A stretch of 64,000 bases of DNA from NCBI RefSeq assembly GCF_020085105.1, contig NC_058055.1, positions 6,941,322 through 7,005,321 of the forward strand, written 5' to 3'. Below are positions 1-64,000 of this stretch, piece after piece (position 1 is the stretch's first letter; each line of letters starts with the position of its first letter). Source of the stretch: Siniperca chuatsi (Eukaryota > Chordata > Actinopteri > Centrarchiformes > Sinipercidae). A program made the position numbers and the translations under genes. The notes under the pieces are model-generated. The model saw nothing but the letters and a program-made list of their open reading frames with translations. It was not told where the DNA came from and searched no databases.

Positions 1-640
1 CCAAGTTTGCTGGCATCGACAGGGCGTATACAATATATGTTAACACTGCAACATATTTATTATTTGTTAACGTATTAAAAACTTCAGTGTATAGTAATCG
101 CTTTAGGATTTATCGCATAGAATACATTGACCGGCTTCCTCAATTTCTTAAATCGTACTGGCAAATTAAATTAGCTAGCAGGCTAACGTTAACTGGCTTG
201 CCGCCTGTGTTACTGCTTTATTCTGTCCAGCAGATAGACGTTAGTTTTATTCAACCTGTCCTTATAACTTAAATAATTTCAGCGAAAACTGTTGCAAACA
301 GATTTTATAAACTAAAACATCATACCCCCTTTCCCCTCCAATCTCTCGTTTCCAGGTTTTTTTTTTTGCTAACTTAGCTCGTTAAATCTGGGTCAAGACG
401 AATGTACTGTTTGTACTGCAACGGTCTTAGTAACGTTAAATCAGATGTTGTCAACGTCAGTAAATGGCTGGCATTTTGTACCGTGTTTTAGTGTCTAGTG
501 GTCTGTAAGATAGCTTTTATTGTAATGACGAGGTGATGTTGTAGTTAGCCCGCAATGACCTGCAATAGATTAGCATTAGCTTGGTGTAGCCTGTACTGAT
601 GTCAAATGTGGTCAGTCGGTCTCTTGTGTGTCACCTGCAG
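1..640 (+). other. Region upstream of ggnbp2 coding sequence; probable promoter or first intron
   Basis: No coding sequence is recognisable here. Position 640 is the end of a good splice acceptor (pyrimidine tract then CACCTGCAG), so the start-codon exon begins at 641 with 33 nt of 5' UTR. A non-coding first exon must therefore lie further left, inside this stretch or outside the window. The palindromic motif TAACGTTA occurs at 184 and 431, as it does near the 5' ends of dhrs11 and flot2. No TATA box stands out. Confidence 0.4.
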
Positions 641-673
641 GCGAGCAGCACCAGAATCAAACTGGAAGAAGTC

Positions 674-2420
674 ATGGCACGTCTGGTAGCAATTTGCAGA
701 GAAGGGGAAGAGGACTACCCATTTCTCGCCAGACAGATTCCCCTGTATATCGATGATACACTCACGGTAAATAAGCTTTCCCATATAACGCTACATAAGG
801 AGACTTTCTATGAAGATCACAGGTGTTAAGAGGCCAACTCATCAAATCATAAGCCTCTTTGGGTCAGGTGTTAGCACTCCACATCAGTTCCTTACCTGAT
901 TTAATGTCCAGAAGTAAAGGCTTAGTTATTACCAAGCACTGATCATTATCAAAATGTTAAGTCCCAACCTGTTTGAGGGACAAACATTCTATCGGTTCTG
1001 CTAAACTTGTTGCACAATCTGTTAGATAGCGAATAAAGAAAGCTTAAGGTTTAGACAAACAAGTAAATTCCTGTGGCTGTGTAGGGATGAGAAATGACAC
1101 ACTTTATGCAATATCATCACAAAGTATTCAACCAGTTTGACTTTTGTAACTTCTTGTGTTGATGTAGATGCAATATAAGTAAAATCATGTTTTGTTTTTT
1201 ATTGTTATATGACATATTAGTTGTACAGCTCAATGTACACCTCAGAGGTTACTGTCCCACTCATACCTAACTGCTGTGTTCATAAGCTCAAAGCTCTCTA
1301 GCTAAACAGAGGCACTGAAGCCTTAGTACTGCTGCTTTAGCGATATACAGTTACAGTAAAACTGGCACATTCATTTAGAATGGTAAAAACCTGAGTTTGA
1401 GGCGTCGGTTTATAGTGTACGTTTCAGGAAAATAATAACCTGCCAGCCAATCAACATCAATAATTTTTTGTGGCAGTGGTATAAACTTAAACAACCAAGA
1501 AGATGATCTTGACTTGATTATGGGCATGTGACACAGGACTTTCTCTGAGACATGGTTATTCCTAGTCACAACTCCCAGCATGGCTGATGTGAGTCTCTGA
1601 GAATGTCTATAATGTACATTAACTGTTGTTTATTGCCTCTTGTTGTCAGATGGTGATGGAATTTTCTGATAGTGTCATGGATGTTGACAGCCACGAAATA
1701 AACACCTCTCATTGGAAACAATTTTCGTTGGTGAGTATTTTAATTAATTTAATTTTAATTTAGTGCTCCCTATTAAAATATATGAAAGCATGTGAATTTT
1801 TGCTCTTTTCCTACTATTATGTACATAAGCGCAGCCGAAAAGTGTGTAGTTTGTCTTCATGGGACTTGTCAACAAAGTGGTAACAGATGTATGATCCCTT
1901 GGCCTTTAGTATCACTCCAAGTTGAAGCAACAGGACTTGAATATCGCCCTGATGGTGACATCCAGAGAGGTGTACAGTGCATTATCTCAGCTGGTGCCAT
2001 GTGTGGGCTGCAGACGAAGTGTGGAGCGCCTCTTCTCACATTTAGTAGAATCTGGGAACCCGGCCCTGGAGCCCCTCACAGTGAAACCCACGGGCATGCT
2101 CTCTGTCACCAAGGCCTGTTTAGCAGACGTAAAGAAGCTCTACACCCTCTTCTACATCCATGGGTAAGATACAGAGAATTGTGTTTCTTTCATTGCCAAA
2201 TTGATCATACAATGTATCAAAAGAGACCAGCCACAACTAACAGTTTCTCATTGAATATGAACAAGTGCTTTTGTTGGTTAAAAAGAGAGAACTCAAATAT
2301 TGTTCTCTGGGTTTGTTGGAATACTACATTAGGATAATGCTATACCAAGCTGAAATACTGCTCTCTAGTACTCGGTAGTAGACCCATTGCTCTCCTCTTT
2401 AGTAGGTTCCATCTGTTTAG

Positions 2421-2462
<42 letters not shown>

Positions 2463-5400
2463 AGTCCTTTTTTTAAAAAAATGAACTTCAAACTATGCAC
2501 ATCTTAAATACACACAGTGTCATTTTTTTCTTATTTATTGTCAGATGTAGCAAATAGGCAACTTGCACTACTATGTTTTAGTAACTGTTGAAAACAATAT
2601 TGGGATTTTATAAAGTTTCTGGGTTTTTTACAGGTCAAAGTTGAATGACATGATTGACGCCATTCCAAAAAGTAAAAAGAACAAACGCTGCCAGTTACAC
2701 TCCTTAGACACACACAAACCTAAACCTTTGGGGTGAGTAATATGACTATTTTCATGTGTTTTTTGCATCAAACTGCTGTATCATTTGCTTTTTTCTCTAA
2801 ACAACATTCAGGATGTTAGTGTTAAGAGGTTGCATTTGAGAAGTGGAAGAGTAACTTTTCCCAGCTGGCAGGACCAGTGTGTTTAAGTTCTATCAAACCA
2901 TAGTGAAGGGGGCACAAACTGAGTGGTAGGTTTTAAGAATTACATTGGAAGATGACGCATGTAGCATCTTATTTCCCTTTGGACAGTTTGTGTCCGCCTT
3001 CACGTAGACACAAGCCAGAAAAGACTGAGTTAAGTTCTTTCTCCAGCTTCCAGAAGCTCTCTGTTTTGGGCCAGTCATAACTGTATATCGTTTGATGTTT
3101 TCTTTTTTTTTCTCTCTGGATAGTTTCTAATATATACAAACTTAAGCTTCAGTTTGGGAAGTCTGTGAGCATTTTGACTGACAAACGTAAAATTAGACAG
3201 AAACCAACATGTGGTGTTTGAGGCTTTTTAGGGAGTTGTCTCAGTGTGGTCTTTAAAGCTTGTTGATGTGTACAGCTTTTAACTGCAGTTGTAGTTTTTA
3301 CCCAGAATCATGTAATGTTAATATAAAATTTTGTAGATCAAAGATATACTAACTTTAATACCTCTGGCCAGTGGGGGAGGATAAATCAGAGTTGTTGTTT
3401 TTTAACAACTTTAGTATATAGCCTAGTTGCATACTATATATGCTTGTAACATAATTATGAATGAGAACACATTGCTTGGTATTTGGACCGTGTCTTTTGT
3501 TATATCAGAAAGTAACACTATGGAAACAGTCCTGCAGTTAGAAGATACACTTATCTACAAGTACTACTGTTGGTGCTCTCTATTAACTAGGCTAACAGGT
3601 AGAAGTTACTTATCTTGTGTTGGTTTCAATAAATATCATGTTATCCTTCTAAAATGGATAATTACTGCAATTTGAACTAAGGCAGTACCACATGTCTATC
3701 TCCTGCCACTTCTGCTGTAATATTTGGATACTTCTTTCTGTTAGAAATCCTTAAGCAGTGCTTGGGGACATGCAGCAGCAGTTGCATGCTTTAAGCCAGT
3801 GTGGACATTAGGAATGGATCACCAGATATTTCCCTCAGGAGTTGGTGGAGCCCAAAACTGGAGCTAAAATGAGTGAATACTCACACAACTCTTATTGAAT
3901 GCTAATGTTGCTCCATGTCTGCTGGAAGTGTAAATAAGCAACCGTTGCAAACAATTTCACCATGTTAGCTTAAAAGGTGTGTCAGTGTTGTGTATACAGC
4001 TTTCTGCTACCCCCCAAATGACCAAAAAATCAGTTACTGTAGGTTTAAAAGATCATGATTGTGTATTGTGATGGCATAGCTATAATAGTCGTATGCTTGC
4101 TTACAGGGGAAGCTGGATGGATGTGTGGGAGCTGATGTCTCAGGAGTGCAGGGATGAGGTGGTCCTCATTGATAGTGCTTGTCTCTTAGAGACGCTGGAG
4201 ACCTACTTGCGTAAACACAGGTAAAGTGTGACTATACTCATAGCCTTTATTTCCATAATGATTTTTTCCCCCTCCCTTAAACATTGTGTTAGAGGTTTAA
4301 AAATAACTGGATTAACTACGTATTAATTTTTTGTCCACAGGTTTTGCACTGACTGTAAGAATAAAGTGCTGAGGGCATACAACATCCTGGTGGGGGAGTT
4401 GGACTGCAGTAAAGAGAAGGGGTATTGCGCTGCGTTGTATGAGGGACTATGCTGTTGCCCCCACGAACGCCACATCCATGTGTGCTGCGAGACTGACTTC
4501 ATCGCTCACCTCCTTGGCCGGGCAGAGCCTGAGTTTGCAGGAGGCTATGAGTAAGTAAAGATTTAAACAGTGAATGCTACAGAGCTCATTTTCACCATTG
4601 ATTCACTCAGTTTTATTTGAGTCATTTTCTATAATTGCATGTTCCTTTCAGTGTATTTATACATTCGGCTGATGACATTGGGTTTTTTTAAGACGCAGAG
4701 AGAGACATGCCAAGACCATTGACATTGCACAAGAAGAAGTCCTGACCTGTCTGGGTATTCACCTCTATGAGCGGCTGCACAGGATCTGGCAAAAACTACG
4801 AGCAGAGGAGCAGACCTGGCAGATGTTGTTCCACTTGGGAATTGATGCGCTACGCAAAAGTTTTGAGGTACATAACTTCTAAGCCAGTGTGTGTATGGTA
4901 TAATTTCAAACTGATTTATCAGATGATAAATGGATTATGGCTGTGTGATAATGTATCTATTACCATGCCCCTAGATGGCAGTGGAGAAGATGCAGGGGAT
5001 CAGCCGGCTAGAGCAGTTTGTCGAGGAGCTGTCTGAGGAGGAAAGGGCCAAAGAGCTGAAGCAAGAGAAAAAGAGGCAAAAGCGAAAAAATCGACGCAAA
5101 AACAAGTGTGGCTTTGAAATATCTGAACAGGAGGCAGAGGACAAGGAGAAAAATCTGGACGAGGTAATCCTCCACCGACACTGAGGGTCTGGGACATGAA
5201 GCTCCCCATGCACATTATTTAAGACGTCTGTGTTCATCTACAGCTACACACTGTTTGCCTTTTATTTAAGACCGGCCTATTTGGTGTGTTGCAGGGTTCT
5301 CTTGAGTCTGTGGAGGGCACTTGCAAGGGCTGTGGTAGCCACGATGAAGAGGAGGCCGGATGTGATGAGAGCGTCGCCACCAATGGAAGCACTTCCTGTA

Positions 5401-7626
5401 GCTGCCCAGACAACACCAAACAGGGTAAAAATGCACACAGAGTATGGCTGTCACAAAATCAAGTGCAGACAAATTTGAACGCAACCCATATACTGTAAAC
5501 CCCGCTCCCCAGTATAGTATGGTCTATATATTTTCTTGTGTGGTATCATACAACTGCGCTATGTATCGTGACATTGTGGTGCGACTTGGATTTTTATATT
5601 GTGGCTCCAGTTCTGTCATTATCCTGAAAACCTTCTCCTGAAACAATGCCAATGGGCCGCATATCCTCCCAATAAATCTTGCTATCTTATTGGTGATGGC
5701 ATTTTTACGAGCTTCTGGCAAGGGGCCTGGGGATGAGTGTGGCAAAAAGTAGACCGTCAGACAAGGTTGTACAGTTGACATTGCTCCACTCGTTTCTGGT
5801 GCCTCACTTGGGGTGCAAGCTAGCAGGTGAGTCCTTAGATTTGTTATCGTTGTAGAGTAAGGCAGCTGCTTACAAAATCAGCAAACAACCTTATCTTTGT
5901 TGGTAATTTTGCCATTTACGGTGTAGAACCCAAAACACTTTCACACACTGCTTTTCAGATACTTTGGTGTCGTGATTATCTGATCAGCATGGCTTTGCTC
6001 GCTAGTGTCCTCCATTATTTATTAGCTTAGTTTACTGAAAGGTTAGTAGGGCATGCAATGGGTCAAGCTGATAATGAATTTTAGGAGCATCCATTCAAAC
6101 GGTCTGTTGCGCTTATAGACTGTATATTTAGAATTCGAATGGGTCAGGAACAGTTTGAATATAAAAAAATGTCCACGTTTCAATGAAAGTTGGAATTCTG
6201 AATAAAAAGTGGCAGCCCTAACACAAACATCACCACAAGCCATTAAACATGTATCTATGGAGGTTACTGCATTAGCAAGACAAGATTGTTGGTAGAACAA
6301 ATAATGAGGTTTAAAAAATAATGCGTTTTTCCATGTGTTTCTCCAGATTTGTCCCCACACAGCAATGGTAGTGACTGCGGCTACTCCTCAAGTATCGAGG
6401 GCAGTGAGACAGGATCGCGAGAAGGTTCTGATATTGCCTGTTCTGAGGGAATATGCAACCATGACGAAGCAGGTCTGGTTTGAGCAGCTCTTATGCAGAG
6501 GACTTACAACAGAAACCATTTCAGGGTCTTTTTAAACATTACAAAACATTACAGTATAGTTTTTTTTTTTTTTTTCTCACATTATGTTTTTGTTTACCTT
6601 CTGCAGGAGATGACTCAAACGCCCATCACTGTGCTGAAGACAAAGAGGAGGATGGAATAGACAGTTGTGTGGACTGCTGGCCACACTCTGAGGAAAACAC
6701 TCAATGCAAGAGTAAAAAGAAGAAAAGGAAGGGCAAGGGTTTATGCAACAATCAGGTGAGAGGACAACCTGTAGAATTCACAAGCTGTATCCAGAGTATA
6801 TAATGCTGTGTATCAACTAAAAGTATGCACATTTCCGCAGGGACAACAAGGTGAAGGTTGTATGTCAGATGGGAACACAACAGGCCACAATCCACCACCA
6901 TTGCACACCTGCCGAACCAAAGAAATCTTTTCCTTATGTGGTGATACATTTGCCAGCATTGCACTACGGTTACCATGGACAGCACATCAAAAGAACCTCC
7001 GCCTTCATGCGAGCCCTCCAGAGGCAAACATAAGTCTCGTGGAACTTCTGGTTAGTGAGAAATGTAGTTTAAAATACTCACAAAATAGACCTTGCTCACG
7101 AGATGTTTTGACTTGTTATAGTAAGACAAGCACAGTTATAACTAATAACATTAGTGATAGCTCTCTTCTCTTTAGCTTTGCCAGTAAGCCATGCTAGTGA
7201 GCCGTTATACACAGTGGCAGGGCCCTGGAACTGGCACATCTAAGTAAAAATGTCTGCTGTTTGAAAGATGTATAGTTTATGCTTTAAAAAAATAATAATA
7301 AAGAGCTTGAATTCTTTAGATTTAACCACCTTTTACTTTATCTTAGAAAGAATTAATTAATACACTGGTTTGATTCTGGCTCTTATGTAACCTACTGCAC
7401 TCTGGTTGTGTTTTTAATGCAGGATGATTCAGAAGTGACTTCAGATGAAGAGAATTGCCTGACACAGGATGAAATCCAGGCATTTTTAGAAAGAAACCAG
7501 TCCTTCTACAACAACCGCCACCAGTACCGACAGCTCCTGAAAGAGAAATTCACCAACTACTGCCGTGCCACTGAGCGGAGTAAACCAGTCTGTGGAAAGT
7601 GGTTTGCCACCACCAGTGTCAACTAA
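674..7626 (+). CDS. ggnbp2: Gametogenetin-binding protein 2 (complete coding region, 13 coding exons)
   Basis: Coding exons: 674-766, 1650-1730, 1910-2163, 2634-2732, 4107-4220, 4341-4550, 4693-4867, 4975-5163, 5295-5424, 6347-6472, 6607-6755, 6841-7050, 7423-7626. All junctions are GT-AG and phases agree, giving 2034 nt, about 677 residues against roughly 697 in human. The start is the ATG opening MARLVAICREGEEDYPF, which matches the vertebrate N-terminus. Conserved blocks include VPCVGCRRSVERLF, the cysteine/histidine-rich segment around FCTDCKNKVLRAYN and CCPHERHIHVCCETDF, a basic run KQEKKRQKRKNRRKNKC, a second run SKKKKRKGKG, and the C-terminal FYNNRHQYRQLLKEKF block. In mammals the protein (also called ZNF403 or LCRG1) binds gametogenetin and is linked to spermatogenesis and placental development; the biochemical role is unclear. 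The basic runs suggest nuclear entry. The exon 6841-7050 is the most divergent part. Next gene on the same strand is dhrs11, as in human 17q12. Confidence 0.96.
2424..2460. repeat. (TG)n microsatellite
   Basis: About 18 uninterrupted TG dinucleotides in the ggnbp2 intron between exons 1910-2163 and 2634-2732. Likely length-polymorphic. No function inferred. Confidence 0.95.
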
Positions 7627-8090
7627 CTGCATTAATAACATCTTCCCCTGCGGAAAACACTTTGTGACCACTACTGCAACATCTTTAGATAATTCTGAAG
7701 TACATTTGGTGTCTTGTTCAGTCGTTTCTCCTTTAAAGTAAATGTGATTCTTAAGTTCTGTTGATCATCTCTCTCTTTTGCACTTATACACCAACACACT
7801 TTTCCATCTCGTTTCGTGGCCACTTTCTCACCTGTAATTGTTCTCTTTGACCAAGCCTAGCTATTTGTTGTTGGTCTTCTGTAGGGTCATTGGGTAAGAG
7901 CACAGTGGAATCAGTAATCAAGCTTTGCAAGCTGTGACATTAGGGATACATTTAGGAGTCTTATTTTGTGTTTTCTTTTTTAATCTTTTTTTGTTTCTAT
8001 TTTGTTTCTCTTTGGTGACACTTCAGTGTAGTGGTAAAGGTTGTACCATTAAATGTGTACAGAAATTCTAAAGATAAAGATTTTACAGAG

Positions 8091-8162
8091 AATAAACATC
8101 CATTTGTAATAAGGATTTGGGTGTCATGTTAAGAGCGCAATGTGCAAAATTTACTAAATAAA
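8091..8162 (+). terminator. ggnbp2 polyadenylation signals
   Basis: Two AATAAA hexamers lie at 8091-8096 and 8157-8162, about 470-540 bp after the ggnbp2 stop at 7624-7626. The second is followed by a T-rich run near 8197, a typical downstream element. The 3' UTR (7627 to about 8180) is AT-rich and holds no further coding sequence. Confidence 0.65.
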
Positions 8163-8179
8163 GAATATTTATTAATATG

Positions 8180-9439
8180 CATTATACATTTGATGTTTGT
8201 TTTTTTTTCTTCACCTTACAAGAGTTAATTTATATTTTGGTCCTGTAAGATAGATAAATACTAAAGGTCTTATTCTGTGAGCCACTTTCTCCTGGCCCTT
8301 ACCAATTATATAAACACAGGGCCAATTCACCAGACGAGTAGAAAGCCTAGTCTTGAGTTTAGAACACTGTTCAATGTATAGCTCCCTTGAAGTTTGACAT
8401 AGTCTGAGACTAGTTTTAGTCCTTGCTAAGGAAACTGGACATTTGGGGGAAAACTTCCATTGTCAGTAATGTAGAAACGATATTTATCTAAACTAAATAG
8501 ACTGTGGCTTTGTAATTTCTGAAAAGTGGAATACTATTTATTCAAAATATGGGCTTTAGTATCAAACTGATTGAAGTTATATCTTATTCACTGTTGATCA
8601 TTTATTGTCTGCCATCGGGTACGAGATGTATATCTGTATAAATAATCCTTTGTGTAATTTGCTGTGAATGATGGAACAAATCCTCCAATTTACTCTCCAC
8701 AGTGCCTGGAGCTACGTTCAGCAAATGTGGGAAGATATTGCTACCTTCGCTATCTATCAGAAGTGTCAGCGTCCCCAGTTAAACTAATTTACCAACCTGG
8801 AAGGTGTTAAATTAAACCTTGACACTCTGGTCTGATCTGATACAGTGAGATCTATGATATACTGACTTAAATGTTATGACTTTATAATATGTGTAAATGT
8901 CATTGGTGTATGTTTCTGTTTTAATGTTATTTTTGTTCTGAAGAAATATTTTAAAATATCGGTTGCACTGAAGCGCACTGTAATAGGGAATATCTCAGTA
9001 GGGCTAGATTTCTCAAATAACTTGCTGGTTATCAAAACTACTTAATTTACTGATTATTTCCCGACGCAAACATTTGATTACGTGGAAAACTTGAAGGTAA
9101 CATGCGAAACACTTCAGTTTTTTCCAGTAGGTGGCGGTAGATAACCACACACGGAGAGCGCTCCATGCGCCAGGGCTCAAAAAGAAAGTGGGAGGTGATG
9201 TGAACCAAGCACGCCAGAGCCCTTCATATTTCATCCAGAGGAGCGCATGGATCCGGACTTAGGCACACTGCCCGCTGCTGTCCTGGATGCTGCACAGACT
9301 GAGACAGGAGGCTGTAGCTGCTGCATCCCTCCGTTTGAATTAATCGTACATAAAACTGATAGCTGCAATTGTGACATCTTGAACTAAGCAGACAGAAGTA
9401 TAGCACAGGAGCTGTTGTTTCGTGTACAGTACGGGGGAG
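8180..9439. other. ggnbp2-dhrs11 intergenic region and dhrs11 promoter / 5' UTR
   Basis: No protein or RNA gene is seen. From about 9120 to 9440 the sequence becomes GC-richer with several CpGs (for example around 9150-9190), consistent with the dhrs11 promoter and 5' UTR. No TATA box was found. A full-consensus CTCF-type motif sits at 9124-9137. Confidence 0.45.
9124..9137 (+). promoter_or_regulatory. Candidate CTCF-binding site
   Basis: CCAGTAGGTGGCGG fits the CTCF core CCASYAGRKGGCRS at all 14 positions. It lies between ggnbp2 and dhrs11, about 300 bp before the dhrs11 start codon. Similar strings occur inside some fish repeats, so occupancy is only inferred. Confidence 0.35.
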
Positions 9440-12400
9440 ATGGAGCGGTGGAAAGGCAGAGTGGCCCTGGTGACCGGAGCCTCGGTGGGGATTGGAGCGG
9501 CTGTAGCCCGGGCACTGGTCCAGCAAGGCATGAGGGTTGTCGGCTGTGCCAGGAATGTCGACAAAATAGAGGTGGGCAATCTAATTTAAAATCATTGACA
9601 GCTGTGAAATAAGTCGGTCCCACTCATTGGAGAAGCTAGCTCTATGACAGCAACAACAAACTAGCTAACTAACGTTAACTGCTAGCTAACATTAGCTTTA
9701 CAACTTCAGTTAGAAACATTTAGCACCAACGTTAAAGCTAGTTATATGGACACTTAAGCTATTTGTGAAATGTAGGTAATGCAGCCGTTGCAGCTTTGTT
9801 TGTTGAAATGAACAAGTCAGACATCATGTTACGTTAGGTAACCAATTTCATTAAGGAAAATGTACCCCATTAATCCTAATACTTTTACAAGAATAACATA
9901 TTTTACTAGTATTAAATCCTAAATAACTATAGACTATAGGAACAGTGGCATCATAAGAGGTGTATCGTTAAACCATAGCTCAATCCCGACTAGCTATTGT
10001 TACCAGTTTCCCATATGAATATTATAGGGTTATTATTATACCCTGGTATTCTACTCTACTCTGAGAAAGTATTTGATGGCACACAGTACCACCCACCACA
10101 TGAGGCAAATGTGATGCCACTGCTGTCATGCTCAATGGTCAGCCCCAACTGACCATTGCGTGGGACAGTAACTAGTGGGTCACCCTGCCATCCTTCATCT
10201 ACTGCCAGTGTTACACAGACCTTTCAGGTAGAGTCAAGTTACCTCACCGCAGTTTCTAAAGAGGTGTCAGTGGATGGCCATGGGTCTTTCAGGAGTGTCC
10301 CCGGTCTTGTGGGACATTGTAAATAAAGTCTTGTCTAGAGTGTATAAGAATGTCTTTCCTGATAAGTTTCAGGCTCTCTACTGTGACTCAATCAATAGGC
10401 TTACAAAAAAAAGATCCTGATAAAAATGACCCAAATTTCTACCTTATATAACCCTAACCATGGATATATTTTTATAAAAATCAGTTTACAACAAGCCACG
10501 CCATGTAAATCTCAGTTTACAAACTGTTCCATAAACTCCTTTTTATTTCATTTTTCCCACCTAGAATTTGTACAGCAATATTAATTTCTGATGTGGTTGA
10601 GAACCAACATGATCCGACACACGTCACATTTTTTAGGTCAATGCTCAATTAGCTGTATAACAGAGAGCTTAAATCACACCCACTATGATAATAAAAGACA
10701 AGCTCAAACATTATTTAAGTCCTGCTCTGATCACGATTATGAAAGTAATTAGTGCCAGCAGTGGTGATTATGTTTAAACTGCGCGTGAATTTGTCGTCCG
10801 CATATTGAACCGGTGAATTTATGGCTGTAATTAAGAAATGTATTCATTCTTAAGGTGAATATGTGAGGCAAAGTTAAATTGTTAAATGAAGTAGTTGCAG
10901 TTTAACTTCTGTGACACACATTGCGGCACAAAGACTTCGAAGTATTGACTGGAAGTCAGACACTCCTCCAGTGCAGGTGTCAGTGTCCTCTCCCCACTAA
11001 GTCTTGTCTAACCATAAGCCATAAGGCACTGCAACTTGCTTATCTTGTCAGACAATAATTAAGCCAGACTCTCCTCGCTCCATACTTGTCCTAGCTTCCA
11101 GCACTGCGCTGCAGAAGGCCTACTACATCTACATTTAGCCACTCATTAGACAGCTAATGTGTGTTTCTTAAAGCAGAGTGCTGTAGCTTGCCGTGTCTGT
11201 GGTTGTTGACAACGCTGTCATATTTGAGTATTTAGGTGTTGTACTATATAATATCACCTTAGTACATCCATGTGTGTATTCACTACTGTGAATAATACAA
11301 CACAGTAACATTTTATGGTAGCAGCCATATGAATTATCACTTTTTTCAAACAGTTAGTTGCCCACTAGTGTAGTTAGCCAATATTCATTAAATAGATATA
11401 TCCTTTCAGACAACAGTCCATTTTTGTTTATTTAATCAATATGACGTTTATTAAATCAATATGAAGTGAATTGTAAGTCTTTCACCAAGTTGGGAGAGTG
11501 GTTGGCTGAAGAGATGAACAATGTACATCCTACCACAGTTCACCGTCAACAGTAAGAGGCGAGCTATGGCAAAGGCAACTGCCTTCCGGTTCAGCCCAGT
11601 TTCTCAACAAGGGGTCATCCATGTGATACCGTGTTATATCAAACTTGATGACCTGCAATATCCCAGTGTCAAGCTGTTTGCAAAAGACACAAGCATGGGA
11701 TGGGGTTTAGTTTACTGTCGCTGTTATACCCGTTTCTGCTGCTGCACCGTTTACAGTTTGCAGTAACATCGTTTGGCAAAGCTTAGCAAAGGTATTGGAC
11801 AACATCAGTTTCAGGAACTCTGCTGATGGTGGTGTTGTGAAAGCATGAGTTACAAGCAGGCATGTAAGTCATTTCAAAGTTGAGGGTTTTTTTTCTGTCT
11901 AAAAAAAGAAGAAAAATGCATAAATGATTCCATATTTCACTTCACGTCTTGTTTCTTACATGCAAGCATTTCCCACCTTGACTATACACACACACCCATG
12001 CCCATATATACATACAGTGAGTCTGAATTGCGCAATAGATAGCCTCCCTCCATTCATACTCTGGTCACATGGCACCTCCTATCAAAAGTTAACTGCAGCA
12101 GCTTGTTTCAGCCCCTGTCTAAAACAAGGCGAGATAATACATAGTCAGTTGGCATTAAAGAGCTGACTACATCACAGTCAGAGCAATCCTAACTATTCTT
12201 TGTTATGGATTACGATACATGAAACGGAAGCTTAGATTCAACTAACTAAATATTTGGCCAAACAAGAGAGAGATCTCAGGTTGTATAGAGCCACAGGTTT
12301 CCATCTCTCCCATTCTATGACAGATTTCATCACTTGTACAAGACCTTAGAGAGTTGTCTGTGTGAGTTGAGGGACAAAGCCTTTATTGTACTCTCTCTGC

Positions 12401-15400
12401 TATGTAAACTGGGTTCTTGCTGTAGTTGTGCCAAACCTGGCATGCTGCTAGTGGGGGATGCAAGTGTCCATCACTAAGCAATTGTTCTTGACTTCCCTTT
12501 TGGTGTTTATTTCTTTACTTGGGGAAATAAAGCTTTTATGGTCAGTATTTTCCAACAGCAATATTCCCACTTATAGCAGACCAGATAAAACAATGATGAA
12601 AGGGAGAAATGCATTCAAATGTAATAGGTTGACATGGAGAAAGCGGAGTGGAGAGTTGTGGCTGCAGTATTGTTTTGTTGTCTGTGAGACTATAGAGTAG
12701 GCAGTGGGGGAGCAGCGAGCTGAACGGAGACGTGTGGTCACCATGGGCTCTGTGCAGGAATGGAGACGACAGGGCCGCATCCAAGTAGCAGCAACACAGC
12801 TTCTCATTAACTCTTGTGAAACCCTTTAAGACCAGTGGAAGAAGCTTTTATTTTGCCGAAAGAGAAATGTCTTCACAGTTCACACAGTGTATTGTTTGAG
12901 GTTATAAAAGGTTTAAAAGTGGCCTCTGTGCATAGGGCAGTGCAGTCCAAAAGTGTGCCATTGAGAGCCGTATGTATGCACATTTTCATTACAACCAAGC
13001 ACTGCAGAATTAGATTTCAGTGGTGAGATCACCATCAGACGAATACAACTATATGCATGTTTGTATATATTTATATTTATTTGCTAACCTTGATTTCACA
13101 AAAGAAACTTATTGAGTTGTAATGAAATGTAGAACAGCATTTGCTATCTGAATCTCCCATAACCTGGTTACTAATATGAGTGTCATTAAGTGCATGTCTA
13201 CACCTTGTAAATATGAGGTAACCATAAGTAGCATTTCTATGTTTTTGCATTATCTACAGGGCAGGGCTGGTGTAGAGGAGATTAGTGTCAGTGCCGTTGC
13301 TCTGGGGGAGGGGAGGTTGGGGTGGGGTGGGGTCTGTCACATAATTCAATGGTCGCCTATGCATCTATTGATTCCTGGAAAGTATAGTTTGTGTCGTACT
13401 GTATGCAGGCCGACAAGAAATATCAAAACCTAATTCTTCGTGTTCGTATAAAAAAATTCATCATGAATAAATGGATGTGGCTTTTTATATCAAGACCCAG
13501 AAAGAAGGGCCACAATTTCAGCTGGTGTCCCTTCACTGGTCAATAAAATTGTATATCTATGTCTCTGAATGATTCAGTGTTTTAAACAGGCATTCATTTA
13601 AAATGTGCTTTTTACAGGGCAGAATTACTTCTATCCTTACTGCAAGTAGTCACATTTGTTTTGACCAAGGCTAAATGCAGAAAGAACATCCGCTTCTAGA
13701 TAATAAATATATCTATTTGTTTTGTAAGACCGATACAGTGAAACTGACATTTCCTGGGTGCTTTGAGGCGACCCATGATAGAGGCATCTGTCAAAATTCA
13801 AAGCTTTGGCTGCTGAAATTTTAGATCAGATAAATTTAGCAATCATAATTTCTGGGTTTTTAGTGCTAAACAGATTTGTGGGTGGCATACAGAGAGCCTG
13901 TGTTAGCAAGAGATTGGGAAGAGATTCTTTATAAAATATGTCCAAAGACGATTGTGCTCAGCTGTCAGCAATAAAGGAAAACAGTCTGGGATAAGAAAAC
14001 TCAGGTGATTTGTTTGGGTTTTTTTTTTTTAAATCTGGACTGTCACTGCTGATGGCCTTTTGAGCTAATGACATTTGAATGCATTAGTTATATTCAGTTT
14101 CTTGTCTTTGCCTGTTTTAACACTTTGTCAAAGCTGACCAACACACTTTTTTTCAGTGGGCTTGTATCAAACTGGCTCCTGATTGCAGCTCTGCACAAGC
14201 AGTAGTTTCTACACTTTTTTTTTTTTTTACTAGCCTAAGCATCTTGTATTTGAGTGAGTAAATTCTAAATTAAAACTGGAAGCCCTGGGCAGATGAGCCA
14301 GAACGTCAGTTTAAGACCTTGGCTGACCAGCTTCGATTTGGTGCCCATTCTGAAGGAGGTAAAAGGTGCTCAGTCATGCTTCAGAAGCTGAGGTGACACA
14401 ATAAAAGTGTCTCTCTCTCTGCAAATCTGAGGCTGTCTCAACCACCTCCTGCAGGTTGTGTCTGGACAGCCCGTCCCGTTATTTCACAGTGAATAGATTT
14501 CACTCCAGAAAGGATTTGAAGTGGGTCAGGTCAGACAGCTTTACTCTCTTTGTCTCACACCCTCTGCCTCACTTTGTGTTTCTGTCTCTCTTTTTGTCTG
14601 TGTCCTGATTCTTCTTTATATATTTTTCTATTTCTTCATGCTTTTTGTAATTTTAGTGAAATGTGTGATGTGCAAACCCACTGCAGTATTGCAAAGCCCC
14701 ATTTAGATTATGTACATTAAATACAGTATCTATGAATAGTCCAATCATTATGTTTTAACATTGTGCTTTTTGCTGTATCACTTGTCATCGGCTGTGAGAG
14801 AAATCACAGCACTGCTGTCTTCACCTGCACAGTTGCTATTTGAGTTCCCATGTCAATTTTCTCCTGAGCTCATCGAGTTACCTCATGGCTTCTTCAGCTC
14901 ACAAGCTTTTGTCTTACCCATGCAGAACGCTTTTCCACTGACTATACATTTTCCACTTGAGCTGTGAGCTGACAAAGACTTAACTAATAATCCATCATGT
15001 TTCCATGGATTCTGCCCCCAAGAGAAGCAACATTCTCACCAACACAACAAATAATAGCATTTCCTTTTATATATGAATTCTCCCAAAGTAGCAGTCTAGA
15101 TTGTTTCGAGGATATCTATGACATATGGGTACGTAGACACAGATTTATGTAATAAGGGTAGGTGATGCTGATAAGCAGGTAGAATCAGATATTAAGATCT
15201 CAATTCTATTCGTCTATTCTGACTGTACTCTACTGAAATCTGTTGAGATATACTCACTACTTTGTCAGTAACTCTAGCAAAGAGGTTTTCTTACTGCAAT
15301 ACAGTATTACTGTAATACAACCAGTATTACTTGCATATTAATGAAAAAACACTTAAGTCAGTCAAACATCTTCTCACCGCTGTATAAATTATTTAAAGCT

Positions 15401-18400
15401 CTTATATCAGGAGTGTTTTTAATTACTTATGCTAGATCACTGGGGTCTCATACAGTCAGTGGTCTAGACAACTCAGTGACCCCTATGAGCCATTCTCCCT
15501 AGACCACGACTGTGTTGTCCTCTGTGCTTATTATCTTTCAAGGTGTAAGGTTTACTGGCATTGACATTCCCTCCCCAGGCCTCCTGCTCTGATAGGTGGG
15601 ACGCTTCCTGTCCTGTCCTGTCCTGTCCTGTTGAAGACTTGCTAGAAAGCTCTTCTCTGCATGTACAGTCTGTGAGATTGTGTGTGGATTTAAATGAGGA
15701 GGCCTAATGTGAGAGGGAGGAAGACATCATGTAAACGCTAAGTGCAACTGCAGAAGCCTGCCAGCACTTGTAATTGAATGTATATTTGTAGCAGAGTGAG
15801 CAGAGTGCAAAAGAAAGCACTTTGTGGTGAAAGGATTTCATGAATCCACAACACAAACACAGAGACAACTTGAGTTCAGCAAGTTCAGTATTTCCCAAAA
15901 TGGGGAGGGGTTGACGAGAAAGAATGCAAATTGGATTGTTTTCGCTTCAACAGCAGCCAAATTGGATTTGTTGCTGGGTGTTTGTTTGATATTGGAAACA
16001 TTTTATGGCTGCTCTAAGCTCACATGCTGAATAGACTAAGCTCAGGCTGGCCCTGTTTGAAAGGTTTTCATTTTGGACGCGTCAGATCAACACTGTCTCC
16101 ATGAGACTCTCCTATGTCTGTTTTTGTTGGCTCAGGTTATCATAAACTTAGCATGCATAATAATGTGTCTCATAGCTAGTACCAGGGCCACCCTCAGAGG
16201 TATGGTGGGTGTGGTGAGAACAAAGTTGTTGTACCGATGGCCGGCATCAGGTGCAGGAATAACCCATCACATGAGATGGAGGAGGCACGTGATGCATGCT
16301 GGTTCATTAGAAGGAAGCTTCACCCCTCAGCATGTTTCAACTACAAACAAGAGAACCAGAGCACCATTTGTTATTAATATATGAATAAAGACTGCTCTTT
16401 GTAGTTAATCTAGTACTGATGTGTTGCTGACAGAAATGCCATCCTCGCCCTGTTTACTTTCTTATTTAGAATAAAGATCTGCTTTTGCCTGTTTTTTTTT
16501 TTTTTTATCACTTTGTTTGGGAAAATGAAATGCCACCACACTGGTTACACCAGTCTGTTGCACAACACCTGGCTGCCTGCTCTGTCTTTAGTCTGTCAGG
16601 GTTGTAAAAGCCTTTTTCATTGGTGCCAGATACTCATACAAAACATCAGTTGTCATGCACTTGTAATGTTTTTTAACTTACTCATCAACAGGCACGGCAT
16701 TTACATTTAAAGTTATTTACACTTAGGCTAATGCTTGTGAAATTATTTATAAGTGTTGCTAGGCTTCCTAAATTGTCCCATGGTTATTTCTTGATTGGAA
16801 CTCCCTAGAAAAGCCTGAGTCTGTCAATGAGTGGAGTTATTTTTTCTTATCTCCTTGTCTTGATGAGACTATCCTAAAGGACTGTAAAACCCTGTTCAAC
16901 CTTTAAACCTTTTGGTGGCAGTCTTTCGGTGTGTGTTCTTCCTTGCTGCAATCCTATTATACAGCCTGCTGTCACCTTTGACCCCACACTTGGTACAATT
17001 GTGCTCAGGCAACACTTGAAAGAGTCTAATTGTATGTCACACAATAGTAGTTCAGCTGGATAATGAGTGGTAGGGCTTAGCAGAATGAACTGGATGCATT
17101 CCTCAGAGACCTTCTTGTTAATGTCAATATCAATAAATGAAGACTAAATTTCTCTTTTCTCTTATGGTTTTTGTTTGGTTTTTTTGTGGAGTAGCTCCTA
17201 GTGAATGTTCATATTTCCAAACACAGTTTTGGTTCTCTCCTTCATGGCTTTAGGGGGACGAGTTGCTTATATTTCAGTGGGTGGATTTTCCCTTGAAGCT
17301 ACTCTTCTTATAGAGTAAAACATACTGAAATCTGAATGTATTTTGATCAGCTTTAATGCGGTATGCTTCATATTTTGTTTTCTCTCTCACTCTCCTTCTG
17401 TTTCACTTTCTGGCTGCCAACCCTCCCTCTCTTCCTCCCTCCTTCTGCACACTTTTTGTGATCACTGGACAACAGTCTCAGTAATGAGGATGAAAATGCA
17501 TTATGACAGGCAAAATTGTTTTGTGTGTCACAGGTTCTTAAGAGACGGGACAGGGAGGATTAAGACGGAAGGGGTTACTGGCTGAATTATGACTGCATTA
17601 CATTTTTTTTTTTTTTAACTGCCTACCAGTCTTTTCAGAGAATAAGATGAGGCACAGTGGTCTATAACACAATCCCTCATTTGTCTGGGAGACCTGAGTC
17701 AACCTGAGACAAATCTAATTTCTCAGCTCTGTCTGCACATGGCTGCTGCCTTGTGCTATTGATCTTGCTCACTACTTAAAGCTTGTCTGCCTTTAGCACT
17801 TTGGCATCTTTATTTTTATCTCTTTCCTCTTCTCTAGCGAGTTGTTTTGCTGATCCATTTACACCAGTTCCACGTGAGTGGGTGAATGATTGATGAACAT
17901 GGTGTGGGACAATGCATTGTAGACCTTATGTAACAGCCCCCTGCAGGGGTTACAGGCCATGAATGTGACCATGTAGGCATGTATGTGTGTGGGTGTATGT
18001 ACACACATTACTGTAACATGTAAAGGCTTTATGACCTGTTGTAACATTATTTGTCTTTTGAATTTTAGGCATAAGTATTTTTATTTTTTAATATTGGTCT
18101 TATCCAGACTGTCATGGTAATAGCAAATAGTGATTTTATGAGTTACAGAGCTCTGTGTACGCATGTGCAATCTTCTATAACTGCCCAAGAACAAAACCAT
18201 ATGAAAGTAACTGATAATACAGGTGATATGAAAATAGGTTTGTACATGTAAAACATTTAGAAAACATAAATGTAAATATTGTCCAAAGAAAAACACACAA
18301 GATGGAGAAAAAAAAGAGTACACCAAGTAGTTCAGACCGTGAATGCTGCATTGAGCGAATTACATAATGTCATGAGTTGTTTACATTTTAGTTTATTGGA

Positions 18401-21400
18401 TTCTGATGCTACATTTGATTGTTTTAGGCGTGTCCTGTTCACCTCCAGTACACCGTGCCCTCAAACATACTTGGTTTCAGTTTTATTTTGTGTTTCCCTA
18501 AGGCTCATTTAGCAGCACTGCTGAGTGTGAGTCATTGAGATATGTTCAGTGGTTTTCTCACACTAATATTTCATCCTTGTCTTTTAAAAGTGTGGTGCCA
18601 AACACGCTTAACCTGCAGATATCCAGTTTCAGTTTGGATCGTGATGAATGAATCATGTGTAGAGTGCATTTGCCAACTGTGTTGCGGCTGCATTTTCAAG
18701 CCTGATTGCTTATCTGTCAGACAGCGTGCTGTAGTGCCATTGCTGTAGGCGTGGCCAGTATGAGGGCTGGTACTGGCCATGGCAGTACAGCTGGTGCCAG
18801 AACTCACCCACACCCACACACGCACACACACGTAGAGATTCACAGCCTGAGACTTCCTGTAGTTGGACCATGATCACAGCCTGTTTGCTCTGCTGCTCCC
18901 ACTTAAACCTCAGTAACACAACTAATTCTGCCCCTCTAACAAAAGACTGGCCTGGCGTCCCCTTTTACGTTAACCTCCTTTCTGAATAAAGAAGAGACTC
19001 TCCAGCAGTCTGTCTGCTTGCCCCTTCCTACCTGAGAACCTGTCCCTCCAGGGATTAAGGCGAGTGTGAAGTGAAGATCTTTGGTCTAAAGGCAGTTCAG
19101 ATACTTAACTAAAGGCATTACTGCAGCTGAACAGACCAGTGATCACAGCTTCACGTTAAAGTTAATGGACAAAAGGTAGTGGTTCACCTGTCTACAGCAC
19201 AGGCAAAAGAGTTGGTTGTAGTTTTACAGATGAGACACGTTTTCAGTGTTTTTAGCATTTTGACAGCTTTATTTGGATAATGCCTTCTCTCTGGATAAGC
19301 CCAGTTAAACAGCTTAAAATAAGAGCAGGGAAAACTGCACACTCCCAAGTGTGAGAAAGGGTGCATTCACCCTATTACGCATTTTGTTAGAAAAAAGCCA
19401 AAATGATCCCTCAATCCAATTTTATACTGATTATAAAAATCAGATTTCACAAGTATACTACGTTTCCTTGAGGAGCGGCTGCAGTGGCTGCAAGGAAGGA
19501 AGTGTGATTATGTCTTTATTTGTGCGAGTCTATTAACTGTGTGCCTGGCCAGGACTGCCAGAACCAGTTCCACCCTCTGAGATGCTCTTGCCCAGGTAGA
19601 TATCATCATTTTGTTGTGAATCACATGGCAAGGTTTTGTCTATTTCAGTTTGTGATTGCCCACATTACTCACAATGCTTTTTTGGAATGAATTTGTTGCT
19701 TTCAACTAAAGATAGGCATATGTACACATAAATCCTGACCTTTTTTTTATATTTAGCTTGCTTGAGTTTGGGGGTGGTTACATGGTCCTGGTCACACCCT
19801 CAACATATCACGTGGCTGCTCTGAATTCTGGTGTGTTATCATTACACATTGTGCAAAAGTTAGTATCTTGTGCTTTGATGGATTTTGTCTTGCATGGTTG
19901 GACAACAGTACAAAGTGATAAATCTAAAAATAAGCCCTTGCTGTTTCCTTATGTGGGACTGACTAACCCTAACCCATGTGTTGCAAATGAGTGCGTGTGA
20001 AAACTAGCTAGCAAGCAAGCAGAGAAGTTGAAGTGGTTACCTAGTGTTAAAAGTAATAAATAAATGGTTGAAGCGTCCAGCTTCTTTCACTCCAACTGGT
20101 AGTAGTACGTATACAAACTTGACCAAAACAAACTTAAATATTTAAAATTCAGTTCAATGGAAAAATTATTATAACAATAGCCACTTCTATATATAACTAA
20201 TACCGGTACTGTTAAATGACCATTTTATCGTCCATTCATAAGAACATATTTGGAACATGACAGGTGGTGTCAATTAAAGGGCACTTGAGTTAATCTGAGA
20301 CGGCTGTGGGGCTACATCAGACAAAAAAGGTTAGGAACCACTGGTTTAGATCACTGAAGAAAAAAAACACACTATCAGGGTCGATTGTAGCTGCACTGGA
20401 AATATCTGTATCGAATAGGACTCACACACCAAAATATACACAGTAGCTTTTGTAAGGTGTTAAAAGTTTGTAGGTGGTCGACTTTCTAAACATTAAATTT
20501 TTTTGGCTGCACAGATGCTCACACAGGCAGAGTGTTACACAGTATTGGCATCATCTTTGTCTACCACCAGCCCCGCCCTTGTCACCCACGCCCCCTCCTG
20601 TCTGACTGGCACCCAGAGCGAGACATCAGGTGACTGGTGCAGCTGTGCCTGGCAGGGGGATCTGTGTCAGTTTGTATCAAACCCCACAGTGGTGGACTGC
20701 CAGCTGACCTGGTTGGAGTGTAGCCTGCTCAGCCTGCAGCTAGCTCAGCCCAGCAGTATCCCAAAGGAAGAGGCATCCCATCAGTGCAAAGCTTGCTTCT
20801 TCTCATACATGATGATTATGATTATTATGATTTGGATTTTGGTAGAAAGTGGAATTTCAATTAATATGCTTTTTATTATCAGGTAAGGAACATACTCAGA
20901 CTGGAGTTTTTTGGCTACACTGGTGCTGTCAGGTTACCTCTGGCCCTCAGCTAATGTGTTGGTGTTGATTTTATGGTTGCACGTTCTCCTTGCTTTCTTT
21001 CTGTCTAAGTGGGTAGGGTGTTTATCATGGGAGTCTATCTTAAATATGGTGCTGCAGGTGAATCATTTCTAGCTTTTACCAAACAGTCCTGATAATCAGT
21101 TTATGGCCACTTATATGGCAACTTATATTGTTTAAAATGTTGTGTTTATTATCCTCTAACAAATGTATGTTGTTAAATTGGATCTGATTTGTGTTTTTCA
21201 GAAGCTGGCAGCAGAATGTCAGAGTGCAGGCTACAGTGGCACACTGATCCCTTACAAGTGTGACCTGTCCAACGAGGAAGAGATCCTATCCATGTTTTCA
21301 GCAATCAAAACACTGCACAAGGGCGTGGACGTATGCATCAACAATGCTGGGCTGGCCCACAATGAGCCCTTGCTCAGCGGAAAGACAGAGGGCTGGAGGA

Positions 21401-21628
21401 ACATGATTGACGTGGGTGGATCACAGACACACAAATATAAATGCTTAGGCTAAAACAAGCTGGAGAGCAACTTAGTATTTATTTAGAATAGAGGCAGTTA
21501 GAATTATCCCCTTCCGTTTGTTATATTGATTTTATGGTTGCTGCAAACAGAAAAGCAGAGAGAGGAGCTGAAATGGTTGCCCAGTGTGAGTGGAAGTCTT
21601 GTGTTTGTAGAGCTTGTGTTGTTCAAAG

Positions 21629-21660
<32 letters not shown>

Positions 21661-23370
21661 TGATCCCCTCCCCTTACAGAGGCTACTTCATTGGCTCTGA
21701 GGAGAAGCCCTGGCACAGCAAAAGCCCACTAATGAAAGCCAGCACTATTTCTCTTGTTGGGACATTCTGATTCATTGAGCTCTTGACCACCGAAGACCCC
21801 CTCCTCTAAAGTCTCCAGAGTCCTGCATTCATAACGTTCGTCCATCTGTTGTCATGGCAGCCCACGTGAATGTGTACAGCAGTGTATTTTTAGCCTGTGT
21901 TTAATCTGTATGCTGACCTTGTTTGGTCACTTCCCCCTATCTTGCCACCACGTTGGCTTTAACCTGCCGTCTATCAATGTCACAATGGGAGCAGCTTAGA
22001 GGCCACAAGCTGGACAGGAACAGCAGGTTCAGATGGTCTAACACAGTGACCCAGTGAACATCAGTCAGCTGAACTGATATAGTTTCATCACGTGGCAGTC
22101 TTAAATGTGATTTAGCAATAAATCACAATTAATTTCTGCAAATGATGTCAATTTAATAGTTTTTTTCACACAACATGAATTTGGCTTCTTGCCTTATTTG
22201 AATACAGTGGATATGTAGATTGATAGAAACATACATTGGCAGATACATAAATGGTTTCAGCTGTTGTCTTCACCTGCAGGTGAATGTTTTAGCCTTGTCT
22301 ATCTGCACCCGTGAGGCATACAAATCAATGAAGGAAAGGAATGTGGACGATGGCCACATCATCAATATTAACAGGTAAGCTATACAGATAATCTATATAG
22401 ATTAATCTGAAAATACCTCAGCCAGTTTGTTTAAGGAGATTTCAGTCTGGCAGGCATTAAGAGACACTGTATATGATATTAAACCATACAAATAAACTTA
22501 ACTTGTGAGAAATCTTGCTGTATAAGTGAGCAAGTAGAGGCATTTAAAATGACATGAAAAGTAAATCAGAGACTGTAGGAATTAGGAATTTATTACCTTA
22601 ATCTGGGTTTGAATCAATCTCTCTTCTTCTACCTGTTACAGTATGGGTGGGCACCGAGTGGTGCCAAGTGCTGATGAGCATTTCTACTGTGCCACTAAAT
22701 ACGCTGTGACTGCTTTGACTGAGGGGATACGGCAAGAGCTTCGAGAAGCAAACACCCACATCAGAGCCACAGTAAGTTAGTTGTCACCCTCCGAGTGTGC
22801 AGGTTCTTGTTTGGCATGTGCTATTACTCACATATTGGATCACATAAATAACTCCACATACAGTATGCCCTAACTTTAAAATGAGTTTGGGAAAGCAAGT
22901 TTTGTCTGTGTATGTACCGGTGTGGAAACGGCAAGCAGTTAAGTTCTCATGCATTTCCCTCCCCTGCAGTGTATATCTCCTGGAATAGTGGAGACTGAGT
23001 TTGCCTTTCGCCACCACAACAGTGATCCAGAGAAAGCAGCTGCAGTGTATGAGAGTATGAAAGTAAGAGTGCGCGTTTGACTGACAGTCAACAGATGTAT
23101 TTCACAAAGAGAAAATACCTGAGTGCTGTTGCATCAATAATACCTCTTTTCTCCACTTTTCAGTGTTTGAAAGCAGAAGACATAGCCAGTGCAGTCACAT
23201 TTGTCCTCAGTGCCCCTCCTCATGTCCAGGTATCTCTTTCATTCTCTCTCTAGCTTTTATACCACCAAATGCATGATTGTTGAACGGTGCTTGGTTTCTG
23301 TATTGATCTTCCTTATTTGTGTCATCAGATTGGAGATGTGCAGATGAGGCCAGTAGAGCAGGTATCATAG
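9440..23370 (+). CDS. dhrs11: Dehydrogenase/reductase SDR family member 11 (complete, 7 coding exons)
   Basis: Coding exons: 9440-9571, 21202-21411, 22280-22374, 22642-22771, 22970-23062, 23164-23229, 23329-23370. Together they give 768 nt, 255 residues (human about 260). It is a classical short-chain dehydrogenase. The NAD(P)-binding TGxxxGIG motif is TGASVGIG at residues 12-19, the NNAG motif is at 91-94, and the likely catalytic tetrad is Asn116, Ser146, Tyr161 and Lys165 (YCATK). The C-terminus reads IGDVQMRPVEQVS, close to the mammalian end. Human DHRS11 is reported as an NADPH-dependent 3(17)-ketosteroid reductase; the substrate in fish is not shown by the sequence. The start ATG gives MERWKGRVALVTGAS, the usual Rossmann first strand. 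The first intron (9572-21201) makes up most of the gene. It lies directly after ggnbp2, as in human 17q12, and tail to tail with the SLC6 gene. Confidence 0.96.
15607..15631. repeat. (CCTGT)5 microsatellite
   Basis: Five exact tandem copies of CCTGT in dhrs11 intron 1. No function inferred. Confidence 0.9.
18735..18784. repeat. Interrupted palindrome / potential hairpin
   Basis: TGCCAT (18735-18740), then GGCCAGTA (18753-18760), a 10-nt spacer, TACTGGCC (18771-18778) and ATGGCA (18779-18784). The inner 8-bp arms are perfectly complementary. The outer 6-bp arms also pair, leaving a 12-nt bulge on the left side. It is in dhrs11 intron 1, close to a short CA-rich tract. Confidence 0.6.
21633..21660. 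repeat. (CA)n microsatellite
   Basis: About 14 uninterrupted CA units in dhrs11 intron 2. The open frames that run through it are artefacts. Confidence 0.95.
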
Positions 23371-23860
23371 CAGTGAAACAGGAAGCTGCAGGAGAAGACC
23401 GACAGCAGCCATGGTGACTCCTTAGCGGCCTCTGCTGGGCAAGGAGGGTGGGGGTGGGAGGGTGATAAAACAAATCAACTACAGCTGTGTTGGATCTGCA
23501 GGGAAGTGGTCAAAGAGGGCTGGAGCCTTAAGGAGGCTGTGCAAGGAAATAAAGGGGGTGGACTTTATAAACCACTACGAAAATACTACTGAATGCAGCA
23601 ACCTGGTATTTGTGAATTGCTGAGCCCGGTCCTCAACTGAGCTGACTCCAAACTATAGTAGGAACAAATAACAAAGGAGGGAGTTGCTGCTGTGCTGTGT
23701 GGTCATCTGCATGACCATCACTTCAGAGGGAAGAGTATGCCATTGATTGCACATGTTTTTTGTTTTGTTTTTGTAGGTCATGTGACATATCTTTTTGAAA
23801 TTAAATGGAAAGAGTAATTGCTGTTTATAAGAATGACCTTTTTTTTGTTTAAATTTTTTT

Positions 23861-23866
23861 AATAAA
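23861..23866 (+). terminator. dhrs11 polyadenylation signal
   Basis: AATAAA about 490 bp after the dhrs11 stop codon, in an AT-rich stretch preceded by T-runs. It is the first such hexamer downstream of the stop that I found. Confidence 0.6.
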
Positions 23867-23870
23867 TATT

Positions 23871-25125
23871 TTAACTTTTGATTATAGATAGATGTGGTCT
23901 CATACTCACTAACCATAGACAATACTGTCGTACTCACTGTAACTAACTGTCAACAGTCCTGTCCATCCTTTTACCTTTACTCACCGTATGTTTTCACAAA
24001 CACATTCAGTTTTCCCTTGTTTGGATCTATCCAGTTTTCAACCCCATATAAGGAACCAGGAAAAGTATAAATGAGAGATGCCCTTGTCTATTAAGCAGAA
24101 GAGTTTCTACAATCCACCTTTTTGCCTGTGTAATTTCAGTTGTTCTGCACTTTGGATTAATTTATGAGGAATTATAATAAGGAAACACTGGAAACTTATG
24201 TAGGGGAAGAAACTAACTCCATGCACATGTATACCCTATAAATGTGTATCGTCAGTTGAAATTTCTCCTTAAATGAATAAATAAAACGGATTGCCCAGAA
24301 GTAAGTTATGGTTTGTGTTGTGTTCACCAGACAGACCTTTATGGTCACTTTGTCATTGCAGAAACAAGACACAAGCTGTGGACTTTGTGACAGGTTTTTA
24401 TTACACCTTACATGACATGACATAGAGTTGCATGACCCATGTACTCCTGTCAACCACCAGTGTATATCATTTTTATCAACAGTGCCCTGTTGCATTTGAC
24501 CTAATAAATAAGTCAGCCACAATGAATTGGTCCACAATGGTTTATGTTTTTAAGGGAAATGGTTCAATACAAAAGTTCAGCTGTATGAACTGTGAATGTT
24601 AAATAGTGGCGTTACTTCAACACTCATAATTGCATCAACGGACATGGCCAAGAGATGGCACCCTTAGCTAAGTAAAAACCACAAATAAGAGCAGGGAAAT
24701 GTGTGTGAAGTCCTGAGCACCGCTCCGTTGTCCTTTGGAGCTCTGTCACAACAGGGGAAGTGTTGGCCAGATATTAAAAATGTACACAGCAATAACATGT
24801 TCTAAACACTGTCTTTCCACAACATCTTATCACATTAAAAATGAGCAAAACTGTTAACAGAAGTTCAACAAAATCTCAAATTATAACAGGCTCACAAAAA
24901 TGGCCAATTTAATATATCTGCATGGCAGATATGCAGCAACACATTTTTACAATTCACAATGTAAATAATTCTTCTAGTATACTTCTGTGTGACTTTCTTA
25001 CCAGACATTTGTTTAAGATTTCAAACTAATGGCAAACAATAACTTGTGATTAACTTGAGCTTATTAAAACTCTGCCACTCTTGGTGGCTAGGTGAACATC
25101 ATGATTATCAGGATTATCTGAGGTA
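23871..25125. other. dhrs11 / SLC6 tail-to-tail region, including the SLC6 3' UTR
   Basis: No gene is seen between the dhrs11 poly(A) signal and the SLC6 stop codon at 25126-25128. Read on the minus strand, AATAAA occurs at 24402-24397 and would give the transporter a 3' UTR of about 720 nt. The two transcript ends would then be about 0.5 kb apart. Confidence 0.5.
24397..24402 (-). terminator. Candidate polyadenylation signal of the SLC6 gene
   Basis: TTTATT on the plus strand, AATAAA on the minus strand, about 720 nt past the SLC6 stop codon. Other AT-rich hexamers are nearby, so the choice is tentative. Confidence 0.4.
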
Positions 25126-28100
25126 TTAGAAGTTGGTCTGAGTAGGAGGTTTTTCAGGTAGATGGATGTTGGAGCTGATGACAACTATGGCTGGATATCT
25201 GTCTCTTCCTCCCCTCTCATAATACGGCATTTTTGACATTTCATTCAGGTTGTATGGTGTGATGGACAGCTTCAGTTTCTGTAGGAGAAATGTACCAGTA
25301 ATATTAACACACAGCTTGACATGGGTACTACCCGCAGTGTCTTTGGTAGAAGAAAAGCAAATGTTCGTCACCTGCATGAATGAGCCAGGGAGCACCCACA
25401 ATGTGTGGACGGCACCCAAAGGAATCCAGATGATGGAGGCCATGGCAATGACCCAGCCAACCCCCTGAGCCCAGGGAGGGAAGACATAGTCTTCATAGCG
25501 GGCTGGCTTGAACTGGATGATGGAGAAAATCAGGATAACCTGCCACAAGAAGAAACATTTAAAGTTTAGTTGTGACACCTTTAGTTGGATCTCAGTTTTG
25601 CTTTAGGGTAGACATCTTGAATCTGAATCATGTTGATGGAAAAAAAAGCCTGTTGACTTACAGTGATCAGCACAGGAGCAACTATTAGCCAACACAGTCT
25701 GAAGAAGATGTTTGCTCTTTTTCCAGTCATCTCTTCTAGGTTGTCTGAAAGTCGAGTCACTCCTGCACATGGAAAGCTACTTCAGTAAACAGCAATGCAT
25801 ATTTTATTTGCACGTTGACAGACTTTTACAGCATTTGGCAATGAGATAGTCAGATATATACATATAGCCTTACAAATGTGTAAAGTGCAACATCACATTA
25901 ACTGGCCACTGAAAAAAGAGACACAACTGAACATGGTTTCTCACCATAGCACCAACAGACAGCTACAACCTCAAAGAATGCAAGAAACATGATGGACACT
26001 ATGGCAGTGTAATGGTCCATCAACTGGAAAACATAGATTCCCACCTGACCAGAGACACAGCAGGTAAGTGAGGATTTTACAATTTGGCCATAATATGGTT
26101 AAAATTCATCCTGTAATTACAGTCTGTACCTGCGTGACACAAGGAATTCCTAGAAGACAAGCTGCGCCACAAACAGCAAGAACAAACAGCTCCTTCCACT
26201 TGAAAAATTTTATCAGCTGTTGACAGAATTCATCCATGAGACTGGTCACCAGCACTTCAACCATTGCAAACTGGCAAAAAAAAAATTAATTTCTGAGTCA
26301 TACTGTAGCTCTGAAGGATTAGTGCAATAATCCGACTATTTGATTTCTGTGGAAATCACTAAAGTTGTAATGTTTTCCTCAATAACTACCTCACTGTCGA
26401 GTCCAAGGCAAAGCAGCATGAAGAAGAACATCACAGCCCAGAACTGAGCCGCTGGCATGTTGGCAAAGGCTTGTGGGTAAACAATATAAACCAATCCTGG
26501 ACCTAGAGACACAAACACACAAGATGTCAGATGTAGCATTTCTGATTGAAACAGTAAAACATGACCCTTCTAAAGAAGGAAACTGTGACATGAAATTACA
26601 CGACCACTAAGTGACACTTGATTAAAAATATACAATGGTCTTAAAATCTTTGAAATGTGAGTTGTTTATATAATTAGTGGGAAGATGGGAAAGTTCATAG
26701 CTAGACTGCATGCATTTGAAAGAAACATACTGATGTTGTGTGTCAACACACCATTTGTTGTTGTTGTTATATATTTATAGTTATTTATTAAGGTACTTAT
26801 TGCAAATTCCACATATAATGTTTTAAGCTTATAGCCTTTCATTGTTTTTAGTTTTGTGATTAACAGTATTTGTCTTTCTTTCTTGTATCTGTTTTTCTGG
26901 GTGGTGAGCTGCTGCATACAATTGCTCTTACAGAGATAAATTATGTTGCATTGGATTGAATTGAAGACAATATTTTGTGTGTTCCAGACCACATTACAAT
27001 CTGTGAAAACATAGATTTCTACTCTGCAAGGTTCTGAAGCCTTTTCATGCTAGCTCAAGTGTTTTCTCTAGATAAGTTAGGTGCATCTTTTGTTTCTGTA
27101 ACAGCCATAAACTATGACGAGCTTGTCTACACTGTAAGAGGAAGAGGTTGCATTCATTTCAGTTGGCCTTTTTCAATAGAATTTCTCCTCTGTCGAATCA
27201 TCGTGGCTTTAATTAGCTATTATGACTCATATTTCATTGGATTGTAGCTCTGGTTTCAGTTCCACATAAAGCATGACCTGTAACACTGGTAATTATCTGT
27301 TTGTTTGTTTTTTGATTAAACTCATTTATGATCAGAGTAATTACCCACTCACAAACGTATTATAAGAGAAAAGGTGACAGTCTCTAAAAACAAAAACAAT
27401 CCCCCTGGAGCTGAAGATATTAGTTGAGATTATTTTATCACTTGTTTTGTTTTCTTACCATCCACCGCCAGATCGCTGACAGGAATGCCCTGCAGATGAG
27501 ACATGTATCCAAAGGCAGAGAAAATAACAAAACCTGCCAGGATACTGGTAAGGGAGTTGATGATAGATATAGTCAGGGTGTCCCTGTAGGGAAAGAAGAT
27601 CTTTTTTATATCACTTTCTTACTGCCCAGAGATCATTATTGTCACTGTTGGGGGAATTGAGTGGATGAGGATTTTGGCTTATTACTTCAGAACATTGTTG
27701 TTGAAGGAGTTGTAGCTGGACATGGCCAAGAGGGAGCCGAAACCAATCCCAATGGAGTTAAAGATCTGAGCTGCAGCATTCACCCACACCTGCAACACAG
27801 AGGGATGTTCACCCAGAACCACTGATCACTGCAGGTACCAATCATCAATACCGATGCCAAAATAAAAATTTTGGCAAAAAATTTTTCTCTTGCTACTGCG
27901 GCACCAGTTAACTCCTCTCCTGTTTCAAACAGAACACGTTGCTATTTCCAGTTCCTCATCTCCTCTCTTTCTTATTTCATACCTCCACTGAGAGAAGCTT
28001 GTCCCATTCCGGCACGATGAAGAAGGTTATTCCATCTAATGCTCCAGGGAGCTGCGTATTATTGATCAGCAGGGAAATCAGGATAACGTACGGGAACAAA

Positions 28101-31100
28101 GCCGTGAAGTACACCACCTGCAAACAGAAACAAACAAGGGTTGTTATTCACCATCTGTCCCTCTCCTTGTCTCTGTCTCAATTTCTCTCTCGTCACTTAC
28201 CTTGCCTGTTGATTTCACCCCCTTAAAGATGCAAAGGTAAATGAGGATCCAAGCCAGAAGAAGAATAAGGAAAAGCTCCCATCGGATCACTCCTGCTTCC
28301 TCTACTCCACTTGTCTGCTCAAGCATCTTATATCTTCAAAGAAGCCAAAAAAAAGAGAAAAAGTAATTAATGCTGAACTTAAACCCTGACATTATGCCTT
28401 AAAACTGAACACACTCTAGCCAATAAGAAAACAGATGGCTCCGAAATTCTTTCCTGTTGCAATAAGTTAGTCATTGCAATCAGATGGACAATGGGCAGGG
28501 AAGCGTTAACATGTGGTGTCCCACATTCTGTTCTGAAATTCTGTACAGGCATTCATGGTACCCAGAGGATGAATCCTAATTATTTGGTGATCCCTGACTT
28601 TTTCTTTAGTGCCACCATAAGGTTAACATTTGCCATGAAATTTGATTTGGATATGCATGGTACCCAGAAAATGAATCCTATTGATTTTGTCGATCCCCTG
28701 ACTTTTCATCTAGCACCACTAGCAGGTCAAAGTTTTTACTTATCCAGTCAACATCTACAAGATGGACTGGCACAAATTTTGGTACAGACATTCAAGGTCC
28801 CCAGAGGATGAGGTCTACCGACTTCAGTGATCCTCTGACTTTTCCTCTAGCGACACCAGCAGGATCACATTTGTGGATTAGAGTGAAATGTCATGGAGTG
28901 CCAGTACAATCACTTTGTGGGAGCTGGGAGCACCCAGCGGCCTGCGAGCCTTTGAACGCTCTCCTCTTGCTTATGTCTCTGTCTGTCACGGACCCGGTTG
29001 TAGCGAGCTTGCTACAGTTACATTGCCATTAGTTAAAGATAATGCTGTGGATAGGTAGACCCAATGGTGTAGGGAGTAATAAATCATTCCCCAACCAGAA
29101 AGCCTGGATGAATGGAGAGGTGAGGGCTCTATTCAGAGCCAAAAAAGCTGATTTTCGGTCAGGAGACAAGGAAGCTTACAACACACACCAGAGCAAGACT
29201 AAAAGCTGGCATCAAGGAGGCAAAGCTGAGACATCAGGATAGACTGGCAAGAGACCTCAACACTAACAACACCAAAGATATGTGGCAGGCTCAAAAACAT
29301 CACAGGCTACAAAAGCAGAAGCTTTTTTGTCAAAATTGTCAGTATCCACAGCGGATGTGAGAAGAATCCTGCTGAGAGTGAATATGACTACCGCCCTGTG
29401 GCTCTCACCCCCATTCTGATGTCTGCAGTTTTGAGAAACTGGTTCTCCAGCACATAAAGAACAACATCCCAGCCACCCTTGACCCTCACTAGTTTGCTTT
29501 CAGAACCAACAGATCCACAGAGGATACCATCTCCACTGCCCTCCACTCAGTCTTCACACACCTGGAGAACAACACCTACATCAGAAAGCTGTTTGTTGAT
29601 TTCAGCTCAGCATTCAACACAATCTCTCCCAACTTTGCAGCACTCTGGGCTTGAGTACCACACTCTGTAATTGGATACTGGACTTCCTTACAAACAGACC
29701 CCAGACAGTTTGGATTGGCGGTTACACCTCCTCCACTCTAGTGCACACTGGAGTGGAGGAGTGCTCAACTCCCTCCTGTACGCGCTGTACACCCATAATT
29801 GCAGAACCCAACATGGAGATGTTGTGAAGTTTGTGGATGACACCACCATCATCAGCCAGAATACAAACAACGATGAAACTTCATATTGGAAGGAAATCAA
29901 CAATCTTGCAGAGTGATGCACAGAAAACAACCTACTTCTCAACATCAGCAAAACCAAGGAGATGATCGTTGATTTTAGGAAAAAGAAGGCAAAGACACAC
30001 ATCCCTGTCTACATCAGTGGAGCTGAGGTGGCGCAAGTGAATAGTTTTAGGTTCCTGGGAATCAGCATCATAGAGAACCTGACATGGTCCTCTCACATCT
30101 CCACCCCGGTCAAGAAAGCTGTATTTCTTAAGGAAACTGAAGAAGGTAAAATTTCTGTGCCAAGTTCTTATTAACTTTTACAGAGGAGCAATAGAAAGCA
30201 TCCTGACTGGAAACATAACAAATGTGCATGGGATGTGCACGGCCCAGGACCGGAGGGCTCTGCAGTGGGTGATTAAAACTGCTCAGAAGATCACTGGTAC
30301 CAACCTACTTAGCTTCCATCTGGCATGAGATACAGAAGTATTCACTGTTGTACCACCAGACTACAGAGCAGCTTCTTCCCTCAGGCTGTGAGACTCCTTA
30401 ATTCATCCTCACTCCACCATTATTTGGACATGGGAGATATGAGATGGGAGGTGGGAGCTGAGAGCAGCAAGATGGGAGATGAGAGCTGGGAGCTGGGAGC
30501 TGGCAGCTGGGAGCTGGGAGCTGGGAGCTATGAGATGGGAGGTGCGAGCTGGGAGATGGGAGCTATGAAATGGGAGGTGGGAGGTGGTAGCTATGAGCAG
30601 GGAGATGGGAGGTCAGGCTGAGAGGTGGGAGGCAAAACTGAGAGTGGGAGCTGGATGCTCCCAGTTGCAGTTTTTTTTCCCCATGCAGTTTGGTGCAGAC
30701 ATTCTTGGTCTTTGTGAATTTTTGTGATCACTGCCTTTTCATCTAGTGCCATCATCAGGTCAAACTTTTAATTTGTCCAGTAACTACCCTTAAAATGAAT
30801 CACATTCCCATCAGCCTCAACTGTACTTCGCATTGATAAAAACACTGATGATGTTTACGCTGTACAGAGATGACAACCAGTAACACATATTACAAATACG
30901 TCATGCCCACGCAGTATTTTTTATATCTCTGTAGCTCATTTTTCACATCTCTGCTCATCCAACGCTGCATAGGATATCATAAAATCTCACAAGTGACATA
31001 ACATGTTGACCTCTGTGCTTATCCTCAAACAAATAAACTATGCAATAGCTACACGCACATCTCTAAATGTAACACAACATGATCAACTTTTCTAATACAG

Positions 31101-33180
31101 TTTGCCAAAGACCTTCATTCTGACAGCACCCTCTGGCCAATTATTACATTTATTTTAATACTATTGCTGAAGGTCAAAAACAAATTTTGTACATTAATTT
31201 TAATCTGTCTAACAAAGAGAATTACAGCCTAACAGAGTCTCTAGCGTGGGTGAAGACCCCCAATTGGGGCCATTGTCACAAAAACAAAATCAGTTTCCTC
31301 AGGTCAGTGGTTAAAGCTGATGCTTTACAGCAAAAAGATTTTGCTTGTTCATATGGGTTTCCTTCTACAGTCCAAAGACCTGAGCATTTCTAGACTTTAA
31401 ATCAGCCGGTAACAGGAACCTGAATGTGTTTGTCTATCAAGAGTCGCCCTGTAACTGTAAACCAAGCAAGCTGTCCCTTGAAGCTCTCCCTTCATTTTGA
31501 CAAATGAATAATTTCCTAAGCAATCACTGTCTAGTTGTGGCATTCACTTCCAAATTCCCTAAACTCAACCTGCAGTTAAACAAGTTAATGAGTAAACCAA
31601 TTTGAAAACATGAGATTTCTCTCCACTGCCTAAACAGTGAAAAATGTAGGTTTCTTCATTAAAATCTTCTTTATGAAAAGTTTATCCACATCAAAACCAA
31701 AGAAGACTTGAAAAAATTCTGCTGCACACAGAAGAAAGCTAGGTATAAAAATTTTATATTAGACTAATGATGAAGTTAAAACTGGCTTAACATTTCCCAC
31801 ACTTCCTTAACCTATTTGCCAAGCTCTTATCACTAACCTTCACTTTGACTGATATCCCTCACATGACTCATCACATGATAAGATGTAATTTCAATAAAGT
31901 TTTATGTTGTTTATTAAAATAATTTGTTTTTTTCACCGCCGATATAATCGCCAGAGTTAGAGTTGTGTAAACAGCCCAGCCTCTTGTCAAACTACAGGGA
32001 TTTTGTAATCCTGCTATAATCATCATTATCTAGTCTGGTTTTATTATTCTGAGAACCAGCACTGGTTTCTCCCACACAGTGAAACATACTTGAAGAACTC
32101 ATGGCTAGCTGTGGAGGAGTAGCTGCTGTTGGTGGCATGGTTGGTACAGTTTGGTGTGTTCCAGGTGTTGTTGCAGTTTTGCCAGGGTAGCGGTGCCTGG
32201 AAGGAGCTGAAGAGATAATAAAGGGCCCATGTGATGACGACATTGTAGTAGGTGCACATGATGAAAGAGATAGCCACTGATGCCATACCCACTCCTGAGG
32301 ACAAACAAAAATAATGTCAAAATAATGTTTTTTCAGTATGGACACCTTTCAATGACTAGAGAAATTCATTCATGCCACAGAGTACCTTTTAACAGTGGAC
32401 AGACATTAGCCAGAGCATGGACAGGCCCTCTCCTCGTATACTGGCCCACAGTCAGTTCCATGTAGAGCAGAGGGATCCCCAACACCACTAGCATAAACAG
32501 GTATGGCACCAGAAAGGCACCTGGCAGGAAGTGATGGCACATCAACTGTCACACACATTTTGCTGGCAAAGGAGGTTTCGACTGTGCTAGTTTTATAGTA
32601 TCCGCTAATCTTTAACGTTTGTCACAGTCATCCTGCACTTGCATTTCCTTCCTTATATGTTGGGTCATTTGTAATATTCAGGGAAAGTATCCCTCCATAA
32701 AATTTTACATGTTTATTATTGTAAACCAACTTCATGTTCGTTCCAACTTAACAATTTCAGAGTGCAGTATGGGCTTGTGACACATATTCTTACATGAAAT
32801 GCACAGTGAGGTATTGTTCACAACAATCTGAACATTTTTCAACACAATCAGTATCACTACAGAGTGATTGTGTGTTTGAAGTAGGGCTCACTAACAGCAC
32901 AATTTGTTAACCTTTGGACCCAGTTTTGAGACCTTTATAAATGTACAGAGGGTGGTCTGGTTTCAAAATTCTGTTTGAGCATGAAATGTCGTATTCGTTT
33001 CTCACCTCCTCCACTCCTGAAGCAGAGATAAGGGAACCTCCAAACGTTGCCCAGACCCACAGCACAGCCGATGCCAGCCAGGGTGAACTCTATCTGCCTG
33101 CTCCATGTTGGTCTGTTGAACTGCTGCTCCATGTTTGCTCCCTGTGTCACCACTGTCGCTCGTCTGGGCTCAGACTCCAT
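25126..33180 (-). CDS. SLC6-family Na+/Cl- -coupled amino-acid or neurotransmitter transporter (complete, 13 coding exons)
   Basis: Coding exons in transcript order: 33180-33006, 32520-32386, 32294-32090, 28333-28201, 28117-27983, 27789-27686, 27583-27459, 26502-26390, 26270-26130, 26044-25945, 25762-25662, 25539-25372, 25278-25126. They sum to 1788 nt, 595 residues. The 12-helix LeuT fold is clear. TM1 has [12 protein letters not shown] (residues 42-53) then a GGG turn; TM2 has the [11 protein letters not shown] block; TM6 has [20 protein letters not shown]8 has LGLDSEFA with the Na2-site Asp. The second extracellular loop has paired cysteines and N-glycosylation sequons (NCT, NSS). The [18 protein letters not shown] stretch resembles SLC6A14 and the glycine/proline transporters, so an amino-acid substrate is likely. 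Odd points are Cys39 where most relatives have an aromatic residue (GCAVGLGN), and Phe instead of Trp in TM6. I cannot assign the exact member; a fish-specific SLC6 paralogue is possible. Confidence 0.92.
26503..27458 (-). other. SLC6 intron, no internal feature recognised
   Basis: AT-rich intron between the exons ending at 27459 and beginning at 26502. A 108-codon minus frame at 26666-26992 is low-complexity AT-rich sequence and is not credible as a gene. Confidence 0.6.
28501..28895. repeat. Array of diverged ~100-140 bp teleost repeat units
   Basis: Three diverged copies of a unit share a GGTACCCAGAGGATGAATCC-like start (about 28557, 28659, 28796), followed by TGATCCCCTGACTTTTCCTCTAG-like sequence and a CACCAGCAGGTCA-like tail. 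A fourth copy lies at about 30680-30790, beyond the LINE relic, and a relative lies at 40640-40860. This kind of unit is common in percomorph intergenic DNA. It is in an intron of the SLC6 gene. Confidence 0.7.
29042..30420 (+). mobile_element. Degraded non-LTR retrotransposon (LINE, L2/CR1/jockey-like), reverse transcriptase region
   Basis: Successive frames, broken by stops and frameshifts, match the reverse transcriptase of teleost LINEs. In order: a linker with [21 protein letters not shown] (29097 on), [19 protein letters not shown] (29503 on), a finger-palm segment [11 protein letters not shown] (29594 on), the catalytic FVDD box at 29829-29840, and the thumb-side segment [10 protein letters not shown] (30040 on) with a final block ending near 30400. 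The element is 5'-truncated or unrecognisable upstream and is dead. It sits in the SLC6 intron 28334-32089, in the sense direction opposite to the host gene. Confidence 0.85.
30430..30660. repeat. GGGAGCT / GGGAGAT heptamer minisatellite
   Basis: About 230 bp of imperfect purine-rich heptamers such as GGGAGCT, GGGAGAT and GGGAGGT directly after the LINE relic. The sense strand is strongly G-rich with many GGG runs, so quadruplex or triplex structure is possible. It may be a degenerate LINE tail that expanded; that is inference. Confidence 0.85.
30680..30790. repeat. Further copy of the 28.5-kb repeat unit
   Basis: It contains GGTGCAGACATTCTTGGTC, TGATCACTGCCTTTTCATCTAG and ATCATCAGGTCAAACTTT, matching the units at 28501-28895. 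Together they bracket the LINE and minisatellite. Confidence 0.6.
30791..32089 (-). other. Remainder of the large SLC6 intron, nothing recognised
   Basis: AT-rich unique-looking sequence between the repeat cluster and the exon 32294-32090. No open frame of interest and no repeat with clear ends. Confidence 0.5.
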
Positions 33181-36100
33181 GGAAAGGTTGGCTGGACTGT
33201 AAGTGACTCTGGGTGATATAACCCTTCTTTTTATTATCCTTAATGATTAGCTTTGCAGAAACACTCCAGCATGCAGCAGCTCAGAGGTTCACAAAAAGGG
33301 AAAAGTTTAATAGGTGTCATAAAGCTCCTTTGTAGTTTTGAATCGCATATAAAATGTACAAGGGTTAGAGAAATTAGCATTTTTTTTTATTTTGGAAAGT
33401 TGATTGTTTAATAATATTTTTTTACTCATTTGGCCAACCAATGAGCAGAGCACATTTTGCTCATCTTGACATGCCTGGTTATAAACAATATATAATACTT
33501 AATAATACAGACAACATTACTTACTATGTTGACGGCCAAATAAATACATTTTACCAAAAAAAAATTAAATCTAACTCTTCAGTTTGGGTGTGAAAAGGCT
33601 TCCCTTTTTTACATTATTCTAACCTTCTTCACATTAACTGTGCAGTAAGAGTGGAAAAATTCAATTTTGCACTGACAATACATAAAATATTTTGTTTTTT
33701 AAATATTTTTGACAAAGGTGACAGGGTCATCAATTATTATCTATGTAGTTAAGAAGCTCAGTCAAAGAAAAGAGACAGAACTTAACTATTAAATCATTTT
33801 TAATCATATATTCATATATTACTACTTTGAATATTTTAACTAATTTCTAACATTTCATGGATTTCACAAGCTCTGCCTCTTTAACACCAAAATCTTTACA
33901 TCAACAAGAAATCCAAAGCTGTCAAGTAAAGACAAAGTATGCCACACATGAAATGAAACTTACATAATTTGTTCTGAGCAACATGTGCTGTAACACAGAT
34001 TTCACGTGGGGCCATCATGGTCAAACAAACCACATTCCTATAACGATAACCTTTATGATAAGCAGAGATGTGGCTAGTGGCCCTTTAAATACTGTATATG
34101 TCCTTTTGTTATGTCTGGCTATGTATGTTTTTCTTTCTCTCTGCTGTACTCAGGTCTCTCTTGCAAAAGAAATCTTGATCTCAATGATATTATCTGATTA
34201 AATAAGGGTTGTATATACAAATGAGGGACTATCTTGTGGAGGAATGATGTTCATCATCAGCAAGAAATCTGGAGTATTGGGAAGAGGCAGAGGAGGAAAA
34301 GTAAAGCAGTGGGGTTGTGGAAAGAACTGTGCAGTGTGGAAATGCGGTAATCCACTTCCTGTTGTGACGAGTATATGACAAGCTCACATCCATTTCTAAA
34401 CTGAACAAACTACAAACCTCAAACTGATGTCTCCAGCAGCAGCAGACATTTTGGAAGGTCTGTAGAATACCAGGATGTCAGTCATTCAACAGCTGCAGGC
34501 CCATTCAGCTATGTACCCAAATCAAAAAAGTCAAAATCAGAGTTCTTATCATGTTTGAGCCACATAGTGTTGCCCTAACAGTGTACAGCAGAGGGTGCCA
34601 ATATAGCTGTTTGGTTGCTGAACATCATAATACCAAAAGAAAAGAAAGTGAGTTTGAAAAAGCAGATTGATGATTGTGTTTATTTTTGGTCTTTTGTACT
34701 TGTTAATTTGTGTTAAAATTCCTTTAAAAAACTCAATGCAAACATGTTTAGCTTATACAGGAGAATTTCGTCTACATGATCATTGTGACACTTAGGTGGT
34801 TTGTGTCTGTGGGCCACCTGCTGGAAGAAGAGAAGATTTTGAATTAAGGACTTTGGATGTTGTCCATGGCTTACTTTTGTTGCCTTCTGAGCAGGTGTCC
34901 TAGTTGTTCTTGAGGACCCTCACCACCACCCTTATCAAGGCCTTACGTTAGCCCAAAGCTCACTCCCTTATGAGAGATCAGGGCTCCAACAGCTATGGTG
35001 TGGGATCTTCACATGCTGGTTGTAGGGGGCCAGTATGGGTTGTGGTCCAGGGTTAATCCCAGTCTGTTCCTGCCCTAGAGCATGTCTTGTTCTTTTGTAT
35101 TGTGGCAGCAGCACTCACAAATCCATCTGCCAGCCATATGGAAAAAATGACAACATCATGAGGGCAGCTATGGAGTAGATGAAAAAACTATATGCACCAA
35201 CAAAGGCCATCATAGACTCAATGAAGCTTAGAGGACTAGAAAATAAGATACCATGGCATGGTGATGATGTTCACATCATCAATACATGGAACTAGGATCC
35301 ATCAAAAAAAAAACTATCATGTGTCACCTCACATTTGGTCTGAGGGAGCATTGTTTGGGTTATAGTGCGAAAAGATATTTGCCACGTTGACAACAGCCAC
35401 AAATGAGCAATCATCAAGCATCATCTAACTGATCACAGCCAGTCCAGTACTTTGACTCAGGTACAGCCACCCCAAGCCCAGAGTGCATCAGCTAGTTCAC
35501 CATGCATACAGAGGCAAATGCTAAGGTGTGATTAGTGGCATTCTCTCAAGTTTTGAAATTCCCTGGAAGTAGTCATGCAGGTCTTCTATTGTGATTACAG
35601 TGTCATGAAGGGCTACCTCTGCAGGAGGACTGGGTGTGCCACGGCTTTTCTGCATTACTACAGCCCATCAAATTTTACTTTGGTAATGAAGGTCAAATAT
35701 TGTGATTGTGCAGGTATACTACTGTGAATGAGCAACTTAAACAAGGAAAAAAAATTACTTTGAATATCTATGCTGTTACTCAGCCTGAATGAGTAAAAGC
35801 ATTTAAATCTTTTGATTGGATTGCGCTTGTTCTGGACGTGAAAATACAAACAGAGAATCTAAGCTGCTTGCTGTCATGGAGAATTTAGAAATAGGAGAAA
35901 GTTGATGAGAGTTTCATATTTAAAAACACTGTGTGAGTTTTATTCGCACACATTATAGCACAATTCTACAGGAGCACACATTGTCCATCTGCATTAGGCG
36001 TGTCCTTGCAACCCGTGATAGATTTCACAGAGATATTAAAACTGTAGCTATCAAAGCAATCTATGACCATGATACCGAAGGACATAAATAAACACAATGC

Positions 36101-36557
36101 TGAGTACCACAAACACATGTCTCTCTTAAGGAAAATTACTCTTATTCTTGTTTAGGTTACTTAAATTACGTGAGAGGAAATTTAAACAACCACGCCTATT
36201 TCATTATTATGATGTAGTATCCCTCTGCTGTGGAGGAGGGGCAGAATAGAGGGGAGGCGTGTCTGATCAGCTGAGTCAAGTGGCAGCAAAACAATGACTG
36301 AAGTGTGCTAATGGGACCTTCAAAATAAAATCAAAACGATCAATTCAACACGTGTTCGTCAACATTACTTTTATTTTGAAAGTCATAGACGGAAGCGTAA
36401 CATCTTATTATAGTCGACGTGACGCACCCATTGCTCGACTCTCCATTGGAAAAAAACATCGATAATTGAGAGTTGGTGGAAAAAAACAGTGTTGATAAGC
36501 CAAGTTAGTGTTGTATGCGTCGAGTGGGTTTGAATACGTGTTTTTTCTGTCGGTAAA
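33181..36557. other. Divergent intergenic region between the SLC6 and flot2 5' ends
   Basis: The two genes face away from each other across 3.4 kb. On the minus strand, an acceptor-like CTTACAG ends 16-17 nt before the SLC6 ATG, so its 5' UTR may be split. The flot2 side (about 36240-36557) has several CpGs (around 36350-36430) and is the likely flot2 promoter and 5' UTR. The middle is AT-rich apart from a GC-richer block at 34860-35660, listed separately. Confidence 0.5.
34860..35660. pseudogene. GC-richer block, possible relic of a gene or retroelement (unidentified)
   Basis: The block is visibly less AT-rich than its surroundings, CpG-poor and rich in TG/CA, as expected of decayed methylated sequence. 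On the minus strand around 35100-35225 there is an open stretch with hydrophobic, membrane-like character (including MMAFVGAYSFFIYSIAALMM) before a stop. Further fragments at 35340-35640 are broken by stops in every frame. I recognise no family. It could be an old processed gene copy, a dead mobile element, or conserved non-coding DNA. Confidence 0.2.
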
Positions 36558-39500
36558 ATGGGAAACTGCCACACCGTTGGACCAAATGAGGCCCTTGTGG
36601 TTTCAGGTAACGTTAACGCTTTTTGGACGATGTGTTTTAGCTCGTTGGGCTCCTTCCTGGCACGTCAGGCTCCATGAAGTGCTTATAGAGAATAACCTGA
36701 AAAATAATTTAACTCTAATAATAACTCTCCTAACCTTTGTTCGGAGTGTAACGCATGTATGTATTATAGTACGTCAGAAGCTAACGTTAACATTACGTGT
36801 AGCGTTAACGTACAGTAAGCCACCTAACCGTTCGATGTCACGTTACTTTAGCCAGCCGTTGACAGGTCCACCCCAACCCCGAAAGAAAAAAAGGCTAATT
36901 TCCTTATTTTCCCCCCACAAAGGTTGATAAATGTTTATGTATCTGGAAAAATATGTTGTTTTTTGGCTTTCAATGGCAACTGAGAGAAGAGCCACAAAAT
37001 CCACCGTATCGTACCAACGTTTATGCGTTTCTCCTCAGAAATATTTCTCATAATAAATCCACCTGTTTTCTCTGTTTCAGTCGTTTCTTCTAAAATGTCA
37101 TCGCCGTAATGCGTGTTCAAGTGTCCTCTCTACGTTTTAGTGGCTGGGATTAAATTGGTGTTGGTTTGGCATCTGTTCTTATTTTGGTTTCGAAGTGTAA
37201 CGATTGCTTTCACTTGGGCATTTTACTAAGTTAGACCATTATAGGTCTAACTCTAGGAATTGAGATGTAGGGAAGCTGGGCTAATGAGTTTATTGTAGGT
37301 CTTTTTCTTGAACAGTGGTGGTAGGATATGATGGCTCTCTGCTGCAGAAGGGATATAGCTAAATTAGGCTAATTCAATTCCGCTGATATACTCCCCTGGT
37401 TCCACACACCGTCAGATGATGTTAATACACTTGACACAGGACACCCAAGACCCACACATTGGCATAGGGTTTTCTTTTATTCGAAATTATCTGTAATGTT
37501 TAAGGAAACCAACAGCTGAGAGTCAAATCTCTGACACTCATTCTATACTGTGTCACCACTTTCTGTGTTGTCAAGTAATAGTAAAATCTGAATTATTTGT
37601 CATGTTGCTGCATTCTCTATTGACCTCATATGGATCCCTGGTGGACCTCAGGCCCCATTTATAGTAATTACTGACCTTTGTCTCTGTTAATCTTGCCTTA
37701 GTTTATAAATGTGGTTTGGCAGTGTATTGCATAAGACATACTCAGCACGCTTCTGTAACTGAGCCTGTTGGGGCAATTTTCCTGTCTTATTCACTTGTGA
37801 TGAACAAAAAAAGAGAAATAGGATAGGGATTTTCCATTGTGAACAAACTTTTAAGAGCGTGTCAGTGACCACATAGAGGAACAGTGAGTGAGCGTAAGCT
37901 GCACATCCTGATTCCACGATAGATTAATTTCTCAAATGTAAAAAGAAATTACTCTTTATTTTTAGGAGTTTGAGTGCCAAAGCAGAATTTCCTTTTTTGG
38001 CCTATTGTGAAAGGCAAAATGTGAAATACCACTGCCTTATCGTGCGTGCTGTGAGTAAAGGCTTGCCCTACCCTGCATCAAGAAGACTGAAGTTGATGAC
38101 AGGATTTATTTAGCTTGTGTAAATTCTCATTCATTCGCATGGAGCCCCTCCTCCCTCCACTGTGCAATGCAGTCAGGAATCTCGTTTATGCAGGTGGAGC
38201 GACTAGTGATGGGAAGTATGGCTCTGTGAAGGGAGCTGGATCTTATGGCTCCGTTCCTTTTCGAGAGCCGGCACTTTTGGCTCCCAAACGGCTCTTCATT
38301 TAGTATCACTTCTGCTGGTCACTGCCTAAGTTACTTTTCTTATCTGTTGCAAGAAATAAATACGCAAGATTCTTCGTCTGCAATACACTGAAATATTCTG
38401 TCATACTGATGGTTAAAAAGTGGGATATATCAAGAGTAACTATCCTAGTTGTACAACAAAAATAAGAGCCTTCTAATAAAATAGTATGGTTAATAAATAA
38501 TTACACAGCTCTATACTGACACATACAGAAGCCCTATATTTCAATTTAATTTGATATAAGTGTCATTTGTTTGTTGTCATGCATTTCATTTTCTGCGAGG
38601 AGGGGGGGGGGGTCCAGCTCTCAGACGGGAGCCAGCTCCCCTTGTTCATTTAATAGTGTGCCTGTTTGCGACCGACACGTAGCTAGGAGCCACTGGGGCT
38701 AAAATGGTGTGTATGAAGATAGTTCAGCCCTCACCCCATACCATGTGACAGCTGGGAATGTCACACTAAACACTCCAGATTAAACTGTTAGACTGGGGCC
38801 AGTGAGTGGGACCAATATGTGTTGCTTAACTTGCATCTCATCTGGAATGATCTCACATTCACTTTAAAACTATTGTTGCTATAATTTATACAGTGTTTGG
38901 GAGGGTAATGACACGTGGGATTTTGAATTTGGATGTTTCTGCTGTGTTCTGCTTGCAGTTAAATTAGTGTGTGTAGTGTATTGTGCAGAAAAGGGGGTTT
39001 GTTTCAGGTGTTAATTTGTATATGAGCCTGGTCAGCACAGTTTATTACGATGTATAAGTTGGATAAATGGTTAGCACTAAATCACATAAACCACATGCTG
39101 TGCCAAGTGCACATGGCATTTAACAAGGCTGATTGACTTCTAAGTAAAGAAGAACATCGAATGAGTGGGTCAATAAGAATGAAGCATTTACATTGAGAAC
39201 ACACAGGTGTGTCTTGCTGTTGTGACACAGTAGATCACAATAAACTACCAGTGTGTGAGTGGGAGCGAAGTTACATCAAAAGAGACTGAAAGTGAAAGCA
39301 GAGACGAAGTGAATGTTCCTAGTGTAACACCAGAGGAATAAACATTGTGGGGGCTGTGGTTGGAAGATGGAGTGGTGCGTGTTTTTATGATTTGCTGAAC
39401 GCCACATGATCATCTGCATAAGAAACCACAAATATGAAAACTGGGTCACTGTCTGATCTGGTCTCTATCTTTCTCAATACCTCTATGCTACTTGGTTTGA

Positions 39501-42500
39501 AACCAAATCTGCTGCTACAGTTCCATATAGGACTATGTATTCTATGTGTTTATTAGAAATGTATTCCTTCCATTGAACTGTTGTATGAATTCAAGAGCTT
39601 TGTGTACATGCATGCATCATGTAGATGAGTTAAATCAACTGCACACAGACTATTTTAAGTTATGGTTTTTGTAGCTGTTATGGGTGATATTTTTGTCCAC
39701 TAGGGAGAAGCGTGCTGTATAAATAAAATAGCCTTGCCTAAGTTAATATGGTACACTTGTTAGTAAATAGTTGTGTGTTTATACATCCAGTAGTTGTGGA
39801 ACAACATTAGCATTCATTTTGAGACATGTTCTGTCCACCTGGCAAATATTCACTCTCATAGCTCTGTATTGGATATCTGCTGTCATCTCCACCAACTCCT
39901 GAGGGAAATATCTGGCTCTTTAGTTGCTAAATGCTCCACTGTGTTCACCAGCTAGTCTCTAACTGTGTGAAAATAGCTGTGAGAGCAGTGAACCAAAACA
40001 GTAAAGTTGTGGGCCTAGTTAGTTAGTCATGGGCTAGCCTACTGCGTTTGAGCTGGTCACTTGGTTTTTTTTTCTTTCTTTTTTTTTTTCTCTGACTGTT
40101 TAACTGATGCTACTACAGTTTTTTTTTTTTTCCTTTTGTTGATTATAACCATGTGACGTCCATTTTATCTGTGTTATTCCAAAGGTGGCTGCTGTGGCTC
40201 AGATCAGAAGACATATGTTGTGGGAGGCTGGTCTTGGGCCTGGTGGCTAATCTCTGACATCCAGAGGTAAGACCTGTCTGCTCTGGCTCCAAACCAAAGA
40301 AAATGCTTAAATGTCCTTTTAGAGGGAGCCATTCTTAGATGGCACAGTGCTCACAGACTCAGGAAGGAAGCTTTTAAGAGCAGGGTATCTGCAGGTCAAC
40401 ACAACAGGTTCACAGGTCTCCATTCAATAACAGATTCTTTTACCCTGGAGGCATCTTAAGCACAATAAAGAATAAACAGGCCCTTACACATAATATGAAA
40501 GAAAAACTTGGCTTGTAGTACAATGTGCACAAATATATCTCTTTACTACAATATGCAAAACATTTCAAAATATTTTTTACATTTGCATTACTGACCAATA
40601 AGACTTCCCATACTAATGAATATTTCTCCTTTGTGGCCCGCTATTGGGGGAGGGGTGTAATGGGATTTCTGTTTGTCTGTCCATCCATTTGGTCCAGGGG
40701 GAGATATCTGTACAACTAGTGGTCAAATTTCCCCAGAAGATGTTTCCTAATGTCCTTTCTTCTAAGGCCATCATTAGGCCAGAATGTTCAATGTGTGGAA
40801 CAAGATATTTCAAAATCTATTGAGCAGTTTGTCATTACATTTATTGAGCACATTCATGCTCCTTGACAGCTAATGTCTTTCCATTTTGGACACTCCATGA
40901 GCTTTTCTCTAGGACCAGCCTCAGGCCATGTGTCATCGTCACACAACTTCTATGTTTTTCTCATTGTCAACAAATCCAATGACAAGAACAAGCCAACAAT
41001 GAATTAATCCTACTAATAAGTATTGTGTGTAGTCAAAGCCTGATATACATGTAGCTTATTCCTCTGTGCCATAGAGCTCCATTGTTGTTAAAAAATCATT
41101 AAAAACACATCAATGAGCCACACTGTTGCACTGGATGACACGTTCCTTTATAATGATGAGCATGGGCACTGTAGTCAGTCACATATACATCGTCCTGGTG
41201 CTATAAATACTCTCTAGGATACCAAATGCATATTAATCTACAGCTGAAAATAGTTCCCAACAAATGCACAATCTAATTATTGTCATGGGATTTGTTGACA
41301 ATAAGATAAATAAAGAATAATGCCCAGATTTAAACTTAAAACACAACTTGTTATTCTTAAATGTTTTGATTTATTTTTTTCATTTTGAAAATGTTCATAG
41401 GTAGGTATTAAGAATGTCAATATTTTAAGTTTAGCTTTGTAAAACCTGAAAAGGTTATTTTATATTCAGAAGAACTGATGAATTCTCATTCCTATCCTTA
41501 TACAGTTCAGTGAAGAATAAACAGTTTATTTATGAATTGAGGCAAACACCATCAATATTAAAAACTGATGTTTACTAAATGTGTAAACACAGCGGCTCAA
41601 CATTGTCCGCTGCTTTGCTAATGCAGCTCCAACAAACCAGCTTCTGAGAAAATGCTGGAAAGATAAACAGATGGTACATAAAGGAAAAGTTACAAACAAA
41701 ATATTTACAAAACTATACAAAAAATAACTGTTAGCCTTGTAGTTTGCTGAGCACTCATTCTGACCCACTGACACTGAAGCAAAAAAGTTACAAGAAACTG
41801 AAAATTAATTTCTTTTTGTTATTCAATTGATAATAAACAAACAAATGGTATCTGGACTTTGTTTCTCTGCCAGAGCTTAAAACCAGAAAACAAAATTGTT
41901 AGTCTGATCTTACTCGAGTCTAGTCCTAATCAAGAGACAAAACCTGCAGCTGAAACAAACAGACTTTGTGGACTCGCAAACTGCTTGTTTGACCTTTAAT
42001 CTACCGTAAAGCTTAAAGCTACCTACTCTAAAATGTGTAAAATCTCAGAGTTGTGGCACTGGGTTCAAAGTCACTGATTTAATGTCTGCGAAGCAGCTTT
42101 TGTTGGCAATGAAACTGTCTACAGAGTCTGGGTCATGTGGCCCGCTTATGGTGACACTGTTTCATGTCTTAGTGATCACAAATTTAGACTGAACAGCCCA
42201 AAAGTGTATTTAATTTTCACTTAATTGCCTTAATTGCGTGAGGTGTTCTTAAAACATTTTTTCAAAACATCTAGCTGTTACAAAACCTGCCTCTTTGTTT
42301 CTACTTTGCTAACCTGCTTTGCTTTGTCTGGTGTCGATCTTACCCTGTCTCAGCCCTAGTGTGTCTCCTTCAGGTTACCCATTTCCCGTTAAGTGCCGCT
42401 CTTTGTCTTTAGTTGCTAGGAAACGTAATGGCAGACCTCGACAATAAAATAAAGTTGATGCATGGCTGGATTTATAAATCCCCATTTAGAGACAGGCTGT

Positions 42501-45500
42501 CCCAGGAATCCTTTCTCATCTGTTTTTTATTCTGTCAACATTTCAGATTCTTTCTTGGATGATTTAAAAACAGGAGAGATGTTCTTGCTCCTCTCCAGAG
42601 TAGTGACCGCTTCAGCTAAAAGCCCTGTGTGCATACGCTAGTAGCTGGACAGCATTATAAAAACGGGGGCAGGGGGCAGTGTGGATTCCCGCTCGTGATG
42701 CAGTAATCATGTTAATGTCCAGCCCTGTGACTCATTGATCCAGTTCTTCTGGAAAGAAGTGGGAGGTGGAGCTGTTAACCAGAGAGTCTCCTCTTCCAAG
42801 TGTTGCTGCAATCAGCCTCCCATGTCTTTGACTCCGACAATAATGAATCCAAGGCAGTATTTATATTAAAGAACAGCTCTGAAACATAATCTCACATACA
42901 CAGTCCAGCTGGACTAGTATTGAAGTGGAGGATAATGATTGAGGACATTCCTTTGTAATCTCCATACAAATGTAATCTTGGAGAGGCGCTGGGATCAAGA
43001 ATCCTGTCAGCACTGACTTGAGTTTTCATCTATGGTTCTTACTTTTTGTCCCAGTTTATTTAAACATTTATTAACAGACAGAGACAAGAGAAGCTCTGTT
43101 GTAGCTGTGTTACCAGCACCACATCATACATGAAACAGCCTTCGGGGCTAAAACAGGAGGTCAGCTTGTGTCTTTTACCCCCTCCCTCCTCCCTCTTTCT
43201 CTTGACCTTGGTTACTGACATTCCTAACAGCTGTTGTCCAACTTACTGTTTTGCCTCTGCTATTCCCACCTGCCTGCCTGCCTGCGTAGAATGTCTCTGG
43301 AGGTTATGACCATCCTCTGTCGCTGTGAGAATATCGAAACTTCGGAGGGTGTTCCCCTGGATGTGACAGGGGTGGCTCAGGTAATGCATTTCAAAAGACC
43401 GAAAAAAAAAAAAAGCAGTGGCTGGTGCTCGAGACCAAAGGAAGACCCAGGAAAATTGTTCAACTAACAAGCTAACGTTGTCTATGTGTGTTTGTTTTTC
43501 TCATCTTTATGGCTTTTTTTTCCTTCGGCAGTGGAAGGGAGACAATCAGCTGTCACTAACATGGGCTTCACCACAAAGCTGAACTCTGAGTCACTTTTGG
43601 CAACGGGGTCAATAAATGGAGGCTATAGAACTGGCTAAAAAGAGGATTTGAGGAATCTTATGCAAAACACAAATTGAGTTATTTGAATAAAACTGCATTT
43701 GAAAACAATTAAGACAATCCTACAAGGTTTGAATCTGGATAGCATTTCATTTTGCTCCGTTGTTAGTGATCTGGAGTCCTTGGGTGAATGGTTTCACTTT
43801 GTCCTGTTTTTCCCTCGTGTTACTGGCCCTTCCCTTCATTTGCTTTCCCTCCGAACATGTCAATTTTTGTTTTATATTTTTCCACATTCTTCACAGGATA
43901 ACGCTTGAGATTATGACCCTGCAGCCCAAGTGTGAGGATGTAGAGACAGCGGAGGGTGTAGCTATTACTGTCACTGGGGTGGCTCAGGTAAATCACCACA
44001 CTTTTCTGGGAATGCCAGTTCAGACTCCACTATCCCACACATCTTCCCCCTACCCCCCACCCCACCCTCCTTTTCTCTAGCATCACCCCATAATCACAGC
44101 AGAGGTGGTATTTCATACAGAGGGCTCAAGTTAAGATGCACACCTGTATTTTTAAATAAGACACTAAAATAGATGCTGGGTCAAATTGTTGTCTGCATAA
44201 TTTACTTTCATATCTGGGCAGAAGACATCTAGTTAAACTTATCTGACCAAGCCTGCATTCAGACTGACAGTAGCACTGTGTCAACACTATATGTCTGATA
44301 AGCCTTCAAACTGGATTTTCCTGTAGCAGCACAGACACATACACACCAATGTACCCCCTTGCATTTTGTTGACAGTGTTATTTTCAGTCTGAACTTGGTC
44401 CCAGTGTGACAGAAGAAGAGGTTTGTGTAGAGCCTGATGTGCATTTTAGTGTCAATCTCAGTGGGGTTTTTTTTGTTTTTTTTTGTGTCTGTTATTTGGT
44501 CCTGTTCAGAGCCAAAATGAAATTATTTTTTTTCGGGCGACAACTTTAAGAAAGAAAAAAATCCACCTTGAAATAGAATTCACTATATATCTACTCCACA
44601 ATCCATTTGGGTAACTAGGCATACACAATAAAAGTTAGCAGCATAAAGACAGGGACACTAAATACATAATAATGATATTCTTTTATTTTGATTTCTTATT
44701 ACAAAGTTCTTCAAAATTCTGTATAGGATAAAAACACAGATAACAGGAGCAAATTATTACAAGCAAACTAAAATACAATAGTGAAAAAAACAAAAAACTT
44801 TCAAACATTCAGGGGACTCAACAAATCATAGATATAAAGCAGGAGCATGACCATGCAAAGCTTTAAAAACCAGCAGCCAAACCTTAGCAAGGATTGTAGT
44901 AATGTGGTCTTTTCTCTTGGTCACTAGCATTCTGCACAAGCTTGAGACTGGGGGGGGGGGTTCTGCTATAGTAGATGTAGCAATGGCGTAGGCTACACCA
45001 TAACTACAGAGATACCACGTGGTCGTGGAGGCTGCAAGAACTGTGATTGGTCAGCTTGGGTTCTCTATCGCAGACAATGAAAGAAGGTAAACACGGTGAT
45101 TGCATGGAAATAGTCTCCTAATTCAGTAATAGCCAATCTTTCTCTATAACAAAGGGAATGACAGAAAGTAAACAATACTGTGGGAAATATAATTAAAGCA
45201 TGATACGGCCTGATCATTTGCAATACATCTATGGGACTGTCTACGATGGGACTGTTAACCCCTTGCGCCAGTTATAAATCCAGTTGAAGTGACTTTGAAC
45301 AACAAACCGAATCCTTACCTCTTGACAGCTGCCCCTCATCTTGGACGTTCTGCTCAAATGACTGGCTACAGGTCACAACAGTCATGGATATCTTGTTTTG
45401 CCTCATCTTGAGGAAATATGTTCTTGTAAATAAGGGTTGACTGAATTCTAAAAAATGAAATCTTTTTTAAGGTGGATTTTTCTCTTTAAGAACTTGTAAC

Positions 45501-48500
45501 ATAATATACCACTATTTTCTGCATTTCCATTTGCAAATTATATTCTGCTCTTATTCATTTGCCTTTTTTTGTCCGCATGCCAGTATTTCATTTTGTGTTT
45601 GAAAGAAGATGCCTCATTATCAGTTCTGTATTTTGGCCGTGGTCATGCCAATGCTCCTCTCTTCTGTGTTTTCCTACTTGCATGCTGGCAATGACCCCAC
45701 TGTTAAGAGCTGAACAGCCCCTCACTCTCACGCTTCACAGAGAGGCTCATCATGCCACTGTTTGATTGGTCCAACTTAAGCCAAAGCCATTGTGGAGCGT
45801 GTGTCCCATGGCAACAGGAGTTGTGTGTCCTTCTTAAATTAAAGAGACATATGTTTACACTAAGAGGGAGGCACCCAGCAGTTAATTTAAAGGAAACCAG
45901 AGCAGTATGTTAATCTATATGGAGGACCGGAGTCGAAAGCTACTTTCGCAACAAGTGAAGCTATCCGTTCATCAGTAAACTCTGTAAATCACAGACAGTT
46001 GAGGCAGAGCAGCCGGAGGACATCAGAGGGAAAACCAGAAAATATTTTTTCCAGAAAATATGATCCAGATCAGAGTCTGATCGGAGCCAGCTGTAAATCT
46101 CCTCGGTATGATAGCTGTGAGCCGACTGTCCCTCAGTGGCCAGAGGCCACTGTTGTGGCAGCATGGCATGTATAGTCAATCTATGCACTCTGATGTCGAT
46201 CAACCAATAGGTGAAAAGTTAACCCCATGACACACAGCCCCCCTCATTTGCATAATGAAACAGAAATGCATAAAGAAATGTAAAGACAAGACAGAAATAA
46301 ATACTGTTTGGGGAAATAAATGGAGGAAAAATGTAAAGGGAAAATAATACATACATAATAAATATATTAAAATGAATGAATAAATTAATAAATAAAATGG
46401 GAACGTAAATAAATAGGGGAGTTGATACAAATATATACAGAAGCAAATTAAAACAGAAATAATCATTTGTGTCACATTTTATAAAATACTTAAATCTGTA
46501 CTTTAATTTTAATATTATTTTTGGTGCATTTAATGGCATATTAATTTATTCATTGAGTAATTTATTTATTTTTGATTTTGGCAGTTCCAGTCCTCCATAA
46601 ATCTAGGATATTGTTTTAACTTCACTATGCCAATTGGATATTTCAATCACATTTTGCCATGCGACTTTCAGTAAGAGTATTTTTGTCTACTTTGACAGCC
46701 TACTGGTCAGTTGGCAGTAAAACCAATTGAAGGGTCTGACAAATCTATCACCTTTTTAAAAAAAAAAAAAAAAAAAAAAGTTTTCTGGCATGTTTTCAAC
46801 ATGAGTTGAGGAAATAGATCTCAAGAAAAGTTTGGACGGCATTCTTTTTCTATCACATTTCCTGCATTTCCTGAATCTTGAAGGAGCTGTGGGTGTGTAG
46901 GAAGTAGGAAGAAGGGTTATGTCAAGAGGGAGATGGGGTGGTCATGAGTTAAGGGCAAGAGATTGTCATTGCACGCAGAACGGCTTCCCCTGCTGTCTGT
47001 TTGACCTGTCCTGTGTGTGATTGTGTTGCTGGCTTGCAGCCTTTTCTGTTTTCAGACATGTGTTTCCTTGGAACGACGTCCATCTTCCCTGACTTTGTTT
47101 TGCCCTCATTCGTGGTAGGAGTGCATGTTGCAAAACAAAACCATGTGCAGACCTCTCGCCTAAGGACCCAGCTCACTCTCTCTTTTCTTACAGCTCCAGT
47201 GGAGTACAACATCACCCCAAACCTTTTTTATTTCATGACTGTATAAGTGACCTCTCTTACTATCACTGATTGCCCTTGTGTTTATCTTGTAAACCTCAGA
47301 TCATTGCCATTGATTTTCCGTTTGTTTAATTTTATTGTGAATTATCCCAATAATGTTTCTTTTTCCTCATTTAATTCCTTCACTTGTAAATGATCCTGTT
47401 AATTGTTTTTTGACCTTGTAACAGGAACATACAGTAGATTGCTGAATTGTGATTGGCCATGAATCTATCTTAGATGTTGGGATTTTCTTCAGTGTAATTA
47501 TCACTGGAAAGTAGAACTTTGATAACAGGGAATCCTCGTGCATCAAGAAGTTTAAGAGTAGTGTTTTCATTACAGGTATGCTACATGCTTTGCTTGTCAT
47601 CATAAGCCCAAAAGGAACGGGTTGGAGGTCGAATTTATGTCTGCATCTTCTCATATTGATTACAGATGTAAAGCATCTAATTGATGTGAAGGCCACAGAT
47701 TAGATACAAGTATGCAGCTGTCTGCACTATTAAAGTCCAGGCACACAAACAGTGTGACTACAGTCACTATGTTATGATAATTTATGAGATAAGGGAAAAA
47801 ATCCCTATCCAAAGATTAACCTAAAATGATGCTCAGTACATGAATAGCTAGTATGTTGTATTGAAAATATAAAAATTAAAAAGCATTGGGATATAATTTT
47901 GCACATGCAGATTTGTTTTTTGTGAAACATAAACTCAGCAGAACTTGAACATGAACTGGTAATTGATTATTAATTATCTGGCCATATAGAATTTACTCCA
48001 TGTCAGTATTGGCCAATATTTTCTAAACCCTTGTCTAATCAGGCAAGGTGACTGTATACAAGTTTACAATTACAGTGCTCAGCCCTGAGTTTATGCATCC
48101 CTCCATCCCCAGCACCTGCTGTGCTGCCCCAGCTGTCGATTTAGTAATGTGTTTATAGTCCTTTTTCCTGTATGAGTAAGAATTGAAGCAGTTCGCCAAA
48201 GTTTACAGTGTTTTAGCCACATCGATAGCAATGATGCATGATCATAAGTTTGATGCAGTGAAAAGAATGTGTGGTAATTGATCAGATAGAAAATGATTGT
48301 TGGATGATACCACAAAAGCTACTATCTGTCATGCTTGCATGTGTGCCTGTATTTGTGGATGTGTGTTCAGCTGACGATCTTTGTCCACATTGGCACCAGG
48401 TGAAGGTGATGACAGAAAATGAACTGTTGGGTTACGCCTGCGAACAGTTCCTGGGGAAGTCAGTCGTGGAGATCAAGAGTGTCATCCTGCAGACCCTCGA

Positions 48501-51500
48501 GGGTCACCTGCGTGCCATCCTTGGTGGGTAGTCCCTCAAAACTGCATTGTCACTGCTTGAGTTTTTGTTTTATTTAGTTTTTTTCCAAAAAATGTGGACA
48601 GTCCAAGTAGTTTTTAAATCTTTGCTTATATTCTAGGAAAGTAGAGAAGAAGAGGGATTAAGGGGGACACAGACAAGATAGCTTTTAATTTTTATTTTGG
48701 CAACATCTTTGAGTCAAAACATGTAGCAAGATAAGCCACCGGTGAATGACTGATTGCAGCATGAACATTTGTTGCTACCAGAAGATTGTAAATGGCTGTA
48801 ATTATCATGATTCTGGATCCTAAATGTAGATAGTTTTTGTGGCCGTGTTGTTATTTTTGAATTAGTTTAAGCCTGTTTTGTTTAGTATGAAGTAAGAACC
48901 TCACCATGATTGGGGCTGTGTGAAGCAGTTTTAACAGAAAGGTGGTTGTGGAGTAAAATGGCCAAGAGGCAGGTTTAGTCACTGACTCAGCTTGCCCCAG
49001 TTTCATTTCCATTCTGGTAAAATATTGTTGACTTGAATACATAGTGTGCTCAACAGGTGTGTAATATTATAAAGCACATCAGCATGCACAACAACAAAAT
49101 AATCTAGTTCACTCATATGGCAAACAAGGAAAGGGCAATTTGAGCACAAGGGAGACAGAATGACACAGACGATATAAATTATATTGAACAAAATTGCAGG
49201 TGCTGCTTCTGTTTATTCAAATAAATTGCAGTCGCAAACAGATAATGTATAACTTCCTCTGCATCAGAGGAGGAGGTGTTTAAAACATCAAGGGTAAAAG
49301 CTGTCATGAATTGTAGCACATTACTGTCGACGGCTGAGGGTAACAGTGAGGATGTATATATCTGACAATGTTACAGATGAGTTGGCCATTGTGCTCTCTT
49401 GACATGTTGCCCATTTTTGTCAGTGTACTCAATTTTAGTTCAATAATGACTGTAGAAGTAACTATTTGAATGGGAAGTCACTAACCACTGATTCCACCCT
49501 TTTAGGCACCCTAACTGTTGAGCAGATTTACCAAGACAGAGACAAATTTGCCACTCTGGTGCGAGAGGTGGCAGCACCTGATGTCGGCCGCATGGGCATC
49601 GAGATCCTCAGCTTCACCATCAAGGTGTGAGACATCGAGACATCATGTTCACTTGATTCTGTATTTATCTGTTGAACATCTATTTCCTGTTTCTGATTTG
49701 AAATAGAATAATTTAATTGTACCTGCATATTTATTTTTCCTCCTGACAGGATGTATATGATAAAGTGGAGTACCTGAGCTCACTGGGCAAAACTCAGACA
49801 GCTGCGGTACAGAGGGATGCAGACATCGGAGTGGCAGAGGCAGAGAGAGATGCTGGCATCAGGGTAAGAAGAGCTTTAAGAGGAAATTAAAACTACAAAC
49901 AAGAGCAATTAAAAAAACATCTGTTCTCTGATTGCTTATAGCTTTTAACTAAGAGCTGCTCCTAATCCATCTTTCTGTCATTATCTTTTGCACACTTTAC
50001 AGGAAGCTGAGTGTAAGAAAGAAATGATGGATGTTAAGTTCCTAGCTGACACAAAAATGGCCGACTCCAAACGAGAGCTGGAAATGCAGAAAGCTTCCTT
50101 TAATCAGGAAGTGAACACAAAGGTATCACGTTATATAGCTTACATTTAACATAGGGTCAACAATCAAACATAATAGTAAAGTATTAATAAAACCTCCTGC
50201 CTCTCTAGAAAGCAGAGGCTCAGCTGGCGTATGAGCTGCAGGCGGCCAAAGAGCAGCAGAAGATCCGTCTGGAGGAGATCGAAATCGAGGTGGTGCAGAG
50301 GAAGAAGCTGATCACTATTGAGGAGAAGGAGATCGTCCGCACTGACAAGGAGCTCATCGCCACTGTGAAGAGACCTGCCGAGGCTGAAGCCTACAAGATG
50401 CAGCAGCTGGCTGAGGGACAGAAGTGAGTGGGTCCCACACAGATCGCCCCTCAGTGCACAGTGCATCACCATTTAAGTCTTGAGGGGGGATAATTTCACT
50501 TGTTTCCATTGCAAATGTTTTAACAATTTTCATGATTCAAGTGTTATTATCTTATTTTAAATTGCTGACATTTATTTCACCACAATTCCTGAAACAGGAG
50601 AAACTACGCAGCAACAACCAATGCTGGATATAATGTTACATCTTGTGCCATTATTCAAGGTGTTTACTCATCTGCAGAGCCTGTTTGGATTGAATGACAC
50701 ACCATCATGCAAATGAGTCCCATAAAACTACAGCATCATCAAAGTGGCTGCCAGTTTATCACTTACTTACCCTCACTCACCCAAGGTAAAGCGGTGAAAA
50801 TATTCTAAATATAGCGTACACTTAAACTGGCCCTTTTTCAGGTGACTAAAATACGTTTTGCTGCTGACCCCGTCCACAGCAGTAGGTTGCTTTGCTTCCG
50901 TGCCGGTACTCCTGTCTGCTTATCCTATCTACTGTAGGCAACAGACTGATGGATAAGTACCTCATACAACCCCACTTCAAAAAATCCGAACTATCCCTTT
51001 AAAGTTGGTTTGCATCAGCACAATAAACACAGCAGTAAAACTGGGCTAAACAGTGTTTTCAAGTTACAATCGGTTGGAAAAATGCTTATTTCTTACCTCT
51101 CAAGTCAAACTTATATATTCATAAATTACATATATGAACTTACCTGTGATTTTTATACTAGATTAATGACTAAAGTTGCACATTTCACACATTGCAAAAC
51201 AGTACATGACTGATTGCTAATGAAAGTAAACACTAAACCGTTCTTTTGATGCTTCTCTAACCCTACCCCAGGACAAAGAAGGTGCTGACGGCGCAGGCAG
51301 AGGCAGAGAAGATCCGCTTTATCGGTGAGGCAGAGGCTGCCTCCATTGAAGCGGTGGGGAAGGCAGAGGCTGAGAAGATGAGGCTGAAAGCTGAAGCCTA
51401 CCAGCAGTACGGCGAGGCTGCCAAGACAGCTTTGGTCCTAGAGGCTCTACCAAAGGTCTGTGGTACACATTTATACACCCGTGGTTCAAAGAAAATCACC

Positions 51501-52786
51501 AACATTTCAGGAGTTTAGTTTATTGGTCTGATTACCCAGTGTCTTCACCACTAGAGGGTTGGCACCAAAGTCATCTCTATGTCTTCTTTAAACAAATACT
51601 GTAAAAAAAATAATAATAATCATAGGCAGTTGGCATTATGAAAATATGACACATTATAAGTCCATTATAAATCAGCTGCATTAAAACATACTGCAGGTTT
51701 CATGTCCTTGGTAAGCAAGAAACCCCACGGGAAGAGAAACAATCTGCCATTGTCAGTACTTCCAAAGAGTCCCTTTGTTTCCTTAAAACACATGGCAGAT
51801 GTTTCACATTTAGGGTAATGCTGTCCCCCTACTCTTAACATGGTGTTTAAGCTATCTGTTAGAGACAGAAGACTTTGGTACCAATAGTTAAGTCACATAT
51901 TGGTAAGAAGAACAAAGGGACAAAACAGAGGAAATAGAATGAATATAACAAACAGATGCTCACTGTGTTTTATCAGATTGCCAGTAAGGTGGCTGCACCC
52001 CTGTCCAAGACCAATGAGATTGTGATCCTGAGTGGAGACGGCAGCCGCGTGACTGGAGAGGTGAACCGTCTATTAGCTGAACTCCCTGTTTCCGTCAACG
52101 CCCTCACTGGGGTGGATGTGACTAAGGTAAGAGTGGCACTGTTCTCCGCAAGAGTTCCTATATTTCATCAGACCCATCTTGTGAATCTTACATCCTTATT
52201 CCTACTCTGTTAACTTCAGGGTCAGCTGTATGCTTGGCCTCCATGCTGTTGGTTTATCATTCATGTCTTCAGGGACTTTCCATCAAAAGTTGCAATTGCA
52301 ACCTAATTTAGTCAACGCACGCACATACTGAGTAATTCTGCAGAATTTGAGCGCATTCTGTCTATAGTTGACATTACAGAAACATGATACTTCTAAATTG
52401 TCATAACTCAAAATAACTGGCCATAATTGGATTTAGATATTCTCCCAAAATGCCATCAGCCTGTTGTTAGCCATGATTGGCCACAAGGGGGTGCTGAAGT
52501 TTTAATGTGTCCTTAAGAAGACCAAAAAATGTACATGTCTTTATATCAGCATCCATGCTCAGCTGCAGTCACCTGTGTTTTCTTCAAAAGATGGCTCTTC
52601 TAGTTTCATTCCAAAGTGGACAATTGCTGTGATAGCGGAATATAATATCTAGCTGTAGTTTCTGAGGGTGTGACAGCACTCGTGTTTATTACTCTCTGTT
52701 TAAACCAGCTAATCCTTCTGTCCTCTGATCCACAGATCCCTCTGCTCCAGAAGATGATCAGCCCACAGTGCCAAACAGCCATGTGA
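36558..52786 (+). CDS. flot2: Flotillin-2 (reggie-1), complete, with two alternative third coding exons
   Basis: Coding exons: 36558-36606, 40185-40266, then either 43290-43380 (3a) or 43897-43987 (3b), then 48400-48523, 49506-49624, 49750-49863, 50003-50122, 50209-50423, 51272-51455, 51977-52126, 52736-52786. With one third exon the total is 1299 nt, 432 residues (human 428). Gly2 (MGNCHTVGP) fits N-myristoylation; Cys4, Cys19 and Cys20 fit S-palmitoylation. The SPFH/PHB domain fills the N-terminal half ([44 protein letters not shown]). The C-terminal half is coiled coil with EA-rich repeats ([20 protein letters not shown]) and ends in a segment resembling the oligomerisation tail. Flotillin-2 pairs with flotillin-1 in membrane microdomains that act in endocytosis, adhesion and axon growth. 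The last 14 residues differ from the mammalian end. Whether it is flot2a or flot2b cannot be settled here. Confidence 0.96.
36607..40184 (+). other. flot2 intron 1
   Basis: The first 250 bp carry several TAACGTTA-type motifs (36607, 36781, 36802), as at the other 5' ends. A hAT-like repeat lies at 38203-38640, and pyrimidine runs lie near 40060-40130. Otherwise nothing recognised; the 139-codon frame starting at 36508 just reads through exon 1 into the intron. Confidence 0.6.
38203..38640. mobile_element. Non-autonomous hAT-like element or fragment (CTAGTGATGGGAAG family)
   Basis: It opens with CTAGTGATGGGAAG and the internally repetitive GGCTCCGTTCC, GAGAGCCGGCACTTTTGGCTCC and CCAAACGGCTCTTC-like sequence typical of a common fish MITE. 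Near the other end, CAGCTCTCAGACGGGAGCC resembles the distal palindrome of the same family. I did not find a clean right terminal repeat, so the right boundary is approximate. Confidence 0.5.
40267..43289 (+). other. flot2 intron 2
   Basis: Contains a diverged copy of the 28.5-kb repeat family at about 40640-40860. A GC-richer patch at about 42600-42840 includes CATTATAAAAACGGGGGC (TATA-like, 42653 on). No coding exon was found. Confidence 0.5.
40640..40860. repeat. Teleost interspersed repeat, relative of the 28.5-kb units
   Basis: Contains GGGGGAGATATCTGTACAACTA, a CCCCAGAAGATG block and AAGGCCATCATTAGG, the same order of motifs as in the units within the SLC6 intron, then AATGTGTGGAACAAGATATT. 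Boundaries are approximate. Confidence 0.45.
43290..43380 (+). CDS. flot2: flot2 alternative exon 3a (upstream copy)
   Basis: A 91-nt exon with acceptor CCTGCGTAG and donor GTAATG. Read in the phase set by the preceding exon (…CAG AG), it encodes the residues after Gln43, opening [20 protein letters not shown] and ending DVTGVAQ. It is 18/31 identical to exon 3b. Compared with 3b it has an additional cysteine (residue 54, in ILCRC) and Asp in place of Thr before VTGVAQ. Because 91 is not a multiple of 3, including both copies would shift the frame, so the two must be alternatives. Confidence 0.85.
43897..43987 (+). CDS. flot2: flot2 alternative exon 3b (downstream copy, mammal-like)
   Basis: A 91-nt exon with acceptor TTCTTCACAG and donor GTAAAT, in the same phases as 3a, 517 bp downstream of it. 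It encodes [20 protein letters not shown] and ends in TVTGVAQ, nearly identical to mammalian FLOT2, so this is the copy that gives the canonical protein. Confidence 0.92.
44544..45490. mobile_element. Putative ~950-bp DNA-transposon remnant with inverted ends
   Basis: The left end (44544-44582) and right end (45442-45490) are imperfect inverted repeats. The left reads CTTTAAG, an A-rich run, ATCCACCTT, then AGAATTCA. The right reads TGAATTCT, then AAGGTGGAT, then CTCTTTAAG. Internally, 44860-44900 (CTTTAAAAACCAGCAGCCAAACC) resembles a LINE 3' end, and 44960-45060 resembles another known fish repeat. It may therefore be composite or nested. No target duplication was identified. Confidence 0.5.
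45918..46599. mobile_element. MITE, 682 bp, with terminal inverted repeats and 6-bp target duplication
   Basis: The left end TATGGAGGACCGGA pairs with the right end TCCAGTCCTCCATA (one mismatch in the 14-bp repeat). The direct repeat AATCTA flanks both sides (45912-45917 and 46600-46605). The interior is A/T-rich with AAATAAAT-type sequence and no transposase. The superfamily is not evident from the 6-bp duplication. Confidence 0.8.
46758..46779. repeat. Poly(A) run of 22
   Basis: Uninterrupted A run in flot2 intron 3. It may be a retroposon tail, but no retroposon body was recognised next to it. Confidence 0.8.
50600..51003. mobile_element. Teleost interspersed repeat, probable MITE
   Basis: The right end (about 50880-51003) reads CCTATCTACTGTAGGCAACAG, then GATGGATAAGTACCTCATAC, and finishes CCGAACTATCCCTTTAAA. 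This is a terminal segment that recurs widely in percomorph genomes. The left boundary was not found. It lies in the flot2 intron between exons 50209-50423 and 51272-51455. Confidence 0.55.
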
Positions 52787-54850
52787 TCAATCAGGCCACA
52801 GACTTGTTACTCTGAATCCTTTAACATATATCTGCCTCAAGCATGAAAATAGTTTTTTCAACCTCTGACCCCTTATGCAACTGCCTTTGACCAGAATCAC
52901 TCGACACCAACCAAGAGGTTTTTTTTATATTTTTAAGAGGTTTTTAATTTTCTAAAGGAAAAGAAGCTGGAGCCTTACTTGTAAAGGAGCAGACTATATG
53001 TATCTTCTATTGTTTTTAGTTTTTGTTTTAGACACATTGATACTTATCATAGTCCACTAGTTAGCCAGGATTATATGCTGCAATCCTGTTCAGTCCTACA
53101 AGTCATCCAAAGCAGAGTTGGGTATTTTTGAGAGACAAAAGTCAGAGTTGGACCACTTTAAATGTGGTAGTGTTAAACATTATTTATAGATAGAAAAACG
53201 CCACTGTCTTCAGTAGTAGATGCTGAAAAGAGTCTAAAACATAAAGGTCAAATCTGAATATTGTTCTCTTCTCTAGAGCTGTTTAAGAGCTACCTGAAGT
53301 TTGGAGGGCACCACTTCCCTGTCAGGTGTTATGACATTTATTCACCTCGGGAGCAGAGCAAAGTGTCCCAGCTCCTGCCTCTTCATTAAACAGTCATTCG
53401 TCTGATGCTCAGATAGTGAGGAAGCGTGCAGTAGACTGAGCACAGTGTGAAATAGGCAGCTTTTATTTCCTGTTTGCTTTTAAAACTCTATTTCTTATAG
53501 ATTAATTAGACTTATCTCTAACTCAGAGAGAACTTGATGGATCCTCACCCACTGTGATTGTAAAATTTACAGTATATTACAATATCAGTGATATTTGAAT
53601 CACTTGTACAATAATTCTTACCTCCCGGTATATTGTCATGCCTGTCTTCTTGTTCTGATGTGCAGTGCCTGTTCACCACACAAACCTTAGGACAGTGGTT
53701 TGGCTTTAGTTGGATTTATGTCAGAGTATATCACTGTGTTATAGATGGATGATGTTTAGATATTGTTCCCTGTTCTCATAACATCCGCTTATACTAACAA
53801 TAGTGTTTACTCTTTACTTTTGTCGCATGTTTGTACACATAGGCAGATTATAACGCTAAGCAAACACATAATACAAAGCCATACTTAGAAAAGATTAGCC
53901 TTAAAAGACAGCCTGGACGCCTGCCAGGCTTACTGAACATTTCTTTATTACTCATGTAGCACATGGATACACGTTCAGGGTCTGAGCTTTAGTTTATTTT
54001 GTTACTTCTCTCCCTCTTTCCTCCTCCTGAGACGAACTGTTAGTCCTCCTTCTACTCAGACGTGGTAACGTGTTTCTCAGATGTTGTTTCGCACGTTGAC
54101 TTTTGCAGACTGTGTACATATTTTATATCTTTAAAGAGTACACCTCTGTGGCTTGAAAGTTGCCACTGTGTTGCATATCTGTGATGACAAAGCAGGAATT
54201 TAATGTCTCGTTCAGTCGGTCTGTAACTCATTAAGTTGGAAAATAAGCATGTAAACAGGTCATAAAAACTGTACATGGTGTTTGTGCTTGGGTGGTCTTC
54301 AGTTTGGTAAATGTAATGTCAAGCAGTTGGATCACTGACTTTTCCTGCTGCAACATGTACATTTTCTTGTTGCTCGCTGATCAGGTCAATCTACTTACTA
54401 CATGTAGTCTGTCACAGTCGTTTTAACCATTGAAAGCGAGATGACAGCCGATGTCCAAAATGATGGTTCAGTGTTACATCATCACTTGTGGCGTGAGGAC
54501 ACAGTGTGCAACAAGTTGTAAGTTTCAACCTCTAGATGGCAGGATCTTAACCTATATTGAGTTACTCTTCAAACTAAATGAGCCTTTTGTTGCTGCCTCT
54601 TAGAAATTTGAACTGTTGTTTTGCCACATAATCCGACCTGCTTACTGTGCACACAGTTAGGTTGGGCTTCCCTTTTATAATGATGTATTTTGCTTCTGGT
54701 AAATCATATCGTGAATGATCATTAACCACTTTTCAGAATCTGTGACCTTAAATGTTTTAGTTTTTTATTTTGCAACTGACTGTTATGAAGTTATAATAGT
54801 CGCACCATTTTCTTTATTTTCTGTGAATAAACATGAGACTTGTGGCTTGT
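52787..54850 (+). other. flot2: flot2 3' UTR
   Basis: About 2.05 kb of non-coding sequence between the TGA at 52784-52786 and the AATAAA at 54826. The length is like the mammalian FLOT2 3' UTR. It holds no open frame of note. Confidence 0.6.
54826..54831 (+). terminator. flot2 polyadenylation signal
   Basis: AATAAA followed within about 40 nt by TTGTGGCTTGTTTGTTCCGTG, a GT-rich downstream element. This is the best placed signal after the flot2 stop. Confidence 0.65.
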
Positions 54851-56639
54851 TTGTTCCGTGCAAATTTCATCTTGTTTCTGTTTTTGATATGACTGTTACA
54901 TTTCCCTCCAAGTTCTAATGTTTTTCTGCAACTATTTTACCTGCTGTAAATGATGGTGAAAACACTGCCTGGCTGTGTATCAAGTGATTAACAGCATCTA
55001 ATATCATTCATCTGATCGTGCATACACTGTCCCATTTTCAAACTGTGATTCACTGCAGCCTGGCAGAGCCCGCCAACAGTTTACTCTTCACTGTGGTCTG
55101 GCGATTCAGACAAATGGCATTTTTAAGTCGGCTGCACAATAGATGATTGACAGTTTTCGTCTTCATTCAGACATCAACATGGAACTTTTTCTACACCTGA
55201 CTGAAAGGCTGCACCAGCCCCTGGCAGTCAGTAGGACTGATCTGGAAACACAAAACTAACCCACCCGATTCAGCTTCTGAATACATTTAAGGTGAGAAAT
55301 GGAACAGTTGCAGAATGATTTGACAGTTTGAAAGGTGGCGTGTCACATTATGTTTACATATCGGACCCAGATTAATCCACATCAGTCAATCATTGTGAGT
55401 GGTTGTTTCCAGACTGTGCAAAGGTATCTTGATAAAATGGGTAATAACTTGCAGTAGAATGAGCCTGTTATTTAGAAAAGTAGATTTTGTTTGTGTACAC
55501 AGTGCCTTTGTTAAATAATCATTCATACTTAAATGTGCAGTTTGTTGACTGTATTGATCATACACTTGGAAGTAGTGAGGGATATTCTATCATGAATTTA
55601 CTGTCAAAGACTAACTTGTAGAATATATTTCTTTCCACTTATTCTGTTCGATGTACTTCATGACATTCTGTACTGCAAATGTACAAGGGAACACAGATAT
55701 ATATCTAGTTAGATGATAAATATAAAGTGTTTTACAGCTTTTCCTTTGGAATCTGGACCTCATTAATTATTTTGGCCATTATTATTGTGTGTCAAACAAT
55801 ACAATTTCTTGATTTGTATTATCTAATAGGAAGAGTGGCAACTTCCTACTACAAGTGGCATTTTAGAGGAGAATGTGTTTAAATACCAAATACAATGACC
55901 TATGCCTTAACTCTCTCATGGACACATCTATAATCTCTCTTAAAATTATATTGTAGCTTTATCTTCTCATGTTACACTGGCCTTTGGAAAACTGATCCAG
56001 CATGGCATTTTAAGCATGTGTTCATGTTATTCTGTGTTGTGTGCCACCCTATAATAAATGTTATATCACTTCCTGTTGGCCTTGCTGTCTGTCTGTTACA
56101 GAATCTTATATTAGGAAGGCTTGACTTGGCTTCTCACACACATAGCTTGAAAAGATTTCATTGCCTGCACATGAGTATACAATATACTTTATACTGTTCA
56201 TGCAAAATGAACATGAAGGCAGAGATAAAAAGCTTTGGGTCAGCAGGAGCAGATGTGTCATCTGGCCTGAGGTCTGGATGCTGGTGAGATGACCGTGACA
56301 AAGCAGTAAAAACATGTCCTCTAAATGTTATCCATAATTAATGAGTATGACTAACAGTTATTAAAGGGCTATGTTGATATTTTGGGACTGTCATTGTGTC
56401 ATAAAAGGTATTGTAGGTACTGTATGTAAGAAACTTCCAAACAACTTCAGTAGCAAAAGTATGAATGCAATGATTATTCCACACTTCTCATGCTTTATGA
56501 GAAGCTGGACCCAAGCGGGCTGTACAACCCTTAAGCCCATTTTCTTGGCAAAGATGACATCCTTAATTGGGAAACCTTTTGAAATATTTTCATGCATCCC
56601 TGATGTTTAAGATTCTGAATGGGGAGGTGGATGCTCCCC

Positions 56640-57455
56640 CACCACAACGCTCACAAACAACAGGTCCACGAGGTCTGCTCATAGAAGGGACTGTATGGGC
56701 CCTTACAAGACCAGCTCCCTCAGCCAGTCTTGCTTTTCTGTGAGAGCTTCTCAATTGTGTAGTACCCTACCGACTGAAATAAGGACCTGCACCACATGCG
56801 ACCTGAACACCCTCAATGCAGAAAATGTGTTTTCAGTTATCATTATCATTATTTCGCTAACTTGTCCCATGTCCTATGCCTGTTGCCAGATGGTCTGTTT
56901 TGCATGGCTTGTGTATGTGTGACCTAGCATTTCATTAACAATGTGGTATTCATATTTTTACAGTTGGCTCCCTTACATATTTAGTGTGTTATATAACTAT
57001 TTCACTACTTGTATTAAGATTGCTATTATTGGCTGGTAACATTGTCCTCTATGTCTAATTACTTAATGCTGCTCTGCAAAGGCTAATGTGTTATTCAAAT
57101 GTGGTTATTAATATTATTGCTCATTTGTGCTCTGTTGCCCTCATATTTCTTTGCATGGCTACATTTACTGAACAGTGGCTGTTATTGTATTATTGCAACA
57201 GTGTTTGGCTTCCTCTTCTGCATGATTTATGTACTATCTTGAGAAAGCTGACTTTGTTGCTTTTGTTTCATTTTGTCTTTTTGGCATCTTCCTGTGCTAT
57301 GTTTTTATTTTTTAATCTGTCACTTCATTAGTTGTAGAACATCTTGCCAAAGGACTGCAGTTGAAAATGAGCTGGCTGGCTAACCCTGGCACATTTACGG
57401 GAATGCTGATTAATGTGCGTTGTCCTTATAAATAAAGAAAATGAAGTGAAATGAC
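56640..57455 (+). mobile_element. 3' end of a non-LTR retrotransposon (LINE relic)
   Basis: The frame at 56695 reads CFSVRASQLCSTLPTEIRTC, the C-terminal signature of jockey/L2-type fish LINE polymerases. It is followed by about 550 bp of T-rich 3' UTR and a terminal block with AAAGGACTGCAGTTGAAAAT, CTAACCCTGGCACATTTACG, AATGTGCGTTGTCC and AATAAAGAAAATGAA. It is 5'-truncated and dead. Confidence 0.7.
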
Positions 57456-58567
57456 AGGCTTGTTGTCAGATTTTTGTTATCTGGAGTCAGTGTGTCTCCA
57501 GTTAACTTTCATGTCCCCCCAACAGCTGATCTGGACAGCTGATGGAGGACATGACTGTACAGTCTGGCCCAGAGTCAGTCCATATTCAACCTGAAGAGGG
57601 CAGTCACAGTCCTCTCACCAACATTAACAGACGACACAGATACTGCAGCAACACACTCCAATACTACTGTTAATAAATAATAACCATAAAAAAACTACCA
57701 GTAATACTACCGCTACAATTACCACCACTGCTACTACTACAAATAATAATCCTAATAACACATTTATTCATATAGCTGATTAAAAGCTAATTATGTAGCA
57801 CTGTGGTGTGGAAGCAGTTATTTGGGTGTTTTTTCATGTTTGAGCCAATTAACTTTACAATACTGCTAGCCCTTTTCCAAAATAATGCCATGTGTTTCAG
57901 GCTTTTGTAAGGTAGTTTTCCAGGTAGTTCATTTCAAATATTTTTCTGTACTGTAGGAAAATCAAGTGACTGGAAACCTGGAAACGTACCTGAGTAATGT
58001 GTTAAAGTTACATGTTGTGTTGTATTGCCACATAACGATAATGAAATTGATTACAATAAAAGCAGACGTGATCTTCATTGTGATGGAGTTTCTAGTCTTT
58101 TTTTTCAAGGTGATTTTCACTGGGTTGTAAAAATGAATGGAAACAAATGGATGCCTGAATGGAAAGTAGAGAAACCACTGTTGAATAGAAATGATCTAAA
58201 TGAATAAATAAAGTATGTTTTTTAATCTCTGACTCACTGTATCATTTCAAATTCAGATTTCTTTTAGTAATAAGTGCATGTGGCCCAGACTTTAACATGC
58301 TGCTACCTAGTACACGAACAATGACTTCACTTTGCATTTCCTTGTAGATGACTTTCTTTAGTGTTTCAAAACATCAGCTTTTGCCTGGTAATATTCAATA
58401 ACATATTTGTTTGGTTAATCAAGCTCAAAATGCAGTAATGGATCCAAATGAAGATCCTCCAGTTCATATTTGAAACACTTTGGCCTGTACAGATGTGCTG
58501 CACTTGTGCACATAGCCTACATGTTCCCTCCATCATGCACAGTTCTGTTTGTTTTTGACCTGATCTT

Positions 58568-58939
58568 CATTGGTGGAAGAAGTACTCAGATCCTTTACTG
58601 AAGTCAAAGTACCAATACAATATACATATACAATACTTTGTTAAAAGAAAAAATCCTGCATGCATAATCCTACTTAAGTAAAATACGTAAGTATTATCAC
58701 CAAAATGTACTTAACGTATCAAAAGTAAAAGTACTTATTCAGCAGAAAAATGGCCCCTGTAACTTATATATATATCATATATATTAATATATATGAAATT
58801 ATCAGATGAGTGGTACAATATTTCCCTCTGAAAGTATAAAGTAGCATAAAATGGAAATACTCAAGTAAAGTACAAGTACCTCAAAATTGCACCTAAGCAC
58901 AGAACTTGAGTAAATGTACTTTGCTATATTCCACCACTG
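58568..58939. mobile_element. hAT-type MITE, internally deleted, with 8-bp target duplication
   Basis: The terminal repeats CATTGGTGGAA (left) and TTCCACCACTG (right) differ at one base. The flanks CTGATCTT (58560-58567) and CTCATCTT (58940-58947) match at 7 of 8 bases, the hAT duplication length. The interior is rich in AAGTAAAAGTAC-like words typical of a very common percomorph MITE. At 372 bp it is a short, internally deleted version with a TA-rich middle. Confidence 0.85.
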
Positions 58940-61060
58940 CTCATCTTCTATGTGCACATACCTGGGTTTGGTACGATTTTTTCCCCCGAAATAAGAAAGT
59001 GTGAAATAAGTGCACACATTTACCTGCCACACTTATGCCCCAGAGTCATTCATTTCAGTCAATTATGTTCAGAACTCTTAAGGATGTAGCTGTTGTGCCA
59101 ATACACCCAAAACTCATGTACAGTTCTGTTTGGGGCCTTTCCTCAAATGGAAACGTGAACTACCCTCAGTTAATGACAGATGGATAAAAAAGGTTCAAAT
59201 AGGGAAGAAAAATTTTTTCACTCAAAGTTTTTTTTAACCTCCTGACATGATATTGCCCCAGAGGATGATCAAAATTAAACTCTTTCATAATGTATCTCTC
59301 CCTTTTTTCTTTCTTCCCCCATTCTTAATTAGTCTGCTTATATAAAAACTAATTTCCAGTGTTGTATTTTGCTCTGATCTGAGCCAGTGGGGTTTGGTTG
59401 GACAGGAGTAGGGGTGAGGAGGGAGGGGAAGAGTGGGTGAGACTGGACAAAGCTAGAAACATGTGGTAGAGAAATGGTGATGAAACATGATGTAATGACA
59501 TTATGATGGCACTTACTTGTTGTTTCAGAAACAATGTACCTAACTGCAAACAGTTGACTCAAATCCCAACATGTTTCCCCTGATGACTTTGGATAAAGCC
59601 GGCTTGTTGCGCAATGAAAGCTTCCTCCCTTCTTGTCTCTACGTGTGGTGAAGAATAAAAAAACTTATCTGTGAACGCAAATGGAGAATTGTAGAAAAAG
59701 TGTAGCATTTCTGCTGCAGATAAAGTGTTGGAGTGAAACCAAACCACCCAGATAGTCCTACCTCCATCTTTATCTGTGCCTACAGGAGGACCTCTCACAC
59801 CCTGTACCAACTCCCACACTCTAAGTAAGGAGTGCGTTACCATAGTAACTATCATGTCCCACCTAACCCGGCCCTTCCTAAAGAGCATGTTGCAATTCAC
59901 AGACAGCATCCATAAACAAAGAAATAGTTACTGAATTGAACTATTGGAACATTGTTAAAAATATTAAGAATCACAGTCCTTCTCCCTCTGTAGGTTTACA
60001 CTACACAGGGAGATAAATTAACTTAGAATACCTTAGAATAGTGGTGTAGTGGTAGCTGAGATGTGACTGTACTGTGAATATTTCTAAGTTAAGGATTTGG
60101 TGTTGGAGCAGAACATTTATCAGTGTTGCTTGAGAACTCACTACACTCAATACCTGAAAAAGAGGTGGCTATATTGTGTATTCTCGTGCATATTCTGAAC
60201 TACATGACACTGATCAATTACTACTTAACAAGCTTTTGCATAAGTTTTGGGATTTGAATTTAATGAGTCGAGAGTTTCTAGCAGAAGGGCAAAGCCCCCA
60301 CGAAGACTTGTTTTCTTTACAAAGACAGTCTATTTTTAAGGGATGTAGACAAACTGTCAAGGATTACAGACAAACTACAGCAAACTACTACCAGCTCTAT
60401 CACAGTCCAGGCATGATCAGATGCTGTGAATTTGATGTGTGGTGTCTGTATGACACTAATCATAAAAAAACAGATCTCAGCCCTCATATCCTGGAATCCA
60501 TATGAGCGCGTGAAAAAGAGTTTAATAAGTCAGATAACATGACATCAGCTGACATATCATAGTATTAAATTCCAACCCATGAAACCATAAATCCAAGGGC
60601 TTTGAGATCCAGAGGATTTAAGAGATGGTGAATATTAGATGTATTACCGCATTGTGAGATAAAGCTCCAAGCTTTTTAATAGATGTTGAAGAAATTCTGT
60701 TTTGGCTTACTGCTGGCTTCTTTTTATTAGACTTGTATGACCAAGATCGGTCAAAAAGGACATAAAGAATATTTGGAGAAATATGAGAAATACTGAGCGC
60801 TTCGAGGAAAGCATTTCTATTGTTGCTGCTAAGTCAAACTGATTCGTGTTTAAAAATCAACTCTGGTACAAAATGACAAACTATTGAAAACGGTAAAATA
60901 ACAACCTTTTTCCTATGATATCAATGAATGTTCTGTCTGCATAGATTCTTGCTCCTGCTGCCTGTTTTCATTCTGAATAACGTGTAGTTTTTCTGCAAAG
61001 TCCAGCCGGGTGTAATAAGGGTGTGGGCAATCATTGGACAGAGGCAATCAGGTTAGCACC

Positions 61061-61140
61061 AGATAAGAAAAAGTTCACCCTGTGCTGTCTGGTCCACCCA
61101 GATGTCATCACAGTATGCTAATGAGCCGGGGGCCTTTAAG
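61061..61140 (+). promoter_or_regulatory. Candidate erythroid promoter of the miR-144/451 primary transcript
   Basis: Within 80 bp there is a GATA site AGATAAG (61061-61067), a CACCC-type box CCACCC (61094-61099) overlapping a CAGATG E-box (61099-61104), and CCTTTAAG (61133-61140) as a possible weak TATA-like element. GATA1, KLF1 and TAL1 sites of these types are characteristic of erythroid promoters, and mammalian miR-144/451 is GATA1-driven. The block ends about 450 bp upstream of the miR-144 hairpin. Promoter activity is inferred. Confidence 0.45.
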
Positions 61141-61580
61141 TGCAGGAGCCCAGCAAGCAGAGCAGTTAGGAGCCTGTGAACCAGACACAGACACATAGCA
61201 GCCATAAAATATCAACATGTGAAGGAAAGTGTCAGCGAGCCACTGCATGCAAAAAGGTGAGTATGTAACACAGAGACGTCGCTGAGGCTTCAATGGGCTT
61301 TGTGGCTCTGCAGCAGGTGACAGAGATGTTGTTGGTGCAGGGTTAATGATGTTTTGTTTGTTTTTTGTACTTGTTTAACAGTACACTTTAGTAAAAAAAG
61401 AGACTTTTCTTCTGACTGGCATTTGAATACATGCCTTTTTTTAAAAATAGCATCGTTACCATGTGATTAACATTTTCATTGGCTGACCTTCACTGTGCAT
61501 CACTGATGAGTCGTCTGTCTTTGCCTTGCAGATTACAAACACAGCCGGAACTCGCTGCGAATTAGTTATGCCTTGTGTCC

Positions 61581-61651
61581 TGGACAGGATATCATCTTAT
61601 ACTGTAAGTTTATTAAAGAGACACTACAGTATAGATGATGTACTATCCAGG
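61581..61651 (+). ncRNA. mir144: microRNA miR-144 precursor
   Basis: The 3p arm TACAGTATAGATGATGTACT (61625-61644) is identical to vertebrate miR-144-3p as I remember it. The 5p arm starts GGATATCATC at 61587 and pairs with it (ATCATC and TATACTGTA blocks, with a one-base bulge) across a loop near TTTATTAAAGAGACAC. The base is closed by CTGGA/TCCAG. Compared with the remembered human 5p strand, one base differs (T for A near its middle). miR-144 acts in erythroid cells on targets such as Nrf2 and, in zebrafish, alpha-globin regulation through klfd. It lies 90 nt upstream of miR-451 on the same strand, so the two share a primary transcript. Confidence 0.97.
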
Positions 61652-61725
61652 GTTTAATTCCCCCTCCGGCACTATCAGCACACACTCTGGCCTAACTGTC
61701 TGCGGTAGGCTGCACACTGCAGAGG

Positions 61726-61786
61726 AGGGCCGTCAAACCGTTACCATTACTGAGTTTAGCAATGGTAAGGGTTATATGGCTCTCGC
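61726..61786 (+). ncRNA. mir451: microRNA miR-451 precursor
   Basis: The mature sequence begins AAACCGTTACCATTAC at 61735 and runs to about 61757. The opposite arm AATGGTAAGGGTT (61761-61773) pairs with it through a tiny loop, giving the hallmark short stem of about 17 bp. Below this, GAGGGCC and GGCTCTC extend the basal stem. Because the mature strand reaches into the loop, this precursor is too short for Dicer. In zebrafish and mammals it is cut by Ago2 and trimmed, and is required for erythroid maturation. The sequence shows the features needed for that route. Confidence 0.98.
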
Positions 61787-61897
61787 TCAATGTCATCTGG
61801 ACCGGGAGGATGAAAAACGGTGGTGATTGATGTGTTATTCATGAGCTTCTGAATGCTTTTGATAGCATGTTTGTGATGTACTTGTGGATGCATGTAA

Positions 61898-61903
61898 AAT
61901 AAA
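61898..61903 (+). terminator. Candidate polyadenylation signal of the pri-miR-144/451 transcript
   Basis: AATAAA 110 bp after the miR-451 hairpin on the same strand, followed by a short T run. The transcript end is inferred. Confidence 0.35.
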
Positions 61904-62349
61904 GCTTTTTGCTCCCAAACAAATGAGTACCTCGTTATTTTGATAAAAACACATCTAAAGCAGGGTATAGGCATTCTCTTGCAATATCTTGTGTTTGAAG
62001 GATTACTTTAATGTGCTGGCTGACATGAGCTATATTTTCAAGCAGCAGTTGGCTTGTCTAAGTGGTGATCTCTGCTGCGCAACCGGCTTGTCTAATCACT
62101 GGGAAGCAGCCGTTGCAGAGAGCAGGGAGAGCTTGAGGGGCTGACACAGCTTCTGAGACATTCAAGGCCTCTCCCTCCCTCCCGTCGTCCTTGCTTTAGG
62201 CCACTAGCTGGTTATTCATCAAGATGCCCCGGATAGAGTAACCGTCGAGTTAACTCTCAGGCAGCAGGAATGAATCCAATCACCATTATCTGACCCATTT
62301 TAGCATCAGGTTAGTGCTCCATTTTGCCATCCATTAGGGAGACAATTCA

Positions 62350-62365
62350 GCCCTCGGGGGCAGTG
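62350..62365 (+). promoter_or_regulatory. Candidate CTCF-binding site
   Basis: GCCCTCGGGGGCAGTG matches the CTCF-type consensus CCACTAGGGGGCAGTG at 13 of 16 bases, with the GGGGGCAGTG half perfect. It lies between the erythroid microRNA unit and eral1, a plausible place for an insulator. Confidence 0.3.
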
Positions 62366-62978
62366 CTGGTCTTTATAAGAGCCAAAAAAGCATATGGAGG
62401 GGAGAGGGGGTAAGGAGGAGGAGAGAGAAAAAAAGGAAGAACGCGGCGGAATAAGAAATGATAGTTGCAGGGATGGATGGCCACACTTCAAAGGCAGTGG
62501 AGAAGGCTAAAGTGATGTGGGAGTGGAGGGAACAGGGGCGGATGGTACATCAGGGACTTTAGAGTGAACATGACTGTGCAGGTTCCGCTAGGCACGAAGC
62601 GCCCGCCAAGTAAAAAGCTCTGAGAGCCAAAGATAAACCATCGGCCTTTTCACAGCTCGCCAAACCTGCTCAGCCATGAACCCACTGTCAAACTTGTGTC
62701 AAAACATCCATTTGATGAGTCTGTGTCATGTTTGTTGCCTTAAATATATCATTGCTAAATAAATGGCAATAATTCATTACAGTCCATTCTGCAGCTTCAG
62801 TAAGCTGCTTTTAATAGACATATTTTCTCCACTTCACTGATTTAGAAATGTCAAATTTCTTCTAAGTCGGGGAACCCCTCACAGTTTTCCACCACTATAA
62901 TAACAGCATCTTATAGGTAACATCTTTACATAAAAATCTTTAATAATGTCTTGTCTGCACGAAACAGTAAGAGTACAA

Positions 62979-62984
62979 TTTATT
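62979..62984 (-). terminator. Candidate eral1 polyadenylation signal
   Basis: TTTATT on the plus strand (AATAAA on the minus strand), about 220 nt beyond the eral1 stop codon. Confidence 0.45.
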
Positions 62985-63202
62985 TCCTTTAAACAGGTAC
63001 CATCTCAGTAGGAGCTCTGGGTCTGTGGATATATGCCACCTCGCAGCTCCACGTCTGACTCATGATGAGATCTTATCCTTTGTTCGAATCTTCAGGTCTG
63101 TCCTTTGCAGAGAAAAATACAAGAGTCATCTCAAATCCAGCTGGATCTGTTTCCACCACTTTGTCTCTTCAGGATTTCACCATTAAAGTCCTTCCATCCT
63201 AT

Positions 63203-63325
63203 TCACTTCTTCAGCTTGACTGAGAGCTTCAGCTTTACTTCCCTCAGGAAGACCTGGCTCAGGTCCTCACTGGCCTCTCGAGCGATCCGTGCTACCATCT
63301 GGCCGGCTGTGCCGATCACCATCCT
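63203..63325 (-). CDS. eral1: ERAL1, last coding exon (partial gene; the rest lies beyond the right edge)
   Basis: Minus-strand exon of 123 nt, acceptor at 63326 (CTATAG), ending in TGA at 63205-63203. It encodes 40 residues beginning RMVIGTAGQMVARIAREASE and ending LREVKLKLSVKLKK. This is the end of the KH RNA-binding domain of Era-like GTPases: IGTAGQMVARIAREA corresponds to the human IGPKGHVISQIAQEA, with the GxxG loop present as GTAG, and the human protein ends in RLSVKLLK. ERAL1 is a mitochondrial GTPase that binds 12S rRNA and assists small-subunit assembly. It faces the miR-144/451 unit and flot2, as in human 17q11.2. Because only the last exon is visible, gene integrity cannot be judged. 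Confidence 0.9.
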   Translation of the reverse strand, partial: RMVIGTAGQMVARIAREASEDLSQVFLREVKLKLSVKLKK

Positions 63326-64000
63326 CTATAGACACAAGAAATACAGCAACATCAGGCACCAGCGACTAGACAGGGCCATGGGTTTTTTTGCTGCAGGAAA
63401 TGACATATGAGTAATGCGGGTTTAAGAGACATAAACTTAGACTTAAAAGGTCCGTGTGGAAAATAGTTTCATGGTATCTGTAGATATAACAGCAAAGGAT
63501 AATAGAAGGTATTATAAAATCAAGGTTAAGATGGCATATTTGACAAGAAATAACAAAAATCAGAACCTAAAAAAGAACTTGGCAAAGATTAAACAATTAA
63601 AACACAACCAGACAAAAGGACAAAAAATGTTTAGTCCATTATGCATTTTCTTATATTGATAATTCATTTGAATACCTACTAACTCTATAATTCAATGTAT
63701 TTTACATCTCACTGAGGTTTTCCATCTAAAAAGAATTATGAATTACTTAATTCATAATTATGAAGAACTTAAAAAAATGTCATTTTAAATTTAGTCAAAG
63801 AAAACTGGACAAGATGGCTTTGTACCAGGAACTATTCATAAAATAAATGAGATTCAATTACTTTGGTCAGTCATCCCTGTGAGTTCTACCTGAGCTACAT
63901 TTCTGTAGTCATTCCTTTGATTAATGTAAAAGCTAAAGACTGGTGTTGGATGAGTCACTCTACTTGGAGGTCATTGGCCCTGAAACATTTCAGCATGACA
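63326..64000 (-). other. eral1 intron (to window edge)
   Basis: AT-rich sequence with no further exon that I can identify. The open frames here are A-rich and not credible. Confidence 0.5.

Follow-up and report, generated by a model that had tools for sequence, protein, structure and literature searches.

The miR-144/miR-451 locus and its neighbours

The window, a stretch of 64,000 nucleotides of Siniperca chuatsi DNA, contains a mir-144 hairpin (61577–61655) upstream of a mir-451 hairpin (61720–61790), both on the + strand and in the usual order. The earlier note on this DNA had named both precursors, and the Rfam matches at these positions (RF00682 and RF00722, respectively) confirm them. 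Its order, strand and spacing are also correct: by sequence match in the window, mature miR-144-3p (61625–61644, +) and mature miR-451 (61735–61756, +) are separated by a gap of 90 nt. The mir-144 hairpin has a covariance score of 95.6 bits (E 4.5e-22), well above the gathering score of 60 bits. It folds with a z of −6.27 (61577–61655), or −4.34 with flanks (61570–61662), and none of 200 shuffles was as good. The pattern of miR-144-3p, with up to three mismatches allowed, occurs once in the window and was present in 2 of 100 shuffles.

The earlier claim of unchanged mature sequences stands for miR-144-3p and for the miR-451 22-mer, both of which are exact; it does not extend to miR-144-5p (61587–61608, +), which is one base off the Rfam consensus, with U in place of A. 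The U form is found in the printed precursor of the Japanese flounder (PMC3144956) and, under a medaka name, among small RNAs from the hearts of Antarctic notothenioids (PMC11209021). The terminal loop region (61609–61624, +) is one base longer than the Rfam consensus and keeps GAGACAC (61618–61624) beside miR-144-3p. Over the aligned part of the printed flounder pol-mir-144, 61 of 62 bases are equal, the 5p form and the loop included, and the one difference is a loop base (PMC3144956). Such a likeness is in keeping with a spiny-rayed fish.

The mir-451 hairpin scores 63.0 bits (E 6.9e-12 for the whole window), 3.5 bits short of the RF00722 gathering score of 66.5. The gathering score is the reporting cut-off of Rfam and no biological criterion; the exact mature sequence and the synteny decide the identity of mir-451. 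The hairpin folds with a z of −7.27 (61718–61790; 0 of 200 shuffles as good), so both hairpins have the fold that the earlier note had expected of them, and the miR-451 pattern with up to three mismatches occurs once in the window and in none of 100 shuffles. Chance would not be expected to yield either mature sequence in the window, and the exact miR-451 22-mer appears in 78 papers of the literature searched. Scanned with Rfam, the whole window gives one match at the gathering score (mir-144) and five at a laxer threshold; a scan at the gathering score thus finds mir-144 yet misses mir-451. By folding energy the ranking differs. Among 8522 windows of 90 nt on both strands, the lowest-energy one (61696–61785, +) lies over mir-451, whereas the best mir-144 window is only at rank 53, so energy alone would not single out mir-144; its sequence does. 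The spacer between the two Rfam matches (61656–61719, +) has no special structure, and no third hairpin was found there (61656–61718, z −0.19, 86 of 200 shuffles as good). Downstream, three folds in 62030–62150 do not stand out from their shuffles (z −0.29, −0.34 and 0.04). At E 0.001 the cluster DNA matches the genome (718.8 Mb, 65 contigs) once, in a DNA search that a diverged copy could escape. A 25-base miR-451 pattern had no match in the viral or in the prokaryotic contig collection, as expected there.

Two exon frames of flotillin-2 lie upstream of the cluster on the same strand, at 51264–51515 (phmmer, Flotillin-2 E 3e-22, Flotillin-1 7.9e-10) and 51938–52210 (Flotillin-2 E 6.1e-19). 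By eye, a possible last exon of this gene is located near 52736. On the other side, some 3 kb outside the window, an exon frame of the mitochondrial Era GTPase is located on the − strand (L002:3505–3714, E 1e-14); one of the four frames given to Pfam from this side matched a GTPase family. The cluster therefore has flotillin-2 on one side and, on the other, the Era GTPase gene, which is on the opposite strand. In chicken, miR-451 is likewise reported between ERAL1 and FLOT2 (PMC6627052), the same flanking genes. Thus mir-144 and mir-451 share a strand, with mir-144 on the 5′ side; they lie no more than about 100 nt apart and are flanked by ERAL1 and FLOT2. Identity as the miR-144/miR-451 cluster is supported by sequence, structure, order, strand, spacing and neighbourhood. 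The locus is an intact, ordinary and conserved orthologue of an already known kind.

Farther from the cluster, the window contains exon frames of an SLC6 (sodium:neurotransmitter symporter) gene on the − strand (25126–25599 and 32935–33246); in the PDB the first exon is matched best by glycine transporter 1 and the last by a dopamine transporter. A short-chain dehydrogenase exon frame (21160–21450, +) has its best PDB match in 1xg5 ‘ARPG836’, which we take to be DHRS11. A GC-rich minisatellite (30426–30631) is built of units of 7 and 35 bases, and a weak mir-3156 match at its edge (30624–30685, 27.4 bits as compared to 76) is probably due to chance. An open frame at 29917–30174 (+) resembles by eye the terminal part of a LINE reverse transcriptase; Pfam gave no match for it.

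The mir-451 stem and the Argonaute genes

The pre-miR-451 was placed at 61735–61776 (+, 42 nt), its ends following the published lengths of about 42 nt for the precursor and about 30 nt for the product (PMC3919586). The Ago2 cut would fall between nt 30 and 31 (61764/61765, +). The form expected of miR-451 is a short stem of about 18 nt with a 4-nt loop and a paired slicing site (PMC4121517). In Siniperca the stem region is 18 nt, the loop is 4 nt and the slicing site is paired, with pairing probabilities of 0.985–1.0 for nt 7–13 (1.0 for both nt 10 and nt 11) and 0.854 for nt 14. Three positions within the stem region (1, 6 and 15) are mismatched. The very short, Dicer-independent stem described in the earlier note is borne out by the loop and by the paired 10/11 slicing site, and the form of the predicted hairpin supports placing this precursor in the short Dicer-independent type.

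Two of the mismatches, G6–G35 (61740/61769, +) and A15–C26 (61749/61760, +), are absent from the printed rat precursor, from which Siniperca differs at 3 of 40 bases (26, 35 and 40); the 40-nt hairpin folds at −16.9 kcal/mol in Siniperca as compared to −22.7 kcal/mol in rat, 5.8 weaker (PMC7367451). Among the 22 pairs of the Rfam structure, 16 are unchanged, three carry changes on both sides and still pair, two are changed on one side and one is broken. The broken pair is A15–C26; positions 6 and 35 are not counted in the Rfam structure. The three double changes lie in the lower stem and suggest that pairing there is conserved, a hint that comes from comparing one sequence with one consensus.

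Slicing by human AGO2 is 2.4-fold faster with G:G at position 6 for a guide whose position 7 is strongly paired, and does not gain where that pair is weak (PMC11100590). Position 7 of miR-451 is a weak U–A pair, so that test does not give a gain for G6–G35. In the same study, slicing was slower by 8- to 64-fold when position 17 was mismatched; the Siniperca mismatch sits at 15. In the literature searched, A15–C26 had no match. The U26 form of the loop and 3′ arm is in print (in DNA letters) and C26 forms were not found; however, no printed sequence of a fish pre-mir-451 was found either, the G35 forms of the 3′ arm being likewise absent, and since the standard fish precursor is itself missing from the literature searched, the missing C26 is weak evidence that the mismatch is unusual. 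A15–C26 may be a trait of the lineage or neutral. It is conceivable, though we think it unlikely, that this fish lineage gained A15–C26 on top of the G6–G35 of fish and that the mismatch tunes slicing by E637D Ago2, eases 3′ trimming of the 30-mer or accompanies a shift to one of two ago3-like genes.

A search of the genome for the Piwi family yielded 31 exon matches, which fall into seven regions; five of these were examined, the two on contig C5 being left out. One exon of 58 residues (L024:2557–2730, +; G000:C17 at about 17.50 Mb) has its best match in human AGO2 (105.7 bits; AGO3 101.5, AGO1 91.1, AGO4 85.5). Six of its 58 residues differ from human AGO2, among them E637D, at the catalytic glutamate, and F666Y. 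The remaining four examined regions we take, by eye, to be ago4, two ago3 and ago1. In both ago3-like genes (L026, G000:C17 at about 7.43 Mb; L027, C9 at about 8.00 Mb) the positions that correspond to the slicer residues are, as judged by eye, still D, E, D and H. Chen et al. (2017) are said to have found that a G–G mismatch rescues fish miR-451, and E637D and F666Y are presumably the two teleost Ago2 substitutions meant in this connection. Two substitutions are described as impairing Ago2 slicing in most teleosts (PMC7765534 and PMC11811051, citing Chen et al. 2017); PMC11100590 cites Chen et al. as well. The combination of G6–G35 with E637D Ago2 is in line with the published account that the weakly slicing fish Ago2 can still cut pre-miR-451 thanks to a G–G mismatch in the seed. 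That the mismatch and the altered Ago2 occur in one genome fits the published idea that both go together in fish.

Other readings of the locus

The same DNA can be read as a small three-exon protein gene. This reading, which the earlier note had described as one that could mislead a gene finder, was reproduced exactly: it starts at an ATG at 61247 and stays open for 85 residues through exons 61247–61256, 61532–61603 and 61651 onward. It is one of 37 such models of any length in 61201–61900. When the window was cut into 182 slices of 700 bases, both strands included, 8 gave a model of at least 80 residues and 31 a model of any length. The first coding piece is just 10 nt, and the second intron is 47 nt long with both ends inside the mir-144 hairpin. 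Neither Pfam at E 0.01 nor the PDB at E 1 gave a match for the frame of the last exon. The note's own judgement is upheld by the 47-nt intron and by the similar models in other slices; in all likelihood the coding reading is an artefact, and a real protein gene here is scarcely credible. A naive gene finder could nevertheless call a false protein at the cluster.

A functional product might also be made from the − strand, as from a gene like mir-451b, which we take to be the human name for such an antisense gene. Both families match the reverse strand (RF00722, 47.1 bits, 61719–61789; RF00682, 44.2 bits, 61575–61653), and the antisense folds are close to the sense ones for mir-144 (−32.7 versus −32.8 kcal/mol) and weaker for mir-451 (−31.4 versus −37.0 kcal/mol). 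A good hairpin folds on either strand, however, and the antisense scores of both families are under the gathering scores and well under the sense scores, which leaves this addition quite improbable. Still less probable, in our estimate, is that this species makes little use of the cluster despite the intact hairpins in its DNA, as a fish whose red cells are scarce or absent might. There is precedent in the hearts of white-blooded icefish, where miR-451 stood at 78 CPM while two relatives with red blood had 104,923 and 10,284, and the near-loss there is in keeping with an origin from red cells (PMC11209021). The A15–C26 mismatch, which weakens the mir-451 hairpin, would also agree with little use. 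The exact seeds and mature sequences and the double changes that keep pairing in the lower stem speak against it and suggest continued selection. miR-2188-5p is likewise low in icefish (PMC11209021); in our window it had no match at up to three mismatches.

We consider it very probable that the locus is the teleost orthologue of the vertebrate miR-144/miR-451 cluster, which, taken together with the maturation proposed below, is the best explanation of the data.

Proposed maturation and comparison with known systems

It is established for other vertebrates that the cluster is transcribed as one primary RNA under the control of GATA1 and that Dicer is repressed by miR-144 (PMC11076586). By analogy, GATA1 would switch on a single primary transcript in the red-cell precursors of Siniperca. 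Sequence signals mark a possible intron of this transcript (61257–61531, +, GTGAGT ... TTGCAG), and an AATAAA at 61898–61903 (+), one of several such words in 61001–64000, is a possible end. WGATAR words are located near the cluster and are common words in general. Drosha/DGCR8 would then cut both hairpins, the mir-144 hairpin aiding its neighbour, as mir-144 is reported to promote nuclear cleavage of the suboptimal mir-451 (PMC9303283). For pre-mir-144, dicing is described as requiring that the loop contain a GA core and that two base pairs re-form at the Dicer site, as established in human cells and zebrafish embryos (PMC9303283). Siniperca keeps GA within GAGACAC, and the state with two re-formed pairs is predicted at +1.7 kcal/mol relative to the stable one; where the published UGAGA loop motif (PMC9303283) begins with U, Siniperca has A. 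The loop of pre-mir-144 would accordingly re-pair before dicing to miR-144-3p. The pre-miR-451 bypasses Dicer in the published scheme, being cut by AGO2 and then trimmed (PMC10772731). In Siniperca it would be too short for Dicer and would be loaded into Ago2; a cut opposite nt 10/11 would leave about 30 nt, which trimming would shorten to about 22 nt. The Siniperca sequence is compatible with those of these steps that are open to sequence tests.

The genome has one Dicer_dimer match, and the adjacent DNA is partly N. A search of the readable DNA beside it for a motif of the Dicer carboxy terminus gave none. One miR-144 8mer site is located in DNA near the match, inside or outside dicer1.

As compared to the vertebrate cluster represented by RF00682 and RF00722, the Siniperca locus shares both hairpins, their order and strand, exact miR-144-3p and miR-451 and the flotillin-2/Era GTPase setting. 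It differs by one base of miR-144-5p, one extra loop base, a mir-451 score below gathering and the unpaired A15–C26. It is one more orthologue of a Dicer-independent vertebrate microRNA. With the fish system of a G–G pre-miR-451 and a weakly slicing Ago2, it shares the G opposite G at position 6 and an ago2 with both E637D and F666Y, and differs in the extra A15–C26 mismatch.
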